A stretch of 64,000 nt of DNA from Zygnema cylindricum (taxonomy: Eukaryota; Streptophyta; Zygnematophyceae; Zygnematales; Zygnemataceae). Of this stretch, positions 1 to 64,000 are shown piece after piece (the stretch's first letter is position 1; the number at the start of each line of letters is the position of its first letter). Below the pieces are notes generated by a model. That model saw only the letters and a list, made by a program, of their open reading frames with translations, was not told the DNA's origin and did not search any database. Position numbers and translations under genes: made by a program. Location of the stretch: the NCBI GenBank assembly GCA_037447655.1, contig JBBHKE010000729.1, positions 1 to 64,000 of the forward strand, read 5' to 3'.

Positions 1-60
1 CTCTCCCCCCCTCTCTCCCCCTCTCTCTCCCTCTCCCTCACCCTCTCCCTCCCTCTCCCT
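1..60. repeat. CT-rich low-complexity tract
   Basis: Nearly pure pyrimidine sequence built on CTCTCCCT units at the window edge, of the same composition as the much longer tract at 3900-5130. It probably continues outside the window. No gene. Confidence 0.8.
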
Positions 61-1206
61 GTTTCAGCCAAGAAATTTTAGCTTTCTCCATGGATTCCCA
101 AGGGATAGGAGGCAGCATGGGAGGTTTAGAGGATGATGACACCCAACTACTTCAGATATGGAAATTGTACAAATGTAAAACTCATTAATATATATATATA
201 AATAATAAATATTAATGTGGAAATATGGGTTACTCGTTGCCACTTATTGATTTATGTTATATATTTGGAATTGGTATTGAAATTATATTGCATTTTGTGA
301 ATGGTAAAATATGTGGATTTATAATTTTATTGATGATATAATTAGAAGTGTGATTTCACAAATTTTGAATAATAGGTAATACAACCAGCTGCAGTAGCTC
401 TAGTACTAGCAGCTGCAGGTAGTTCTACCAGCTGCAGAAGAAGCATTACTGGCAGCAGGCAGCAGACTACAAAAAATATATATATATATATATAAAATGT
501 TCATTCGATATATCGCGAAATATTACATTGGCGATATACCAGCTTAATAACGCGATTTTTCGATAATTGATGTCTAAGCGATTATTGATTATCGGGAAAC
601 TAAAATTTGGTACATACCCAAAATCGGCAAGTGGTCCTCGATACACATCACTAATTATTAGTTACTGGCATGCCCACATATCACTTCCAACATTTATGAT
701 CGTGAAAGCAGCATTAATTTCTTCAAAATGTATGCAGTTGGCAAAATTAACAATTTCCATTTAGGACCACAACATTAATACTAGAGCCCACTGCACCTGC
801 AAACCCGATTAGCGTGAATTTTAAATGGTTTCAAATGTTGGAGTACCCAAAATTCTTTGAAAAATTGTGCAGACATATCAGAGCAAATCATGCATCAAAA
901 AACATCAGACAAACACATAAAAAAAAAGTAAAAAACTAAGCCACTTTGATATATTTGCCTTGGAATTTGTTGAAAATAAATTTAGACCACTGTACATAAA
1001 TGAAGCTGCCAAAAGGCAGCCAGCCAGGAAAAAAGAACTACTTGCTCTAAAAATAGTCTTTGATTACTCAACGAAGAACAAAACAACTGACATTTGCAGC
1101 TTTCATCTACCTTGAATATCTGATAAACAGACTTCCTTTCAAAAAACTTCCGAAATCTTTTAATTACTACAATTTTGAAGTTTACTAATAGCTTCTATTT
1201 CCTATC
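61..1206. other. AT-rich intergenic sequence, no gene seen
   Basis: Lies 3' of psaF. It contains a short cluster of CAGCTGCAG-type palindromic words at about 385-440 and a (TA)n microsatellite at about 478-495. The only open frame (567-764) shows no recognisable protein. No clear polyadenylation signal for psaF was identified. Confidence 0.5.
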
Positions 1207-1938
1207 TTATCGGGGAGAGACAGTGATGTTGGCGTCAGATTCAACCAACTTTCCATTTCTGAACTCGCTAACAGCGGCCAAAGGCCATGTAAATCCCTTT
1301 GACATGATACCCAAAGCAAGAGGGACATCAATGATAATCTCCTTCTCGGTAGGTTTTGCCTCAGTTTTGATGGCTTGGATGTACGCTCGTCCAACCCATC
1401 CGATCCATCCGGTAATATAGAGGAAGACGATTCCTGGATAGACGAACTCTCCAAGATGAGCCTGGTCACCATCGACGATCAAATGAGGAAGACCGTCTGT
1501 TCCGCAGAGAAGTCCCTGCTTGCCATAGTAGTCAAATCTCCTGTTGGTCTTCTCAATGGTTGCCTTCAAAGCAAGGGCAGGAGCACTGTCGGCAGAGTAA
1601 AGCTTGAGTCTCTTCTCAAGCTTCTTCACCTCAGCCTTCTTAACCTTAGCGAAAGCCTTGGAGTCCTTGCAAGGAGTAAGTCCAGCAACGTCAGCCATGG
1701 CGGACTCAGGGACGGAGGTACTGACGACAGCGGCCAAAGCGAGGGCAGTTGCAATCTTTCCAACCTGAGAAGCCATAGACTCATCCTTCTTCTCAGCAGC
1801 AGAGCAGACGGTCCTGGAAGCAACCTGCTTCACGAACATGGAAGCCTTGGTGGAAGACATGGACTGGCGAGAGCTCAAGTCCTTTGAGACAGCAGTCAAA
1901 GGAGACACAATGTTGGCAGCCATGGTTACGGAAGCCAT
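1207..1938 (-). CDS. psaF: Photosystem I reaction centre subunit III (PsaF) precursor
   Basis: Complete intronless 243-residue precursor of PsaF, the photosystem I subunit that docks plastocyanin or cytochrome c6 on the lumenal side. Residues 1 to about 55 are a Ser/Ala/Lys-rich chloroplast transit peptide. Residues about 57-82 (basic start, hydrophobic Ala/Val core, AMA before D83) look like a thylakoid-lumen signal, so the mature protein should start at DVAGLTPC. Supporting features are the lysine-rich donor-docking helix (about 98-112), two cysteines (C90, C145) likely to form the lumenal disulfide, the [12 protein letters not shown] block, one membrane span (about 165-188) and the EIIIDVPLA stretch. 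The C-terminus NITVSPR resembles green-algal PsaF as I recall it. Two further in-frame ATGs follow the first within 6 codons, so the exact start is slightly uncertain. The frame is intact, unlike everything else in the window. Confidence 0.96.
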
Positions 1939-2310
1939 TGTGAACTACTGAGGTGGAAGAAAAAGCTCGTAAAAAGATTGGAGGAAAACAGAGTTGATAT
2001 CAAATTTCAAGCAGGTAGACTTTGTACTGGTTCAAGAAGTTTTGAGTGTAAGATTTTACATGGATGAGTTTTGCTGACATTGGGAAGGAGAGAAGATTTC
2101 CGTGGAACATGAAGACGTTCCGTGGAACGGGAGCCAATCAGTGAGATTTTTCCGCTAATGTTTCGTGACCGACGAAAGAGTCGTCCACTTAGCGGTGACG
2201 TTACATAACGAAAGCCAATCATAGCGGGAGAAAAAGTTTAACCAGCCAATCATCCGAAGTTTTTTATTTTCCGTGAGCCAATCACAGCTCGGTATAATCG
2301 ATAAGATGGA
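1939..2310 (-). promoter_or_regulatory. Likely psaF upstream region with four CCAAT boxes
   Basis: Read on the plus strand, AGCCAATC occurs at 2132-2139, 2213-2220, 2244-2251 and 2276-2283, always in the same orientation. It is therefore ATTGGCT-oriented towards psaF. A GATAAG I-box-like word lies at 2300-2305, a TGACGT core near 2195 and two TTCCGTGGAAC repeats at about 2098-2130. No convincing TATA box is seen; the leader is pyrimidine-rich, as reported for TATA-less photosystem I nuclear genes in plants. Function is inferred from position and motif density only. Confidence 0.55.
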
Positions 2311-2932
2311 GTTTTGCGGCAACACTCGCTTTGCTTTTAGAGGTCGTTGGACGGTCGGTTACAAAGTCAACTTCTAGCTGCCGCTAGCCGGCAAATCAGC
2401 GGTACTGTTGTAGCTCATCTTGCCCGTTAGAATTCCATCGGACGTGTGATGAAATCTCAGAACACTATCCGCAGTTGCCTGGAGCTTCAGTTCCTTTAAG
2501 GAGATTGGCGCACAGCAGATCGCCTACCAAACTCTTGGCTTTGTTTTTGACGGCAGAACAGCGTGGAGTTTGAAATCGTCAAGACGACCGTCACCTTTTT
2601 CTTTGCGAATTTCGCGTAACCTGGTGGTGATACCGTATTCAATTTCTGGCAGGCTGGCAGCGTTCGCTTTTTGACGTCCACATCTCGAAAACTCAGCCGT
2701 TCGATTTCAAATTTTGCTCATCATTTATGATCGTCAGCAATCCGTCCAATCTCAGAAGGACAGGACTTGACAATGTTCGTCGTTTAGGCTTGTGGCGTCC
2801 AAATAGCCTTCTTTGTGCCTTTTTTCTCAAAAGCTCAAACGCTGCCTTTCCGTAATACACAAAAAGCCCGTGTCCCGCGAGTAAATAGGTAAAGACGTCT
2901 TTGGACCAGCTTTTATGTTTCACAGCGGTGTA
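2311..2932. other. Spacer, no gene seen
   Basis: Mixed-composition sequence between the psaF upstream region and the transposon complex. Short open frames at 2496-2681 and 2693-2938 (minus) have no recognisable content. Confidence 0.4.
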
Positions 2933-3037
2933 CACCATGAATCCTTATTAGCGTTTAGAAATTATTAGTGTTAAAAAATAATTAGCTTTATTAACGCTAA
3001 TTTGAGTTTTTCAAGATTTCGAAAAAAAAGTTTACTC
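2933..3037. mobile_element. Left-end relic of an older pogo-like DNA transposon
   Basis: Begins CACCATGAATCCTTATTAG directly after a TA dinucleotide, matching the terminal repeat of the element at 3040-11254. Its partner end is at 11737 (inverted: CTCCGCCAATCGTTTTTAG, also next to TA). The two ends share about 20 of 28 terminal bases. The younger element seems to have inserted between them. Confidence 0.6.
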
Positions 3038-3899
3038 TACACCGCCAATCGTTATTAGAGTATATAATTCTAATTAGGGTTCTTAAAATTTTGATTTTTA
3101 TTCTCAAATAGGATACATGATTTTAATTTTTCCTTGACGTTAATTACGGTACCTTACAAAATACCGTACATAATGAAAGTACATTAATATCTAAATAGTG
3201 TTGTGTACGAACTATGTCAGACCGTACATAAATGTACCATTTGAAGTAAAAATTAAGACGCGCACGCATACGAATGTGCGTTCATAAAAAGTAATTTTCT
3301 TTGGTTGCCAAAAACCACGTTCGCACACGTTCGCCCACAGTCGCCTTTTCTGTAGTGTGAACATGAAATAGTTCGCTTGTGGAAATTCATTATAATACAG
3401 TAAAAGAATTGAACTGTGTCCTATGACACGCCAACATACGACAACGTAAAACTGTGAACTCACGTTTTTACTACTTTCGCCTTAGTTTATATTATTTTCT
3501 ACGGTTTCAGTTAACATAGACACTATTATATGTGCTGTGTATAATTAGCGTCAATGATTACCCTATTTCGGTGTCAAATTGGATTTGACTATGAATTAGA
3601 ATAGATGTATACGTTAAAAAGGGGACTATGTGACAAATGGAACACAAATTACAATCAATACTGTAAATAAATAGAATAAAAATACAGCATTTGGCGTTGG
3701 TGATATTTGGGGCGAGGTAACGCCAAATGCGGACAGTCCGCAAAATAAAAGATTCGCTTTGGACGAATCACAACCAACCTTTTTTTTTTTCCAGAGGGAT
3801 CTGATGTGTGAGCGTCGTCATTCTCACAAATTTGAATCATTTGAACAGGAAGCGAGCGAAAAGTCCGCTGCCACCATCATTTCACCTCCATGGATTCGT

Positions 3900-5130
3900 T
3901 GTCACGTGTGGCGTGTCCCTCTCCCTCGCCGTATCCGTCGTCCCTCCGTTTACAGCTACGTTTTCCTCCTCCAGACCTCCCTCTTCCCCTTTCTCTCTAA
4001 CATACTACGGCAATGTCCCTCTTTCCCTCTTCCATTTCTCTTATAACAACCTCCCTCTCCCTCTCTCTCTCCCGGTTGGCCTCTCCCTCTCCCTCTCTCT
4101 CTCCCACTCGACCTCCCTTCCCCTTTGTCAAACCCTCTCCCTACCCCTCTCCCTACCCCTCTCCCTCGCTCTCTCCCTCTCCCTCTTCTTCCCACGCTTC
4201 TCCTCTCTCCATTTTCCCTCTCCCTTCTTTCATCCTCTCCCTTTCCACCTTCCTCTCCCGTTCCTTCCCACCCTCAATCTGCCTCCCCTTCTCGCTCTCT
4301 TTTCAGTTGGCTCCCCCCTCGCCCTCTCCCTCTCCCCCTCCCTCTCCCTAAAAATCTGTCGTTTCTATCTTTTTCTCTCTCCCTTTCCCTACCCCTCTCG
4401 ATTTGGAGCCGCATGTACCTTTCTCTCTCCCTCTCCCTATTATTCTTAATCTGCTGCTCCCTCTCTCTTTCTCTCTTACTCTCCGTCTACCTCTATCTCT
4501 CCCCTCCCCCTCCCTCTCAACCTGCAGCTCTCTCACCCTCTCCCTCTCTCTCTCTCTATCTGTCGCTCCCTTTATCGCTTCCTCTATCGTAACCTCTACC
4601 TCTCTCGTCTCTCTCCTCTCTCTCCCTCTCTCAATCTGCCGCGCTCACTCCCTTCAACCTCTCCCTTTCCCTCATCCTCTCCCTTCCCGTTTCCCTCACC
4701 CTCTCCCTATGAACCTGTTACTCTCGCTGTCCCTCTCTATTCCTCTCCCTTTCCCTCTACCTCTCCCCCTCCCTCTCCTTCTCAACCTACTGCTCTCTCT
4801 CCCTCTCTCTCTCTCACTCAATCCGCCGCTCCCTCCCCCACTCTCTCTTAATCTGTCGCTCCCTCTACTTCTCTCTCTCTCTCACCCTTTCTCTATCCCT
4901 CTCTCTCTCCCTCTCAATCTGCCGCTCTCTAACCCTCGTTCCTCTCCCTTTCTCTCATCCTTTCCCTTTCCCTCGTCCTCTCCTTTTCCCTTTCCCTCAC
5001 CCTCTCAAGTGCCTCCTTTTCCTTCTCTCTCTCCCTTACCCTCTTCCACACCATCTTTCTCTCCCGTTCCCTCTCCCCCCCACTTAAAATCCTATGGTTC
5101 TTCACTTCCCTCTCTCCCTTTCCGTTGTAC
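3900..5130. repeat. 1.2-kb polypyrimidine tract (CTCTCCCT-type)
   Basis: Strand-asymmetric low-complexity sequence, almost entirely C and T on the plus strand, made of degenerate CTCTCCCTCTCC units with rare interruptions of the AATCTGCCGCTCCCTC type, which themselves recur every 60-130 bases. Long open frames here (for example 3808-4449 and 4403-5254) are compositional artefacts encoding Ser/Leu/Pro. It lies within the DNA transposon, downstream of the transposase gene. Confidence 0.9.
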
Positions 5131-5766
5131 TCGCCCAATAAACCTGCACAACAATGTCACTCATTTTTTGCCTAACTCCATTGTTGTTTGTTTTTCCTTT
5201 GTGGTAGGCACTAGATTTCATCCAGTAAGGCGATGCGGTTGGAGTAACAAATAGATGGATTGTGGGAATCTCATGGAGTTTGGTTTACTCCATTGAATAT
5301 TACGACTTTGAAATGAAATTGTACATTAATTAGAGAAGGTTAGGTGATTCTCCTTTTTTAGTGAGGGAAAATTTTATGGGCGATGTACATTTCGTTCATG
5401 TAGAAGAATCTCTATTTTAGCTCTGAAAAATTGGTAGTTGGTTGTACGTATTGTAAACGGTGGATGTGCTCGTCATTATAGGGCGAAGAAAATTATATAT
5501 ATTTTCATGTGTCCTCTTTTATTTCATTAATTGTAATACATTTTTATTTTGTTGTAACTATGGAACCTTTTAATTTTATTTGCCCACTTGTTGTATATGT
5601 TTACCCATACACGATGAAAAACGTGTGGCGCATGATAATTGTTTTGGTTTGGCACTGTCATTATTTCGCTTTCTCTCTCTCTTTTCGTTTCAAATTGTCT
5701 CTTTCCCTCACACACTCTATGTTTTCATTCATCTGTCTCTCTCTCCCTTATGCCATTCAGCGATCT
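5131..5766. other. Transposon interior, no gene seen
   Basis: AT-rich sequence between the polypyrimidine tract and the hairpin array. Nothing recognisable in either strand. Confidence 0.4.
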
Positions 5767-6245
5767 CCCTTATGCCATTCAGTGACGAGCCTTTACTGTC
5801 GCTGAATGGTATAGTTTCATTTTCTACCATTCAATGACGACATTGTCTCGGCGCTGAATGGCATGTTCCATCTTCTACCATTCAGCGACGACAGTGTCAA
5901 CATTCAATGGCAAAACTTTTTTCTCCCTCCTAATTGTGTTTTACTTCTACTTTCCATCTCTTCTCCTGTATTTATCTTAAACAAATCATCTTTGTCCCTT
6001 TCCCCTCCCTTATATTATCTGACTTTTGTTTTTTATTTCACACTCTTCTTTTACACCCTTAGTAGTTCGCTTACTCCCTCTCTCTCTTTTCCTATTTGTG
6101 AATCTCCCTTTCGCTCTTTCTTCAAGACTATCCCGACAATGAATGCACTGTAATTTTTGCCACTCAGCGACAAAACTATGTCGTCGCTGTATTGTATATT
6201 TTATTTCCTACCATTCAGCGACGACACTGTCTCGTCGCTGAATGT
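5767..6245. repeat. Array of five ATTCAGCGACGA hairpins
   Basis: Five short inverted repeats of one family: 5774-5811, 5827-5862, 5878-5910, 6160-6193 and 6212-6244. The last is perfect: CATTCAGCGACGA, a 7-base loop, then TCGTCGCTGAATG. The others carry one to several mismatches or lose part of an arm. They lie 3' of the transposase gene inside the DNA transposon. GCGACGAC-type hairpins are also seen in subterminal regions of some plant CACTA elements, but no CACTA terminus is present here. Confidence 0.7.
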
Positions 6246-8480
6246 TTGTATGATATTGCAATAAAGGTTGGGAATGAATAATACTCCACGTTTTGACACC
6301 ATCATTACAAATAAATGTCATTCATTAGTTTGGCCATACAACTTGTGTAAAATAAAACTGGCAACAAAAGTACAAAGAGGAATATAGTATTATTCAACGT
6401 GAAAGAAATAAATACAATCTAGCTTACATACTGCCGTAAAATAAAATTACAAATGTAAAACTACCAAAATAAAACTACAAAAAAAAAGCCAAAAAAATCC
6501 ACACTAAAAAAAGCCAAACAAATCCACACTAGTAATCACTTCTTTTACAACCACCCATTATCCATTTTACTAATTAAACAACCTCAGTATCAAGGTCCAT
6601 TAAATCATCGTAGTCCTCTAAGTCTTCGTAACCATTGGCCTCATCCTCATTAGCCTCATCCTCGTGAGTGTCGGCATCTCGAAGGCGTTGGAGTAAATCT
6701 CGTGCTGGAACCGAAGGAGGAGGCACCTCATCGCCCTCGAAATGGTTTCGCCATTTCATGATAATGATTTGCAAATCAACTGTGAGCATGCTCTCCTCCC
6801 ATTTCCCATCTTTCAACGACAAACCACACTGTATCATCGCCTTGCGAGCATACCCCATCCCATTTTTGTCCTTTATTTCGTTGACTTCGCGAATTGAGTC
6901 GCGTGCCAACTTCAAGAAAAATGCTTTCCAGGTCCAACAAGCTTTCCCGACCACGTTTTGCCCTTCGGCAAGGACCACTTGTGGCTCTCGACCCCCTTCA
7001 TTTTCCAGTCCTCCCATTTTCTTGACCATACCTCCTTCATTTTCGCAATTACAAATGAGTCGGCGGGTTGCACAAGATGTGTTGCACACGGAGGGAAAAA
7101 CTCGAGGATTGTTCTTTTTGCGAATAATGCGCGGTTGAACTCCTCGGACATGTTGTGGCCGCCACAATTGTCGACGAAGATGACTTTCTCTCGGCCACCA
7201 CGATCTCCCTGATAAGACCGCGGCTCCGCAATCCACTGCGGGAAGACAGTTTTGTCATTCCATCCGTTGGGTCCAGTTCGATAACAAACTCCTACAAAAT
7301 GAAACATTTGACGTAAATAACGATGTCAGTAATAAGTAGAAAATAAGTAACTCAATAATGTTAGCGGAGGAGGAATAAAGTTATAAGAGGAGTGGAAGAA
7401 GGGGAGATAGGGAAAATAGGAGGGTCGGATGGTGAGGGGAAGGGAGAGGGAAAGAGAAAAACGCAGATGAAAGGAAATGCATTTGGTATATCGTCGTGGA
7501 GGCCCTTAATAGGGTAACTATGAAGTTTGTTGGAGAAGATTATCATCAGAGATTCAATTCTTGCGTTGACTCCACCAGTGAGTCGTACCATCAAAGTCAT
7601 TGACTCACCGCCGCCCGCAACCTCCGCGTATTTCACCACCTCGTCCCCGCGAAAATCCAATGTCTTTTTATTGTCCATATTCACAATAACGTGGGTCTCG
7701 TCCATGTTTTCAATTAAATCCTCATTGAAGCGACCTAATATCCACAAAAATGTCAAAAAAAAAAACAAATTACACAAGTAAGTATGATGATATTGTCAAC
7801 GATATTTGGTTACTCAAATGCACTTACAACCCTCGAACAAAACATAAAATGTAAAACCCTAAAACATATATTAGAACACAAAGCAACGAATGTTAGAAAA
7901 GTACGAGGCTTACCCGACAAAAATCCTCTTTTTAACACTCCTATGTGATACGCCACCGTTTTTTCTATGTACTCCTCATTCTCCAGACTTAATTGGAGTT
8001 TTCCCTTTTGAGCCCTTGTAACAATATTATGCTTCTCATAAAACTGTTGATTCTAACGTTTCGTGATTTTAATTTTCATCTCTTTACCTTTTTTGTCAAC
8101 TAATAGCCTCAAATTCTCCTTCTTCATACATTTAATGACATGACAAGCAATGGTCCCCACAATGGTCTATGACATTTTCTTTCCCGCCTTTTTGAAACGA
8201 AAGAACTCCTCCACCAACTCCTTGTGTACCGCTGTCACCCACGGTTGTTCTTTCCTTCCCCTACCCGGTAGTGCTTTCGTCACCACCACGCTTCTTTTTC
8301 CAAAACCCGCAGATGATAAGGTGTGTGTAGTCGCCCTTATCCCTCTAAGTATAGCCTCCCTTTGTTTCCACCACCGCATACCTTTTTGGTATTCTGCCAT
8401 AAGAGCAAAGAAAAAAAAAAAAAAAACAAAACAAGTCAGTCATCATATTAAATTGAACGACTATACATTAAGATCAGATC

Positions 8481-8618
8481 AGATTAAGATCAGATAAGGA
8501 AATTGGTTAGACAGAAGAAAGATAAAGAAAGGGAGAGGAAAAGAGAGTGAGATTAAGATCAGATAAAGAAATTGGTTAGACAGAAGAAAGACAGGGAAAG
8601 GGAGAGGAAAAGAGAGTG
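8481..8618. repeat. Tandem duplication, 69-bp period, two copies
   Basis: Copies start at 8481 and 8550, both beginning AGATTAAGATCAGATAA and ending GGAAAAGAGAGTG. They are nearly identical apart from three or four substitutions. The block lies between transposase exons. Confidence 0.85.
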
Positions 8619-8779
8619 GGAGTGGGCACAGAGTGGGGCAAGGAGAGGGAAAAGGAGAGGGAGAAGGACTGTGAAAAGAGTGGGGAGAGAATCGGAAGGG
8701 AGAGGAGAATAAGGAGCTTTGAACTGCTTCGTTATTTTCCACTCCTTGCAATAACCTTCGAGGAAAACAAACTCTTCGA

Positions 8780-9445
8780 ATAGATTTCAGTTTCTTTTCG
8801 AAAAATTTCAGTTTTTCTCCGAATAAATTTCAGTTTTTCTTCGGATAGATTTCAGTTTTTCTTCTAATAGATTTTAGTTTTTCTTCGAATAGATTTCAGT
8901 TTTTCTTGAGATAGATTTCAGGGTTTCTTGGAATAGATTTCAGGTTTTCTTTTCTTCGGATAGATTTCAGTTTTTCTTCAAATATATTTCAGTTTTTCTT
9001 CGAATAGATTTCAGTTTTTCTTCGGATAGATTTCAGGTTTTCTTCAAATAGATTTCAAGTTTTCTTCGAATAGATTTCAGTTTTTTCTCGAATAGATTTC
9101 AGTTTTTCTTTGAATAGATTTTAGTTTTTTTTTCGAATAGATTTCAGTTTTTTTCCGAAAAGATTTCAGTTTTTTTTCGAAAAGATTTCAGTTTTTTTCC
9201 GAAAAGATTTCAGTATTTTTTCGAATAAATTTCAGTTTTTCTCCAAATAAATTTCAGTTTTTCTTGGGATAGATTTAAGTTTTTCTTCGTATAGATTTCA
9301 GTTTTTCTTCAAAATGATTTCAGGTTTTCTTCGAATAGATTTCAGTTTTTCTTCGAATAGATTTCACATTTTTTTCGAATAGATTTCAGTCTTTTTTGGA
9401 ATAGATTTCAGATTTTTTTCGAAAAGATTTCAGTTATTTTTCGAA
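8780..9445. repeat. 22-bp minisatellite, about 30 units
   Basis: Degenerate tandem repeats of a unit close to TCGAATAGATTTCAGTTTTT with 21-24-bp periodicity. Variation is mostly in T-run length and in the CGAATAGA word (CGGATAGA, CGAAAAGA, CAAATAGA). It sits between the first two transposase exons on the minus strand, so it is probably intronic. Confidence 0.92.
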
Positions 9446-10067
9446 AAACTAACGTCGTTGGTATTCGACGACAGTGCACGAGGATCGAACATATCGACAT
9501 TAAGGGGGGGGAACGAGAGGAAAACGGAGAGAGAAAACCTAACGCAAGCATAAAGGGAGAGATAAACTGCATGCCACAATATAAGCAAACTTTTAATAAG
9601 ACACACAATGTAGACAGCCAAAAAAAAAAATCAAATAAGGTAAGGAGAAAAGGTATAATATCTCACTTGGATAATAATCCCCCGTAAAGTGTTCAGGAAA
9701 ATGATTGAAGGTCCTCGGGACAAGGCTATCCTTTCCGGTTTGCATGACAATCCTCGATAATCCAGTTGATTACCCCATCGCGAGTAGATTTTGTCGAAAC
9801 TTGTTGAAGTTTGCGTCTCAACGACGGGGCGATTGCATGGTCCACACGTGGTGAGTCCGGAGGGCATTCCGGTGGTGAGTTTGGAGGTGAGTCGAAATCG
9901 GTTGTACCGCCTTCAATGAAGATGTCATCGTTCGGTGACCCTATCCTTTCACTTGCCTCTCCCTCTCCCTCTCCTTGAGCCCAATCCATCTCCTCCTCAA
10001 CCAGTTGCGGAAAAATTTCAGCGGGAGCCCTGCTTTTTGCCGCAAAAAAGGTGGTAATGGGCCACAT

Positions 10068-10473
10068 TTTTGCCTAAAATAATCACGGATATTGGGCAAA
10101 TAAAAATATGAGGCAATGGAAGAAAGATGTAAAAGCACAGCTAGATGCAAAGGGGGAGAAGAGAGTGCCATTGTTGGGTTGAATGATAGGTATACATAGG
10201 AAAAGAAAGGATGATATTGGGAAAAAAGGGAGGGAAAGCCTTCGCAAAGTTTGAACATTCAAAATTTTGAATCAAATATTTTGTTTAAAAGCCAAATATT
10301 TCAATTGGAAATCGACACAGTGATGGCGGGATAGTTTAATAATTTGGGTCAGTTTTGAGCGTGGGGGTATGCACATGGTTGGCAACTGACCTTTTTCATG
10401 AAAGAGGCGCGGGAAATATTGGCAGCTCATTGAATGCACGGTTCTTTTGAAACAGCAGCGGGTAAAACATGCG
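10068..10473. other. Transposon interior upstream of the transposase
   Basis: Probably the 5' untranslated/promoter part of the minus-strand transposase. An open frame at 9941-10258 overlaps the first exon in another frame and is not supported. Confidence 0.35.
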
Positions 10474-10669
10474 TTTTTTGTTACATCGTAATAGAGCCAT
10501 GATTTGCGTGGGTATCAAATGGCACGCGTGTAATTTGGGGCGACCAATCACATTACGCAAATTATCAACTTTTTGTTACATCGTACTAGACCCATAATGT
10601 TTGCGTGGATAACAAATGACACGCGTGTAATTTGCGGCGACCAATCACATTACGCGAAAAATCAACTGG
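10474..10669. repeat. Direct repeat of about 97 bp, two copies
   Basis: Copies start near 10474 and 10570. Both read TTTTTGTTACATCGTA, then a CGCGTGTAATTTG word, then GCGACCAATCACATTACGC. They are roughly 85-90% identical by eye. The block contains CCAAT and CGCG motifs and lies upstream of the transposase gene, so promoter duplication is possible. Confidence 0.8.
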
Positions 10670-11256
10670 TTGTTAAGTTTGTACTTTTTGGACCTATTTA
10701 ATATAAACGTTTACTCTAATACAGGACAACATTGACGCTAATACAAGTTACAACTCTTCAAGATGTAAGAAGGATCACACTTATTAGAATTAAGACACAT
10801 ATTAACATATTTAATTCTAATAAGACCACACAAAAGCGACATTATTAGAATACATATCAGGCGGACGAACGAAACAACGGACATACGTCCAACTTATTTG
10901 ACAAAACGGCGTGGCGTAATCGTCCCATGTGTAAAAGTTACGCATTAAAAAACTGAGAATAAAGTCTATGCTTTGCGATGTAGCGTTGACACATAACAAC
11001 CGTAAATTAGTCTGACATGTACGGATATTTAAATTTTGCGACGGCGAAAAATTTCATAACTTTTGTACGGATACACATATTAATGTATACAGTCGTACGG
11101 CGAATATTCCTCATTTTGCAACTCCCAAATTAGCATTAAACCCAAAATTAGAATACACCTATTTTTGAAATTTTCCAAATTCTCAATTAGTATTGATAAC
11201 GGTAAAAAATCCTCAACACTATTTAAACTTTGACACTAATAACGATTCGCGGTGTA

Positions 11257-11737
11257 ATTGATCCATAACGTTGATTTGGGTACAACGGATCTGCCATCAA
11301 GATCTTCACAGTAAAATAGGTAAAAGAACAAAATCTGACAAATTGTACACTATCGCGTCTTTTTACTCTAATCTATTCACAACTCTAGTTTACGTTTTCT
11401 CACGTATAATAAATACGCGATCAATATATTTACACCAAAATAGGTACGATCTCATTTTGCCTTTCATTTTGAGCGCAGTTTTACGTGAGATCGCGATTAA
11501 TTTTATCCATGTTTCGTACTTTTTTACTCAATAAAGTACCATTCTGTACGAACTGGCACGTTCGTACATCACACTGTTCAATAAGATCTTAAATTAAAAT
11601 TATTAACGCTACTGTAGTTCACGGTTCCTTTAATTAACGTAGAACAAAATTATTGTTATTAATTATATTTCAGGTTTTGGGATCAAAATTTGGGGGTCCC
11701 GATATAGCGTTCATAACGCTAAAAACGATTGGCGGAG
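11257..11737. mobile_element. Right-end relic of the older pogo-like transposon
   Basis: Ends, inverted, in CTCCGCCAATCGTTTTTAG next to TA at 11738-11739. Its terminal 60 bases, inverted, closely resemble 36746-36800 (shared CGCTATATCGG and ACCCC words), so it belongs to a multi-copy family. It pairs with 2933-3037 around the younger element. Confidence 0.6.
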
Positions 11738-14430
11738 TACTGTACTGAAGCTCCAGGGCTTCTGCGCTGCGAAACAGAATAGTTTTTAGGGTATGTACCC
11801 ATGTAACCGGCACTTTGAAGTGGTACTTCACATTTTAGTGAAAAACTGAAGATTCTCTATACTTTTGTACTTTTCAAAGCGTTTCCAATGTGCGAGAATG
11901 AAATCCGAACTTCGAAATGTGACGATCATAGACGTAGATACAACTTCTGACGGTTGACGACGACTGTACTAAACTTTCGACAATTGGGGGTGACGACTAT
12001 AGAAATAGCGACGATTTTGACGGCTAGTTTTTGTGACATTGTAGATGACTACGGATTTGACATTGTGAACATCGTGCTCACTTGTGAGAGCGTCAACGTC
12101 ACTAATTCCAAAACTTTACGCCATGGTTCCCCGATTTTGTTTATTCGTCTTTTCTCACTCGATTGCCATCAAAAGACGCGCAAAGGTAGTCAAAAAGCTT
12201 CTTTACTCTTTCATTTTCATACCAGTATAGTTTTGTTTTATTTGCCAAGTGTGATATTGGAGCAAGAGTGTGAGAGGGAGAGAGTGAGGCGACGACGGCG
12301 TAAACTTTTGCAAAGGACCCATGAATGAAAGCAGAGGTACAAGAACCCTACAATTTTTCTCCGTACATATTATTTTACGTATATGCGCATGACGCGCAAA
12401 GAACTCTCCCTTGTGATAAAAATTTCCCACTCGTGTGGAGCTTGCGTGGACATTTTCTCATCCGTTGTTCAAGTAATACTTTAACTAAAACCACCTCGCA
12501 AGGTGATCTTCAACAAAGTTTTTTTGTGAGTTAGATCCGCGTGCCCTTGTGTCAAAAAGAGAAAAATGCCAAAATGAGTACAAAAATACGACAAATTTGA
12601 GTACATTAAAAGTCTCAAGATGACGTTCATTAAATTGTGGTAAAAACAATATTTTTGTACAACAAAATATTTTCTTGTTACGGATTGAATTTTGGATAAA
12701 AACGATAAAAAAAACATGATTCTTTCAAACATGGGCACATAAATTTAGTCTGATTAGAAATTAATGCGTGGTTAATTTTCAAATTGAAGTGTCGGAGGTG
12801 AAACATATTTAAGGTTACGTTTTAGGGTTGCGTCGCAATCTCGTAAAATTGGCGATCTTCTCTTTATCACGGTGTTTCCATTTTTCGTCGCTTAGAGCAG
12901 GTAGCATCTTGTCCACCGTGGCACTCATATTGCGTGATGAAACCTCTTTGTGACATATTATGTTAAAATTACTTAAAAATGATAGTGTAAGGGTACGTCC
13001 CTATATAATTATAACTAAGCGAATTTTACTTTGTATCGTGGCAATTTTTCGTACACAGTTTCAAACTGTCCCAATGCTAATAATAAAATTGTTACGTAAG
13101 GTTTTGACAATTGTATACTTCGACAATGCCCGTGATTGGTGACAACGTTTACAATCTCTCTTGACGCACCATATATGTTTTGTACTTTTTGGTATGTTGC
13201 TAGATACATCGCATTTTTTCAACATTTTGGTACTTGGCATGACTTTGACATGACTTTGCATAACATAGTTCCATGTAGCCTTCCACTCTGTGTTGTTCAT
13301 GGTTAAACTATATGCGGTTGCATTTGTCTCTCTTGCCTGGTCCCCACAAATAGACATATAATTATTGATGACCCTATAAAAAAAATGGCATTTTATTAGA
13401 TTCTTTTGACCGTGACTTGGTTCGCGCACGTGTGGTCACCCTCAACATTGTGCCTACCTTCACTAGTGTCGCAAATTCGCGAAGTTGGAAGGAGTGAAAG
13501 AAAGGCAATGTTAGCAAGGTGAAATTAGCGAAGCTTGAAAAAATGAAGAAGAGGCAAGGTGAGTGAGGTGTGAGGCGCGAGCTACAGTGGCGTCCTCGCA
13601 ACATTTTAGCTTTCCGTGAAATGGCATTCAAACCTTCTAACCCCTTTTAAAAAAAATTGCACAGGATATAAATGGAAAAAAAATCAGTTGTATTCTTCAG
13701 CCTCGTCGAAAACTTATGAAAAAATTTGACACGTACGAATTTGTTTTCCTACTTGTGGGGTTGTGTTTGTTTGTTTTAAAACACATGTATTGTATGTTTT
13801 AAGATAAAGTTTGAAGATGACGTGGCCATGGGTCGAAAAAGATTAGACGTTATCTTATGGTATATTATATGTTGGAAGATGTCACAAATTGTACTATACA
13901 TTTTTCATTTTTTTTTCGTACGCTTATAATGTTAGAAGTACAACTCTACGTTTTTTGAGAAAATGAAATAAAAAAACACTTAATTTGGCACATGGGTCTT
14001 ACCCTACGAAAGGTTGTCTGTTACGAGAGAACCTCAATCTATAAATCGCTACGCGTGATTTAACAACAATGAGTTTTTAAATTTTGAATATTTGCTCACG
14101 CGACAACTTCCACCAGCTAACTTGCTGAACGAATACCTAACTATAAACTAAATCTTTCGAGATACGAACAAAAAATACACTTTTCGTTAAACCCCGACAT
14201 ACGAGTTTTATAAGCAAAAATAGAAGCCAACTAAATTTAGGAGGCGGTTTACTCAAACGGAGCCTTGCTTCATTAATCAATTTTCATAAACAAAATCGAA
14301 CAAGCGTCCAAAATTCATAAAGCAAACCCACCATTAGATCGCCCATCATTGTTAGACAAATTACATGCATTCAAAAAATCCTTAAACTATGTTGTGGAAC
14401 GTTATTTTTTTCAGCCAAGTAAACGAAAGG
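11738..14430. other. AT-rich spacer, no gene recognised
   Basis: About 2.7 kb without recognisable protein, RNA gene or repeat. An open frame at 11954-12328 (124 codons) has no identifiable domain and ends in an Arg/Glu-rich low-complexity stretch; I do not call it a gene. Confidence 0.45.
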
Positions 14431-14687
14431 TGTAATTCGGTGACCTCCATTGGGCCACAAAATATCGAGCTTGTATGAAGCCTTTAGGATAATATTTGCC
14501 CTTTTGACTTTCCCATTGAATAAGTGCCACCTAAACACAAGTATTTTGACCACCTTCACCCATGTGAAGGACTAACTCCCTTGAGCCCAACGCAAAAAGA
14601 ATCACTAAATTGGCTCCCTTGAGCAGTAAGTTATGGGTGGCTAAAGATGGCCTATAAATACAATAGGTTACATGGATAGTGGCGCCT
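14431..14687 (-). repeat. Element B 3' LTR, distal part (interrupted)
   Basis: Matches 33198-33460 (same TGTAATTC start on the plus strand, TATGAAGCCTTTAGGATA, CGCAAAAAGAATCACT and a TATAAATAC box near 14653). Interrupted at CGCCT (14683-14687) by element C; the rest of this LTR resumes at 28104. Open frames here (14371-14559) are meaningless. Confidence 0.85.
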
Positions 14688-14799
14688 TGTTGTCTTTTGG
14701 AAAGCTTTCAGCCTCAGAGCAGCGCAGCAGCGCAGCAGCGCAGCAGCAGCTATACAGCAGCGCAGCAGCAGAGCAGCGCAGCAACGAAGCTGCAACACA
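14688..14799 (+). repeat. Element C 5' LTR, first part
   Basis: Starts TGTTGTCTTTTGGAAAGC and continues into AGCAGCGC-rich repeats, which are longer than in the 3' LTR (27483 onward). Ends with ACACA (14795-14799), the target duplication of the inserted family-A array. Confidence 0.88.
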
Positions 14800-14875
14800 T
14801 GTTGGAATTCAAGTATTTTCTAGGTCTAGAGATTGCAAAATAAAAAGCAAAATAGTAGATATTGACAGCCTGCCT

Positions 14876-14935
14876 CTAACTCCTCCTCAAGTCCCCACAC
14901 TTGTCGCAGTCACTGAAGACTGGAGGAGGAGTTAG
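14876..14935 (+). other. Conserved U3 hairpin 1
   Basis: CTAACTCCTCCTC (14876-14888) pairs perfectly with GAGGAGGAGTTAG (14923-14935) around a 34-base loop containing CTTGTCGCAGTCACTGAAG. An outer GACAGC/GCTGTC pair flanks it. The same loop with different but still pairing stems recurs in all A-like LTRs here and in those of E and F; see the finding on covariation. Confidence 0.75.
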
Positions 14936-15007
14936 CCATGGCTGCCTGTGCTGTCTAGAGGGAGACAGACAGTTGTTTTATAGGGGGTTTTCCCTAAAAG
15001 GTAGTTT

Positions 15008-15048
15008 TGACAGAGCCAGGATTTGATCCTGGTACCTACAATTTGTCA
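15008..15048 (+). other. U3 hairpin 2, complementary to initiator tRNA-Met T-arm
   Basis: TGACA/TGTCA closes a loop whose sequence from CAGAGCCAGG to GATCCTGG is close to the reverse complement of the T-arm of plant initiator tRNA-Met (tRNA recalled from memory). Read antisense, it is a 5-bp stem with a 7-base loop beginning ATC, the A54 initiator signature. Repeated at 15237-15277 by the local duplication. Confidence 0.6.
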
Positions 15049-16201
15049 CAACCGCGATAGCCGGTAGTCTTATCCAGATAGTCTAAATTTTATTTAGCCT
15101 GCCTCTAACTCCTCCTCAAGTCCCCACACTTGTCGCAGTCACTGAAGACTGGAGGAGGAGTTAGCCATGGCTGCCTGTGCTGTCTAGAGGGAGACAGACA
15201 GTTGTTTTATAGGGGGTTTTCCCTAAAAGGTAGTTTTGACAGAGCCAGGATTTGATCCTGGTACCTGCAATTTGTCACAACCGCGATAGCCGGTAGTCTT
15301 ATCCAGATAGTCTAAATTTTATTAGGTATTACTAGGTATGATGTTTATTTAAACAGTTACAATAAGACAAATTCATTTAACTAGAACTATATGCATACTG
15401 CATAGAAACAGTTGTGTAAAGTACGACGTACGGTACGAATAGGAAATAAATACCGCGCAGTTTGTTTGACGCCGGAAAGAATACCGCGCAGGTATTTATG
15501 ACGGCCACGATTGAAATCTAATTTGATCGGACGGCCGCAAAGGATGCCAAGATCGCGGCGTACGATTTTGGCGGTTTGCGATCACCGCGATATTGAGTGA
15601 CACGTGGTAACACTACATTGGATTGCGGCAACTCCGGAGATTACGGGAACAAATCCGAATATGACACGTGTCGACATTTTGGCCATGTTGTACAATGGCC
15701 GTACATAAAGTACACCGGCACTTGTACTTTTCTCTACGATACCGTAATTTGATTGGTGCCGTACTTCAGTAGATAGAGTTTTAGAGAGGGAATAGGACTT
15801 AGATAAAATTTGGGTAGGCAGCTGCCTCTCCCAAAGAGCACCCTGTATAAATGGCAAACTTTGGCCAGCCATAACTATCAATTTACTTGACCATTTTCAG
15901 TGATTCTTTTTGTTGCGGACTCAGGGGAGTCTAGGCTACACAGGTGTGTAGTCGATCAGAGTTTTTGTCTGCCAGGGTGGCTGTATTTCTAAGAGAAAGT
16001 CAAAGTGGGTGAATGTGTCCAAATCTCATATTCTAACTTTGCATTCTGTGGTGGAACTGAGCACACAGAAAGTGTTATTTCACAGGGGTGAATCTATATT
16101 GGGGTTCTGACTGTCAAGGGGTCAGTCACTTGGGTTTATATTAACTTGGAGTCGGCACTATCTAGATTAGCTTCTTTTGGATCTGCATACTCTGAGGGCC
16201 A

Positions 16202-18190
16202 ATGGAGGTCTCAGAGTTTCAGGTTATGGGCCCACCATCTAGGGTGCCTATGTTTGATGGAACAGACTTCACCTATTGGGAGTTTACAATGGCGGGATTG
16301 CTTTTTGAGAAACACTTATGGGGAATTGTTTCGGGACAAGTGAGATGTCCGCCACCTGGCTTTGGAGGAGCTTACTATGGAGATTCATCTAAGGCTGCCC
16401 AGAATATCATCCGGAGCTCAGATGCAACGGAAGGTGAAGGGAAGAATCTTTCCGTGGATGGGGAAATAGGGGAGAAGGAAAAAGGGACACCTATGGTGAG
16501 GGGAGCTAGGCTCTCAGCTATGGTACCACAGGTAAGGATTAAAACTGAAGAAAATGACAGAAAAGTATGGGAATACAAAAACACTATAGCAAAACATCTC
16601 ATACTTAGATATGTGTCTAAGTCGATAGCTATCACTCTTTTAAGTCTAACCAAGTCTTCAGAGATATGGGAAGTACTAACTCAGATTTATAAGAGTCAGA
16701 CTATTCAGAGGCAGCAATTAGTAAAACAGGAAATAGATGCCTATGTTTATAAAGGCGGTAGCATGATAGAGTTTTGCAATGATATTGTTGCGTTATATGT
16801 TGAGCTAGCTAGTGCGGAATGTGTAGAATCTGAGGAGGGTAAGATTAATACACTACTTATGAAACTCCTAAGTGAGTACGAAAGCATTATTTATCGTATG
16901 CAGGCAATGGATGGCTCCTCATGGACTTGGAGCTTTACCATGGGGATAATTCTTCTAAGGGAAAGCACTTTGGAGCTTCGTAGGGGAAAGGACAGGGTCA
17001 ATGCATTTTCAGCTGGTGGTGATTGGCGGAAGCGTGATGAGAGGAACGGCGGTGACGAGCGGAAACGTGATGAGAGGAACGGTGGTGACGAGCGGAAGCG
17101 TGATGAGAGAAAGAAAGACAAAGGTAAACCTTATCGGAACTTTGGTGGAAAGAGAGGGAGAGGAAAAGAAAGGGGAGCTTTGAAAAGGGGGGCTTGCTTC
17201 TTTTGTAGGGAACCGGGTCATTATATGGAGGAATGCCCTTGTTTGGAAAAACTTAGAAGTTGGAATGTGGATGAGGAGGAAGTAGGGGAAGAGGAGAAAG
17301 AGGATGAAGATATTTTAGAGCTTCTCCGGATTAGTAGTATGGGGAAGAAAGAAAAGCACACAGTAATTGCACGAAGGCAACAGTGTGCTTTTGGAGGTAT
17401 AAGGGAAGTAAAGAGAGAGGAGGTACTTGAGGATGTCGAGGAGTGTAGAGTGTATGACTTAGAAATGAAAAAGTCAGCTCTAGGATCCATAAGTGAAAAC
17501 GGGAAAGATAAAATTAATCAGGATAACTTTATAGATAATAGGGAACCAGAAAACTGGTCGGAAAGGGAGACTTCAACGGATTCCGGGGAAAGGGGAGAAG
17601 TGAAACTCGAAGAGGTTTCAAAGGATAGGGGAGAAGAGAAATATTTGATTAAAGGTTTAGGGGAGAAGAAATATTTATTGGGAATTAAATTAGAAATTAA
17701 TAGTGGAAAGAATTCCATGGGAGAGAGTGAGGGAAGTTCAGAAAATGGGGTAATTATCATGGATAAAAATATGAGTACGAAAGATGTAGATCTTATGAGG
17801 AACTTAGTGGGGACTAGTGGTTTTTGGGAATATTTGGGGGTGGATGGATTTGACATCACTACTTGGTGTGACGAAGATGTGCCTGTAAAAGAGTTAGCAT
17901 CTAGGTGTATGTTGCAGATTGGAAATGGGGCTGGCTATTTGAATCGCAAGAGGGAAATCGGTTTGTGTGTGGATGAAAGAGTGATGAAGTGGATAAAATC
18001 TTTGCTCGAATTTAAGAAAAATGGGATGTTAAATAAAATGTGTAATACAATTATCATTTCAGTTCATTTAATGCACTGTGTTAAATACTTAAGTTTTATG
18101 AAAGGAAAAGGAAAAAGAAAAAAAAAAAAGGAAAAAGGGGAGGGGATGTTTGTTTACTTGTTTGTGGAAGTTGAAAGAAAAATAAACTAG
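16202..18190 (+). CDS. Family A Gag with C-terminal RNase H remnant, copy 1
   Basis: 662-residue open frame, the only product of the element. The start ATG lies 20 bases inside the LTR, and the frame crosses the LTR end and primer-binding site as EFQVMGPPSR. Residues about 115-265 resemble copia-type Gag (UBN2 family). Residues about 271-308 are charged repeats of the RKRDERNGGDE type. A canonical CX2CX4HX4C zinc knuckle is at 332-345 (CFFCREPGHYMEEC). The RRQQCAF word marks where autonomous relatives begin protease, but no DSGA site follows. From about 551 (DITTWCDE) to 605, weak but colinear similarity to the RNase H of element E is visible (GNGA, then MKWIKSLL aligned with MWVKSLL). The acidic C-terminal region ends in a Lys-run. 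It probably forms particles that capture its own RNA; enzymes must come from elsewhere. Confidence 0.85.
   Translation: MEVSEFQVMGPPSRVPMFDGTDFTYWEFTMAGLLFEKHLWGIVSGQVRCPPPGFGGAYYGDSSKAAQNIIRSSDATEGEGKNLSVDGEIGEKEKGTPMVRGARLSAMVPQVRIKTEENDRKVWEYKNTIAKHLILRYVSKSIAITLLSLTKSSEIWEVLTQIYKSQTIQRQQLVKQEIDAYVYKGGSMIEFCNDIVALYVELASAECVESEEGKINTLLMKLLSEYESIIYRMQAMDGSSWTWSFTMGIILLRESTLELRRGKDRVNAFSAGGDWRKRDERNGGDERKRDERNGGDERKRDERKKDKGKPYRNFGGKRGRGKERGALKRGACFFCREPGHYMEECPCLEKLRSWNVDEEEVGEEEKEDEDILELLRISSMGKKEKHTVIARRQQCAFGGIREVKREEVLEDVEECRVYDLEMKKSALGSISENGKDKINQDNFIDNREPENWSERETSTDSGERGEVKLEEVSKDRGEEKYLIKGLGEKKYLLGIKLEINSGKNSMGESEGSSENGVIIMDKNMSTKDVDLMRNLVGTSGFWEYLGVDGFDITTWCDEDVPVKELASRCMLQIGNGAGYLNRKREIGLCVDERVMKWIKSLLEFKKNGMLNKMCNTIIISVHLMHCVKYLSFMKGKGKRKKKKEKGEGMFVYLFVEVERKIN
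16222..16236 (+). promoter_or_regulatory. Primer-binding site (half initiator tRNA-Met type)
   Basis: GGTTATGGGCCCACC directly abuts the LTR end. It is the complement of the initiator tRNA-Met anticodon arm, the site used by Drosophila copia with a 5' half-tRNA primer. Here it is also coding (VMGPP). Equivalent sites: 19397, 23195, 33184-33197 (minus), 45616, 48107, 50436 and about 58459 (minus). Confidence 0.85.
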
Positions 18191-18203
18191 AAAATAAGGG
18201 GAG

Positions 18204-19396
18204 TGTTGGAATTCAAGTATTTTCTATGTCTAGAGATTGCAAAATAAAAAGCAAAATAGTAGATATTGACAGCCTGCCTCTAACTCCTCCTCAAGTCCCC
18301 ACACTTGTCGCAGTCACTGAAGACTGGAGGAGGAGTTAGCCATGGCTGCCTGTGCTGTCTAGAGGGAGACAGACAGTTGTTTTATAGGGGGTTTTCCCTA
18401 AAAGGTAGTTTTGACAGAGCCAGGATTTGATCCTGGTACCTGCAATTTGTCACAACCGCGATAGCCGGTAATCTTATCCAGATAGTCTAAATTTTATTAG
18501 GTATTACTAGGTATGATGTTTATTTAAACAGTTACAATAAGACAAATTCATTTAACTAGAACTATATGCATACTGCATAGAAACAGTTGTGTAAAGTACG
18601 ACGTACGGTACGAATAGGAAATAAATACCGCGCAGTTTGTTTGACGCCGGAAAGAATACCGCGCAGGTATTTATGACGGCCACGATTGAAATCTAATTTG
18701 ATCGGACGGCCGCAAAGGATGCCAAGATCGCGGCGTACGATTTTGGCGGTTTGCGATCACCGCGATATTGAGTGACACGTGGTAACACTACATTGGATTG
18801 CGGCAACTCCGGAGATTACGGGAACAAATCCGAATATGACACGTGTCGACATTTTGGCCATGTTGTACAATGGCCGTACATAAAGTACACCGGCACTTGT
18901 ACTTTTCTCTACGATACCGTAATTTGATTGGTGCCGTACTTCAGTAGATAGAGTTTTAGAGAGGGAATAGGACTTAGATAAAATTTGGGTAGGCAGCTGC
19001 CTCTCCCAAAGAGCACCCTGTATAAATGGCAAACTTTGGCCAGCCATAACTATCAATTTACTTGACCATTTTCAGTGATTCTTTTTGTTGCGGACTCAGG
19101 GGAGTCTAGGCTACACAGGTGTGTAGTCGATCAGAGTTTTTGTCTGCCAGGGTGGCTGTATTTCTAAGAGAAAGTCAAAGTGGGTGAATGTGTCCAAATC
19201 TCATATTCTAACTTTGCATTCTGTGGTGGAACTGAGCACACAGAAAGTGTTATTTCACAGGGGTGAATCTATATTGGGGTTCTGACTGTCAAGGGGTCAG
19301 TCACTTGGGTTTATATTAACTTGGAGTCGGCACTATCTAGATTAGCTTCTTTTGGATCTGCATACTCTGAGGGCCAATGGAGGTCTCAGAGTTTCA
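18204..19396 (+). repeat. Family A LTR 2 (middle, chimeric)
   Basis: 1193 bp. Its first ~270 bases carry the LTR 3 variants (CTATGTCTAG; A at 18471), and everything from 18617 on carries LTR 1 variants. It is therefore a recombinant between the two outer LTRs. It contains the same hairpins (18280-18339; T-arm complement 18420-18436), CACGTG, GTAC and TATA motifs. Confidence 0.93.
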
Positions 19397-21365
19397 GGTT
19401 ATGGGCCCACCATCTAGGGTGCCTATGTTTGATGGAACAGACTTCACCTATTGGGAGTTTACAATGGCGGGATTGCTTTTTGAGAAACACTTATGGGGAA
19501 TTGTTTCGGGACAAGTGAGATGTCCGCCACCTGGCTTTGGAGGAGCTTACTATGGAGATTCATCTAAGGCTGCCCAGAATATCATCCGGAGCTCAGATGC
19601 AACGGAAGGTGAAGGGAAGAATCTTTCCGTGGATGGGGAAATAGGGGAGAAGGAAAAAGGGACACCTATGGTGAGGGGAGCTAGGCTCTCAGCTATGGTA
19701 CCACAGGTAAGGATTAAAACTGAAGAAAATGACAGAAAAGTATGGGAATACAAAAACACTATAGCAAAACATCTCATACTTAGATATGTGTCTAAGTCGA
19801 TAGCTATCACTCTTTTAAGTCTAACCAAGTCTTCAGAGATATGGGAAGTACTAACTCAGATTTATAAGAGTCAGACTATTCAGAGGCAGCAATTAGTAAA
19901 ACAGGAAATAGATGCCTATGTTTATAAAGGCGGTAGCATGATAGAGTTTTGCAATGATATTGTTGCGTTATATGTTGAGCTAGCTAGTGCGGAATGTGTA
20001 GAATCTGAGGAGGGTAAGATTAATACACTACTTATGAAACTCCTAAGTGAGTACGAAAGCATTATTTATCGTATGCAGGCAATGGATGGCTCCTCATGGA
20101 CTTGGAGCTTTACCATGGGGATAATTCTTCTAAGGGAAAGCACTTTGGAGCTTCGTAGGGGAAAGGACAGGGTCAATGCATTTTCAGCTGGTGGTGATTG
20201 GCGGAAGCGTGATGAGAGGAACGGCGGTGACGAGCGGAAACGTGATGAGAGGAACGGTGGTGACGAGCGGAAGCGTGATGAGAGAAAGAAAGACAAAGGT
20301 AAACCTTATCGGAACTTTGGTGGAAAGAGAGGGAGAGGAAAAGAAAGGGGAGCTTTGAAAAGGGGGGCTTGCTTCTTTTGTAGGGAACCGGGTCATTATA
20401 TGGAGGAATGCCCTTGTTTGGAAAAACTTAGAAGTTGGAATGTGGATGAGGAGGAAGTAGGGGAAGAGGAGAAAGAGGATGAAGATATTTTAGAGCTTCT
20501 CCGGATTAGTAGTATGGGGAAGAAAGAAAAGCACACAGTAATTGCACGAAGGCAACAGTGTGCTTTTGGAGGTATAAGGGAAGTAAAGAGAGAGGAGGTA
20601 CTTGAGGATGTCGAGGAGTGTAGAGTGTATGACTTAGAAATGAAAAAGTCAGCTCTAGGATCCATAAGTGAAAACGGGAAAGATAAAATTAATCAGGATA
20701 ACTTTATAGATAATAGGGAACCAGAAAACTGGTCGGAAAGGGAGACTTCAACGGATTCCGAGGAAAGGGGAGAAGTGAAACTCGAAGAGGTTTCAAAGGA
20801 TAGGGGAGAAGAGAAATATTTGATTAAAGGTTTAGGGGAGAAGAAATATTTATTGGGAATTAAATTAGAAATTAATAGTGGAAAGAATTCCATGGGAGAG
20901 AGTGAGGGAAGTTCAGAAAATGGGGTAATTATCATGGATAAAAATATGAGTACGAAAGATGTAGATCTTATGAGGAACTTAGTGGGGACTAGTGGTTTTT
21001 GGGAATATTTGGGGGTGGATGGATTTGACATCACTACTTGGTGTGACGAAGATGTGCCTGTAAAAGAGTTAGCATCTAGGTGTATGTTGCAGATTGGAAA
21101 TGGGGCTGGCTATTTGAATCGCAAGAGGGAAATCGGTTTGTGTGTGGATGAAAGAGTGATGAAGTGGATAAAATCTTTGCTCGAATTTAAGAAAAATGGG
21201 ATGTTAAATAAAATGTGTAATACAATTATCATTTCAGTTCATTTAATGCACTGTGTTAAATACTTAAGTTTTATGAAAGGAAAAGGAAAAAGAAAAAAAA
21301 AAAAGGAAAAAGGGGAGGGGATGTTTGTTTACTTGTTTGTGGAAGTTGAAAGAAAAATAAACTAG
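19377..21365 (+). CDS. Family A Gag with C-terminal RNase H remnant, copy 2
   Basis: 662 residues, identical to copy 1 except for one Gly-to-Glu difference in the TDS(G/E)ERGE stretch. Same layout: start codon inside the LTR, VMGPP across the primer site, Gag core, charged repeats, CX2CX4HX4C knuckle, RNase H remnant and basic C-terminal run. It is followed after a few bases by the polypurine tract and LTR 3. The near identity to copy 1 fits recent tandem duplication rather than independent insertion. Confidence 0.85.
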   Translation: MEVSEFQVMGPPSRVPMFDGTDFTYWEFTMAGLLFEKHLWGIVSGQVRCPPPGFGGAYYGDSSKAAQNIIRSSDATEGEGKNLSVDGEIGEKEKGTPMVRGARLSAMVPQVRIKTEENDRKVWEYKNTIAKHLILRYVSKSIAITLLSLTKSSEIWEVLTQIYKSQTIQRQQLVKQEIDAYVYKGGSMIEFCNDIVALYVELASAECVESEEGKINTLLMKLLSEYESIIYRMQAMDGSSWTWSFTMGIILLRESTLELRRGKDRVNAFSAGGDWRKRDERNGGDERKRDERNGGDERKRDERKKDKGKPYRNFGGKRGRGKERGALKRGACFFCREPGHYMEECPCLEKLRSWNVDEEEVGEEEKEDEDILELLRISSMGKKEKHTVIARRQQCAFGGIREVKREEVLEDVEECRVYDLEMKKSALGSISENGKDKINQDNFIDNREPENWSERETSTDSEERGEVKLEEVSKDRGEEKYLIKGLGEKKYLLGIKLEINSGKNSMGESEGSSENGVIIMDKNMSTKDVDLMRNLVGTSGFWEYLGVDGFDITTWCDEDVPVKELASRCMLQIGNGAGYLNRKREIGLCVDERVMKWIKSLLEFKKNGMLNKMCNTIIISVHLMHCVKYLSFMKGKGKRKKKKEKGEGMFVYLFVEVERKIN

Positions 21366-21378
21366 AAAATAAGGGGAG

Positions 21379-22571
21379 TGTTGGAATTCAAGTATTTTCT
21401 ATGTCTAGAGATTGCAAAATAAAAAGCAAAATAGTAGATATTGACAGCCTGCCTCTAACTCCTCCTCAAGTCCCCACACTTGTCGCAGTCACTGAAGACT
21501 GGAGGAGGAGTTAGCCATGGCTGCCTGTGCTGTCTAGAGGGAGACAGACAGTTGTTTTATAGGGGGTTTTCCCTAAAAGGTAGTTTTGACAGAGCCAGGA
21601 TTTGATCCTGGTACCTGCAATTTGTCACAACCGCGATAGCCGGTAATCTTATCCAGATAGTCTAAATTTTATTAGGTATTACTAGGTATGATGTTTATTT
21701 AAACAGTTACAATAAGACAAATTCATTTAACTAGAACTATATGCATACTGCATAGAAACAGTTGTGTAAAGTACGACGTACGGTACGAATACGAAATAAA
21801 TACCGCGCAGTTTGTTTGACGCCGGAAAGAATACCGCGCAGGTATTTATGACGGCCACGATTGAAATCTAATTTGATCGGACGGCCGCAAAGGATGCCGA
21901 GATCGCGGCGTACGATTTTGGCGGTTTGCGATCACCGCGATATTGAGTGACACGTGGTAACACTACATTGGATTGCAGCAACTCCGGAGATTACGGGAAC
22001 AAATCCGAATATGACACGTGTCGACATTTTGGCCATGTTGTACAATGGCCATACATAAAGTACACCGGCACCTGTACTTTTCTCTACGATACAGTAATTT
22101 GATTGGTGCCGTACTTCAGTAGATAGAGTTTTAGAGAGGGAATAGGACTTAGATAAAATTTGGGTAGGCAGCTGCCTCTCCCAGAGAGCACCCTGTATAA
22201 ATGGCAAACTTTGGCCAGCCATAACTATCAATTTACTTGACCATTTTCAGTGATTCTTTTTGTTGCGGACTCAAGGGAGTCTAGGCTACACAAGGGTGTA
22301 GTCGGTCAGAGTTTTTGTCTGCCAGGATGGCTGTCTTTCTAAGGGAAAGTCAAAGTGGGTGAATGTGTCCAAATCTCATATTCTAACTTTGCATTCTGTG
22401 GTGGAACTGAGCACACATAAAGTGTTATTTCACAGGGGTGAATCTATATTGGGGTTTTGACTGTCAAGGGGTCAGTCACTTGGGTTTATATTAACTTGGA
22501 GTCTGCACTATCTAGATTAGCTTCTTTTGGATCTGCATACTCTGAGGGCCAATGGAGGTCTCAGAGTTTCA
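21379..22571 (+). repeat. Family A LTR 3
   Basis: 1193 bp, TGTTGG to TTTCA, followed by the ACACA target duplication. It differs from LTR 2 at more than a dozen positions, all in the part after the inferred crossover, so it keeps the divergence of the original insertion. Hairpin 1 is at 21455-21514 and the T-arm complement at 21595-21611. Confidence 0.93.
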
Positions 22572-22576
22572 ACACA

Positions 22577-23194
22577 AACAGGACAACGCAACCACGATTA
22601 TATTTGATATGGTCCGTACGGACAAGGCAGCTTCTGATATTCTTAATGTGATTCTGTACAGGATAGAGCAACTGCGATAGATACGATTCTAGTAAACTTA
22701 GTGGGTAACTCAGTGGTAACTTAGTGGGTAACTCAGTGGTAGCTTAGTGGGTAACTCAGTGGTAACTTAGTGGGTAACTCAGTGGTAGCTTAGTGATAGC
22801 TCAGTGGTAGCTTAGTGATAGCTCAGTGGTAGCTTGACAGATTAGTGGTAACTTGGTGGTTTGACGTACCTCTTAAGTACACTGGTGTTGCCAGTTCAAC
22901 ACAAGTATAGGACTTAGGACTCAGAACATATTATGTATACAGTTTTTGGGAAACTTCTGAGTATTATATCTTGAGTGTTGTCAGGTCAATTGTGCTGAAA
23001 CTTTGGGAGTTGTCAGTGTTTATGCAACTCTATATTGTTATAGATTTTTTTGATGTTTGGATGCTTTTATAAGAATTGGTGAGCACTTAAGAACAACTGT
23101 TTGGTAGGATTTTTGATAGATTGTGAGAGTGTATCATGTCTACTTCTACTACTACTGCTGCTCCTCCACCTGCAACGATGGTCGTAAAACAATA
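22577..23194 (+). repeat. Element C 5' LTR, second part
   Basis: Resumes after the A insertion. At 22690-22860 it holds tandem repeats alternating GTGGGTAACTTA and GATAGCTCAGTGGTAGC-type words; the 3' LTR has fewer units (27640-27745). It includes the gag ATG at 23136 and ends at 23194 with TA instead of the expected CA (the 3' LTR keeps CA). Confidence 0.88.
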
Positions 23195-26100
23195 GGTTAT
23201 GGGCGTGTCATCAAGAATTCCTATCTTTTCCGGGGATAAGTATGTCTACTAGACGCATATGGTGGAGACACATTTTGAGAATGTCCATCTCTTGGACATA
23301 TTGGATGGTTCTCTGGATGAATGTGATCCGTCATGGTCTAAGAAAAATACGCAAGCTCGTTCGATTCTCAACTTCTGTATATCTGAGGACTTAGCTATGT
23401 CTCGGATAAAAATGAAAAAAACAATTGATATGTGGAAGTCTCTTAAAAATGATTATGAAAAAGCTAATGTCCAGGAATAACTATTATTGGCTGGAAAAAA
23501 TTGGGACTATAAGTACACTAGCGGTACAATGGCTGAATATTCTAACAAGTTTCGCATCCTTGTAGATGCACATGCTTGTGCAGGTGGGGAGTTTCCTCAG
23601 TTTGAGCAGGCAGCGTTGCTCATGAGGGGTCTCCCTCGAAGTATGAAAAGAGTATCTGATATGCTCAAACAGAAAGATAAAGCTAGCTGGAATTTACAGT
23701 TAGCTATCAATATTTTGCTAGAAGAAGAAACTACATCTAATATACTCAATGTTGAGCAGGTAGAGGCTTTTAATTTAGACTTTGAGAGGAAAAGACAGTT
23801 TAATCAGCAAAGAAATCAGTCTAATCAGTTTAGACAGTTTAATCAAGGTGGAAATAGACAATCCAACAATGCATGTTTTTATCGTAGTGAGAGAGGTCAT
23901 GGATACAAATTTTGTCCTAAGCTTAAAAAAGCTAACGATACAGGTCTATACAGGCCGGGATGGCAACAAAGTCAGTTTTACAAAAATTTCACGTGGCATA
24001 CACCTCGTGGAAATGCACTGTTTTCAGCGTTTTCATCCCTCAAGGATGAGACTCTGACATTTTCTAAGGGGGATGACACGGATCTATTTGCTATGGCGGC
24101 AGGGATGGAGGGCGCGAAAGACCTTGAATGGATAATGGATACAGGAGCGTCAGCCCACATGTGCTGGAACAAAGCCATCTTTAAAAATATGAAAACAACG
24201 CCAGAGAAAAATATTTATTATGCTTGTGGAATGAGTGTTTAGACTCGTGCTGTGGGTGATGTGTCTTTGCTAGTGGATGTGGAGGGCAAAGCAACTGAAA
24301 GGACTCTTCACAATGTCTTATTTGTGCCTGACTTTAAGAAAAATTTGTTTTCTACGTCCTTGGTAGAGAGTAAAGGCTTTGAGGTTAATTTGAAAAATGG
24401 TAAGCAGGTTGTTAGCAAAAATGGCAAAGTTGCAGTTACAGGTACTAGAGATAATAGCAAGATGTACCGAATGGATATGGCTAATACCAAGGAGAATGAT
24501 GTTCTGTACTCCGGTGTTTTTCATTCAGATGAGTTGTGGCATAAACGATTAGGCCATGTAAACTATGATAGTTTGAGAAAAATGGTCTTTGCTGGAAAAA
24601 TAGAGGGTGTCTCAATCACAGATCAGCCGGTCAAAACATGTGATGGCTGCGCTTTGGGCAAAATCCACAGACTACCATTTCCTAAAGAGATTGAGCATCG
24701 GTCCACGATACTTTTACAACAAATCCATTCGGATGTTTTTGGTCCTGCGAAGGTTCCATCTGCCGGGGGGAATGAAATATATGGTCACTTTCACAGATAA
24801 TTTCTCGAGATTTACAAAAGTTTACTTCATGAAGGAGAAGAGTGAAGTATTTGGTCACTTCAAGCACTATAAAACATATGTTGAAAAACTTCATGATTTA
24901 CCTATTTTGCAGCTCAGATCGGACAATGGTGGTGAATATACATCGAAAGAATTTGAAACCTTTTTACGCGACAAAGGTATAAGTCATCTACTGACTGTTC
25001 CATATTCACCGGAACAAAATGGGGTGTCGGAAAGACTAAATAGAACTATCACGGAGAGCTTTAGGTCGATGCTCGCAGATAAAAAAATGGATCCGAAATT
25101 TTGGGCTGAGGCTCTAAATTGTGCAGTTTATATTAAGAATAAGATAGGATCAAGATCGGTAGAATCTACTCCTTACGAGATCTGGACAGGTAGCAAACGT
25201 GATGTTAGCCATTTCAAAGTCTTTGGTAGTAAATGTTTTATCTGAGATACATCTACAGGCAGATGGAAAATGGAACCGAAGGTACTAGCGGGTATTTTGT
25301 TAGGATATGATGATCACTCAAAAGGTTACCGAGTCTTTGTGTTTGAGAGGCAAAAAATAGTTGTAGCAAGGAATATCATTGTCAAAGATGAACTAGACTC
25401 GATAGATTTATTTCAAATGACAGAGCAACAAAGGCAGCAAGAAGTATATGAGTATGTCATTTTAGATTGCATGCAAGAAATTGTCCCGCAGGTGCAACAA
25501 TCTCCGGTGGTGACTCCGGAGTCAGACTCTATCCAACTTCCTCAACAAGTTCAGTTCCAACCGGACCACCGACAGTCAATACACGCGGATCGCAACCAGC
25601 GCAATCAGCTACACACTGATCGCGACCTGCCTAACCAGCGCAATGCACGCCATCCGAAGATCTCAGCCTCAGAATTTCCGGGGGGAAGAAGATCCAGCAA
25701 CCGCCTTTTAGCAAGCTCTCACTTTGCCTACTTGGCAGCCTCAGGGGAGCCCTTGACCATCCAAGAGGCCTTCTCATCACCAGAGCGAAATCACTAGATC
25801 GAGGCAGCAAACGACGAAATAAAGTCCATCATGGAGGCTCAAACATGAGAGCTTGTGAACCTTCCTCCGGAGCGAAAAGCTATCGGCAGCAAATGGGTAT
25901 TGAAGGTGAAGTTAAATCCCACAACACCATTGAACGTTATAAGGCCAGACTTGTGGTAAAGGGGTATAATCAAAAGGAAGGAATCGATTTTGAAAAAACA
26001 TTTTCTTCGGTTGTAAGATTTCCGACAGTTAGGATTTTGCTCTCTCTAGCTGCTATAGAAGATATGGAAATACACCAGATGGATGTAAAGACAACCTTTT

Positions 26101-27321
26101 TGCATAGAGAACTAGAATAGACCATTTACATGCAGCAGCCTGAAAAGTACGTGGAACCTGGAAAAGAGCACTTAGTATGCAAGTTGCTAAAATCTCTGTA
26201 CCGCCTAAAATAGGCCCCTAGACAGTGGAATCTGAAGCTTGATGAATACTTGACTAGCTTAGGATTTCAAAGGATAAGTTCTGATCACTCTGTCTACATT
26301 CTAAAAGGTGATTACGGGATAGTGTATATAGCGGTGTATGTAGATGATTTACTATTAATTAGCAAATCAATGGTTAAAATTAACAAAATCAAAACTGCTC
26401 TAAACTCACGGTTCGAGATGAAAGACCTCGGTGAGGCAAAATATATTTTGGGTATTCAGGTAGAGAGGGAAAAAAATAAGAAAGTAATAAAATTGACTCA
26501 AAAGGAGGCTATTGGAAACATGTTAGATGAGTATGGAATGCGGGGGGCAAAAGGATGTCTAACTCCAATGGAGGTTCGGCAAAAGTTAGAGGGAGAAGAG
26601 ACAAAACCAGGTGTCATTGTTAGCGAGTATTTAGAATCAAGGGAGAATGATTCTTTGACACAAATACCTTACAGACTGATAGTGGGAAGCTTAATATATT
26701 TCATGAATTGTACCCGTCCTGACATTGCTGCAGCAGTCAAGGTATTGAGCACGAGTCTAGAGAATTCGAGAAAATCTGACTTTGATGCAGTAAGGAGAGT
26801 CTTAAGATATTTGGCCAAAACCAAAGACCTCAAACTCACACTAGGCGGAGGAGAAGTGAAACTGCAAACGTGGAGTGATGCAAGCTATGTCGACATGCCA
26901 AGCCGGAAATCCACCACGGGATTCGTTCTACAAGTTGGAAACGGTACTTGCTGCAGGAGCAGCAAACGTCAAAAGGTGACAGCACACTCGACAATGGAGT
27001 CAGAATATATGGCAGCAAGCTCGGCCCTCAAAGAACTCTTGTGGGTAAAATCCATGTTACAAAAACTAGGATACATGCAAGTTGGTCCACAGATGATCTA
27101 GTGTGATAACCAGGCTGCCATTACCATTGCTTCCAACCCGAGTCATCACTTCAAAAGCAAGCACATGGATGTACGATTACAATTTGTAAGAGAAAAAGCG
27201 TTCTCTAGAGTGATTAAATTATGTTATTTGTCAGATGCAATATGATTGCTGATATGCTCACTTAAGCTCTTCCTGCTCGTAAGCTGAAGTATTGTAGGGA
27301 CGCAGTGGGATTAAGTGAATA
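23136..27321 (+). pseudogene. Element C gag-pol (copia order), degenerate
   Basis: Gag-pol polyprotein: Gag with a degenerate knuckle (CFYRSERGHGYKFC, second Cys lost, near 23872); protease with MDTGASAHM (near 24138); integrase with HKRLGH and CDGCALGK zinc residues, then the DNGGEYTS and SPEQNGVSER core; reverse transcriptase with QMDVKTTFLH and YVDD (near 26335); RNase H with TWSDASY, STMESEYMA and CDNQAA. Disabling stops are seen near 23192, 23250, 23478, 24241, 25243, 25796, 26118, 26210 and 27100, with frameshifts near 24775 and 25900. The first stop is created by the LTR-end CA-to-TA change, because the frame reads across the LTR junction. No integrity remains, but the family is certain. 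Confidence 0.92.
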
Positions 27322-27482
27322 GTTGAATTGCTGCACTGCTATACTGCCACTCTACAATAAGTCCACCATTGAGATGTAGTGGGACTGGGTGACTTGCTAA
27401 TTGCTATATTGCTATGCTGCGATGCTGCGCTAGTTTATCACCGGAGCTGCGCTTGTATACTGAGTCTAAAGCTTTAGGGGAG

Positions 27483-28103
27483 TGTTATCTTTTGGAAAGC
27501 TTTCAGCCTCAGAGCAGCGCAGCAGCTATACACCAGCAGACCAACGCAGCAGCGAAGCTACAACACAGACAAGACAACGCAGCGTCTCATATTTTCAATG
27601 TGATCTGTGCAGGATAGAGCAACTGCGATAGATACGATTCTAGAAAACTTAGTGGGTAACTTAGTGGTAACTTAGTTGGTAAGTCTGTGGTAGCTTAGTG
27701 ATAGCTCAGTGGTAGCTTGACTGATTAGTGGTAGCTTAGTGGTTTGACGTACCTCTCAAGTACACTGGTGTTGCCAGTTCAACACAAGTATAAGACTTAG
27801 GACTCAAGACATTTTATGTATCCAGACTTCCAAGTAGTAAACTGCAGACAGTTTTTGGGAAACTTCTGAGTATTATATCTTGAGTGTTGTCGGGTCAACT
27901 GTGCTGAAACTTTGGGAGTTGTCAGTGTTTATGCTCCTCTATATTTTGATACAGTTTTGTGAGGTTTGGATGCTTTTATAAGAATTGGTGAGCACTTGAG
28001 AACAGTTGTTTGGTAGGATTATTGATCGCTTTTGAGAGTGTATCATGTCTACTTCTACTACTCCTTTTGCTCTTCCACCTGCACCGGTGGTCGTAGAACA
28101 ACA
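27483..28103 (+). repeat. Element C 3' LTR
   Basis: Starts TGTTATCTTTTGGAAAGC after AAGCTTTAGGGGAG (polypurine tract) and ends GAACAACA, followed by the CGCCT duplication. It contains the uninterrupted ACACA target of the A array (near 27568) and the shorter version of the GTGGTAGC repeats. Confidence 0.9.
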
Positions 28104-28802
28104 CGCCTCAAAAACTCTAATTCTTTGAACCTCTACTCAGAGCTACATACTTCTAAACCCAAGACGTATGAGAGGACTGTACAGTACAAAAAGCTATAGT
28201 GGTCGGTGTACTTTTTGTACGGCTATTGTACGACATGGCTTTTCTGGTTGAGGCCTATCAGCTTGGGAGCCATGGTTCCTCCTCTTGTGTTCTCCGCTGG
28301 CTAACAATATGTCGCCACAAGGCATTACGTGACATTGTATTTGAAAGCCGCCAAAAGTTTATTCCGGTTTGGCGGCGTGAATGTCGACCATCGGATCACG
28401 CTAATTTGTGGGGTCTGATTCGCGTCTTTTGATTTCGTACATTTATATGTACATCGTCGTTTGTTCATGCCGTTAAATGAATTAGCCGACGAAATACCTA
28501 TTGCGCCCCGTATGTGTATCGTTTCTTTCTACAACTTAGGGGATAAGGTGAAAGGCGATTCCGTACGGCGGTTACCTGGGAGAAACTAGGATCGAATCCC
28601 AAACAGACTGCCTAACTTTTGTTAAGGACCGATCCTCCTTCTCCATTGGTCTGTCTCTCTATCTGCCTAAGGCAGCCATAGGTGCTGTGAGTCCTCAGTG
28701 AATACGACAAGTATGTGAGACCTCATTGACTACGACAAGTATGAGGGCTCACTAACATCACAGAATAACAAAAGATAGACATACAAAAAACCTTTTTCAA
28801 CA
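28104..28802 (-). repeat. Element B 3' LTR, proximal part
   Basis: Continuation of 14431-14687 after element C. It includes a GTAC palindrome (28183-28222), the B-box-like GGATCGAATCC (28589-28599), a CAGTGAATACGACAAGTATG hairpin-loop relative, and the LTR start (TCAACA on plus at 28797-28802). It abuts the polypurine tract complement, ATCCCTTTATTTTT. Confidence 0.85.
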
Positions 28803-28815
28803 ATCCCTTTATTTT

Positions 28816-31800
28816 TTAATCTAACTTTTGATTTAACCCACATTTCTCCCTACAAAATACCAATTTAGGAGAAGGCACCGGTTTAGTTACCATGTCTGCA
28901 ACCATCTCCCCATCCGGTCTATATTCCAAACTAATGATTTTATTCTCTACTTTATCTCTAAAAAAACTCAGTCTGATATCCACGTGCTTTGCTTTGAATT
29001 GGTGTTTTGGATTTGCTGCAATTGCAAGTTCAGCTTCATTATCACAAAATATCTTTTGCACTCTATCCTTCATATAACCTAGTTCTTGAACAATGATATC
29101 ATCCACATCAACTCTTTCACAACCAAACAAGAGGCCATATACTCAGCCTCTATAGTGGATTGAGCAATAACCTTATGTTGTTTGTTTCTCCAACAGCAAG
29201 CCCCATTTCCAACATATAACACATTCCTAGAAGTAAACCTCCTCATCGGAGCATCCCCATAACTAGCATCACTCCAAGTGGTGATGTCAGTATTCCCCCC
29301 CCCCAAATGCAACCATTAATCTCTTGTTTCTATCAAGTACCGCATTACCCTTTTGGCCGCTTCCCAATATTTCTTCTTAGGATCGTTCAAGCTCCTACTT
29401 AATATTCCTACAGCTGTTGCTATATAAGACGGGTATAATTCAAAAAATATATCAAACTACCGACAACTTGTCTGTATGGAATATTTTGCATTAACTCTTT
29501 TTCCTCTAGATGTAACTCATCATCTAAGACCACAACTCCCCCCTCTGTACTCCCCTCATTTCCCTTCTTTAAATCCATTGGAGTCGTACAACTATTTGCC
29601 TTATCCATTTGAAAATTATCCAGCATGTTTCCGATTGCCTCTTTTTGAGTTAGTCTAGTTAATTTTTTCCCTCTATCCCTCTCCATCTGAATTCCCAAAA
29701 TATACTTTGCTTCTCCCAAATCCTTCATTTCAAATCTATCTTTTAGATCCTTTTTCAGTTCATTAATCTTCTTCATTGATTTAATTAAAACAAACAAATC
29801 ATCAACATAGATTGCAATGAAAATAATAGATTCCTCATCTTCAAAATGATAGCTGGAATGATTTGAGCTCACTTGGACGTATCCCAAATTCGTCAAAAAC
29901 TCGTCCAGTTTCTTGTTCCATTGACGTGGAGCCACCTTTAGTCTATAAAGAGACTTTATCAACCTGCATATCTTGCTTTCTTCTCCTTTCTCCACAAATC
30001 TTTCTGGCTGTCGCATGAAGATCTCTTCCTCCAATTCTCCGTGTAAGAAAGCATTTTTTTTATCCATTTGATGCACTTCCATGTCTTCCGCTGCCACCAA
30101 ACTAAGTGGAATTCAGACTGAGGAAAATTTAACAACTGGAGCGAAAATCTCCTCATAATCGATCCCTTCCTTCTGTGTGAATCCTTTGGCCAGTAATTTG
30201 GCCTTGTACCGCTCGAAAGTGTTATCCGGGTTGAGTTTCAGCTTAAATACCCACTTGCATCCAATCGCGTTTATGTTTGTGGGACAGTCCACCAACTCCC
30301 ATGTATTTGCTTCAATAATGGAAGCCATTTCATCGTTAATAGTTGTCATCCATCTACTCCGTTCCAGACTATTAATTGCTTCCGAAAAGGTTTGGGGTTT
30401 ACTCAAATATGACAGCTTAGTTTCCTAGTTATTAACTTGTTTTTCTTGAAGTCTCTTGTTGTTTCTCCTCCCTCCGTCAAAATCCGATGTCAGAATTGGG
30501 GGTAATCTCGGATTTCTCCGAATGACTTCATCTTCTCCTCTATCCGTGGAGTTCATCTCCGGTCTTTGGCTCCTATCCATGGAGTTAATTTTCGACCTTT
30601 CCTCGTGTTCTTCCTCAGTTTGAACCAGAAGTTATGGCTCCAAAAGAGAGTCATTCTCGGTCAGTTTTTCCTCTTCATTTAGAAGGTCTGACTGAATCCC
30701 AGTTCGGTTAGAAGAATTTGAATCTAACTCACTTTCAGATTCAATTCTAATTGTGACCGGTTTAGTGTATTTAATGGGATCCATTGACTTTCCTTCATCC
30801 ATAACTACCAAGTGTTTTACTAGGATGATATCTTATTTCCCAAGATCATAATCTTTATATCCCTTTACATTTTTATTGTATCCAAGTAAGTACCCCGACT
30901 TTCCCCTTGCATCTAATTTCCAATTAGATTTTTGTGCATGTAGACTTAAAACTTGACTTTTGATTTTCTTTAAGTATAAGATATCCGGTTTTCTCCCGGT
31001 CCATCTTTCATAGGGTCTTTGACCCTTCACCGCGGAGGTAATGACTCTATTTTTAAGATAATAAACACAATTCATAGCTTTTGCCTAGAAGCGTTTTTTT
31101 TATCTTTTTATCCATTAGCATACTACATGCACTATCACTTAATGTCCGATTTAGTCTCTCGGCTACACCGTTTTGTCCGGGTTTTTTGGGACAATCTTTT
31201 GGTGTTAAACCCCTTCATTTTTCAAATAATCCTCAAACTGATAAGAGGTGTATCCCCTCCTATTATCACTCCTCACTCTCTTTATAGGTGTCTCATAGAG
31301 CTTCTCACTCCATGCTTTCTTATCTTCAAAATAAGTCGTTGCCTTATATTTTTTTTTCAAGATATAAACTCTAGAATACCTAGACTAATGATCTATAATA
31401 GTAACATAAATCTTTTCCCTCGAACCGGCATCACTTTGGCCGGTATCCATATGTCAGTATGAACTAGATCTAGGACTTTTTCACCTTTATAGGCTGTGGT
31501 TTTTGGGAAAGGTGATCTGTGTGCCTTTCCTTGAGCACACATTCATCCAATGTCTCATTATCCCCAAAATGAATTCCATCTACTACTCCCATTTTCTTCA
31601 TTTTTTTTAATCTATCTAGATGCACATGCCCTTATCTTTTATGCCAAATCATGAAGTCACTTACACCGGCATAGTAAACCCCCGCCTTTCCATAACTCAA
31701 ATACAGCCTAAACATTCATTGCCTACCATTTTCAACTGTGAAATATACCTCCTCCAAGTAGCTAGCAATAAATACACCTTTATTAGTATTAGTCTTAAAA

Positions 31801-33217
31801 CCCTTATCATCTAAGACTGGCGTAGAGATAAAAATTTTGTTCAACTTTGTAATGAAAAATAAATTTGAGAAAGTGACTATAGATGTTTTACCTACATCTA
31901 GGACTTTTAGATCCACAGATCCCACTAAGCTAGTGGTCAATATTCTCCCATCCCCATACTCTATCTCTACCATAGGGATCTTTCTCATTTTGGTAAACAT
32001 ATACTTCTCTTTGCACATATGCATACTGACACCAGAGTCAATAATCGAACCTTCCTTGGGTTTTTCTTTCTCTCTGCCGAATGCACACTTTTGTCTTCTT
32101 GGAATCTTCGGCTCAGTTTTCACCTACGACTCTTTGTTAAGGAGAAATTCGCCATCATCGTCATCAAAATCCCCTCCAGTTACTTGTGTTGCCACAAGTG
32201 CCTTCTTCTTTCCTCCGGCCGATCCACCAATTTTCCACTCTTTAAGCCTCAACTCCGTCAATCTAGTACACGCGGCCATGTGACGCCCCGACTTCTTACA
32301 AAAATGACAAAGCCCGTTTGTGGGCCTAAATCCAGAGTCATCTGATTAATTTTCTCTCCCTCCTCCTCTAAAGTTTCCATAAGGTTTATTTGAATCCTCA
32401 TTCCTCCAATTAGTTCCAACGGCTAAGGCTTGGCCACTCTTTCCTCCTCTCTAGATCTCATTGGTATTTTCTCGGACCAAGATAATTCCAACCACGGAAT
32501 TCCTAATCCATTGATGATCCGGCAAATCTTGAACCCCGTTAACTATCTTCTCATACTCATCCAATAGTTTCATTAGCAAAGTGTTCAACTTTACTTTCTC
32601 GGTCTCCCATTTTCCAGCAGTCTCCAACTCCATAAACAATCCGGACAAGTCATTAATAAAGTCAAGCATCCTTCCTCCTTTGTAAACATATGTGTGCACC
32701 TTCTGATCTGCTAGCTTTCGCAGCTGAATCGTACCACCCTTGTAAATATTTACAAGAGTTTCCCACAACTCGGCCGCCTTATCCACATTTTGGTGAGGCG
32801 TAGCAACTACTTGAGTGAGACGCCAGAGATTAAAATGAGTTGCCCTTGTGTTGTTGAAGTCCCAGATTTCATTGTCATTTGCCTGTGTTTTACGAACAAC
32901 GACTGCCGGTACTGATCCAGTAGCTATCGGTGTGAGTTTCTTCTTCCCTTTCTCCTTTTTTTTTTCTAACATGATACTTTTTCCATCAATATCTCCCTCC
33001 TCTTCCTCCACAGATCCTACGAGAATAATGATCCACCAAACCCAAGTGAAACTCCCAACTTTACAGATGGCCCTCGCACACGACCACACACAATGCCCCA
33101 TAGCCGTTTCTCAAAAATTGCGCCCCTCATCATAGTTTCACAATATATGAACCCTGCTCCTTTGAAAATGGGCACCCTAGAGGGTGGGCCCATAACATGT
33201 AATTCTTTGACTTCCAT
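28816..33217 (-). pseudogene. Element B gag-pol (copia order), degenerate
   Basis: Read right to left. Gag begins with MEVKELHVMGPPSR (33217), frameshifts near 33050 and continues through a UBN2-like region (to 32454). Protease follows with IIDSGVSMHM and an RQKCAF lead-in (about 32100). Integrase is badly broken (32000-31000), with the C-terminal KGQRPYERWTGR part at 30833-31075. Reverse transcriptase has ANTWELVDCP and YVDD (29420-30406), and RNase H has TTWSDASYG and EAEYMASC (28816-29312). The gaps between these pieces carry stops and frameshifts. Same family group as E and F, and clearly non-functional. Confidence 0.9.
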
Positions 33218-34826
33218 TGGCCCATAGAATATCCAGCTTGTATGAAGCCTCTAGGATATTATTTGCCCTTTTGACTTTCCCACTGAATAAGTGGCACCAA
33301 AGCATACAAGTATTCCGACCCCCTTCATCTCTATGAAGATGTGACTTCTTTGAGCTGAACGCAAAAAGAATCACTGAATTTTCTCCCCTAAGCAGTAAGT
33401 TATGGGTGGCCAAAGATGGCCTATATATACAAAAGGTCACCTAGAGAGAGGCACCTTAAATACTCTAAGTCCCTAAAACTCTACTCACATCTACATAATA
33501 CTAAACCCTAGAGCAATGGGAGGACAATACAGTACTAAAAGGTACACTGGCTGGTGTACTTTTTGTAGGACCATTGTACGACATAGCCTTTTGGTTGACG
33601 CTTGTCAGCTTGGGAGCCATGGTTCCTCCTCCCGTATTCTCCGATGGCCAATGATATGACGCCACGTAGCATTGCGCGACATTGTCCTGGAAAGCGCCAA
33701 AAGTTTATTGTGGTTTGGCGGCGTGAATGTCGAACGTCTGATCGCGCTAATTTGTGGGGTCCGATTCTCGTGTGTTAATTTCGTACATTTATATGTACAA
33801 CATCGTTCGTTCATGCCGTTAAATAAATTAGCCAATGTAAAGTTGTTTAAATACCTTTCGCGCCCCGTATGTGTATCGTTGCTTCTATGACTTGGTGGAT
33901 AAGGCATAATGTTATTATGTATGGCAGTTACCTGGTAGGACCTAACATCAAATGCAAGACCTACCCCCTAACTTTTGCTAAGGAGTGATCCTCCTTCTCA
34001 GTTGGTCTGTCTCTCTGTGTGCCTAAGGGATAGGCTCCATTAGGGGAAAAATGTTGTTGTTTACTGAAAGCCATAGTGTTTGATACAGTACCGTACCAAA
34101 AAATAAATGTTAGAAAAACAAGCCTACTGAATGAGGCATTTGATTATCTCGGTTTATGGGCGTAAACGTGGACTGTATGATGCATAATCGGATACAACAT
34201 CGTTTAACACTTTCAGTTCGCAACAAGTGACCTGAAGTAGATCAATTCTAAGCGCTTGAACGTATAACATCGTGCCTCGTGGAAAAGTGAACAAATATCC
34301 AGGACGACCGCGCGACCAGGTGGGTACACGTCGCATATGACCTGTGCCTTCCGCTAGGGAGGATGCGAGGCCACCAGAAGCAAGAAGAAAATATTTAACG
34401 GAGGATATGGTTTCACGCTTCAATTGCCTTCCCTGAACCATTTTGACATTTTCGTACGCTTTTACAAATCTTAAGTTTCGTCCGCCCGTACAAATTTTAT
34501 TATATACGTCGTATGAGTCACTTATTACCTTCGCTAATACAAATATGTGGTCACAATTTGTTGTCAGACATTCTTTGAAGATTACTATAATCGTATTCCT
34601 ATATTACGGGGACCAATCAAAGTGTTCCACGAAAATAAAATATCGGGACACAATGAAACGATGACTTCATTAAACGAATTTTTGACGTTTACTGAGATCG
34701 CCTAATGGAACAACGCTATAAAGAAGCAATGGCTGCTTGTGAGTCCTCAGTGACTAGAACAAGTATAAAGGCTCACTAACATCACAGAGTAACAAAAGAT
34801 AGACATAAAAAATACCTTTATCAACA
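33198..34826 (-). repeat. Element B 5' LTR with internal insert
   Basis: Starts next to the primer site (VMGPP codons, 33184-33197). It carries TATATATAC near 33423, the GTAC palindrome near 33530-33570 and a tRNA-like TTGGTGGATAAGGC word near 33890. Aligned with 28104-28802, it is interrupted at about 34029 and resumes at about 34728, ending TCAACA at 34826. Confidence 0.82.
34029..34727. mobile_element. Insert of about 700 bp in the B LTR (possible non-autonomous DNA element)
   Basis: Absent from the other B LTR, so it is an insertion. Near its ends CCATTAGG (about 34038) and CCTAATGG (about 34703) form a short inverted repeat, but a target duplication is not clear and no coding region is seen. 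The class is unknown. Confidence 0.45.
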
Positions 34827-34831
34827 AAATG

Positions 34832-36743
34832 TGATATTTTTTGTCTTGGATCATGATGTGCCGACTGATAACAAAAAAAACATGAAAATAAAAACAACTT
34901 TGATTGCCCGAAAGATGTTAAACTTTGTGTAGTGGAGGTGAAGCCCGCCAATTTGTCGCATATGTCGAAATCCAATGTTATAACAAATAATGATAGTAAA
35001 TATAAAAGATAAATATGTGGTTCATTCGAAAATGCGAAGGTCTATGCGCCAAAAAATATTACCATTATTTACACGGAACGGGTTGTCAAGCTAAAGTTGT
35101 CATATATAATGAACAACAATTTAGCAATTCTTTTATATGAAATTGACGAATGAAGCGTAATCAACCAATAATTTGTCGAACGATTACAAAATTTCTTACT
35201 CCAAATTAAGTGCAAAAAAAGTTTTTACTCCAAATTGTATGCAACAAGGTAACCATATAACCTTTAGTAGTTGCGTTTTTTAAGCGTGTTTATTTTTTTT
35301 TCACTTTAGATCTATTCGAGGTGTTCCATTTTTTTTTTTTTAATAAACAATACGATTTGAACAAAAAATCATTGTTTTATACCAAAAATTGTTGAACATG
35401 TTCCACATGATCTCGAGCTTGCTACTAACAAATACAAATATCATATAAAAAGACAAGTAGAAATTGCCACATTAACAAGTTAAAATAAACTCGAAGTACT
35501 TGCCAAATTGAAAAATTAAACCTTGAATTGAAAATGATAATTTAATGTTATAAATGTTAAGCTTATAACGTAATATTATCAATAATAAAAGTTTGAGGAC
35601 AACCTTTACACATATTAGATGACATGAAACATGTTTCACTTTAGATATGGACCAAACTTATATAACGCATACTAAATATTCACCAAAACAAATACAATAA
35701 GTGCCTTGAACGATACAAATTATATACCTTGTTGTTCATTTTATTGAAGGAATATCGTCGTAAAGTTTACACTTTTTTTATCAAGTCAATCTGAAATTTT
35801 GAGTACTTAGAAGATGTAGTATAATAGTGTTGGTATAATCAATGTCGAAACATTTTGAATTTGAAAGACTTCGGCTCAAGTTTCCAATAGCCGCAACAAT
35901 GTCAAACCTACAATTGCAACAATGTCAAATCTATTACGATTCACATAATATATGATAATTTTGAAAAACCGGACATAAATAACATTTACCACCTGTTTGT
36001 GTAATGGCCAAAATCTCTTTTCTATGAGTTTGTCGCGTTTCCATGAGTTTCTCCTTTTAGTTTCTGTTTGTGGTTGGTGCTACATCTATTAACATCATTA
36101 GTTCTAAATTTTGATAATATGTTATTTATGATTGGAAATGAAGTTTGACGGGTGTAAGACATTCAAATAATTGTTTGTGACGGTCCAGAATATAATCGAA
36201 AACCAATTAAGTCTAACAATGGTGGAGATTTTTTTTTTTTTAAGGGTATTGTAATCAATGGAGAGTATGTCAACAATTTTAAACCTCTTATTCTCCGAGG
36301 CGTGATAGAGTTGCCGAGCTTAAAAACCAACTCTAGAAGACATAGTTTGGGCTATAAACCATATCACCAACGATAATGTTTGCTTGTGGCACATGCAATT
36401 CTTACAATGAACTTCATTTATAATTGGAGACTCTCTTTGATCTTCGGGGAAAAAACTCTCAAAGGCTTGTGAAGTTGACGAGTGCCAACTTTGAAAGGGA
36501 AGAAATAAAATGCCCATAGTTTTTATCTTTAAAGATTTATTGGTGTTAATGGGAAATTATATTACATCATATTGTTTGAGTGCAAGTAGACGTTGTAAAC
36601 TGTAATATAATTATTTGTTGCTGACAATACATATTTTATAGTTTTTTACCAGAAAAGAGTCGCTACCGAATTATTGTTTTCAACTAGGTAGGTGGGCACT
36701 AGTAAAGAGATTAGAAGTAAGTTGCGAAAAAGACAATTGACGC
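34832..36743. other. AT-rich spacer, no gene recognised
   Basis: Nearly 2 kb of AT-rich sequence without recognisable proteins, tRNA genes or repeats. The open frame at 36320-36517 (minus) has no identifiable domain. Confidence 0.45.
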
Positions 36744-36745
36744 TA

Positions 36746-36888
36746 CACCGTGAATCGTTATTAGCCTTATGTACGCTATATCGGCACCCCAAACTTTTGA
36801 CATTGATACCTTAAATATAATAAATTACACTATTTAAGGACGTGGACCATAATCTGCCACGTCTCCTGGCACTAAATTAGAATTAATG
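36746..36888. mobile_element. Terminus of a third pogo-like element copy
   Basis: CACCGTGAATCGTTATTAG follows a TA dinucleotide (36744-36745), and the next 40 bases resemble the inverted right end at 11690-11737. The element runs into the assembly gap, so its other end is unknown. Confidence 0.6.
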
Positions 36889-36898
36889 NNNNNNNNNN
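36889..36898. other. Assembly gap (10 N)
   Basis: Ten undetermined bases joining unrelated repeats. Order and distance across it are uncertain. Confidence 0.99.
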
Positions 36899-37264
36899 CT
36901 ATTCAATACTCGGCCGTTTTTACGGTTAAATATGTTTCGAGAGAATCTCTCTTGGTTCGTACTTTAGTAGATAGGGGTTGTGAGAGGGATTTAGGACTTA
37001 GGAAATATTTGGTAGACAGACACCTCTCTCTAAGAGAGCTTTGTATAAATTGGCATTTTTGCCGGCTCATAACTTATCGTCTGGTTGGCCGTTTTCAGTG
37101 ATTCTTTTTGCTACGGACTCAGGGGAGTTCAGGCTACACAGGGTTGCAGTCAAATTCTCAGTTTGCCTTCTTGGTCAGAAGTGGTCGTGGTTTAAAGTGG
37201 GTTAGTTAAATACTATCTAGAGGCTTCCTGTATTCTGTAGTCCAATGGAGGACACAGAATTGCA
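36899..37264 (+). repeat. Copia LTR fragment (3' part, plus orientation)
   Basis: Carries the LTR signatures TATAAATTGGC (near 37044), TTTTCAGTGATTCTTTTTGC and the terminal ATGGAGGACACAGAATTGCA, including the in-LTR gag start codon as in element F. Confidence 0.75.
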
Positions 37265-37672
37265 TAACAGTCCGTACTATTTGTTTCGTTCGATACTTAA
37301 AAGTACAATTGTTTCTATGCCATTTAAACCGTAATCCACCTAAACAGAAAACCGTAGTAAATACTATTTAAATCTCTACCAAACCCGTTACGTGCTAGCA
37401 TAAATCTCAGACTAAACGGATAAGGCCAACGGCTATTGGTTTGGACGGTAGGTACCAGGATCAATTCCTATTTCCGTCAAATACTTTTTTGGTAAGTCTT
37501 ACCAAATCTACACCCTTTCTCCATAGAGAGCCTAGGCAGCCATGGAATTGCTCCCTGCCAGCCTTCAGTGACTACAACAAATGTGGGAGCTTCGAGAAGG
37601 GAGTTAGAGGCAGACTGCCTCTTCTTTTTTTCCTATACTAAAACAGACCTAGAAAATACTCAAATATCAACA
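37265..37672 (-). repeat. Copia LTR fragment (5' part, minus orientation)
   Basis: Inverted U3 piece ending TCAAATATCAACA (the complement of TGTTGATATTTGA). It contains the T-arm complement (GGTACCAGGATCAATTCC near 37450) and hairpin 1 (about 37552-37608). Confidence 0.75.
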
Positions 37673-38351
37673 ACTTTCTGTACGGCCATCGTACAACATG
37701 GCCAAAATGTCGACACGTGTCAAATCGCGATTTGTTCCCGTAATGTCCAGAGTTGCCTCAATCCTATATTATCGCGCCACGTGTCACTCGATGTGGCGAT
37801 GATCGCAAACCGCCGTGATTCTCTTCCGCGATCTCGGCATCCTTCCCCGCCGTCCGATCAAAACTACATTTCAATCGTAGCCGTCATAAATACTTGCGTG
37901 GTATTTGTTTCGCTATCAAAACAAAATGCGCGGTATCTGTTTCTTCTGCGTACCGTACTCCGTACTCTATATAAATGAATTTATCCATCCTGAATGAAGT
38001 TTCAGTTGAATGAATTAGTCTACGTGTAAATCTTTATATAATTGTTAAACCCTATATCATTTAACACTAGTCTTAAACTAAATGGTTAAGGCTAACGGCT
38101 AGCTAGGCAGATGGCAGGTACTCGGATCAAAATCTTGGGTCCGTCGAAATCTTTTAGGTAACTCTATCAAGATTTGGATTCCTGTCCTCTTTGTATGGCC
38201 TAGGCAGCCATGGATCTAACCCTTCCTCAAGTCCTCAATGACTGCGACAAGTGTGGGGATTTGAGTGAAGAGTTAGAGGCAGGCTGTCAGTGTCTCTTCT
38301 TTGCTTTTTAATTTACAATCTCTAGACCTAGAAAATACTTGAATTTCAACA
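37673..38351 (-). repeat. Copia LTR fragment (minus orientation)
   Basis: Second inverted LTR piece ending GAATTTCAACA at 38351. It contains CACGTG near 37781, GTAC clusters near 37950, the tRNA-like region near 38080-38150 and hairpin 1 at about 38211-38272. Abutting fragments of one family suggest nested insertion with truncation. Confidence 0.75.
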
Positions 38352-39093
38352 GTTTGTTATTTGTTTGTGTTGTTGTTTTGAATTGTGTTATGTTTCATAT
38401 TATGAAGTGTGTAATTCTTAGTAGTACGCTTTTCGGTTGAAAATGAACCGAAAAGGTTAATTGCACATAGAATGCATGATTGTACGGAAATGAAATTTGG
38501 GTTTAATAATAGAAAGAGAGTTTCATGTTTTCAAGTTGTTCATTGAATCGTGTTATGGTTGATAGTGTATCATGTGTTAACGTGAGTATGCCTATTTGAA
38601 TTAAACATAAATCGACAAGCACATAAAACACATATTGCTTTTACTCTTCGGAAATACGTATAGGAGTGGCATTTGGGCCCAATAGATGCTTGAACCTACA
38701 CCTGAAGAAACACGACATCGTTCATGTGAGCTAAAAAAATCACTCTATGGTTATTGTTCCATGTAAATAGTATAGGTATTGTTAAATAACTTTATGAAAT
38801 GAAATTATTGGTTGTTTTGTTAAGTCTTGCGATATGTTGGTAGGATAGAAATCTTAAAACAAAAATATTCCAAAAAATGATGAAAATGTGTATGTGGGAC
38901 ACATGCATGCCAATTGACTCTTCCAATTGAAAAGTTGTTATTATGGGTTTGACTTGGAAAAATCTAATGAAAGTGAGTAAAGACAAATAAAAACGTAATT
39001 GTTTATTTTTTAGAGATATATAATCGTTATACATTTTGTTCATGTGGCAAATAAAAGCTTGGTAACAAATAATATGCGACATGCCAACGGGAA
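38352..39093. other. Spacer with a weak two-copy repeat
   Basis: Two diverged copies of about 135 bp (from about 38375 and 38535; both contain GAAT-GTGTTATG and CGGAAAT words). No gene. It may be the 5' non-coding part of the Helitron that follows. Confidence 0.4.
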
Positions 39094-42000
39094 TTGAAAA
39101 CACGTACTGACCATATTTTATGCGTCGACGCAGGGTCTAATCCACCACATGGACTACTAACCACTAAATACACTCCTACTACGACCAAAAATACAACAAA
39201 GCAATGCGAAGAACAATTAAGCGAAGGACGTGAAAGAACGAAAGTTACACGTGGAGCAGAACAAGGACGAGATTATGGTGTACCAACACAATCACAACGC
39301 AACAACACACAACGAGCAGCTACCAAGTGCGCGCAAGAAACCTCTGAACAACGACAACAACGCCAGTTTATAGATCGTGAAAGAAAACAAGAAAAATGTA
39401 CGTTTGTGTGGTTAATATAACCACGTTGTGATTGTTGTTCCCATATTGACTATAGTCAGACTTTCAACACATAAAGCAATGTGATCGTGAATATGCGCAT
39501 TTGAATGTTTAAATGAAAAAGCTCTCATGAAAATATAAAATCGGTACTTCCCCATCTTTAAAAAAACATTATTAATTTTAAACGTATATAAATTATAGTT
39601 GTATTTTTGCTTTAACAGTGAAATAACGGTAAAATAAAACGTATTAAAAAAAAGTGGAAAGAGAAATTCGGGTAGATCCAAAGTAGTATACATAATAACC
39701 ACATTGGACATGTGGATGCAGTAAAAACCCACATCGACAAAAGAAACAGGTGATCAACGCATTGAACGGTTACGTCAAGAACGTGTAAAGAAACGAGCAC
39801 AAGAGACCCCTGAAAAACGTGAGTGTTGAATTTGAAAGCTTTAGTTATCAGTAGATGAGGCTGTAAAAGGGATGATAAGGGAAAAGTAGCGCAATATGGC
39901 AGCATAATATTGCACGCTGGATTTCATATTCAAATTGGGCTGCGATGTCAAAGTAGCGCAGTATGGCAGTATACCAGTACACGCTGCATTTCATATTCAT
40001 ACTTGGTTGCGGTGTCGAACTAGCGCAGCATAGCAACATACGAATACACGCTGCATATTTTTCGGGTGCACCGAACTAAATTTTAGGGGGAGTGTTGTTT
40101 TGAAAAGTCAGTTTCGTGCAAACGTGACAATTTGTGATTAATTGCTAATTACATTTAATATGGAGGTTTGAATTGATTCCTGGGTTGGGGGAGCAAACGT
40201 ACGGATATACCTAAATTGAATGAAGGGACTCATTGAGTGGTTGAACAAGCATTCAGAAATGGACGGCGGATTGCGAAGCAATCCGATGTAGAATAATCAA
40301 AATGTTGAAATAGGCGCCGCCGGTACGGCCCAGCTGCGACGTAGATAGGACAACGCAGTTGCGGTTACTTTGGATAAATATGCGCCACCTGTACGGAGCA
40401 GTTGCGGCGCAGATAAGACAACGCAGCTGCGGATAATATAAGTAGTATAGATTCTGAGTAATGATGATTGTACGGTAATAGTTGCTTAGTGGTAGCTGAG
40501 TGGTAGCTTGTTTTGTTTGAAGTACGAAGGTTGCAAAGATGTCGGTGTAAATATTCTCTTCAACAGAGGTTTGTCTTTTTGCTAATTAGTTTATTAGTGT
40601 AAATTTGCTCTGTCTGACATACCTCGAATTATTCAGGTATATTCACAATAGTTTAGGTAGATGGTAGATACTGTACAGCTGGTATGGCTCCGTACATTCA
40701 GTAGTGAACACTCTGAGTATAACTTGTAGGACTTAGAATATTTTTAGTATCACAGTCAAGTTTATCAAAGCAATGGCAGACTGTTTTCTGCATCTTTGAC
40801 CTGTTGATGTGATCACTCTGTTTGGTTTTTTCATGTGAAACTTTGTGAAATTATTCTATGATATATAATATATATGTGTGTGCGATTTCATTCTATTATG
40901 TTATTTCTGTAAAATTCTGTGAGAGGTCTAAATGGTTAGTTTGTGAAGCTGTCAACTGTTTTTGTGAAACTCTGGAGCTTATATCTTCTAGATTCCTTAG
41001 TGGATTTGGTTGTTACTTTGCGATCTTACAGTGTCTATAGTATACTGCCTTTTGGTGTAGTTTGAGGGGATTTTATTTATTGTGGAGTAATCTGTGTTGT
41101 TTGAAACACAGTTGTTTAAGCGGTAGTCTTTGGTGCTTCCGAGTGTAGTCTATGGCTGAAATAGGCTACGGACAACAATGAGGAGCTACTACAAAAAGAT
41201 CGTGAAAGAAAACGAGCAAAATGCGCGCTAAAGGATAATACTGGAAGTGAGGTGGCAAGGAAAAACCTTCAAGACGTAGAGGCGCAACATACGGTGAACT
41301 TAAGGTTAAAAGAGGATGATGTATGGACCGCAGATATACATACTATTCATGTTGAAGAACAATTTGCTCAAAATCATGACGAGGATAAAATATCACAAAC
41401 TGTTGGACCAGAAGCTAATGCTATTCAATTCAACACTGAATGTACTCACAAATCCTTCGGCGAACCTAAATTTAGACAACACAATGTACAACAACAAAAT
41501 TCGACAAAAGAACAACGTGACATTCGAAGACGCACAAAAGGTGACCTTCAACGTCAGCGTATCACACGACGACGTGCACGAGTGCTAAAAATTGCTTTAG
41601 GACTTCATGAAAATTACACCTGTCCAAAAAGACATAGACTTCCACCTATGGAAATTACATGCACACATTACAACGCACAAAAATGGGCAAGAGAGACCGT
41701 TGGAGTTTGTTGTGTTCTTGGCAAAGTACAACTTGCTTTATATGAAACGCCTCCTTCGGAGCTTTTAACTTTGTATAGCAATGCTTTTTTTTTGAATAAA
41801 ATTCGTTCGTACAACATGGTGTTTTCGTTTACATCACTTGGTGCATCCACAACACCCCGTCTCAACGACCAATCGATTGGAGCAAGTAACGGCCCTTTCA
41901 ATTTCCGCATTCAAGAAAACATATGTCATCGAATAGGTCAACTGTTGCCCCAAGAAAATCAAGTTGTGTTTGCACAAGTCTACCTATTTGACGCATCAAT

Positions 42001-42969
42001 GGAGATGAAGTAAATAGGTGAATGAGTATCATGGATGGATTAGACCACGATGTGGTGATAATGATTCAGAATATGATGAAAACACACAATCGTTTGGCGC
42101 AAAAATATATTTCAGCCGGAGAACGAATCCATGAAGCCCCTAAATTACGCTTAATACTAAAGTATACTGTTCAAAATTTAGACCAACCCAGCAGAACAAG
42201 TGGCAACAATTTTGGTTGACCCAACAGAAAATACTGAAGGAAGAGATATAGGATTGAATATTAGAGGAGGCAATTGAATGATGCGCATATTCGAGTCACA
42301 CGCATTATATGGCCCACTCTAATACCCACTACTATTTCCTTATGGTGAACTCTGGTGGCATTTTGGTTTGAAAATGACAAATGGAAGACGTGTGTCCCCA
42401 AGAGCATATGATGCCTATCGTTTATTTACACGTGCTAGAGAAAACCATTTAATACATAAAGCCGGTCGCCTATTCCAACAGTATTGTGTGGACCAGTATA
42501 CAAAAGCGGAGCAACAACGACTTAAGTTCTAGCGTGAGAATCAACGTACTTTGCGCGTAGAGTTGTATGGGGGATTAATGGATTTGATACCACGCGACCA
42601 ATGTGTCGTAACCAATGGACGAGGCAACAAAGTCACGCAAACATTTCGGCAACAAATGATGTCATGTTAAACCAACGCAATGAAGAGCTTTCAAGAACAG
42701 GGCGACACATCATGTTAGCGCCAAGCTTCATAGGTGGTGATAGGTATATGCAACAACAATACCAAAATGCAATGGCAATTGTCCGCGCACTCGGCAAGCC
42801 TAGTTTATTTATAACGATCACATGTAATCCTAACTGGAAAAAAATGAAAAAATCATTGAAACTGGGAGAGATTGCCTCCAACCTGTTGTTTTTAGGAAGA
42901 TTCAATTTCATACATGCGTGCGCGTATTTGTGTGCGCACATAATTACTGGAATTACTGTCGAGGCTTGA
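39094..42969 (+). pseudogene. Helitron replicase (Rep) 5' portion, degenerate and interrupted
   Basis: N-terminal part of a rolling-circle Helitron protein. Segments in order: Arg/Gln/Glu-rich leader (39094-39400); ETGDQRIERLRQER (39750-39823); continuation after element G (41183 onward); Helitron-like N domain with KWARETVGVCCVLGKVQL, IRSYNMVFSFTSLG and FRIQENICHRIGQLLP (41690-42010); a stop-broken stretch with YPLLFPYGELWWH and GRLFQQYCVDQY (42300-42520); and GRHIMLAPSFIGG, RYMQQQYQNAMAIVRALGKP and FITITCNPNW (42695-42840). The catalytic HxH and YxxxK Rep motifs and the helicase are missing beyond 42969. A block of about 350 bp at 39400-39750 interrupts the leader and may be an intron or insertion. 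Removing element G restores the frame. Confidence 0.85.
39824..41177 (+). mobile_element. LTR element G inserted in the Helitron gene
   Basis: Flanked by GTGAG (39819-39823) and ATGAG (41178-41182), a 5-bp duplication with one change. It starts TGTTGAATTTGAAAG. A TTTTAGGGGGAG polypurine tract precedes a 3' LTR at 40093-41177 that ends GGACAACA. The interior is reduced to about 250 bp, so it is non-autonomous. The LTR resembles that of C (GACAACGCAGCTGCGG; GTGGTAGCT words near 40490). Confidence 0.78.
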
Positions 42970-43081
42970 ACATATTTGCGGATTGGGGGAGTAAATGTAC
43001 GAGTGAAATTAAAGCGACGTAAGGAACAAATTGAGAGGAGCGAAATGCGTTGGGAAATGGACAACGGATCGCGAAGCGATC
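42970..43081 (+). repeat. Fragment of a G-type LTR
   Basis: Resembles 40163-40295 in the G LTR (GATTGGGGGAGTAAATGTACG; AAATGGACAACGGATCGCGAAGCGAT). It separates the truncated Helitron from element F. Confidence 0.6.
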
Positions 43082-44063
43082 TGCAATTCTGTGTCCTCCA
43101 TTTGGACAAAGAATGAGGAAGCCTCTAGGTAATTTTTGACTAACCCACTTTCAACGAGAGCAACTGCTACCCTAACAGATAAATAGATAACTTGACTGCA
43201 CCCCTATGCAGTCTAGACTCCCCTGAGTCCACAGCAAAAAGAATCACTGAAAACGCCTTACCAGGCGATTAATTATCAAGCGGCAAAGATGCCAATATTT
43301 ATACAAGATTGTTGGGAGAGAGGCGGGTACCTCCTCAATCCGCTAAGTCCCAAACCCTCTCACAGCCCCTATCTACTGAAGTACGGGACCAATCAAAAGA
43401 CTGTATAGTACAGAAAAGTACCATGGCCGATGTACTTTCTGTACGGCCTGTGTACGACAAGGCCATGGAGTGGACGCCTGTCTCCTCCGAACTTGTCCTC
43501 ACGCTCCCCGGGATTCCGGCTTCCCAATGCCATATTGCCACGTGTCGCCTGGTTATGTTACATCCGTAAACTGCCAAAGCGGCCATTCCAAGATCTTGGC
43601 GATGATGTGAGCCGTCGGATCTAAGTCGGTTTTAATTCCCAACCGTTCAAAACAAATGTCCGGTACACTTAATTTCCCAACTAGTTTCTATGTATCCTAT
43701 TTGTAATTCCGTTAATCGGATTAGTCGTCTATCTAATGTTTAAATAGCTATCGAACCCTATGTATCCTAACGGACTACCACGACAGACTGGTAAGGGTTG
43801 ACGGCTATGCCTTGCCCTACCGATCGGAGGTTCGAGTCCTATCGGACTCAACCTTTTTGGTTGAGAGTGACTTAGGTCACTCTTAAGCCCTGCCTATGGA
43901 GCTAAGGCAGCCATGGCTCCACCGCCCTCTCTCTCCTTCAGTGACTACAACAAGTATAGGGGTCAAAGAGAGAAGGTGGAGGCAAGGTGCCACTGCTTTT
44001 CTTTTCCTTCTTATTTTAATTAAGACCTAGAAAATACCTCCCCTAAATCTAGTGATTTCAACA
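43082..44063 (-). repeat. Element F LTR (minus orientation)
   Basis: Runs from TGCAATTCTGTGTCCTCCAT (the complement of the LTR end with the gag ATG) to GTGATTTCAACA. It has CACGTG at 43539-43544, a GTAC palindrome near 43408-43445, a strong tRNA-like region with a perfect B box (GGTTCGAGTCC, 43829-43839) and hairpin 1 at 43917-43981. The polypurine tract complement follows at 44064. Confidence 0.85.
43772..43846 (+). other. tRNA-like sequence inside the F LTR
   Basis: On the plus strand (antisense to F): a D-arm-like GACTGGTAAGGG, an intervening stretch and GGTTCGAGTCC, an exact pol III B-box/T-loop consensus, with a partial T-stem. No complementary acceptor stem and no convincing anticodon arm were found, so I do not call a functional tRNA gene. 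The homologous place in other LTRs carries GGATC(A/G)AATCC. Confidence 0.45.
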
Positions 44064-44421
44064 CTCCCCTTATTTTCTAGTCAAGTTTAATTTCTCTTTT
44101 AATCCACATATTCTCTACAATACTTTAGCTTGGGAGACGCCACAGGCTTTGTCATCATATCAGCCACCATTTCCCCATCACTCCTATATACCAAATTCAC
44201 AATTTTATTTTCCACTTTTTCCCTCAGAAAGCTCAATCTTATATCCATATGCTTAGCTTTGAAATGGTGTTTTGGATTGGCTGCAATAACAATTGCAGCC
44301 TAATTGTCACAAAACACTTCATGTAATCCCTTCTTCATGTACCCTAATTTTTGCAACAAGGACTTCATCCACATCAGCTCTTTCACAGCAGAACAAGAGG
44401 CCATGTACTCAGCCTCCATAG
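44064..44421 (-). pseudogene. Element F RNase H C-terminal remnant
   Basis: Minus-strand end of a copia pol: TMEAEYMASC at the broken end (44421), then VKELMWMKSLLQKLGYM, CDN-AAIVIAANPKHHFKAKHMDIRL and a DGEMVADMMTKPVASPKL tail. One in-frame stop replaces Gln after CDN. It is cut at 44421 by the family-A array, and the upstream part of F was not found in the window. Confidence 0.85.
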
Positions 44422-45615
44422 TGTTGAAATTGAAGTATTTTCTAGGTCTAGAGATTGTAAAATAAAAAAGGCAAAAAGGGGACACTGACAACCTACCTCT
44501 AACTCTTCACTCAAGTCCCCACACTTGTCGCAGTCATTGAAGACTTGAAGAGGAGTTAGATCCATGGCTGCCTAGGCTGTCCAAAGTGGACAGGAAGGCA
44601 ATTCTTAATAGAGTTATCTAAAAGGTGTGACGGACCTAGGATTTGATCGTGGTACCTGCCGTCCGTCAAACTAGCCGTTCGCTTTAACCAACAAGTCTAA
44701 ATACAGTGCTAGAGTACAATGGGTTTGACAGATGTTTTTATTCGTACACGTAGACTAGTTCGTCTAACGGGAATAGATACGTAATGCATAGATACAGTTT
44801 TGTATAGTACGGAGTACGATTTAATGTATTTTATAAAACGGATACCACGCATTTGTTTCGAACGCGAAACAAATATCGCACGTATATTTTGCAACGGCTA
44901 CAATTGTATCCGGTTTGATCGGACGGCCACGATAGGCGCCGCGATCACGGATTATGTACTTTTGGCGTTTTTCAATCATCGCCACGTCATGTGACACGTG
45001 GCGCGACAATGTTGGATTGCGGCGACTCCGGAGATTGCGGTAACAAATCCGGCTATGACACATATCGACATTTTGGCCATGTTGTACAATGTCCATACAG
45101 AAAGTACATCGGCACCTGTACTTTTCTGTACGACACACTAATTTGATTGGTGTTGTACTTCAGTAGATAGAGTTTTAGAGAGGGAATAGGACTTAGAAAA
45201 TTTTGGGTAAGTAGCTGCCTCTCCTAGAGAGCACCTTGTATAAATGGCAAACTTTGGCCAGCCATAACTATCAATTTACTTGACCATTTTCAGTGATTCT
45301 TTTTGCTGCGAACTCAAGGGAGTCCAGGCTACACAGCGGTGTAGTCGGTCAGAGTTTTTGTCTGCCAGGGTGGCGTTATTTCTAAGGGGAAGTCAAAGTG
45401 GGTGAATGTGTCCAAATCTCATATTCTAACTTTGCATTCTGTGGTGGAACTGACCACACAGAAAGTGTTATTTCACAGGGGTGAATCTATATTTGGGTTC
45501 TGATTGTCAAGGGGTCAGTCATTTGGGTTTATATCAACTTGGAGTCGGCACTATCTAGATAAGCTTCTTTTTGGATCTGCTTACTCTGAGGGCCAATGGA
45601 GGTCTCAGAGTTTCA
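44422..45615 (+). repeat. Family A LTR (outer subfamily)
   Basis: TGTTGAAATTGAAG to GAGTTTCA. Hairpin 1 at 44499-44559; T-arm complement within TGACGGAC/GTCCGTCA at about 44628-44669; CACGTG near 44995; GTAC palindrome near 45098-45132; TATAAAT near 45239. Confidence 0.9.
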
Positions 45616-46942
45616 GGTTATGGGCCCACCATCTAGGGTGCCTATGTTTGATGGAACAGGCTTCACTTATTGGGAGTTTACAATGGCGGGATTGCTTTTC
45701 GAAAAACACTTATGGGGAATTGTTTCGGGACAAGTGAGATGTCCGCCACCTGGATTTGGAGGAGCTTACTATGGAGATTCATTTGAGGCTGCCCAGAATA
45801 TCAACCGGAGTTCAGATGCAACGGAAGGTGAAGGGAAAAATCTTTTGGTGGATGGGGAAATAGGGGAGAAGGAAAAAGGGACACCTATGGTGAGGGGAGC
45901 TAGGCTCTCAGCTATGGTACCACATGTATGGAATAAAACTGAAGAAAATGACAAGAAAATATGGGAATACAAAAACACTATAGCAAAACATCTCATACTT
46001 AGATATGTGTCTAAGTCGATAGCTATCACTCTTTTAAGTCTAACCAAGTCTTCAAATATATGGGAAGCACTAATTCAGATTTATAAGAGTGAGACTATTC
46101 AGAGGCAGCAATTAGTGAAACAGGAAATAGATGCCTACGTTTATAAAGGCGGTAGCATGATAGAGTTTTGCAATGATATTGCTGCGTTATATGTTGAGCT
46201 TACTAGTGCGGGATATGTAGAATCTGAGGAGAGTAAGATTAATACACTACTTATGAAACTCCCAGATGAGTACGAAAACATAATTTGTCGTATGCAGGCA
46301 ATGGATGGCTCCTCATGGACTTGGAGCTTTACCATGGGGATAATTCTTGTGAGGGAAAGCACTTTGGAGCTTCGTAGGGGAAGGGACAGGGTCAATGCAT
46401 TTTCAGCTGGTGGTGATTGGCGGAAGCGTGATGAGAAGAACGGCGATGACGAGCGGAAGCATGATGAGAGGAACGGTGGTGATGAGCGGAAGCGTGATGA
46501 GAGAAACGGTGGTGACGAGCGGAAGCGTGACGAGAGAAAGAAAGACAAAGGTAAACCTTATCGGAACTTTGGTGGAAAGAGAAGGAGAGGAAAAGAAAGT
46601 GGAGTTTTGAAAAAGGGGGTTTGCTTCTTTTGTAGGGAACCGGGTCATTATATGGAGGAATGCCCTTGTTTGGAAAAACTTAGAAGTTGGAATGTGGATG
46701 AGGAGGAAGAAAGGGAAGAGGAGAAAGAGGATGAAGATATTGTAGAGCTTCTCCGGATTAGTAGTATGGGGAACAGAGAAAAGAACACATAAATTCCACG
46801 AAAGCAACAGTGAGCTTTTGGAGGTATAAGGGAAGTAAAGAGAGAGGAGATACTTGAGGGAGTTCAAAATATTGAGGATAGTTTCATAGATATTTTGGAA
46901 ACAGAAAACTGGTCGGAAAGGGAGACTTCAACGGATTCCGAG
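45596..46942 (+). pseudogene. Family A Gag, copy 3 (truncated)
   Basis: Starts as in copies 1 and 2 and stays open for 398 codons through the zinc knuckle (CFFCREPGHYMEEC), then stops at 46790 where the other copies continue. It has one more charged repeat unit (RKRDERNGGDE) than copies 1 and 2. The remaining interior is cut at the TDSE position, directly joined to the next LTR at 46943. The RNase H remnant is absent. Confidence 0.85.
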
Positions 46943-48106
46943 TGTTGATATTTGAGTATTTTCTAGGTCTGTATTATAATAGGAAAAATGTAGAGGCGGT
47001 CTACCTCTAACTCCCTTTACCAAGCCCCCACACTTGTTGTAGTCACTGAAGGCTGGGTAGGGTGATAGGGCCATGGCTGCCTAAAGCTTTGTAGCAGACA
47101 GTTAGCAGAAAATAGATGGGTTTACTAAAAGTATTGACGGACCCATGAATTGATCCTGGTACCTGCCGTCCGTCAATGTAGCCATTAGCTTTGTCCGTTT
47201 AGTCTAGGACTAGTGCTAGGACATATAGGGTTTGATAATTATATAAATATGTACACGTAGACGAATTCATTTAACGGCGCAAAAAGATCCTTAGTACATA
47301 GAAACAATCTAGTGAACTATGGTTTACGCGAAACTGATACCGCGCATTTGTTTTGACGGCGAAACAAATACCGCGCACTTATTTTCGACGGGTAAGAATG
47401 GATACCAGATTTAATCGACGGCCGTGGTGCTAGCCGAGATTCCGGAATGGCCGCCTTGGCGTTTTCTGACGCCGCCACTCCGGATGAAACGTGGAAATGC
47501 GCTGGAGGATTGCGGAATCTCCGGAGCGCAAGATAACAAGTTTGGGTGTGACATTTGTCACTCGTATGGTCTTGTCGTACAATTTCCGTACAGAAAGTAC
47601 TCCGGCGCCTGTACTTCTATGTACGGTACAGTCCTGTGATTGGCGCCGTACTTCAGTAGAAGGGGTTTAGAGAGGGACTAGAACTTAGAATATTTCTGGT
47701 AGGTAGATGCCTCTCCCAGAGAGCACCTTGTATAAATGGCAAACTTTGGCCAACCATAACTATCAATTCAGTTGACCAAATTCAGTGATTCTTGGTGCTG
47801 CGGACTCATGGGAGTCCACGCTACACAGGGGTGTAGTCGGTCAGAGTTTTTTCCTGCTTGGGTGGCTGCATTTCTAAGGGAAAGTCAAAGTGGGGAATGT
47901 TATCCTAAACTCATATTCTAACTTTGCATTCTGTAGTGAAACTGAGAACACAGAAAGTCTTATTTCACAGGGGTGAAGCTGTAATGGGGTTTTGATTGTC
48001 AAGGGGTCAATCATTTGGGTTTATATTAACTTGGAGTCGTCACTATCTAGATTAGCTTCCTTTGGACCTGCGAATTCTGTGTGGCAATGGAGCCCATAGA
48101 ATTTCA
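46943..48106 (+). repeat. Family A LTR (inner subfamily)
   Basis: TGTTGATATTTGAG to ATAGAATTTCA. Hairpin 1 at about 47007-47070; T-arm complement hairpin TGACGGAC/GTCCGTCA at 47135-47175; GTAC palindrome 47586-47626 (nearly perfect, CCGTAC to GTACGG); TATAAAT near 47731. The gag ATG is at 48087. Confidence 0.9.
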
Positions 48107-49994
48107 GGTTATGGGCCCACCATCTAGGGTGCCTATGTTCGATGGAACAAACTTCACTTATTATGAGTTCACGATGGAGGGATTGCTTTTCAAGAAGCAC
48201 TTGTGGGGAATTGTTTTGGGACAAGTGAGGTGTCCGCCACCCGGCTTTGGTGGAGCTCACTATGGACAATCATCTGGGGCTGCCCTGAAAACCAACCAGA
48301 GTTCAGATGCAACGGAAGGTGAAGGGAAAATCATTACCGTGGAAGGGGAAATAGGGGAGAAGGATAAAGGGACACCTATGGTGAGGGGAGCTAGGCTCTC
48401 GGCTATGGTTCCACTTGTGGGGGTTATAACTGAACCAAAAACTGAAGAAAATGATAGAAAAATTTGGGAATATAAAAACACTATAGCAAAACATCTTATA
48501 CTTAGATATGTGTCTAAGTCTATAGCTATCACTCTTTTTAATCTAACCAAGACGTCGGAAATTTGGGACACACTAATTCAGATTTATAAGAGTGAGACTA
48601 TACAGAGGCAGCAGTTAGTAAAACAGGAAATAGAGGCCTATGTTTATAAAGGCGGTAGCATGATAGATTTTTGCAATGATATTGCTGTGTTATATGTTGA
48701 GCTTGCTAGTGCGGGATATGTAGAATCTGAGGAGAGAAAGATTAATACAGTAATCATGAAGCTCCCATATGAGTACGAAGACATCATTTACCGTATGCAG
48801 GGAATGGATGTCTCCTCATGGACTTGGAGCATTACCATGGGGATAATTCTTGTGAGGGAAAGCACCTTGGAGCTTCGTAGGGGAAGTGAGAGGGTGACTA
48901 CATTTACAGCTGGTGGTGACTGGCGGAAGCGTGATATGAGGAACGACGGTGACGAGCAGAAGCGTGATGAAAGGAAGAAGGACAAAGGTAAACCTTATCG
49001 AAACTTCGGTGGAAGGAGAGGGAGAGGAAAAGAAAGGGGAACTTTGAAAAAGGGGGTTTGCTTCGCTTGTAGGAAACCGGGTCACTATATGGAGAAGTGT
49101 CTTCGTTTGGAAGAACTTAGAAGTTGGAGTGTGAATGAGGAGGAAGAAGGGGAAGAGGAGAAAGAGGATGAAAAAATCTTGGAGCTTCTTCACTTCGGTA
49201 GAATGGAGAAGAGAGAAAAGTACACAAAAATTCCACAAAGGCAACAGTGTGCTTTTGGAGGTATAAGAGAAGTAAAGAGAGAGGAGGTACTTGAGGATGT
49301 CGAGGAGTGTAGAGTGTATGACTTAGAAATGAGAAAGTCAGATCTAGGATCCATAAGTGAAAACGGGAAAGATAAAATTAATGAGGATAATTTTATAGAT
49401 AATAGGGAAACAGAAAACTGGTCGAAAAGGGAGACTTCAACAGATTTCGAGGAAAGGGGAGAAGTGAAACTCGAAGAGGTTTTAAACGATAGGGGAGAAG
49501 AGAAATATTTGATTAAAGGTTTAGGGGAGAAGAAATATTTATTGGGAATTAAAACAGAAACTAATAGTGGAAAGAAATCCATGGGAGAAAGTGAGGAAAG
49601 TTTATTTTTTGCGGGTAATGGGTTTGACATCGCTAAAGAGAGTGATGGTATTTATGAAGGTGTGCCTGTAAAAGGGTTAACATCTGGGTGTATGTTGCAG
49701 ATTGGAGATAGGGCTGGCTGTTTGGATTGTAACAAAGAAATCGGGTTGTGTGTGGATGAAAAAGTGATGAGGTGGACAAAATCTTTGCTCGAGGTTATGA
49801 AAATTGCGATGCTTGATAAAATATGTGATCAGCAAGATGGAATTTTTATTTCAGCTAATCTAATGAACCTTTTAAAATGTGAGGGTATTGGCATAAAGGT
49901 CTATAAAAAGAAAAGGAAAAGGAAAAGAGAAAAAAAAAAATATTGGGAGGGAGTATTTTGGTTTTTTTGTGTGTGGAAGTTGAAAGGAAAATAG
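48087..49994 (+). CDS. Family A Gag with RNase H remnant, copy 4
   Basis: About 635 residues, open throughout, beginning MEPIEFQVMGPPSR in the LTR. Gag core, a shorter charged repeat region (two units), zinc knuckle CFACRKPGHYMEKC, QQCAF word, acidic region and RNase H remnant (SGCMLQIGDRAGCLDC, then MRWTKSLL). The C-terminal end is shifted after the Lys-run compared with copies 1 and 2 (KYWEGVFWFF in place of EGMFVYLF), probably from slippage in the A-run. It diverges clearly from copies 1-3 yet keeps a long open frame, which suggests past coding constraint. Confidence 0.8.
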   Translation: MEPIEFQVMGPPSRVPMFDGTNFTYYEFTMEGLLFKKHLWGIVLGQVRCPPPGFGGAHYGQSSGAALKTNQSSDATEGEGKIITVEGEIGEKDKGTPMVRGARLSAMVPLVGVITEPKTEENDRKIWEYKNTIAKHLILRYVSKSIAITLFNLTKTSEIWDTLIQIYKSETIQRQQLVKQEIEAYVYKGGSMIDFCNDIAVLYVELASAGYVESEERKINTVIMKLPYEYEDIIYRMQGMDVSSWTWSITMGIILVRESTLELRRGSERVTTFTAGGDWRKRDMRNDGDEQKRDERKKDKGKPYRNFGGRRGRGKERGTLKKGVCFACRKPGHYMEKCLRLEELRSWSVNEEEEGEEEKEDEKILELLHFGRMEKREKYTKIPQRQQCAFGGIREVKREEVLEDVEECRVYDLEMRKSDLGSISENGKDKINEDNFIDNRETENWSKRETSTDFEERGEVKLEEVLNDRGEEKYLIKGLGEKKYLLGIKTETNSGKKSMGESEESLFFAGNGFDIAKESDGIYEGVPVKGLTSGCMLQIGDRAGCLDCNKEIGLCVDEKVMRWTKSLLEVMKIAMLDKICDQQDGIFISANLMNLLKCEGIGIKVYKKKRKRKREKKKYWEGVFWFFCVWKLKGK

Positions 49995-50012
49995 AATGGA
50001 AAATAATGGGAG

Positions 50013-50435
50013 TGTTGATATTTGTGTATTTTCTAGGTCTGTAAATAGGATAGAAAAAGGCAGAGGCAGTCTGCATCTAACTCCCCTCTCCAAAGCCACC
50101 ACACTTGTTGTAGTCACTAAAGTCTGGATAGGGAGCTAAAGCCATCTAGGCTACACAGGGGTGTAATCGGTCAGAATGTTTGCCTGCCAAGGTGGCTGCA
50201 TTTCTAAGGGAAAGTCAAAGTGGGTGAATGTGTCCAAATCTCATATTGTAACTTTGCATTCTGTGGTGGAACTGAGCACACAGAAAGTCGTATTTCTCAG
50301 GGGTGAAGCTATAATGGGGTTCTGATTGTCAAAGGGTCAATCATTTGGGTTTATATAAACTTGGAGTCGGCACTATCTAGATTAACTTCTTTTGATCTGC
50401 GAATTATGTGTGGCAATGGAGCCCATAGAATTTCA
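50013..50435 (+). repeat. Family A LTR with large internal deletion
   Basis: Keeps the first ~130 bases and the last ~290. The join at GCCATC/TAGGCTACACAGG removes most of U3, including the tRNA-complementary hairpin, GTAC palindrome and TATA box. It cannot be a normal promoter. Confidence 0.88.
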
Positions 50436-52278
50436 GATTATGGGCCCACCATCTAGGGTGCCTATGTTCGATGGAACAGACTTCACTTATTGGGAGTTCA
50501 CGATGGAGGGATTGCTTTTCGAGAAGCACTTATGGGGAATTGTTTCGGGACAAGTGAGATGTCCGCCACCCGGCTTTGGAGGAGCTTACTATGGAGAATC
50601 ATCTGAGGCTGCCCAGAATATCAACCGGAGTTCACATGCAACGGAAGGTGAAGGGAAAAACCTTGCCGTGGATGGGGAAATAGGGGAGAAGGAAAAAGGG
50701 ACACCTATGGTGAGGGGAGCTAGGCTCTCACCTATGGTACCACCTGTAGGGATTAAAACTGAAGAAAATGAAAGAAAAATATGGGAATACAAAAACACTA
50801 TAGCAAAACATCTCATACTTAGATATGTGTCTAATTCAATAGCTATCACTCTTTTAAATCTAACCAAGTCTTCGAAAATCTGGGAAACACTAGTTCACAT
50901 TTATAAGAGTGAGACTATACAGAGGCAGCAATTAGTAAAACAGGAAATAGAAGCCTATGTTTATAAAGGCGATAGCATGATAGAGTTTTGCAATGATATT
51001 GCTGCGTTATATGTTGAGCTTGCTAGTGCGGGATATGTAGAATCTGAGGAGAGAAAGATTAATACACTAATCATGAAGCTCCCATATGAGTACGAAGACA
51101 TCATTTACCGTATGCAGGGAATGGATGTCTCCTCATGGACTTGGAGCATTACCATGGGGATAATTCTTGTGAGGGAAAGCACCTTGGAGCTTCGTAGGGG
51201 AAGTGAGAGGGTGACTGCATTTACAGCTGGTGGTGACTGGCGGAAGCGTGATATGAGGAACGACGGTGACGAGCGGAAGCGTGATGAAAGGAAGAAGGAC
51301 AAAGGTAAACCTTATCGAAACTTCGGTGGAAGGAGAGGGAGAGGAAAAGAAAGGGGAACTTTGAAAAAGGGGGTTTGCTTCGCTTGTAGGAAACCGGGTC
51401 ACTATATGGAGGAGTGTCCTCGTTTGGAAGAACTTAGAAGTTGGAGTGTGAATGAGGAGGAAGAAGGGGAAAAGGAGAGAGAGGATGAAGAAATCTTGGA
51501 GCTTCTTCACATCAGTAGAATGGAGAAGAGAGAAAAGAACACAGAAATTCCACGAAGACAACAGTGTGCTTTTGGAGGTATAAGGGAAGTAAAGGGAAGA
51601 GAGGTACTTGAGGGAGTTAGACATGATGTGGATGTCAAGGAGTGTAAAATTTTTGACTTAGAAAAGAGTAAGTCGGATCTAGGATCAATCATTGAAAAAG
51701 GGAAAAATAAAAATAATAAGGATAATTTTATAGATATTTTGGAAAAAGAAAACTGGTTGGAAAAAGAGACTTCTACGGATTCCGAGGATAGAGGAGAAGG
51801 GAAATATTTAATGAAAGGTTTAGGGGAGGAGAAATGTTTTTTGAGAATAAAAATAGAAAGTGATAGTGGAAAGAAATCGATGGGAGAGAGTGAGGAAAGT
51901 TCAATTTTTGGGGGTAATGGGTTTGGCATCACTAAAGGGAGTGATGGCATTTATGAGGGTGTGCCTGTAAAAGGGTTAGCATCTGGGTGTGTGTTGCAGA
52001 TTGGAAATGGGGCTGGCTGTTTGGATTGCAAGAGGGAAATTGGATTTAGTGTGGATGGAAAGGAGATGAGGTGGATAAAATCTTGGCTCGGATTTATGAA
52101 AAGTGGGATGCTAAATAAAATGCGTGGTCCAATTATTATTTTGGTTCATCTAAAGCACTATTGTAAATACGAGAGTAATTTTCTTAAGTTTATGAAAGGT
52201 AAAGGAAAAAGAAAAAAAAAGGGGGGGGAGGGGATATTTGTTTATTTGTTTGTGGAAGTTGAAAGGAAAATAGACTAG
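50416..52278 (+). CDS. Family A Gag with RNase H remnant, copy 5
   Basis: About 620 residues, open, starting MEPIEFQIMGPPSR at the ATG in the LTR end; the primer site has one change (GATTATGGG). Same domains: Gag core, two charged repeat units, knuckle CFACRKPGHYMEEC, RRQQCAF, acidic region, then the RNase H remnant SGCVLQIGNGAGCLDC and MRWIKSWL. It ends EGIFVYLFVEVERKID, like copies 1 and 2. The preceding LTR lacks its promoter, so independent expression is doubtful. Confidence 0.8.
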   Translation: MEPIEFQIMGPPSRVPMFDGTDFTYWEFTMEGLLFEKHLWGIVSGQVRCPPPGFGGAYYGESSEAAQNINRSSHATEGEGKNLAVDGEIGEKEKGTPMVRGARLSPMVPPVGIKTEENERKIWEYKNTIAKHLILRYVSNSIAITLLNLTKSSKIWETLVHIYKSETIQRQQLVKQEIEAYVYKGDSMIEFCNDIAALYVELASAGYVESEERKINTLIMKLPYEYEDIIYRMQGMDVSSWTWSITMGIILVRESTLELRRGSERVTAFTAGGDWRKRDMRNDGDERKRDERKKDKGKPYRNFGGRRGRGKERGTLKKGVCFACRKPGHYMEECPRLEELRSWSVNEEEEGEKEREDEEILELLHISRMEKREKNTEIPRRQQCAFGGIREVKGREVLEGVRHDVDVKECKIFDLEKSKSDLGSIIEKGKNKNNKDNFIDILEKENWLEKETSTDSEDRGEGKYLMKGLGEEKCFLRIKIESDSGKKSMGESEESSIFGGNGFGITKGSDGIYEGVPVKGLASGCVLQIGNGAGCLDCKREIGFSVDGKEMRWIKSWLGFMKSGMLNKMRGPIIILVHLKHYCKYESNFLKFMKGKGKRKKKGGEGIFVYLFVEVERKID

Positions 52279-52291
52279 AAAATAAGGCGAG

Positions 52292-53427
52292 TGTTGATAT
52301 TTGAGTATTTTCTAGGTCTATTAGGATAAAAAAAGAGCAGAGGTAGCCTGCCTCTAACTCCCTTCTCCAAGCCCCCACACTTGTCGTAGTCACTGAAGGC
52401 TAGATTGGGAGCTATAGCCATGGCTGCCTAAGCTCACTAGAGAAGAGAGGGGTTGATTTAGGTAGATGTACCAAAAGGTACTTGATGGACCCACGAATGG
52501 ATCCTGGTACCTGCCGTCCGTCAGATGACCCGTAGCCGGTAGCTTTGTCCATTTAGTCTAGAACTAATGATAAGGTATATTGGGTTTGATATATATATAA
52601 ACATCTACACGTAGGATTTTCCATTTAACTAGATTACGGTTTATCGGACATAGAAACAGTTGTACTATTAGTACCAGACAAAACAAATCGTACGGACATT
52701 TGTTTCGACGGTCCGTATTAAATACCGATATCAATCGGACGGCCGTGGTTAGCGCCGGCTTCGCGGAAAGGACAATTTGGCGGTTTGCGGACTCCGCCAC
52801 TCCGGATGACACGTGGCAACATCATACAGGTTTACGGAATCTCCGGAACGGAAGACAACAAATCCGAATGTGACAAATGTCGCATAATGGCGACGTCGTA
52901 CACTGTCCGTACAAAAAGTACACCAGCATCTATACTTTCTTGTACGGTACAGTCCTAAGATTGGTCATTAGCTCAGTACTAGAAGGTTTAGAGAGGGTTT
53001 TAGGACTTAGAATATTTTTAAGGAGGTAGCCGCCTCTCCCAGGGAGCATCTTGTATAAATGGCAAACTTTGGCCAGCCATAACTATTAACTCAGTTGACC
53101 AAATTCAGTGATTCTTTTTGCTGCAGACTCACGGGAGTCCAAGCTACACAGGATTGTAATCGGTCAAAGTGTTTGCATACCAGGGTGGCTGCATTTCTAA
53201 GGGAAAGTCAAAATGGGTGAATGTGCCCAAATCTCATATTCTAACTTTGCATTATGTGGTGGAACTGAGCACACAGAAAGTCTTATTTAACAGGGGTGAA
53301 GCTGTAATGGGGTTCTGTTTGTCAAGGGGTCAATCATTTGGGTTTATATAAACTTGGAGTCGGCACTATCTAGATTAGCTTCTTTTGATCTGCGAATTCT
53401 GTGTGGCAATGGAGCCATAGAATTTCA
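52292..53427 (+). repeat. Family A LTR (inner subfamily)
   Basis: TGTTGATATTTGAG to ATAGAATTTCA. Hairpin 1 at 52354-52416; T-arm complement hairpin TGATGGAC/GTCCGTCA (one G-T pair) near 52481-52525; a TCCGTACAA word at 52906-52914; TATAAAT near 53054. A one-base deletion disrupts the gag start region (ATGGAGCCATAG). Confidence 0.88.
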
Positions 53428-54380
53428 TGAAGTAACCGTTAGCTTTAGCCGTTAAGTCTAAGACACATATTACAATATATAGGGTTTGATAAATATATAA
53501 ATCGTTACATGAAGATTAATTCATTTAACGGCGAATAGATACTTAGCGCATAGATACAGTTTGTTTTAGTACGAAGTACGGTATGGGGACAGAACGGATA
53601 TCGCGCATTTGTTTCGATAGCGAAACAAATATCGCGCGTCGAATTTCAGCGGCTAGGATTATAGCCATTTTTGATCAGACGGCCGCGATAGGCGCCGCGA
53701 TCACGGAAAAGGCATTTTTGGCGTTTTACGGTCTTTGCCACGTCAAATGACACGTGGCGTGATAACATTGGATTACGAGAATTCCAGAGATTACATGAAC
53801 TAATCCTGATTTGACACTTGTCGACTTTTTGGCCATGTCGTACAATGGTCATAGATAAAGTACACCGGCACCTGTACTTTTTTGTACGACACAGTAATTT
53901 GATTGGTGCCGTACTTCAGTAGATAGAGTTTTAGAGGGGGAATAGGACTTAGAAAATTTTGGGTAGGTAGCTGCCTCTCCCAAAGAGCACCCTGTATAAA
54001 TGGCAAACTTTGGCCAGCCATAACTATCAATTTAATTGACCATTTTCAGTGATAAAAAAAAAAAAATTTTGCTCCAGACTCAGGGGAGTCCAGGCTACAT
54101 AGGGGTGTAGTCCGTCAGAGGTTATGTCTGCCAGGGTGGTTGCATTTCTAAGGGAAAGTCAAAGTGGGTGAATGTGTCCAAATCTCATATTCTAACTTTG
54201 CATTCTGTGGTGGAACTGAGCACACAGAAAATGTTATTACACAGGGGTGAATCTATATTGGGGTTCTGACTGTCAAAGGGTCAGTAATTTGGGTTTATAT
54301 CAAGTTTGGAGTCGACACTATCTAGATTAGCTTCTTTGGATCTGCCTACTATGAGGGCCAATAGAGGTCTCAGAGTTTCA
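53428..54380 (+). repeat. 5'-truncated family A LTR (outer subfamily)
   Basis: Starts mid-U3 (AGTAACCGTTAGCTTTAGCCG) directly after the previous LTR and ends GAGGTCTCAGAGTTTCA. Probably the remaining 3' LTR of the outer element whose 5' LTR is 44422-45615. Confidence 0.8.
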
Positions 54381-55300
54381 GGACTGAGGTTGAAGAGCCG
54401 CTCTCGGACGAAGTGCTCAATATTTCCACTACAACTGCCACTGCGCGTACGATCCTGGCTCGGTCTGTTCTACCTACCTGCTGCACTAACTCTTTCTTAA
54501 CCTTCAACTAATAGAGATTGTGAAGTGCTAAGATTTCCTTTCGATCTGGCCGATTAGGATCTGCCAAAATCTCATGATCCATGTACATCTCAGCTATCGG
54601 AGTCTTAGATTTGTTATAGCGCCCTACTTCGGAGGGTAACCAGGGACCGCTTCCTTATGGCCTAAACCCTTCCTATGTGATTTAGGGGATAACGTCTGTC
54701 TCTCAATCTTCTCCGTGGCCCGAGCCCTGATAGCCTCGGAGAATGTATGGAAGTTCTCGGGAGAAAAGACAAGCGAACGTGGAGGAGAGGGTTGCCTCAC
54801 TGGCTGTTTTGGAGGAGTCTCACCTATTATAGCCTTAGGCCTCATTCCCTTAAGAAACCGCTCTATGTTTAAAGTTGAGGCCACAAGGACCACTTCCTTG
54901 GGCACCTGTGACTCTTCCTCCTGTGCAAACGTATCCTGACTACTGTGCTCCTCATATCCGATTTTTGGAGCCCCTTTTTCTTGAGCTTCTCCCCCTCCCA
55001 TCGAGTGATGGCTAAAGGACAAAACAATCGGAACTATCGGTAACGAGAACCCTAACTCCTCTCAAGAATTGAGGGTCCCAAAATTTGAAGCTCCGATCCC
55101 CTCTTATCCGAAGGAGATAGGTGGTTGTTTCAGTACTGTACTGCTCCGCTAAAAGTCTAACAAAGATTCCCTCAAAACCCATTATTTTGGTCCAAAAGAT
55201 TATAGTAGTCAACCCCGGCTGAAACGCAACCGAAGCCCAAATAGGACTACCAAGAGAGAACAAAGGCACTTCGACGCAGAATAACGAAAAAATAAAAAAA
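54381..55300 (-). pseudogene. Unrecognised degenerate protein-coding region
   Basis: Minus-strand frames that seem to belong to one protein: PLFSLGSPIWASVAFQ through RSFKFWDPQFLRG (55269-55012), then EEESQVPKEVVLVAST and SFSEAIRARATEKIE-like text (55022-54624), then after a frameshift near 54640 SKTPIAEMYMDHEILADPN and a stop near 54512. Codon-like organisation continues to the LTR edge. I do not recognise the family; it may be a fragment of another transposon or of a repeated host gene. Confidence 0.35.
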
Positions 55301-58182
55301 TAATAAGTTGTTTCTGAATTAACAATATCACCTTGCCCTTAGAAAAATAGATATAAAGATAGGATTCAGAATAATAGCAAACGAGCTGGACATATCCCCA
55401 AAAAGCAACTCTAACAACAAGAGGAGACAAATCTCTCTCGAAGACACCGAAACAGATAATGTCCTCCTTAACTCCTCGGTTTCCGTAACCTAGAACCGGC
55501 AAGACCCCTCTCGGTATTAAACAGCCACAAGTCCCAAATCGCCCAAAAAGGAAAGATAGTGCCAACTACCCACCCGGACTATGATTTCCACAAAGGACAA
55601 ATGCAAACCAAGATGGCAGTACGGTCACAATCACACAACAAACAAAGGTTCTCCAAAAGAAGGTTTGTTGCAATTTTCTAGGGTTTTTATCAGGAGACAG
55701 TACTGAAACATTAACGTGTCTCCTTCGGCCCCAAGCGCCTTATACAACAAAGTTTGTCCGGTTTCAGATGTAAAAGGACAACGCAATGCAAGGAGCCAAT
55801 GAGCGGAGAGCAATTGCTATCGAACTGACATAGGACAAATAAAGTTGTACCACACTCAGGACAAAAAGTTATACTTCGGACTCCGACTAAATCTAGAACT
55901 GAGAGTCCAAATTGGAACCACTAACCTACCAAAAATCCTGAACTGGCGGTGGAACACCAGACTTGGACCTAGGGTAATTAATGGACCAGAAGTCAGTTGA
56001 ACGTGAACTGAATTTCTACTTACATCTTACAGCATAATCTAGATGACAATCCTAAAAGTTACGTGGCAATCCACAATGTACCCCCCACGAGGGCTGGTGG
56101 AAGCTAGTCCCATTTAACGGAATTGCAATCTTCGAGACGAGAGAACTTGGCCGTCCGGCCTCCGTTAGGCGCGAAATAAAGTGCGTCCCGCACAGTTTGG
56201 TAAATACAAGGATCTTGTCTAGCTGGGTGCACTCACTGCTTTGTACTTTGATGACCGTATTGGTTAAAAAGGACTCCGAAGTCCTTGGTAATATAAACGT
56301 GTGCCGAAAACGCACACGAGCTTGACAAGGACCAAAGCTTTAGTGAAAGTATATAGGTCAAGCTTTAAAAGGTCAAGAGAATCATATGATTTGATCAACG
56401 GCAGGTGCGGTGGTGCGAAGGGCTCAAAGGGCCTCAACAATTGACTTCATTGTTGGCAATGGTGCGAAAGTCCGGAAGCGAGCAACATAGAGAGTTCACC
56501 ACATCGCCCATGGTGCACAACACGGCGAATGCGGGCTGTGGATGTAAGAAGTGGAGCTTGTCATGGAAAGGGAAATGACTTTGTCCATGTTCTCTAGCTG
56601 AAAAGATTTCAAATCAGCACGCAAAAATCTTCAACATTTAGAACGTGTTTCTCGTGCCCCTGTAGCACCCCAGCGGGAATGTAAGACCAAAACCTAATGC
56701 AAAAAACAAAAGTCAAAGATGTTTGGGCCTCTGGTAATGGACGTCGTCAACTAGATATCGAGTGGGAACCGAAAAGATGCTTGGACGTCTCCTCAGAGAT
56801 GAGGAGGAATGTGAGAGTAAAGTCGAGGCCGGGGGTAACCGAGATCGTAGCAACCTAACACGTCAAGGGTACGGATGAACTCCCAATCAATGTGAGAGGG
56901 GTGTCGCTGAATGGGGGGAGGGGGGTTTTAAGTGTCGACCCGCCTTGCGAATGTGAAGGAGCCGAACAACCCGATGGACACGTTTGCACATGACTGACTA
57001 AACCGGCATTGGCAGCATAAGGCTTCTCACAGCCCAAATATAGAACCTGATATGTCTGAGCACCTGAAGAAGGTTTGACAATCGGAGGAGGATGAGGAGT
57101 TTGGTTACTCGGAGGTTGTGAGGTAAAAGAAGGTACATGAGACAGGGATGCAACAGGTGAAGTGATGAGAGGGTTATAGGGCGAAAGTGTTGGCGCGGTT
57201 GGCGGAACCAAGGCGGGAGGGGGCTAGAGGAGGAGGGGTTCAACATATAACCAATGGTGGTTGCGGAAGGGGAGAGTTTGGGATAAGTCCCAAACCCAAA
57301 ATGTTGGATGGCTCTCGATGATCAGGGAAACATTGACGTGTTGTTGATATAGAAAAGGGTTCTTCATCATAGGTTGGGGAAAGGCAATGAGGTTGGGAGG
57401 ATCTTTGGTGTAACAAGGTTGGGCAGAGGGTTGAGGTTGGGGTTTGGCAATTATCAGTTGAGGAGCCAACACAAGAGGGTGAGACGACCTTAGGAAAGGG
57501 TGACACAGTCAAAAGTTTGTGGAAGATGACGGGGAAAGGGGTCGTGATGCCTGCCGCTTTTGAGGGGCCATAGGGAGGGGCTACAATTGAAGATACTGAA
57601 ACAAAAAACGAACTCACTCGAGAACCTGACTGGATCTTCTTAAAACTAATGGAGAGATAATGGTTTCGCTATACGCTACAAAATCAAAGACTCCCCTAAT
57701 GAAAAAAGAAATCCTAAATCAATTAACCCCGTTTTGGGTCTCTTTTTGTTGTTTTTGTGATGTTGTGGGGAAGTGTTTTTTTTTTTTATCTTAGTTATTA
57801 GCATTATATACTCTACTTTCGCACTAACGCTGTTAAATATTTAATGCTAGTACGTAATAAAAATCAGCCTCGTAGTTGTCAATGTGAGTAGATCAAACAA
57901 CTTTCATCGATTAAACCTTGGTTTTCACATTTACACATGTTCTTCAAATCGTTTATACGTGTTTCTAACCTTACATCTTTTTCAAAAAATTCACTAAGTA
58001 TTCTTAAATCCATACCGTTAAAAATGTTATCTTCACAACATTTTTAGTGCAGTTTGTTTTCAGCATGGTCTCTTGTGCCTTTACGTAGTTTAAACTCGAT
58101 GAAACTCACCATAGAACTACAATATTAAGCAGCCTTCCCCATCGTCAAGAGCGAGGGGGAGAGAGAGAGAGAGAGAGAGAGA
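55301..58182. other. Unassigned spacer with weak minus-strand coding traces
   Basis: No confident gene. Minus-strand frames at 57617-57240 and 57211-56855 are Pro/Ser/Thr-rich; the latter contains CEKPYAANAGLVSHVQTC, loosely like a C2H2 finger, but the two frames do not join. An ORF at 56052-56315 (minus) is unrecognised. A GA-dinucleotide run abuts the gap at 58157-58182. Confidence 0.35.
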
Positions 58183-58192
58183 NNNNNNNNNN
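58183..58192. other. Assembly gap (10 N)
   Basis: Ten undetermined bases within element D, next to a GA microsatellite that may have blocked assembly. Coding across it is not interpretable. Confidence 0.99.
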
Positions 58193-58529
58193 TAGAACTC
58201 AACTTCTGAACATACATAGCACGTACACTAAACCAAACTTCACAAGCTTTCTTCAACTCAAGATACGACATTACCAAATCTTTTGTCATTGCCTGTTTCA
58301 AGACGTTGAGGCAGTGGAGATTCTTCTTTCTCCAATCCGGTGCAGTCTCATCGGCAGTTCCTTCCACAATGGGTGACAAGTCCCTCTCCTCGAAATATGA
58401 GCTTAGCATATCTTCCCAATATAAGAAGTCAGTTCCATCAAAAATAGGCAATTTGGGCGGTGGGCCCATAACCAGTGGAAGGTCATGGACATTCTGACTT
58501 GGTTGTGTTCCACTCCCACTAGGCGTCAC
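58193..58529 (-). pseudogene. Element D gag N-terminal fragment
   Basis: Minus-strand copia-type Gag start: MTPSGSGTQPSQNV, then LVMGPPPKLPIFDGTDFLYW, then KKNLHCLNVLKQAMTKDLVMSYLELKKACEVW pieces, ending at the gap. The VMGPP codons are again the primer-binding site (about 58459-58473). The start codon is about 55 bases upstream of it, within the LTR. This is a distinct family from A/B/E. Confidence 0.75.
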
Positions 58530-59100
58530 ACTTGCACTTGCAAGGACTGAGCCATTAGTAGATATGGCAACAAAAGCAAACCTAAAGAGAAATGCCTATT
58601 TGAATAGATCTATGTTGTAAGATATGTAGCTTTGAGTGAGAGAGGTCTTACAACCAGACAAACATATACCATAGCCAAAATAAGGACAATAGAACAGAAA
58701 ACACCTTAAAGTGCACTTACTGCTCTCATTTCCTTAAACTCTGTGTAGAATGTACATTCTGTGTCGAATTGATCTATCCTAATTGAACTAAATACTCAAA
58801 ATATCTAGAAAACATCTACAACATACGTATAGGGTTCACCTAAATATCTCCTGACAAAAATCTAAGTACTTGGACCAGACTTGTGTAGAAACAATATCTA
58901 CACCCAAAAAATCCGTGAGATATTTATCACGTCCACATTCATTGGCGGCCCTACACATAAATTTACTTAAAGATAACTATTCGTGTAGATACTACAAAAA
59001 TCCACACTAAATTTGGTCAATATTGAACAGTTGGTGGTCCAAAATTATTCTAAGTCTTAGACTCTAATTTCTAAGACTTACTAAAGCTTACTTTTCAATA
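58474..59100 (-). repeat. Element D 5' LTR (probable)
   Basis: Lies between the primer site and the abrupt start of element E gag at 59101. The distal end reads TTTTCAATA on plus, close to the TCAACA start seen in other LTRs (one change). No second LTR is available because of the gap, so the boundaries rest on position and similarity only. Confidence 0.55.
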
Positions 59101-62100
59101 GTTAGAGTGTGCCGGAAAGGTATAAACCGAGAAGGCACAGGTTCACTGCTTACTCATGAAACTACCCGATGAATATGAGAACATTATGAACCGAGTACAA
59201 GATTTGCCGGACTCCAGGTGGATATGGAATTTGGTAGTTGATATGATCCTCGTCCGAGAGAATACTATCGAAATCGAGAGGGGAGTTAAGAGTGGACAAG
59301 CCTTGGCGGCCGGAGCAAGTTGGAGAAACAAAGATTCACGTAAACCCCTTGGAAGTCATGGAGGGGGAGACAAGACATATCAATCGGATGAGTCCGAAAT
59401 AAGGGAACCTAAGGGGTTTTATCATTTCCACAAGAAACTCGGGCATTACATGGCAGAATGTACCAAACTGACCTAACTTCGGATAAAGGAGGGGCAGACC
59501 GAGGTCAGCCACGAGGGAAGAAAAAGGCACTTGTCACAGAGGTACTTGAGGAGGAATCTGATGAGGAGGACGACGAACTTCTTTTGGATGAGGAGTTGGA
59601 GGCAAAGACAGAAGTCGAAATTCCATGGAAGCAGAAATGTGCTTTCGGTGGACTGAAAGGTGAAGGGGGCTGCATTGTGGATTCAGGTGCCTCCATGCAC
59701 ATATGCAAGGATATGCATATGTTCACTAAGCTGAGAAAGATTCCAACAATAGAGATTGAATATGGGGATGGGAGGGTAGTTACCACTACTTATGTATGAT
59801 CGGTTGATCTGAAAGTCATAGTGGAAGGGAAAACCTGAACAGTTACATTCTCTGATGTATTTTTTATTCCGGAGTTAAACAAAAACCTTATCTGTATATC
59901 TGTATTAGATGATAAAGGTTTTGAAACTAGAACAAAAAAATGAGCTTTTACAGCTAGCTTTGAGGAAGATGTGTATTTCACTGCTGAGAAAGGTAGCCAA
60001 GGAATGTTTAGGCTTGCGTTAAGTAATGAAAAACTCACACTTTACTATGCTGGTGTTTATGATATTATGTTGTGGCATAAGAGACTTGGGCATGTGAATC
60101 TAGAAAAGCTAAAAGAAATGAAAAAGATGGGAGCAGTTGAAGGGATACATTTTGGGGAAAATGAGAAATTAAGTGATTGCAGTGGGTGTGCTCATGGTAA
60201 AGCACATAGATTACCATTTCCAAAAAAGCAGCATATAAAGGAGAAAAATTTCTTGATTTGGTACAAACGGACATTTGGGGACCGGCAAAAGTGCCATCAC
60301 CCGGAAGTAGAAGATTTATGCTAACCATTACCGATGATTAGTCTCGATACTCCCGGGTTTACTTTTTGAAACACAAATCAAAAACTCCGGAGTATTTCAA
60401 ACAATATAAGGCATGGGCCGAGAAGCTTCACGTGACCTCAATAAAGAGAGTAAGAATTGACAATGGGGGGGAATATACCTCGAATCAGTTTGAGGAGTTC
60501 TTAAGAGAGGATGGTGTGCAACATCAAAAGACAGTTCGGCAAAACACGGAACAGAATGGTGTTGCCGAAAGATTGAATATGACTTTGAGTGATAGTGCTC
60601 GGAGTATGTTGTCAGATAAAAGGATAGGAAAAAGATTTTGGGCCGAAGTTATGAATTGTGCTAATTATTTGAGAAATACAGTACTTACCTCGGCGTGAAA
60701 GGCCAAACTCCATATGAAAGATGGACCGACCGAAAACCAAATCTATCTCACTTAAAGATTTTCGGTAGTAAAGTCTTAAGTTTAGACACAAATAAATCTA
60801 AATGGAAACTATCCCCTAAAGGGAAACCCGAATACTTTCTGGGATATGATGAGGATGTAAAAGGGTATAGAGTGTATGATCTAAAGAGAGAAGATATAAT
60901 TCTAGTGAAGCACCTGGTAGCTATGAATGAAGGGAAGTCAGTAAATCCCTTCAAATCCTCAAAGTCAGTCAAAATTAGATTTCAGTTAGACAACTCACAT
61001 GACTTTCATCTTCCTAACTATCCGGGTCTCCAAGAAGATAATACTCTTGCAGGTTCGAATGATATCCTTGCAGGTTCAAAACAGACCGAGAAAGACTTGG
61101 ACTTGGAAACACCAATGACACGTATACCTGAAGCAAAAGACGTGGTGAAAACGAATATGGATCCGAAGGACAGGGGAGAAGCCGTGGTTGTTCGAAAGAA
61201 TCCACGGGAACCATCTATTCCGGCGGCAGTTTTTGAGGGAGGGAGAAGGAGCAGCAAAAGGCTTCAAGAGAAACAAGTTAACAACAAGGTAACTAAACTG
61301 TCTCACCCGGATGAACCTCTAATATATAAAGAGGCAATGAACTGCCCACAAAGAAATCGGTGGAAGTCAGCCATCAATGAATCGTTGGCTTCAATCATGG
61401 CGGCTCTTACATGGGAGTTGGTGGACTGTCCACCCGATCGAAAACCAATTGGATGTAAGTGGGTTTTCAAATTAAAACTGAATCTAGAAAATACTATTGA
61501 GCTATATAAGGCCCGGTTAGTGGCAAAAAATTTTATTCAGAAAGAGGGAATTAACTACGAAGAAACCTTTGCTCCGGTCGTCGGATTTCCCTCGTTCCGG
61601 ATACTTCTCAGTATGGTAGCTGTAGAAGACATAGAAGTACACCAAATGGACATCAATACAACCTTCTTACATGGAGAACTAGAGGAGGAGATCTTCATGC
61701 AACAGCCGGAAGGATTCGTGGAACAAGGAGAGGAAAGTAAGGTATGTCGGATGATCAAATCTCTCTATGGTTTGAAACAGGCGCCCAGACAATGGAACAA
61801 GAAACTTGATAAGTTCGTTAACGGTCTAGGATACATCCGGATCAGTTCAAATCATTCAATTTATGTTTTTGAAGATCAAGAAGGTGTCATCTTTATTGCA
61901 ATTTACTTTGATGATTTGCTTGTTCTTAATAAGTCAATAAAGAAAATCAACAAACTAAAAACAGATTAAAAGGGAAGATTTGAAAAGAATGACATGGGGG
62001 AGGCAAGATATATTTTGGGAATACAAGTTGAGAGAGACAGAGAAAATATGATAATTAGACTGACACAGAAAGAGGAAATTGGAAACATGTTGGAAAAATT

Positions 62101-62880
62101 TCAGATGGACAAAGCCAACAATTTTACGACTCCCTTAGACCTAAAGATGGGAAGTGAGGGGAGTGAGGAAGGAGATATCCTAATTGTAGATGAAGAACTA
62201 GGTCAGAAGAGAAAACCTTTATGCAGACTATCCCATATAGAAAGTTAGTGGGCAGTCTGATTTCTTTTATGAATTGTACCAGACCGAATTTGGCAGCAGC
62301 TGTAAGAGTGCTAAGTAGCAATCTGAATGCTCCTACCAAAAGGGATTGGGAAGGAGCTAAGAGGGTCATTAGATATCTCATAGAAACTAGGGATCTATGG
62401 CTGCATCTGGGTGGGGAAAATACTGACATTACCACTTGGAGTGATGCTAGCTATGGGGATGCTCCAATGCGAAGATATACATCTGGATATATGTTGTATG
62501 TGGGGAATGGTGCTTGTTGCTCAAGCAGTAAACATTAAAAGGTCATTACTCAGTCCACCATGGAGGCAGAGTATATGGCATCTTGCTCTGTTGTGAAGGA
62601 ATTGATGTGGGTTAAATCCTTGCTTAGTGAATTGGGACATCTTAAGAGTGGAATTCAGAAAATATTGTGTGATAATCAAGCAGCAATTGCAATTTTGCTT
62701 ATCCCAAACATCACTTTAAAGCAAAGCACATGGATATCAGACTTAGCTTTGTCAAAGAAAAGGTGGAGAACAAAATAATAACTCTAGAGTATAGACCAAA
62801 CAGTAAGATGGTGGTAGACATGATGACTAAGCCTGTGGCCTCTTTTAAATTAATTTTATGCAAAAGAAAAATAAGGACTT
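59101..62880 (+). pseudogene. Element E gag-pol (copia order), degenerate
   Basis: Gag tail LLMKLPDEYENIMNR with a degenerate knuckle (FHKKLGHYMAEC, first Cys lost). Protease has CAFGG then VDSGASMHI (about 59640-59720). Integrase has HKRLGHVN, CSGCAHGK, DNGGEYTS and TEQNGVAERL (60070-60560). Reverse transcriptase has WELVDCPPDR, QMDINTTFLHGELEEE, KQAPRQWNKKL and YFDD in place of YVDD (61410-61970). RNase H has TDITTWSDASYGDAP, GNGACC, TMEAEYMASC and CDNQAAIAI (62420-62700). Stops or frameshifts occur near 59475, 59800, 59838, 59941, 60250-60340, 60697, 61966, 62215 and 62537. Long open stretches (for example 60695-61969) show it is younger than B. Confidence 0.92.
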
Positions 62881-62911
62881 AAATCTAAAAGTGATTAGAA
62901 AATAAGGGGAG

Positions 62912-63927
62912 TGTTGAAATTATAGGTTTACTGAGGTATTTTTTAGGTAACTTAATTGATTTAAGTAGGAGCAGGAAAAAGCAGAGGCAGCCTGCTTCTA
63001 ACTTCTCTCTCTAGCCCCTCTACTTGCCGTAGTCACTGAAGGTTGGAGTGGAAGCTAGAGCCATGGCTGCCTATGCTTCCCTTAGAATCTGAAGGCAATC
63101 GTTTTTGGTAATCTTATCAAAAAGGTTGACGAACCCATGGTTTGATCCTTGTACCTACCGTTTGTCAATTTGCCTGTAGTCGATAGCTTTCGCCTATAGA
63201 CTAGGACCTGTGCTAAAGTATATAAGGTACAATAGCTAGTTAAAGATGTGGAAATATAGAAGTTCATTTAACTGACAAACGGACCACAATCACATTGAGA
63301 TAGATAGATATAGTTACGTCAAAAAATACCAAATGTATTTTAAACAGCCCTAAATTAAGGTCGATATCAATCGGACGGCGGAAGAAGAAGTCAGGATTAC
63401 GGAATGGACGTTTTGGCGGTTTGCTGTCACAGCCACACCGGGTGACACGTGGCAACATGACATTGGATATCGGCATCTCCGAGACATACTATGGCGAACC
63501 CGGATATGGCTAGCGTCGTCTTCTTGGCCATATCGTACAACGACCGTACACAAAGTACTACAAGCCAAGTACCTTTCTGTACTGTACAGTGAATTGATTG
63601 GCCCTGTACCTCAGTAATTAACAGATTAGAGAGGGATTTAGGACTTAGGAAAATTAGAGGTAGCCGCCTTTCTCTCCCAATGTGCTCCTATATAAAATGT
63701 CATCTTTGACCATTGATAATTAAATGCTCAAGGGAGCAAATTCAAGGATTCTTTTGTGGTAGACTCAAAGGAGTCTGTTCTTCGAAGGGCAGGAGTCTAG
63801 TCAATTTGTATTCTATCAACGTCAACGTGTCAGTAATACTCAACCTAAAGACTGAAGGATTGAGGCTATCCTAGGGGCTTCAGGTAAGCTGCCTACTCTA
63901 AGTACCAATGGAGGTCTCAGAGTTACA
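62912..63927 (+). repeat. Element E 3' LTR
   Basis: TGTTGAAATTATAGG to ATGGAGGTCTCAGAGTTACA; the last 20 bases include the gag start codon, as in family A. Hairpin 1 at about 62997-63060; T-arm complement hairpin TGACGAAC/GTTTGTCA at 63127-63167; CACGTG near 63446; GTAC palindrome near 63545-63585; TATATAAAAT near 63691. Confidence 0.88.
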
Positions 63928-64000
63928 TATGTCGTATGTCTCTTCTTATTACTCCTCGAATTCGTGTCGGAGGGTATCTAGTTGGTTTTGGAGCTGCTCA
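63928..64000. other. Sequence 3' of element E
   Basis: 73 bases to the window end, with no feature. The 5-mer TATGT following the LTR would be the target duplication, but the 5' end of E is missing, so it cannot be tested. Confidence 0.4.

Follow-up and report, generated by a model that had tools for sequence, protein, structure and literature searches.

A U3 stretch complementary to the T arm of initiator tRNA in the LTRs of a Copia-type element of Zygnema cylindricum, and its relation to a proposed antisense tRNA-like module

The U3 region of the long terminal repeats (LTRs) of a gag-coding, Copia-type element in Zygnema cylindricum contains a stretch that is really complementary to initiator tRNA (iMet), and an old tRNA-derived module fits this stretch better than a proven second docking site for the primer. 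The reading proposed here is that the stretch descends from iMet in antisense, or closely resembles it, and that it is part of a tRNA-like module; the element RNA would be complementary to the T arm of its primer tRNA because of that descent or resemblance. That an antisense iMet-like tRNA module was fixed in U3, and is there by descent, has about an even chance of being correct. The window, which is the whole stretch of 64,000 nucleotides that was analysed, contains the element and several related LTRs (Table 1).

Element architecture and the probable half-tRNA primer

Positions 14800-22571 are occupied by three LTRs and two internal regions in the order LTR-gag-LTR-gag-LTR, with a single target site duplication at the outer ends. 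Within U3 of LTR1, and not of LTR2 or LTR3, a cassette is duplicated near-exactly in tandem with a 229-nt step. LTR1 differs from LTR2 at one of 1126 compared positions and from LTR3 at 18, and the two internal parts differ at one position. The gag frame of 662 codons matches Retrotran_gag_2 (E 2.2e-13) and has a zinc-knuckle match below the curated cut-off; a 258-aa gag piece returned no homologues from a set of candidates that excluded proteins much longer than the piece. Among the listed frames of at least 150 aa, 14800-22571 holds none besides the two gag frames. The polypurine tract that precedes LTR2 also precedes LTR3. Copia-type features are present in gag of the element and in the reverse transcriptase domain RVT_2 at 60665-61966 (E 1.5e-59), after which comes a related LTR at about 62.9-63.9 kb. 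Because the gag frame runs through U5 and the primer binding site (PBS), the letters of the PBS code for VMGPP within it (16196-16260, 19371-19435); another gag-like frame (58125-58595, minus strand) also starts with MGPP. A long conserved hairpin in U3 (14870-14939 and 15099-15168) has a sub-threshold match to MIR473 (25.1 bits, gathering 52).

Table 1. Coordinates of the element, its tRNA-related features and related LTR stretches in the window
Feature	Positions	Strand	Basis or remark
LTR1, 1422 bp, U3 cassette duplicated in tandem	14800..16221	+	self-alignment; ends TGTTGG...TTTCA
LTR2, 1193 bp	18204..19396	+	self-alignment and sequence
LTR3, 1193 bp	21379..22571	+	self-alignment and sequence
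Target site duplication ACACA (5 bp), 5' copy	14795..14799	.	sequence
Target site duplication ACACA, 3' copy	22572..22576	.	sequence
U3 cassette of LTR1, first tandem copy	14867..15094	+	1 difference in 228
U3 cassette of LTR1, second tandem copy	15096..15323	+	self-alignment
gag frame 1, Copia-type (Retrotran_gag_2)	16196..18190	+	overlaps U5 and PBS
gag frame 2, one residue different from gag frame 1	19371..21365	+	
Polypurine tract preceding LTR2	18191..18203	+	sequence
PBS of first unit, 16/16 complementary to iMet nt 24-39 (anticodon arm)	16222..16237	+	
PBS of second unit, complementary to iMet nt 24-39	19397..19412	+	
U3 stretch complementary to iMet nt 43-69, LTR1 first cassette	15011..15037	+	
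U3 stretch complementary to iMet nt 42-69 (25/28), LTR1 second cassette	15240..15267	+	
U3 stretch complementary to iMet nt 42-69 (25/28), LTR2	18415..18442	+	
U3 stretch complementary to iMet nt 42-69 (25/28), LTR3	21590..21617	+	
Antisense tRNA-like module, LTR1 first cassette, D-arm-like and T-arm-like parts	15016..15085	-	15.6 bits, E 0.012
Antisense tRNA-like module, LTR1 second cassette	15237..15312	-	12.7 bits, E 0.11
Antisense tRNA-like module, LTR2	18412..18487	-	13.7 bits, E 0.051
Antisense tRNA-like module, LTR3	21587..21662	-	13.7 bits, E 0.051
Related weaker stretch, score 26	44631..44658	+	
Related weaker stretch, score 26; antisense module 47135-47174 (-)	47138..47165	+	
Related weaker stretch, score 24	52487..52513	+	
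Related weaker stretch, score 19 ungapped; LTR downstream of Copia-type reverse transcriptase coding sequence	63135..63156	+	
Module in minus-strand LTR near 37.45 kb	37408..37488	+	profile search
Module in minus-strand LTR near 38.11 kb	38073..38155	+	profile search

The PBS directly adjoins the 3' end of LTR1 and of LTR2. A search of the 353-Mb assembly with iMet returned 12 places, of which eight span 71-72 of the 72 nt and one matches nt 6-72 at 82%; two native iMet genes are identical at 72/72 to the plant iMet sequence. The remaining places hold nt 8-39 (L020) or nt 1-39 (L018:1501-1539 on C2151 and L019:1501-1539 on C741), the latter two at the place of a PBS, with nothing further of the tRNA, and identical to the variant iMet gene L012 at 39/39 letters. 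The piece in L018 joins the U5 end of the same LTR superfamily on one side and a gag leader on the other, and that in L019 comes after another LTR-like end. Each of these two pieces has the appearance of a PBS for which a 5' half tRNA of 39 nt was copied over its whole length, and under either reading of the U3 stretch they seem to be direct traces, in the genome of a streptophyte, of priming by a half tRNA. Because the PBS pairs with nt 24-39 and these loci carry exactly nt 1-39, the primer of the element would be the 5' half of iMet, with the T arm absent, as far as the footprints rather than the primer itself can tell. A PBS against the anticodon arm together with footprints of a 5'-half iMet is the arrangement of half-tRNA-primed Copia elements. 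A classical iMet PBS was sought in the window and rejected, the best matches reaching just 12/16 with the U3 stretch itself among them. After element A (LTR 22764-23192), the same PBS begins at 23195 and is present for its first ten letters, but the LTR of element A has no U3 match to iMet at a score of 18 or more.

Complementarity of U3 to initiator tRNA

The initial annotation had described the U3 stretch of LTR1-3 as complementary to the T arm and variable region of iMet at about 25 of 29 positions, and comparison with the native iMet genes bears out the match, with the count corrected to 25 of 28. LTR1 has two copies of the stretch because of its tandem duplication, and all are oriented correctly for pairing with the element RNA. 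The tRNAs compared were 41 of 42 distinct native sequences called by ARAGORN (a 190-nt one was left out), with the isotypes Arg, Asn, Cys, Gln, Lys, iMet, Phe and Trp as well as two that the program labelled Pyl, and 13 additional tRNAs. Local-alignment scores of the LTR1-3 type against iMet are 39-41, compared to 20 for the next tRNA, at best 24 for the opposite strand, and 27-28 for the 99% level of shuffled controls (best over all tRNAs), so that the match of this type is more than chance. Six other copies in the window score 21-26 against their own 99% levels of 24-26: one is above that level, one equals it, two lie between 95% and 99%, and two fall below 95%. iMet is the top tRNA for five of the six and tied with Trp for one, and it is top or tied top for 8/8 window segments; the weaker versions named in the initial annotation are all present among the related stretches of Table 1. 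When the unit LTR2-LTR3 is compared on both strands with native tRNAs only, its best matches are the U3 stretch (41) and the PBS (32), both complementary to iMet, in agreement with the earlier statement that the two sites share one tRNA; the third-best match (25) lies within gag, where 15 nt agree with iMet in sense. The ATC start of the loop, which the initial annotation took to distinguish initiator tRNAs, also occurs in plant tRNA-Ala. An origin from tRNA-Arg, suggested by the D-arm-like letters, was dropped, the 8-12 matching letters being at chance level.

A genome scan with nt 42-69, allowing up to three mismatches, found at least 49 matches and none for the reversed control. These comprise six iMet genes, 39 matches assigned by their letters, which are exactly those of LTR1-3, and four others (L105-L108), all four in LTRs of the same superfamily as LTR1-3; L107 has 26/28 pairs with the iMet variant of which half-tRNA copies are present. 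No unrelated LTR family was noticed among the matches listed, and the U3 stretch is common to diverged LTR subfamilies. In the reverse direction, a profile of eight U3 segments was searched against 285 kb, made up of the window together with 76 loci, among which 30 came from a search for the tRNA family. Outside the presumed LTR family it returned only the iMet genes L013 (E 0.0053) and L012 (E 0.023); no tRNA match at E of 1 or less appeared in the other five of the seven full-length iMet gene loci included, or in the 30 tRNA-family loci.

Over 17 mutually related copies, four of which were chosen for iMet similarity, 19-26 of 28 positions form Watson-Crick pairs with nt 42-69, and 12 of the 17 copies have 19-22 pairs; the part opposite nt 42-56 keeps 11-14 of 15, and thirty copies of the 52-kb type have 20-24 of 28. 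The tRNA nucleotide 47 is unpaired in 17/17 copies and nucleotide 59 in 16/17. Changes among these related copies comprise 20 that keep a wobble pair, 15 transitions that break pairing and 65 transversions, raw counts with no clear bias towards pairing, and pairing with iMet does not look like something held by selection. In 11 copies, of which four were chosen for iMet similarity, the duplex predicted with the 3' half of iMet has an energy of -23.5 to -52.7 kcal/mol, with z from -2.4 to -10.5, and the stretch of the LTR1-3 type is predicted to fold on itself at -16.1 kcal/mol.

The proposed antisense module, its conservation and the competing explanations

A tRNA covariance model built without iMet from 18 tRNAs (10 native, 8 additional) was applied to 79 kb, which comprised the window plus five tRNA loci. 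Its five best matches in the window are U3 stretches on the minus strand (15.6, 13.7, 13.7, 12.7 and 12.7 bits, E 0.012-0.11), and the next window match has 8.8 bits. The best match aligns to model positions 8-66 and includes both a D-arm-like and a T-arm-like part. Six of the 11 cassette loci exceed 12 bits, i.e. all four that were chosen for iMet similarity and two of seven that were not; c44, c52, c37 and c63 score 4.3-8.3 bits, and c38 has no match with this model. The Rfam tRNA model gives no match at E of 10 or less in a scan of all 4227 families, and ARAGORN calls no tRNA at the stretch. That a model ignorant of iMet finds the stretch adds weight to the alternative offered in the initial annotation, a relic of a tRNA gene.

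The A box, the T-run and the spacing were looked for after the fact. The D-arm score is in the top 5% of background (p<=0.05) in 8/17 copies, and a run of at least four T begins 13-19 nt past the B box in 17/17, compared to a background of 9.75% per 15-nt stretch, although these are not 17 independent events because the copies are related. The spacing between A and B boxes is 46-66 nt, the weakest copies being placed loosely. Columns G53, T55, C56, A58 and C61 are invariant in 8/8 window segments, and A replaces T54. A hairpin with acceptor-like outer arms was considered and rejected: 63 of 81 pairs are Watson-Crick, with compensated changes at two positions, and nine typed copies have six plus-strand and three minus-strand wobbles, too few to decide a strand. 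The inner T stem is mismatched in c44, c47, c52, c63 and L105.

Over seven window copies selected without regard to iMet similarity, mean pairwise identity is 79.8% in the 28-nt stretch, compared to 66.1% for usable LTR columns, and 5.1% of 567 LTR windows are at least as conserved; addition of L105-L108, which were chosen for iMet similarity, gives 80.6% versus 65.6%, with 1.7% of 242 windows as conserved. The D-arm-like part (31% of windows at least as conserved) is not specially conserved, so that only the T-arm part looks constrained; nor is the side of the T-run (45.5% in the same alignment). The LTR start and a block near LTR position 94 are more conserved than the stretch, and a block near position 655, where six sequences are present, is as conserved or more; the LTR therefore has conserved elements of its own. 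Within the LTR1-3 type, compared in 25 copies taken from the matches most like the query, the stretch varies like the whole LTR (0.0214 versus 0.0218 over the first 780 nt) and its conservation ranks at 51% of 1126 windows. A second comparison within a subfamily, in which 12 of 30 copies were counted and minus-strand alignments were left out, gave no conservation signal.

By the module reading, U3 would contain an antisense module resembling initiator tRNA, and the stretch would correspond to its T arm and acceptor. A tRNA-derived sequence would have entered the LTR of a half-tRNA-primed Copia lineage before the subfamilies split and would since have been copied as part of U3, where its T-arm part would be retained for a function in cis, perhaps as a protein site of B-box type or as a hairpin in the RNA. 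A conceivable source of the captured sequence is reverse transcriptase copying tRNA into plus-strand DNA, and the nt 1-39 copies in L018 and L019 suggest that copying of tRNA into DNA occurs in this genome. Descent is favored by the half-tRNA primer, by pair counts that are low in most copies, and by changes that show no clear bias towards pairing. If the origin of the captured tRNA were random, its identity with the primer tRNA would be a coincidence, which counts against the module.

An alternative is a second iMet annealing site, in which the PBS at the 5' end of the element RNA takes nt 24-39 and U3 at the 3' end takes nt 42-69, the tRNA being cut at nt 39/40 between the two sites, so that it would bring about its own recruitment and bridge the RNA ends before or during half-tRNA priming. 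Such a site is rather unlikely, but three points speak for it: one tRNA serves both as primer and as the match of U3, nt 24-39 and nt 42-69 are close to each other, and the T-arm part is conserved where the D-arm part is not. Both of the best tRNA-complementary sites of the unit are for iMet, on which they almost meet at the point of cleavage, and orientation and position fit, but the primer footprint is the 5' half, which has no T arm. While the LTR1-3 type keeps 25/28 pairs and L107, chosen for iMet similarity, has 26/28, the constantly unpaired nt 47, the nearly always unpaired nt 59 and the mixture of wobble-keeping, breaking and transversion changes count against the annealing site. Conservation between subfamilies favors the annealing site, whereas among copies of the LTR1-3 type the stretch is no less variable than the remainder of the LTR; the duplexes predicted with the 3' half of iMet favor it too, but the stretch can also fold on itself, and element A, with the same PBS start, lacks a U3 match. 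That the site is bipartite for the half-tRNA primer, with the PBS holding the 5' half and U3 the other half so that the cut tRNA splints the RNA ends, is unlikely.

An antisense RNA polymerase III unit, in which the minus-strand A box, B box and T-run would direct a short antisense U3 RNA or binding of TFIIIC, is distinctly improbable. It would account for the five invariant columns, the T-run in every copy, the D-arm scores and the success of the iMet-free model, but the part with the D arm and A box is no better conserved than the rest of the LTR, the spacing of the boxes varies, and these features were searched post hoc. That an unrelated conserved U3 element resembles the iMet T arm by chance is already disfavored and very improbable: the other blocks of the LTR that are as conserved or more, and the scores of diverged copies just near their shuffle limits, would be compatible with it, but a score of 41 against a 99% shuffle level of 28, the at least 49 genome matches against none for the reversed control, and the return of two iMet genes by the U3 profile are not what it predicts.

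Relation to known elements

Ty3 and Ty1 have bipartite PBSs, and Ty3 primes from the native 3' end of its tRNA, as described in PMC5371799. The initial annotation had likened the U3 stretch to the bipartite site of Ty3, and part of that comparison holds: a second complement to the T arm of tRNA-iMet is present in U3, at the end of the RNA far from the PBS, in the right orientation, specific to iMet among the tRNAs tested and for the same tRNA as the PBS. The remainder is not supported. Ty3 has an acceptor-end PBS with priming from the intact tRNA 3' end, whereas the PBS here pairs with the anticodon arm, the footprints comprise nt 1-39, the pairing of U3 is predicted from sequence and is not visibly maintained, and element A has no U3 match. 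Ty5 primes from a cut in the anticodon loop and Drosophila copia from a half tRNA (PMC5371799). The element resembles both, the half-tRNA-iMet of copia and the internal priming of yeast Ty5, in its anticodon-region PBS and its predicted cleaved-tRNA primer (iMet nt 1-39). No T-arm complement in a half-tRNA-primed element was found in the largely open-access literature searched, and to our knowledge none is known in U3 of Drosophila copia or Ty5.

Helenus and TRIMp3 have a tRNA-like sequence with boxes A and B in their LTRs, and Helenus families are described as short TRIMs of 311-1263 bp; most of the fungal families have anticodon-loop PBSs, and one family is from a plant, Selaginella (PMC10886601). 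The candidate tRNA-like sequence in the LTR of the element here is picked out in part of the copies by the custom model and not by Rfam or ARAGORN, and the element is neither short nor non-coding, with a gag of 662 codons and LTRs of 1.2-1.4 kb. In contrast to that of Helenus, its module is degenerate, lies in antisense and has a T arm that matches the primer tRNA. Cassandra carries a 5S rRNA-derived sequence in its LTR (PMC10853983 and others) and is described as non-autonomous and without a coding region (PMC7215508). Residence of a small-RNA-gene sequence in an LTR is common to Cassandra and to the present element, in which that sequence is tRNA-like instead of 5S rRNA and a gag frame is present. 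The present element also resembles TR-GAG elements, which are terminal-repeat elements that code for gag only, in having LTRs around a single gag frame, but differs from them in its LTR-gag-LTR-gag-LTR order with one target site duplication. Binding of iMet by the U3 site, if it occurs, would extend the idea of a bipartite primer site to half-tRNA priming and suggest how an intact tRNA is brought in and cut; if U3 holds a resident antisense tRNA module, the element would be a coding, antisense counterpart of the TRIMs that carry tRNA-like sequences.

Elsewhere in the window, 28106-28672 is the LTR of a minus-strand Copia-type element that has the same kind of B-box letters and a T-run, with little similarity to iMet beyond the B-box letters. 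A PsaF-like frame at 1207-1944 (minus strand) identifies the host as a streptophyte, since its best matches with an organism name come from mosses (Physcomitrium patens 69%) and from zygnematophyte algae (Closterium 68%). A 22-bp tandem repeat array is located at 8748-9507.
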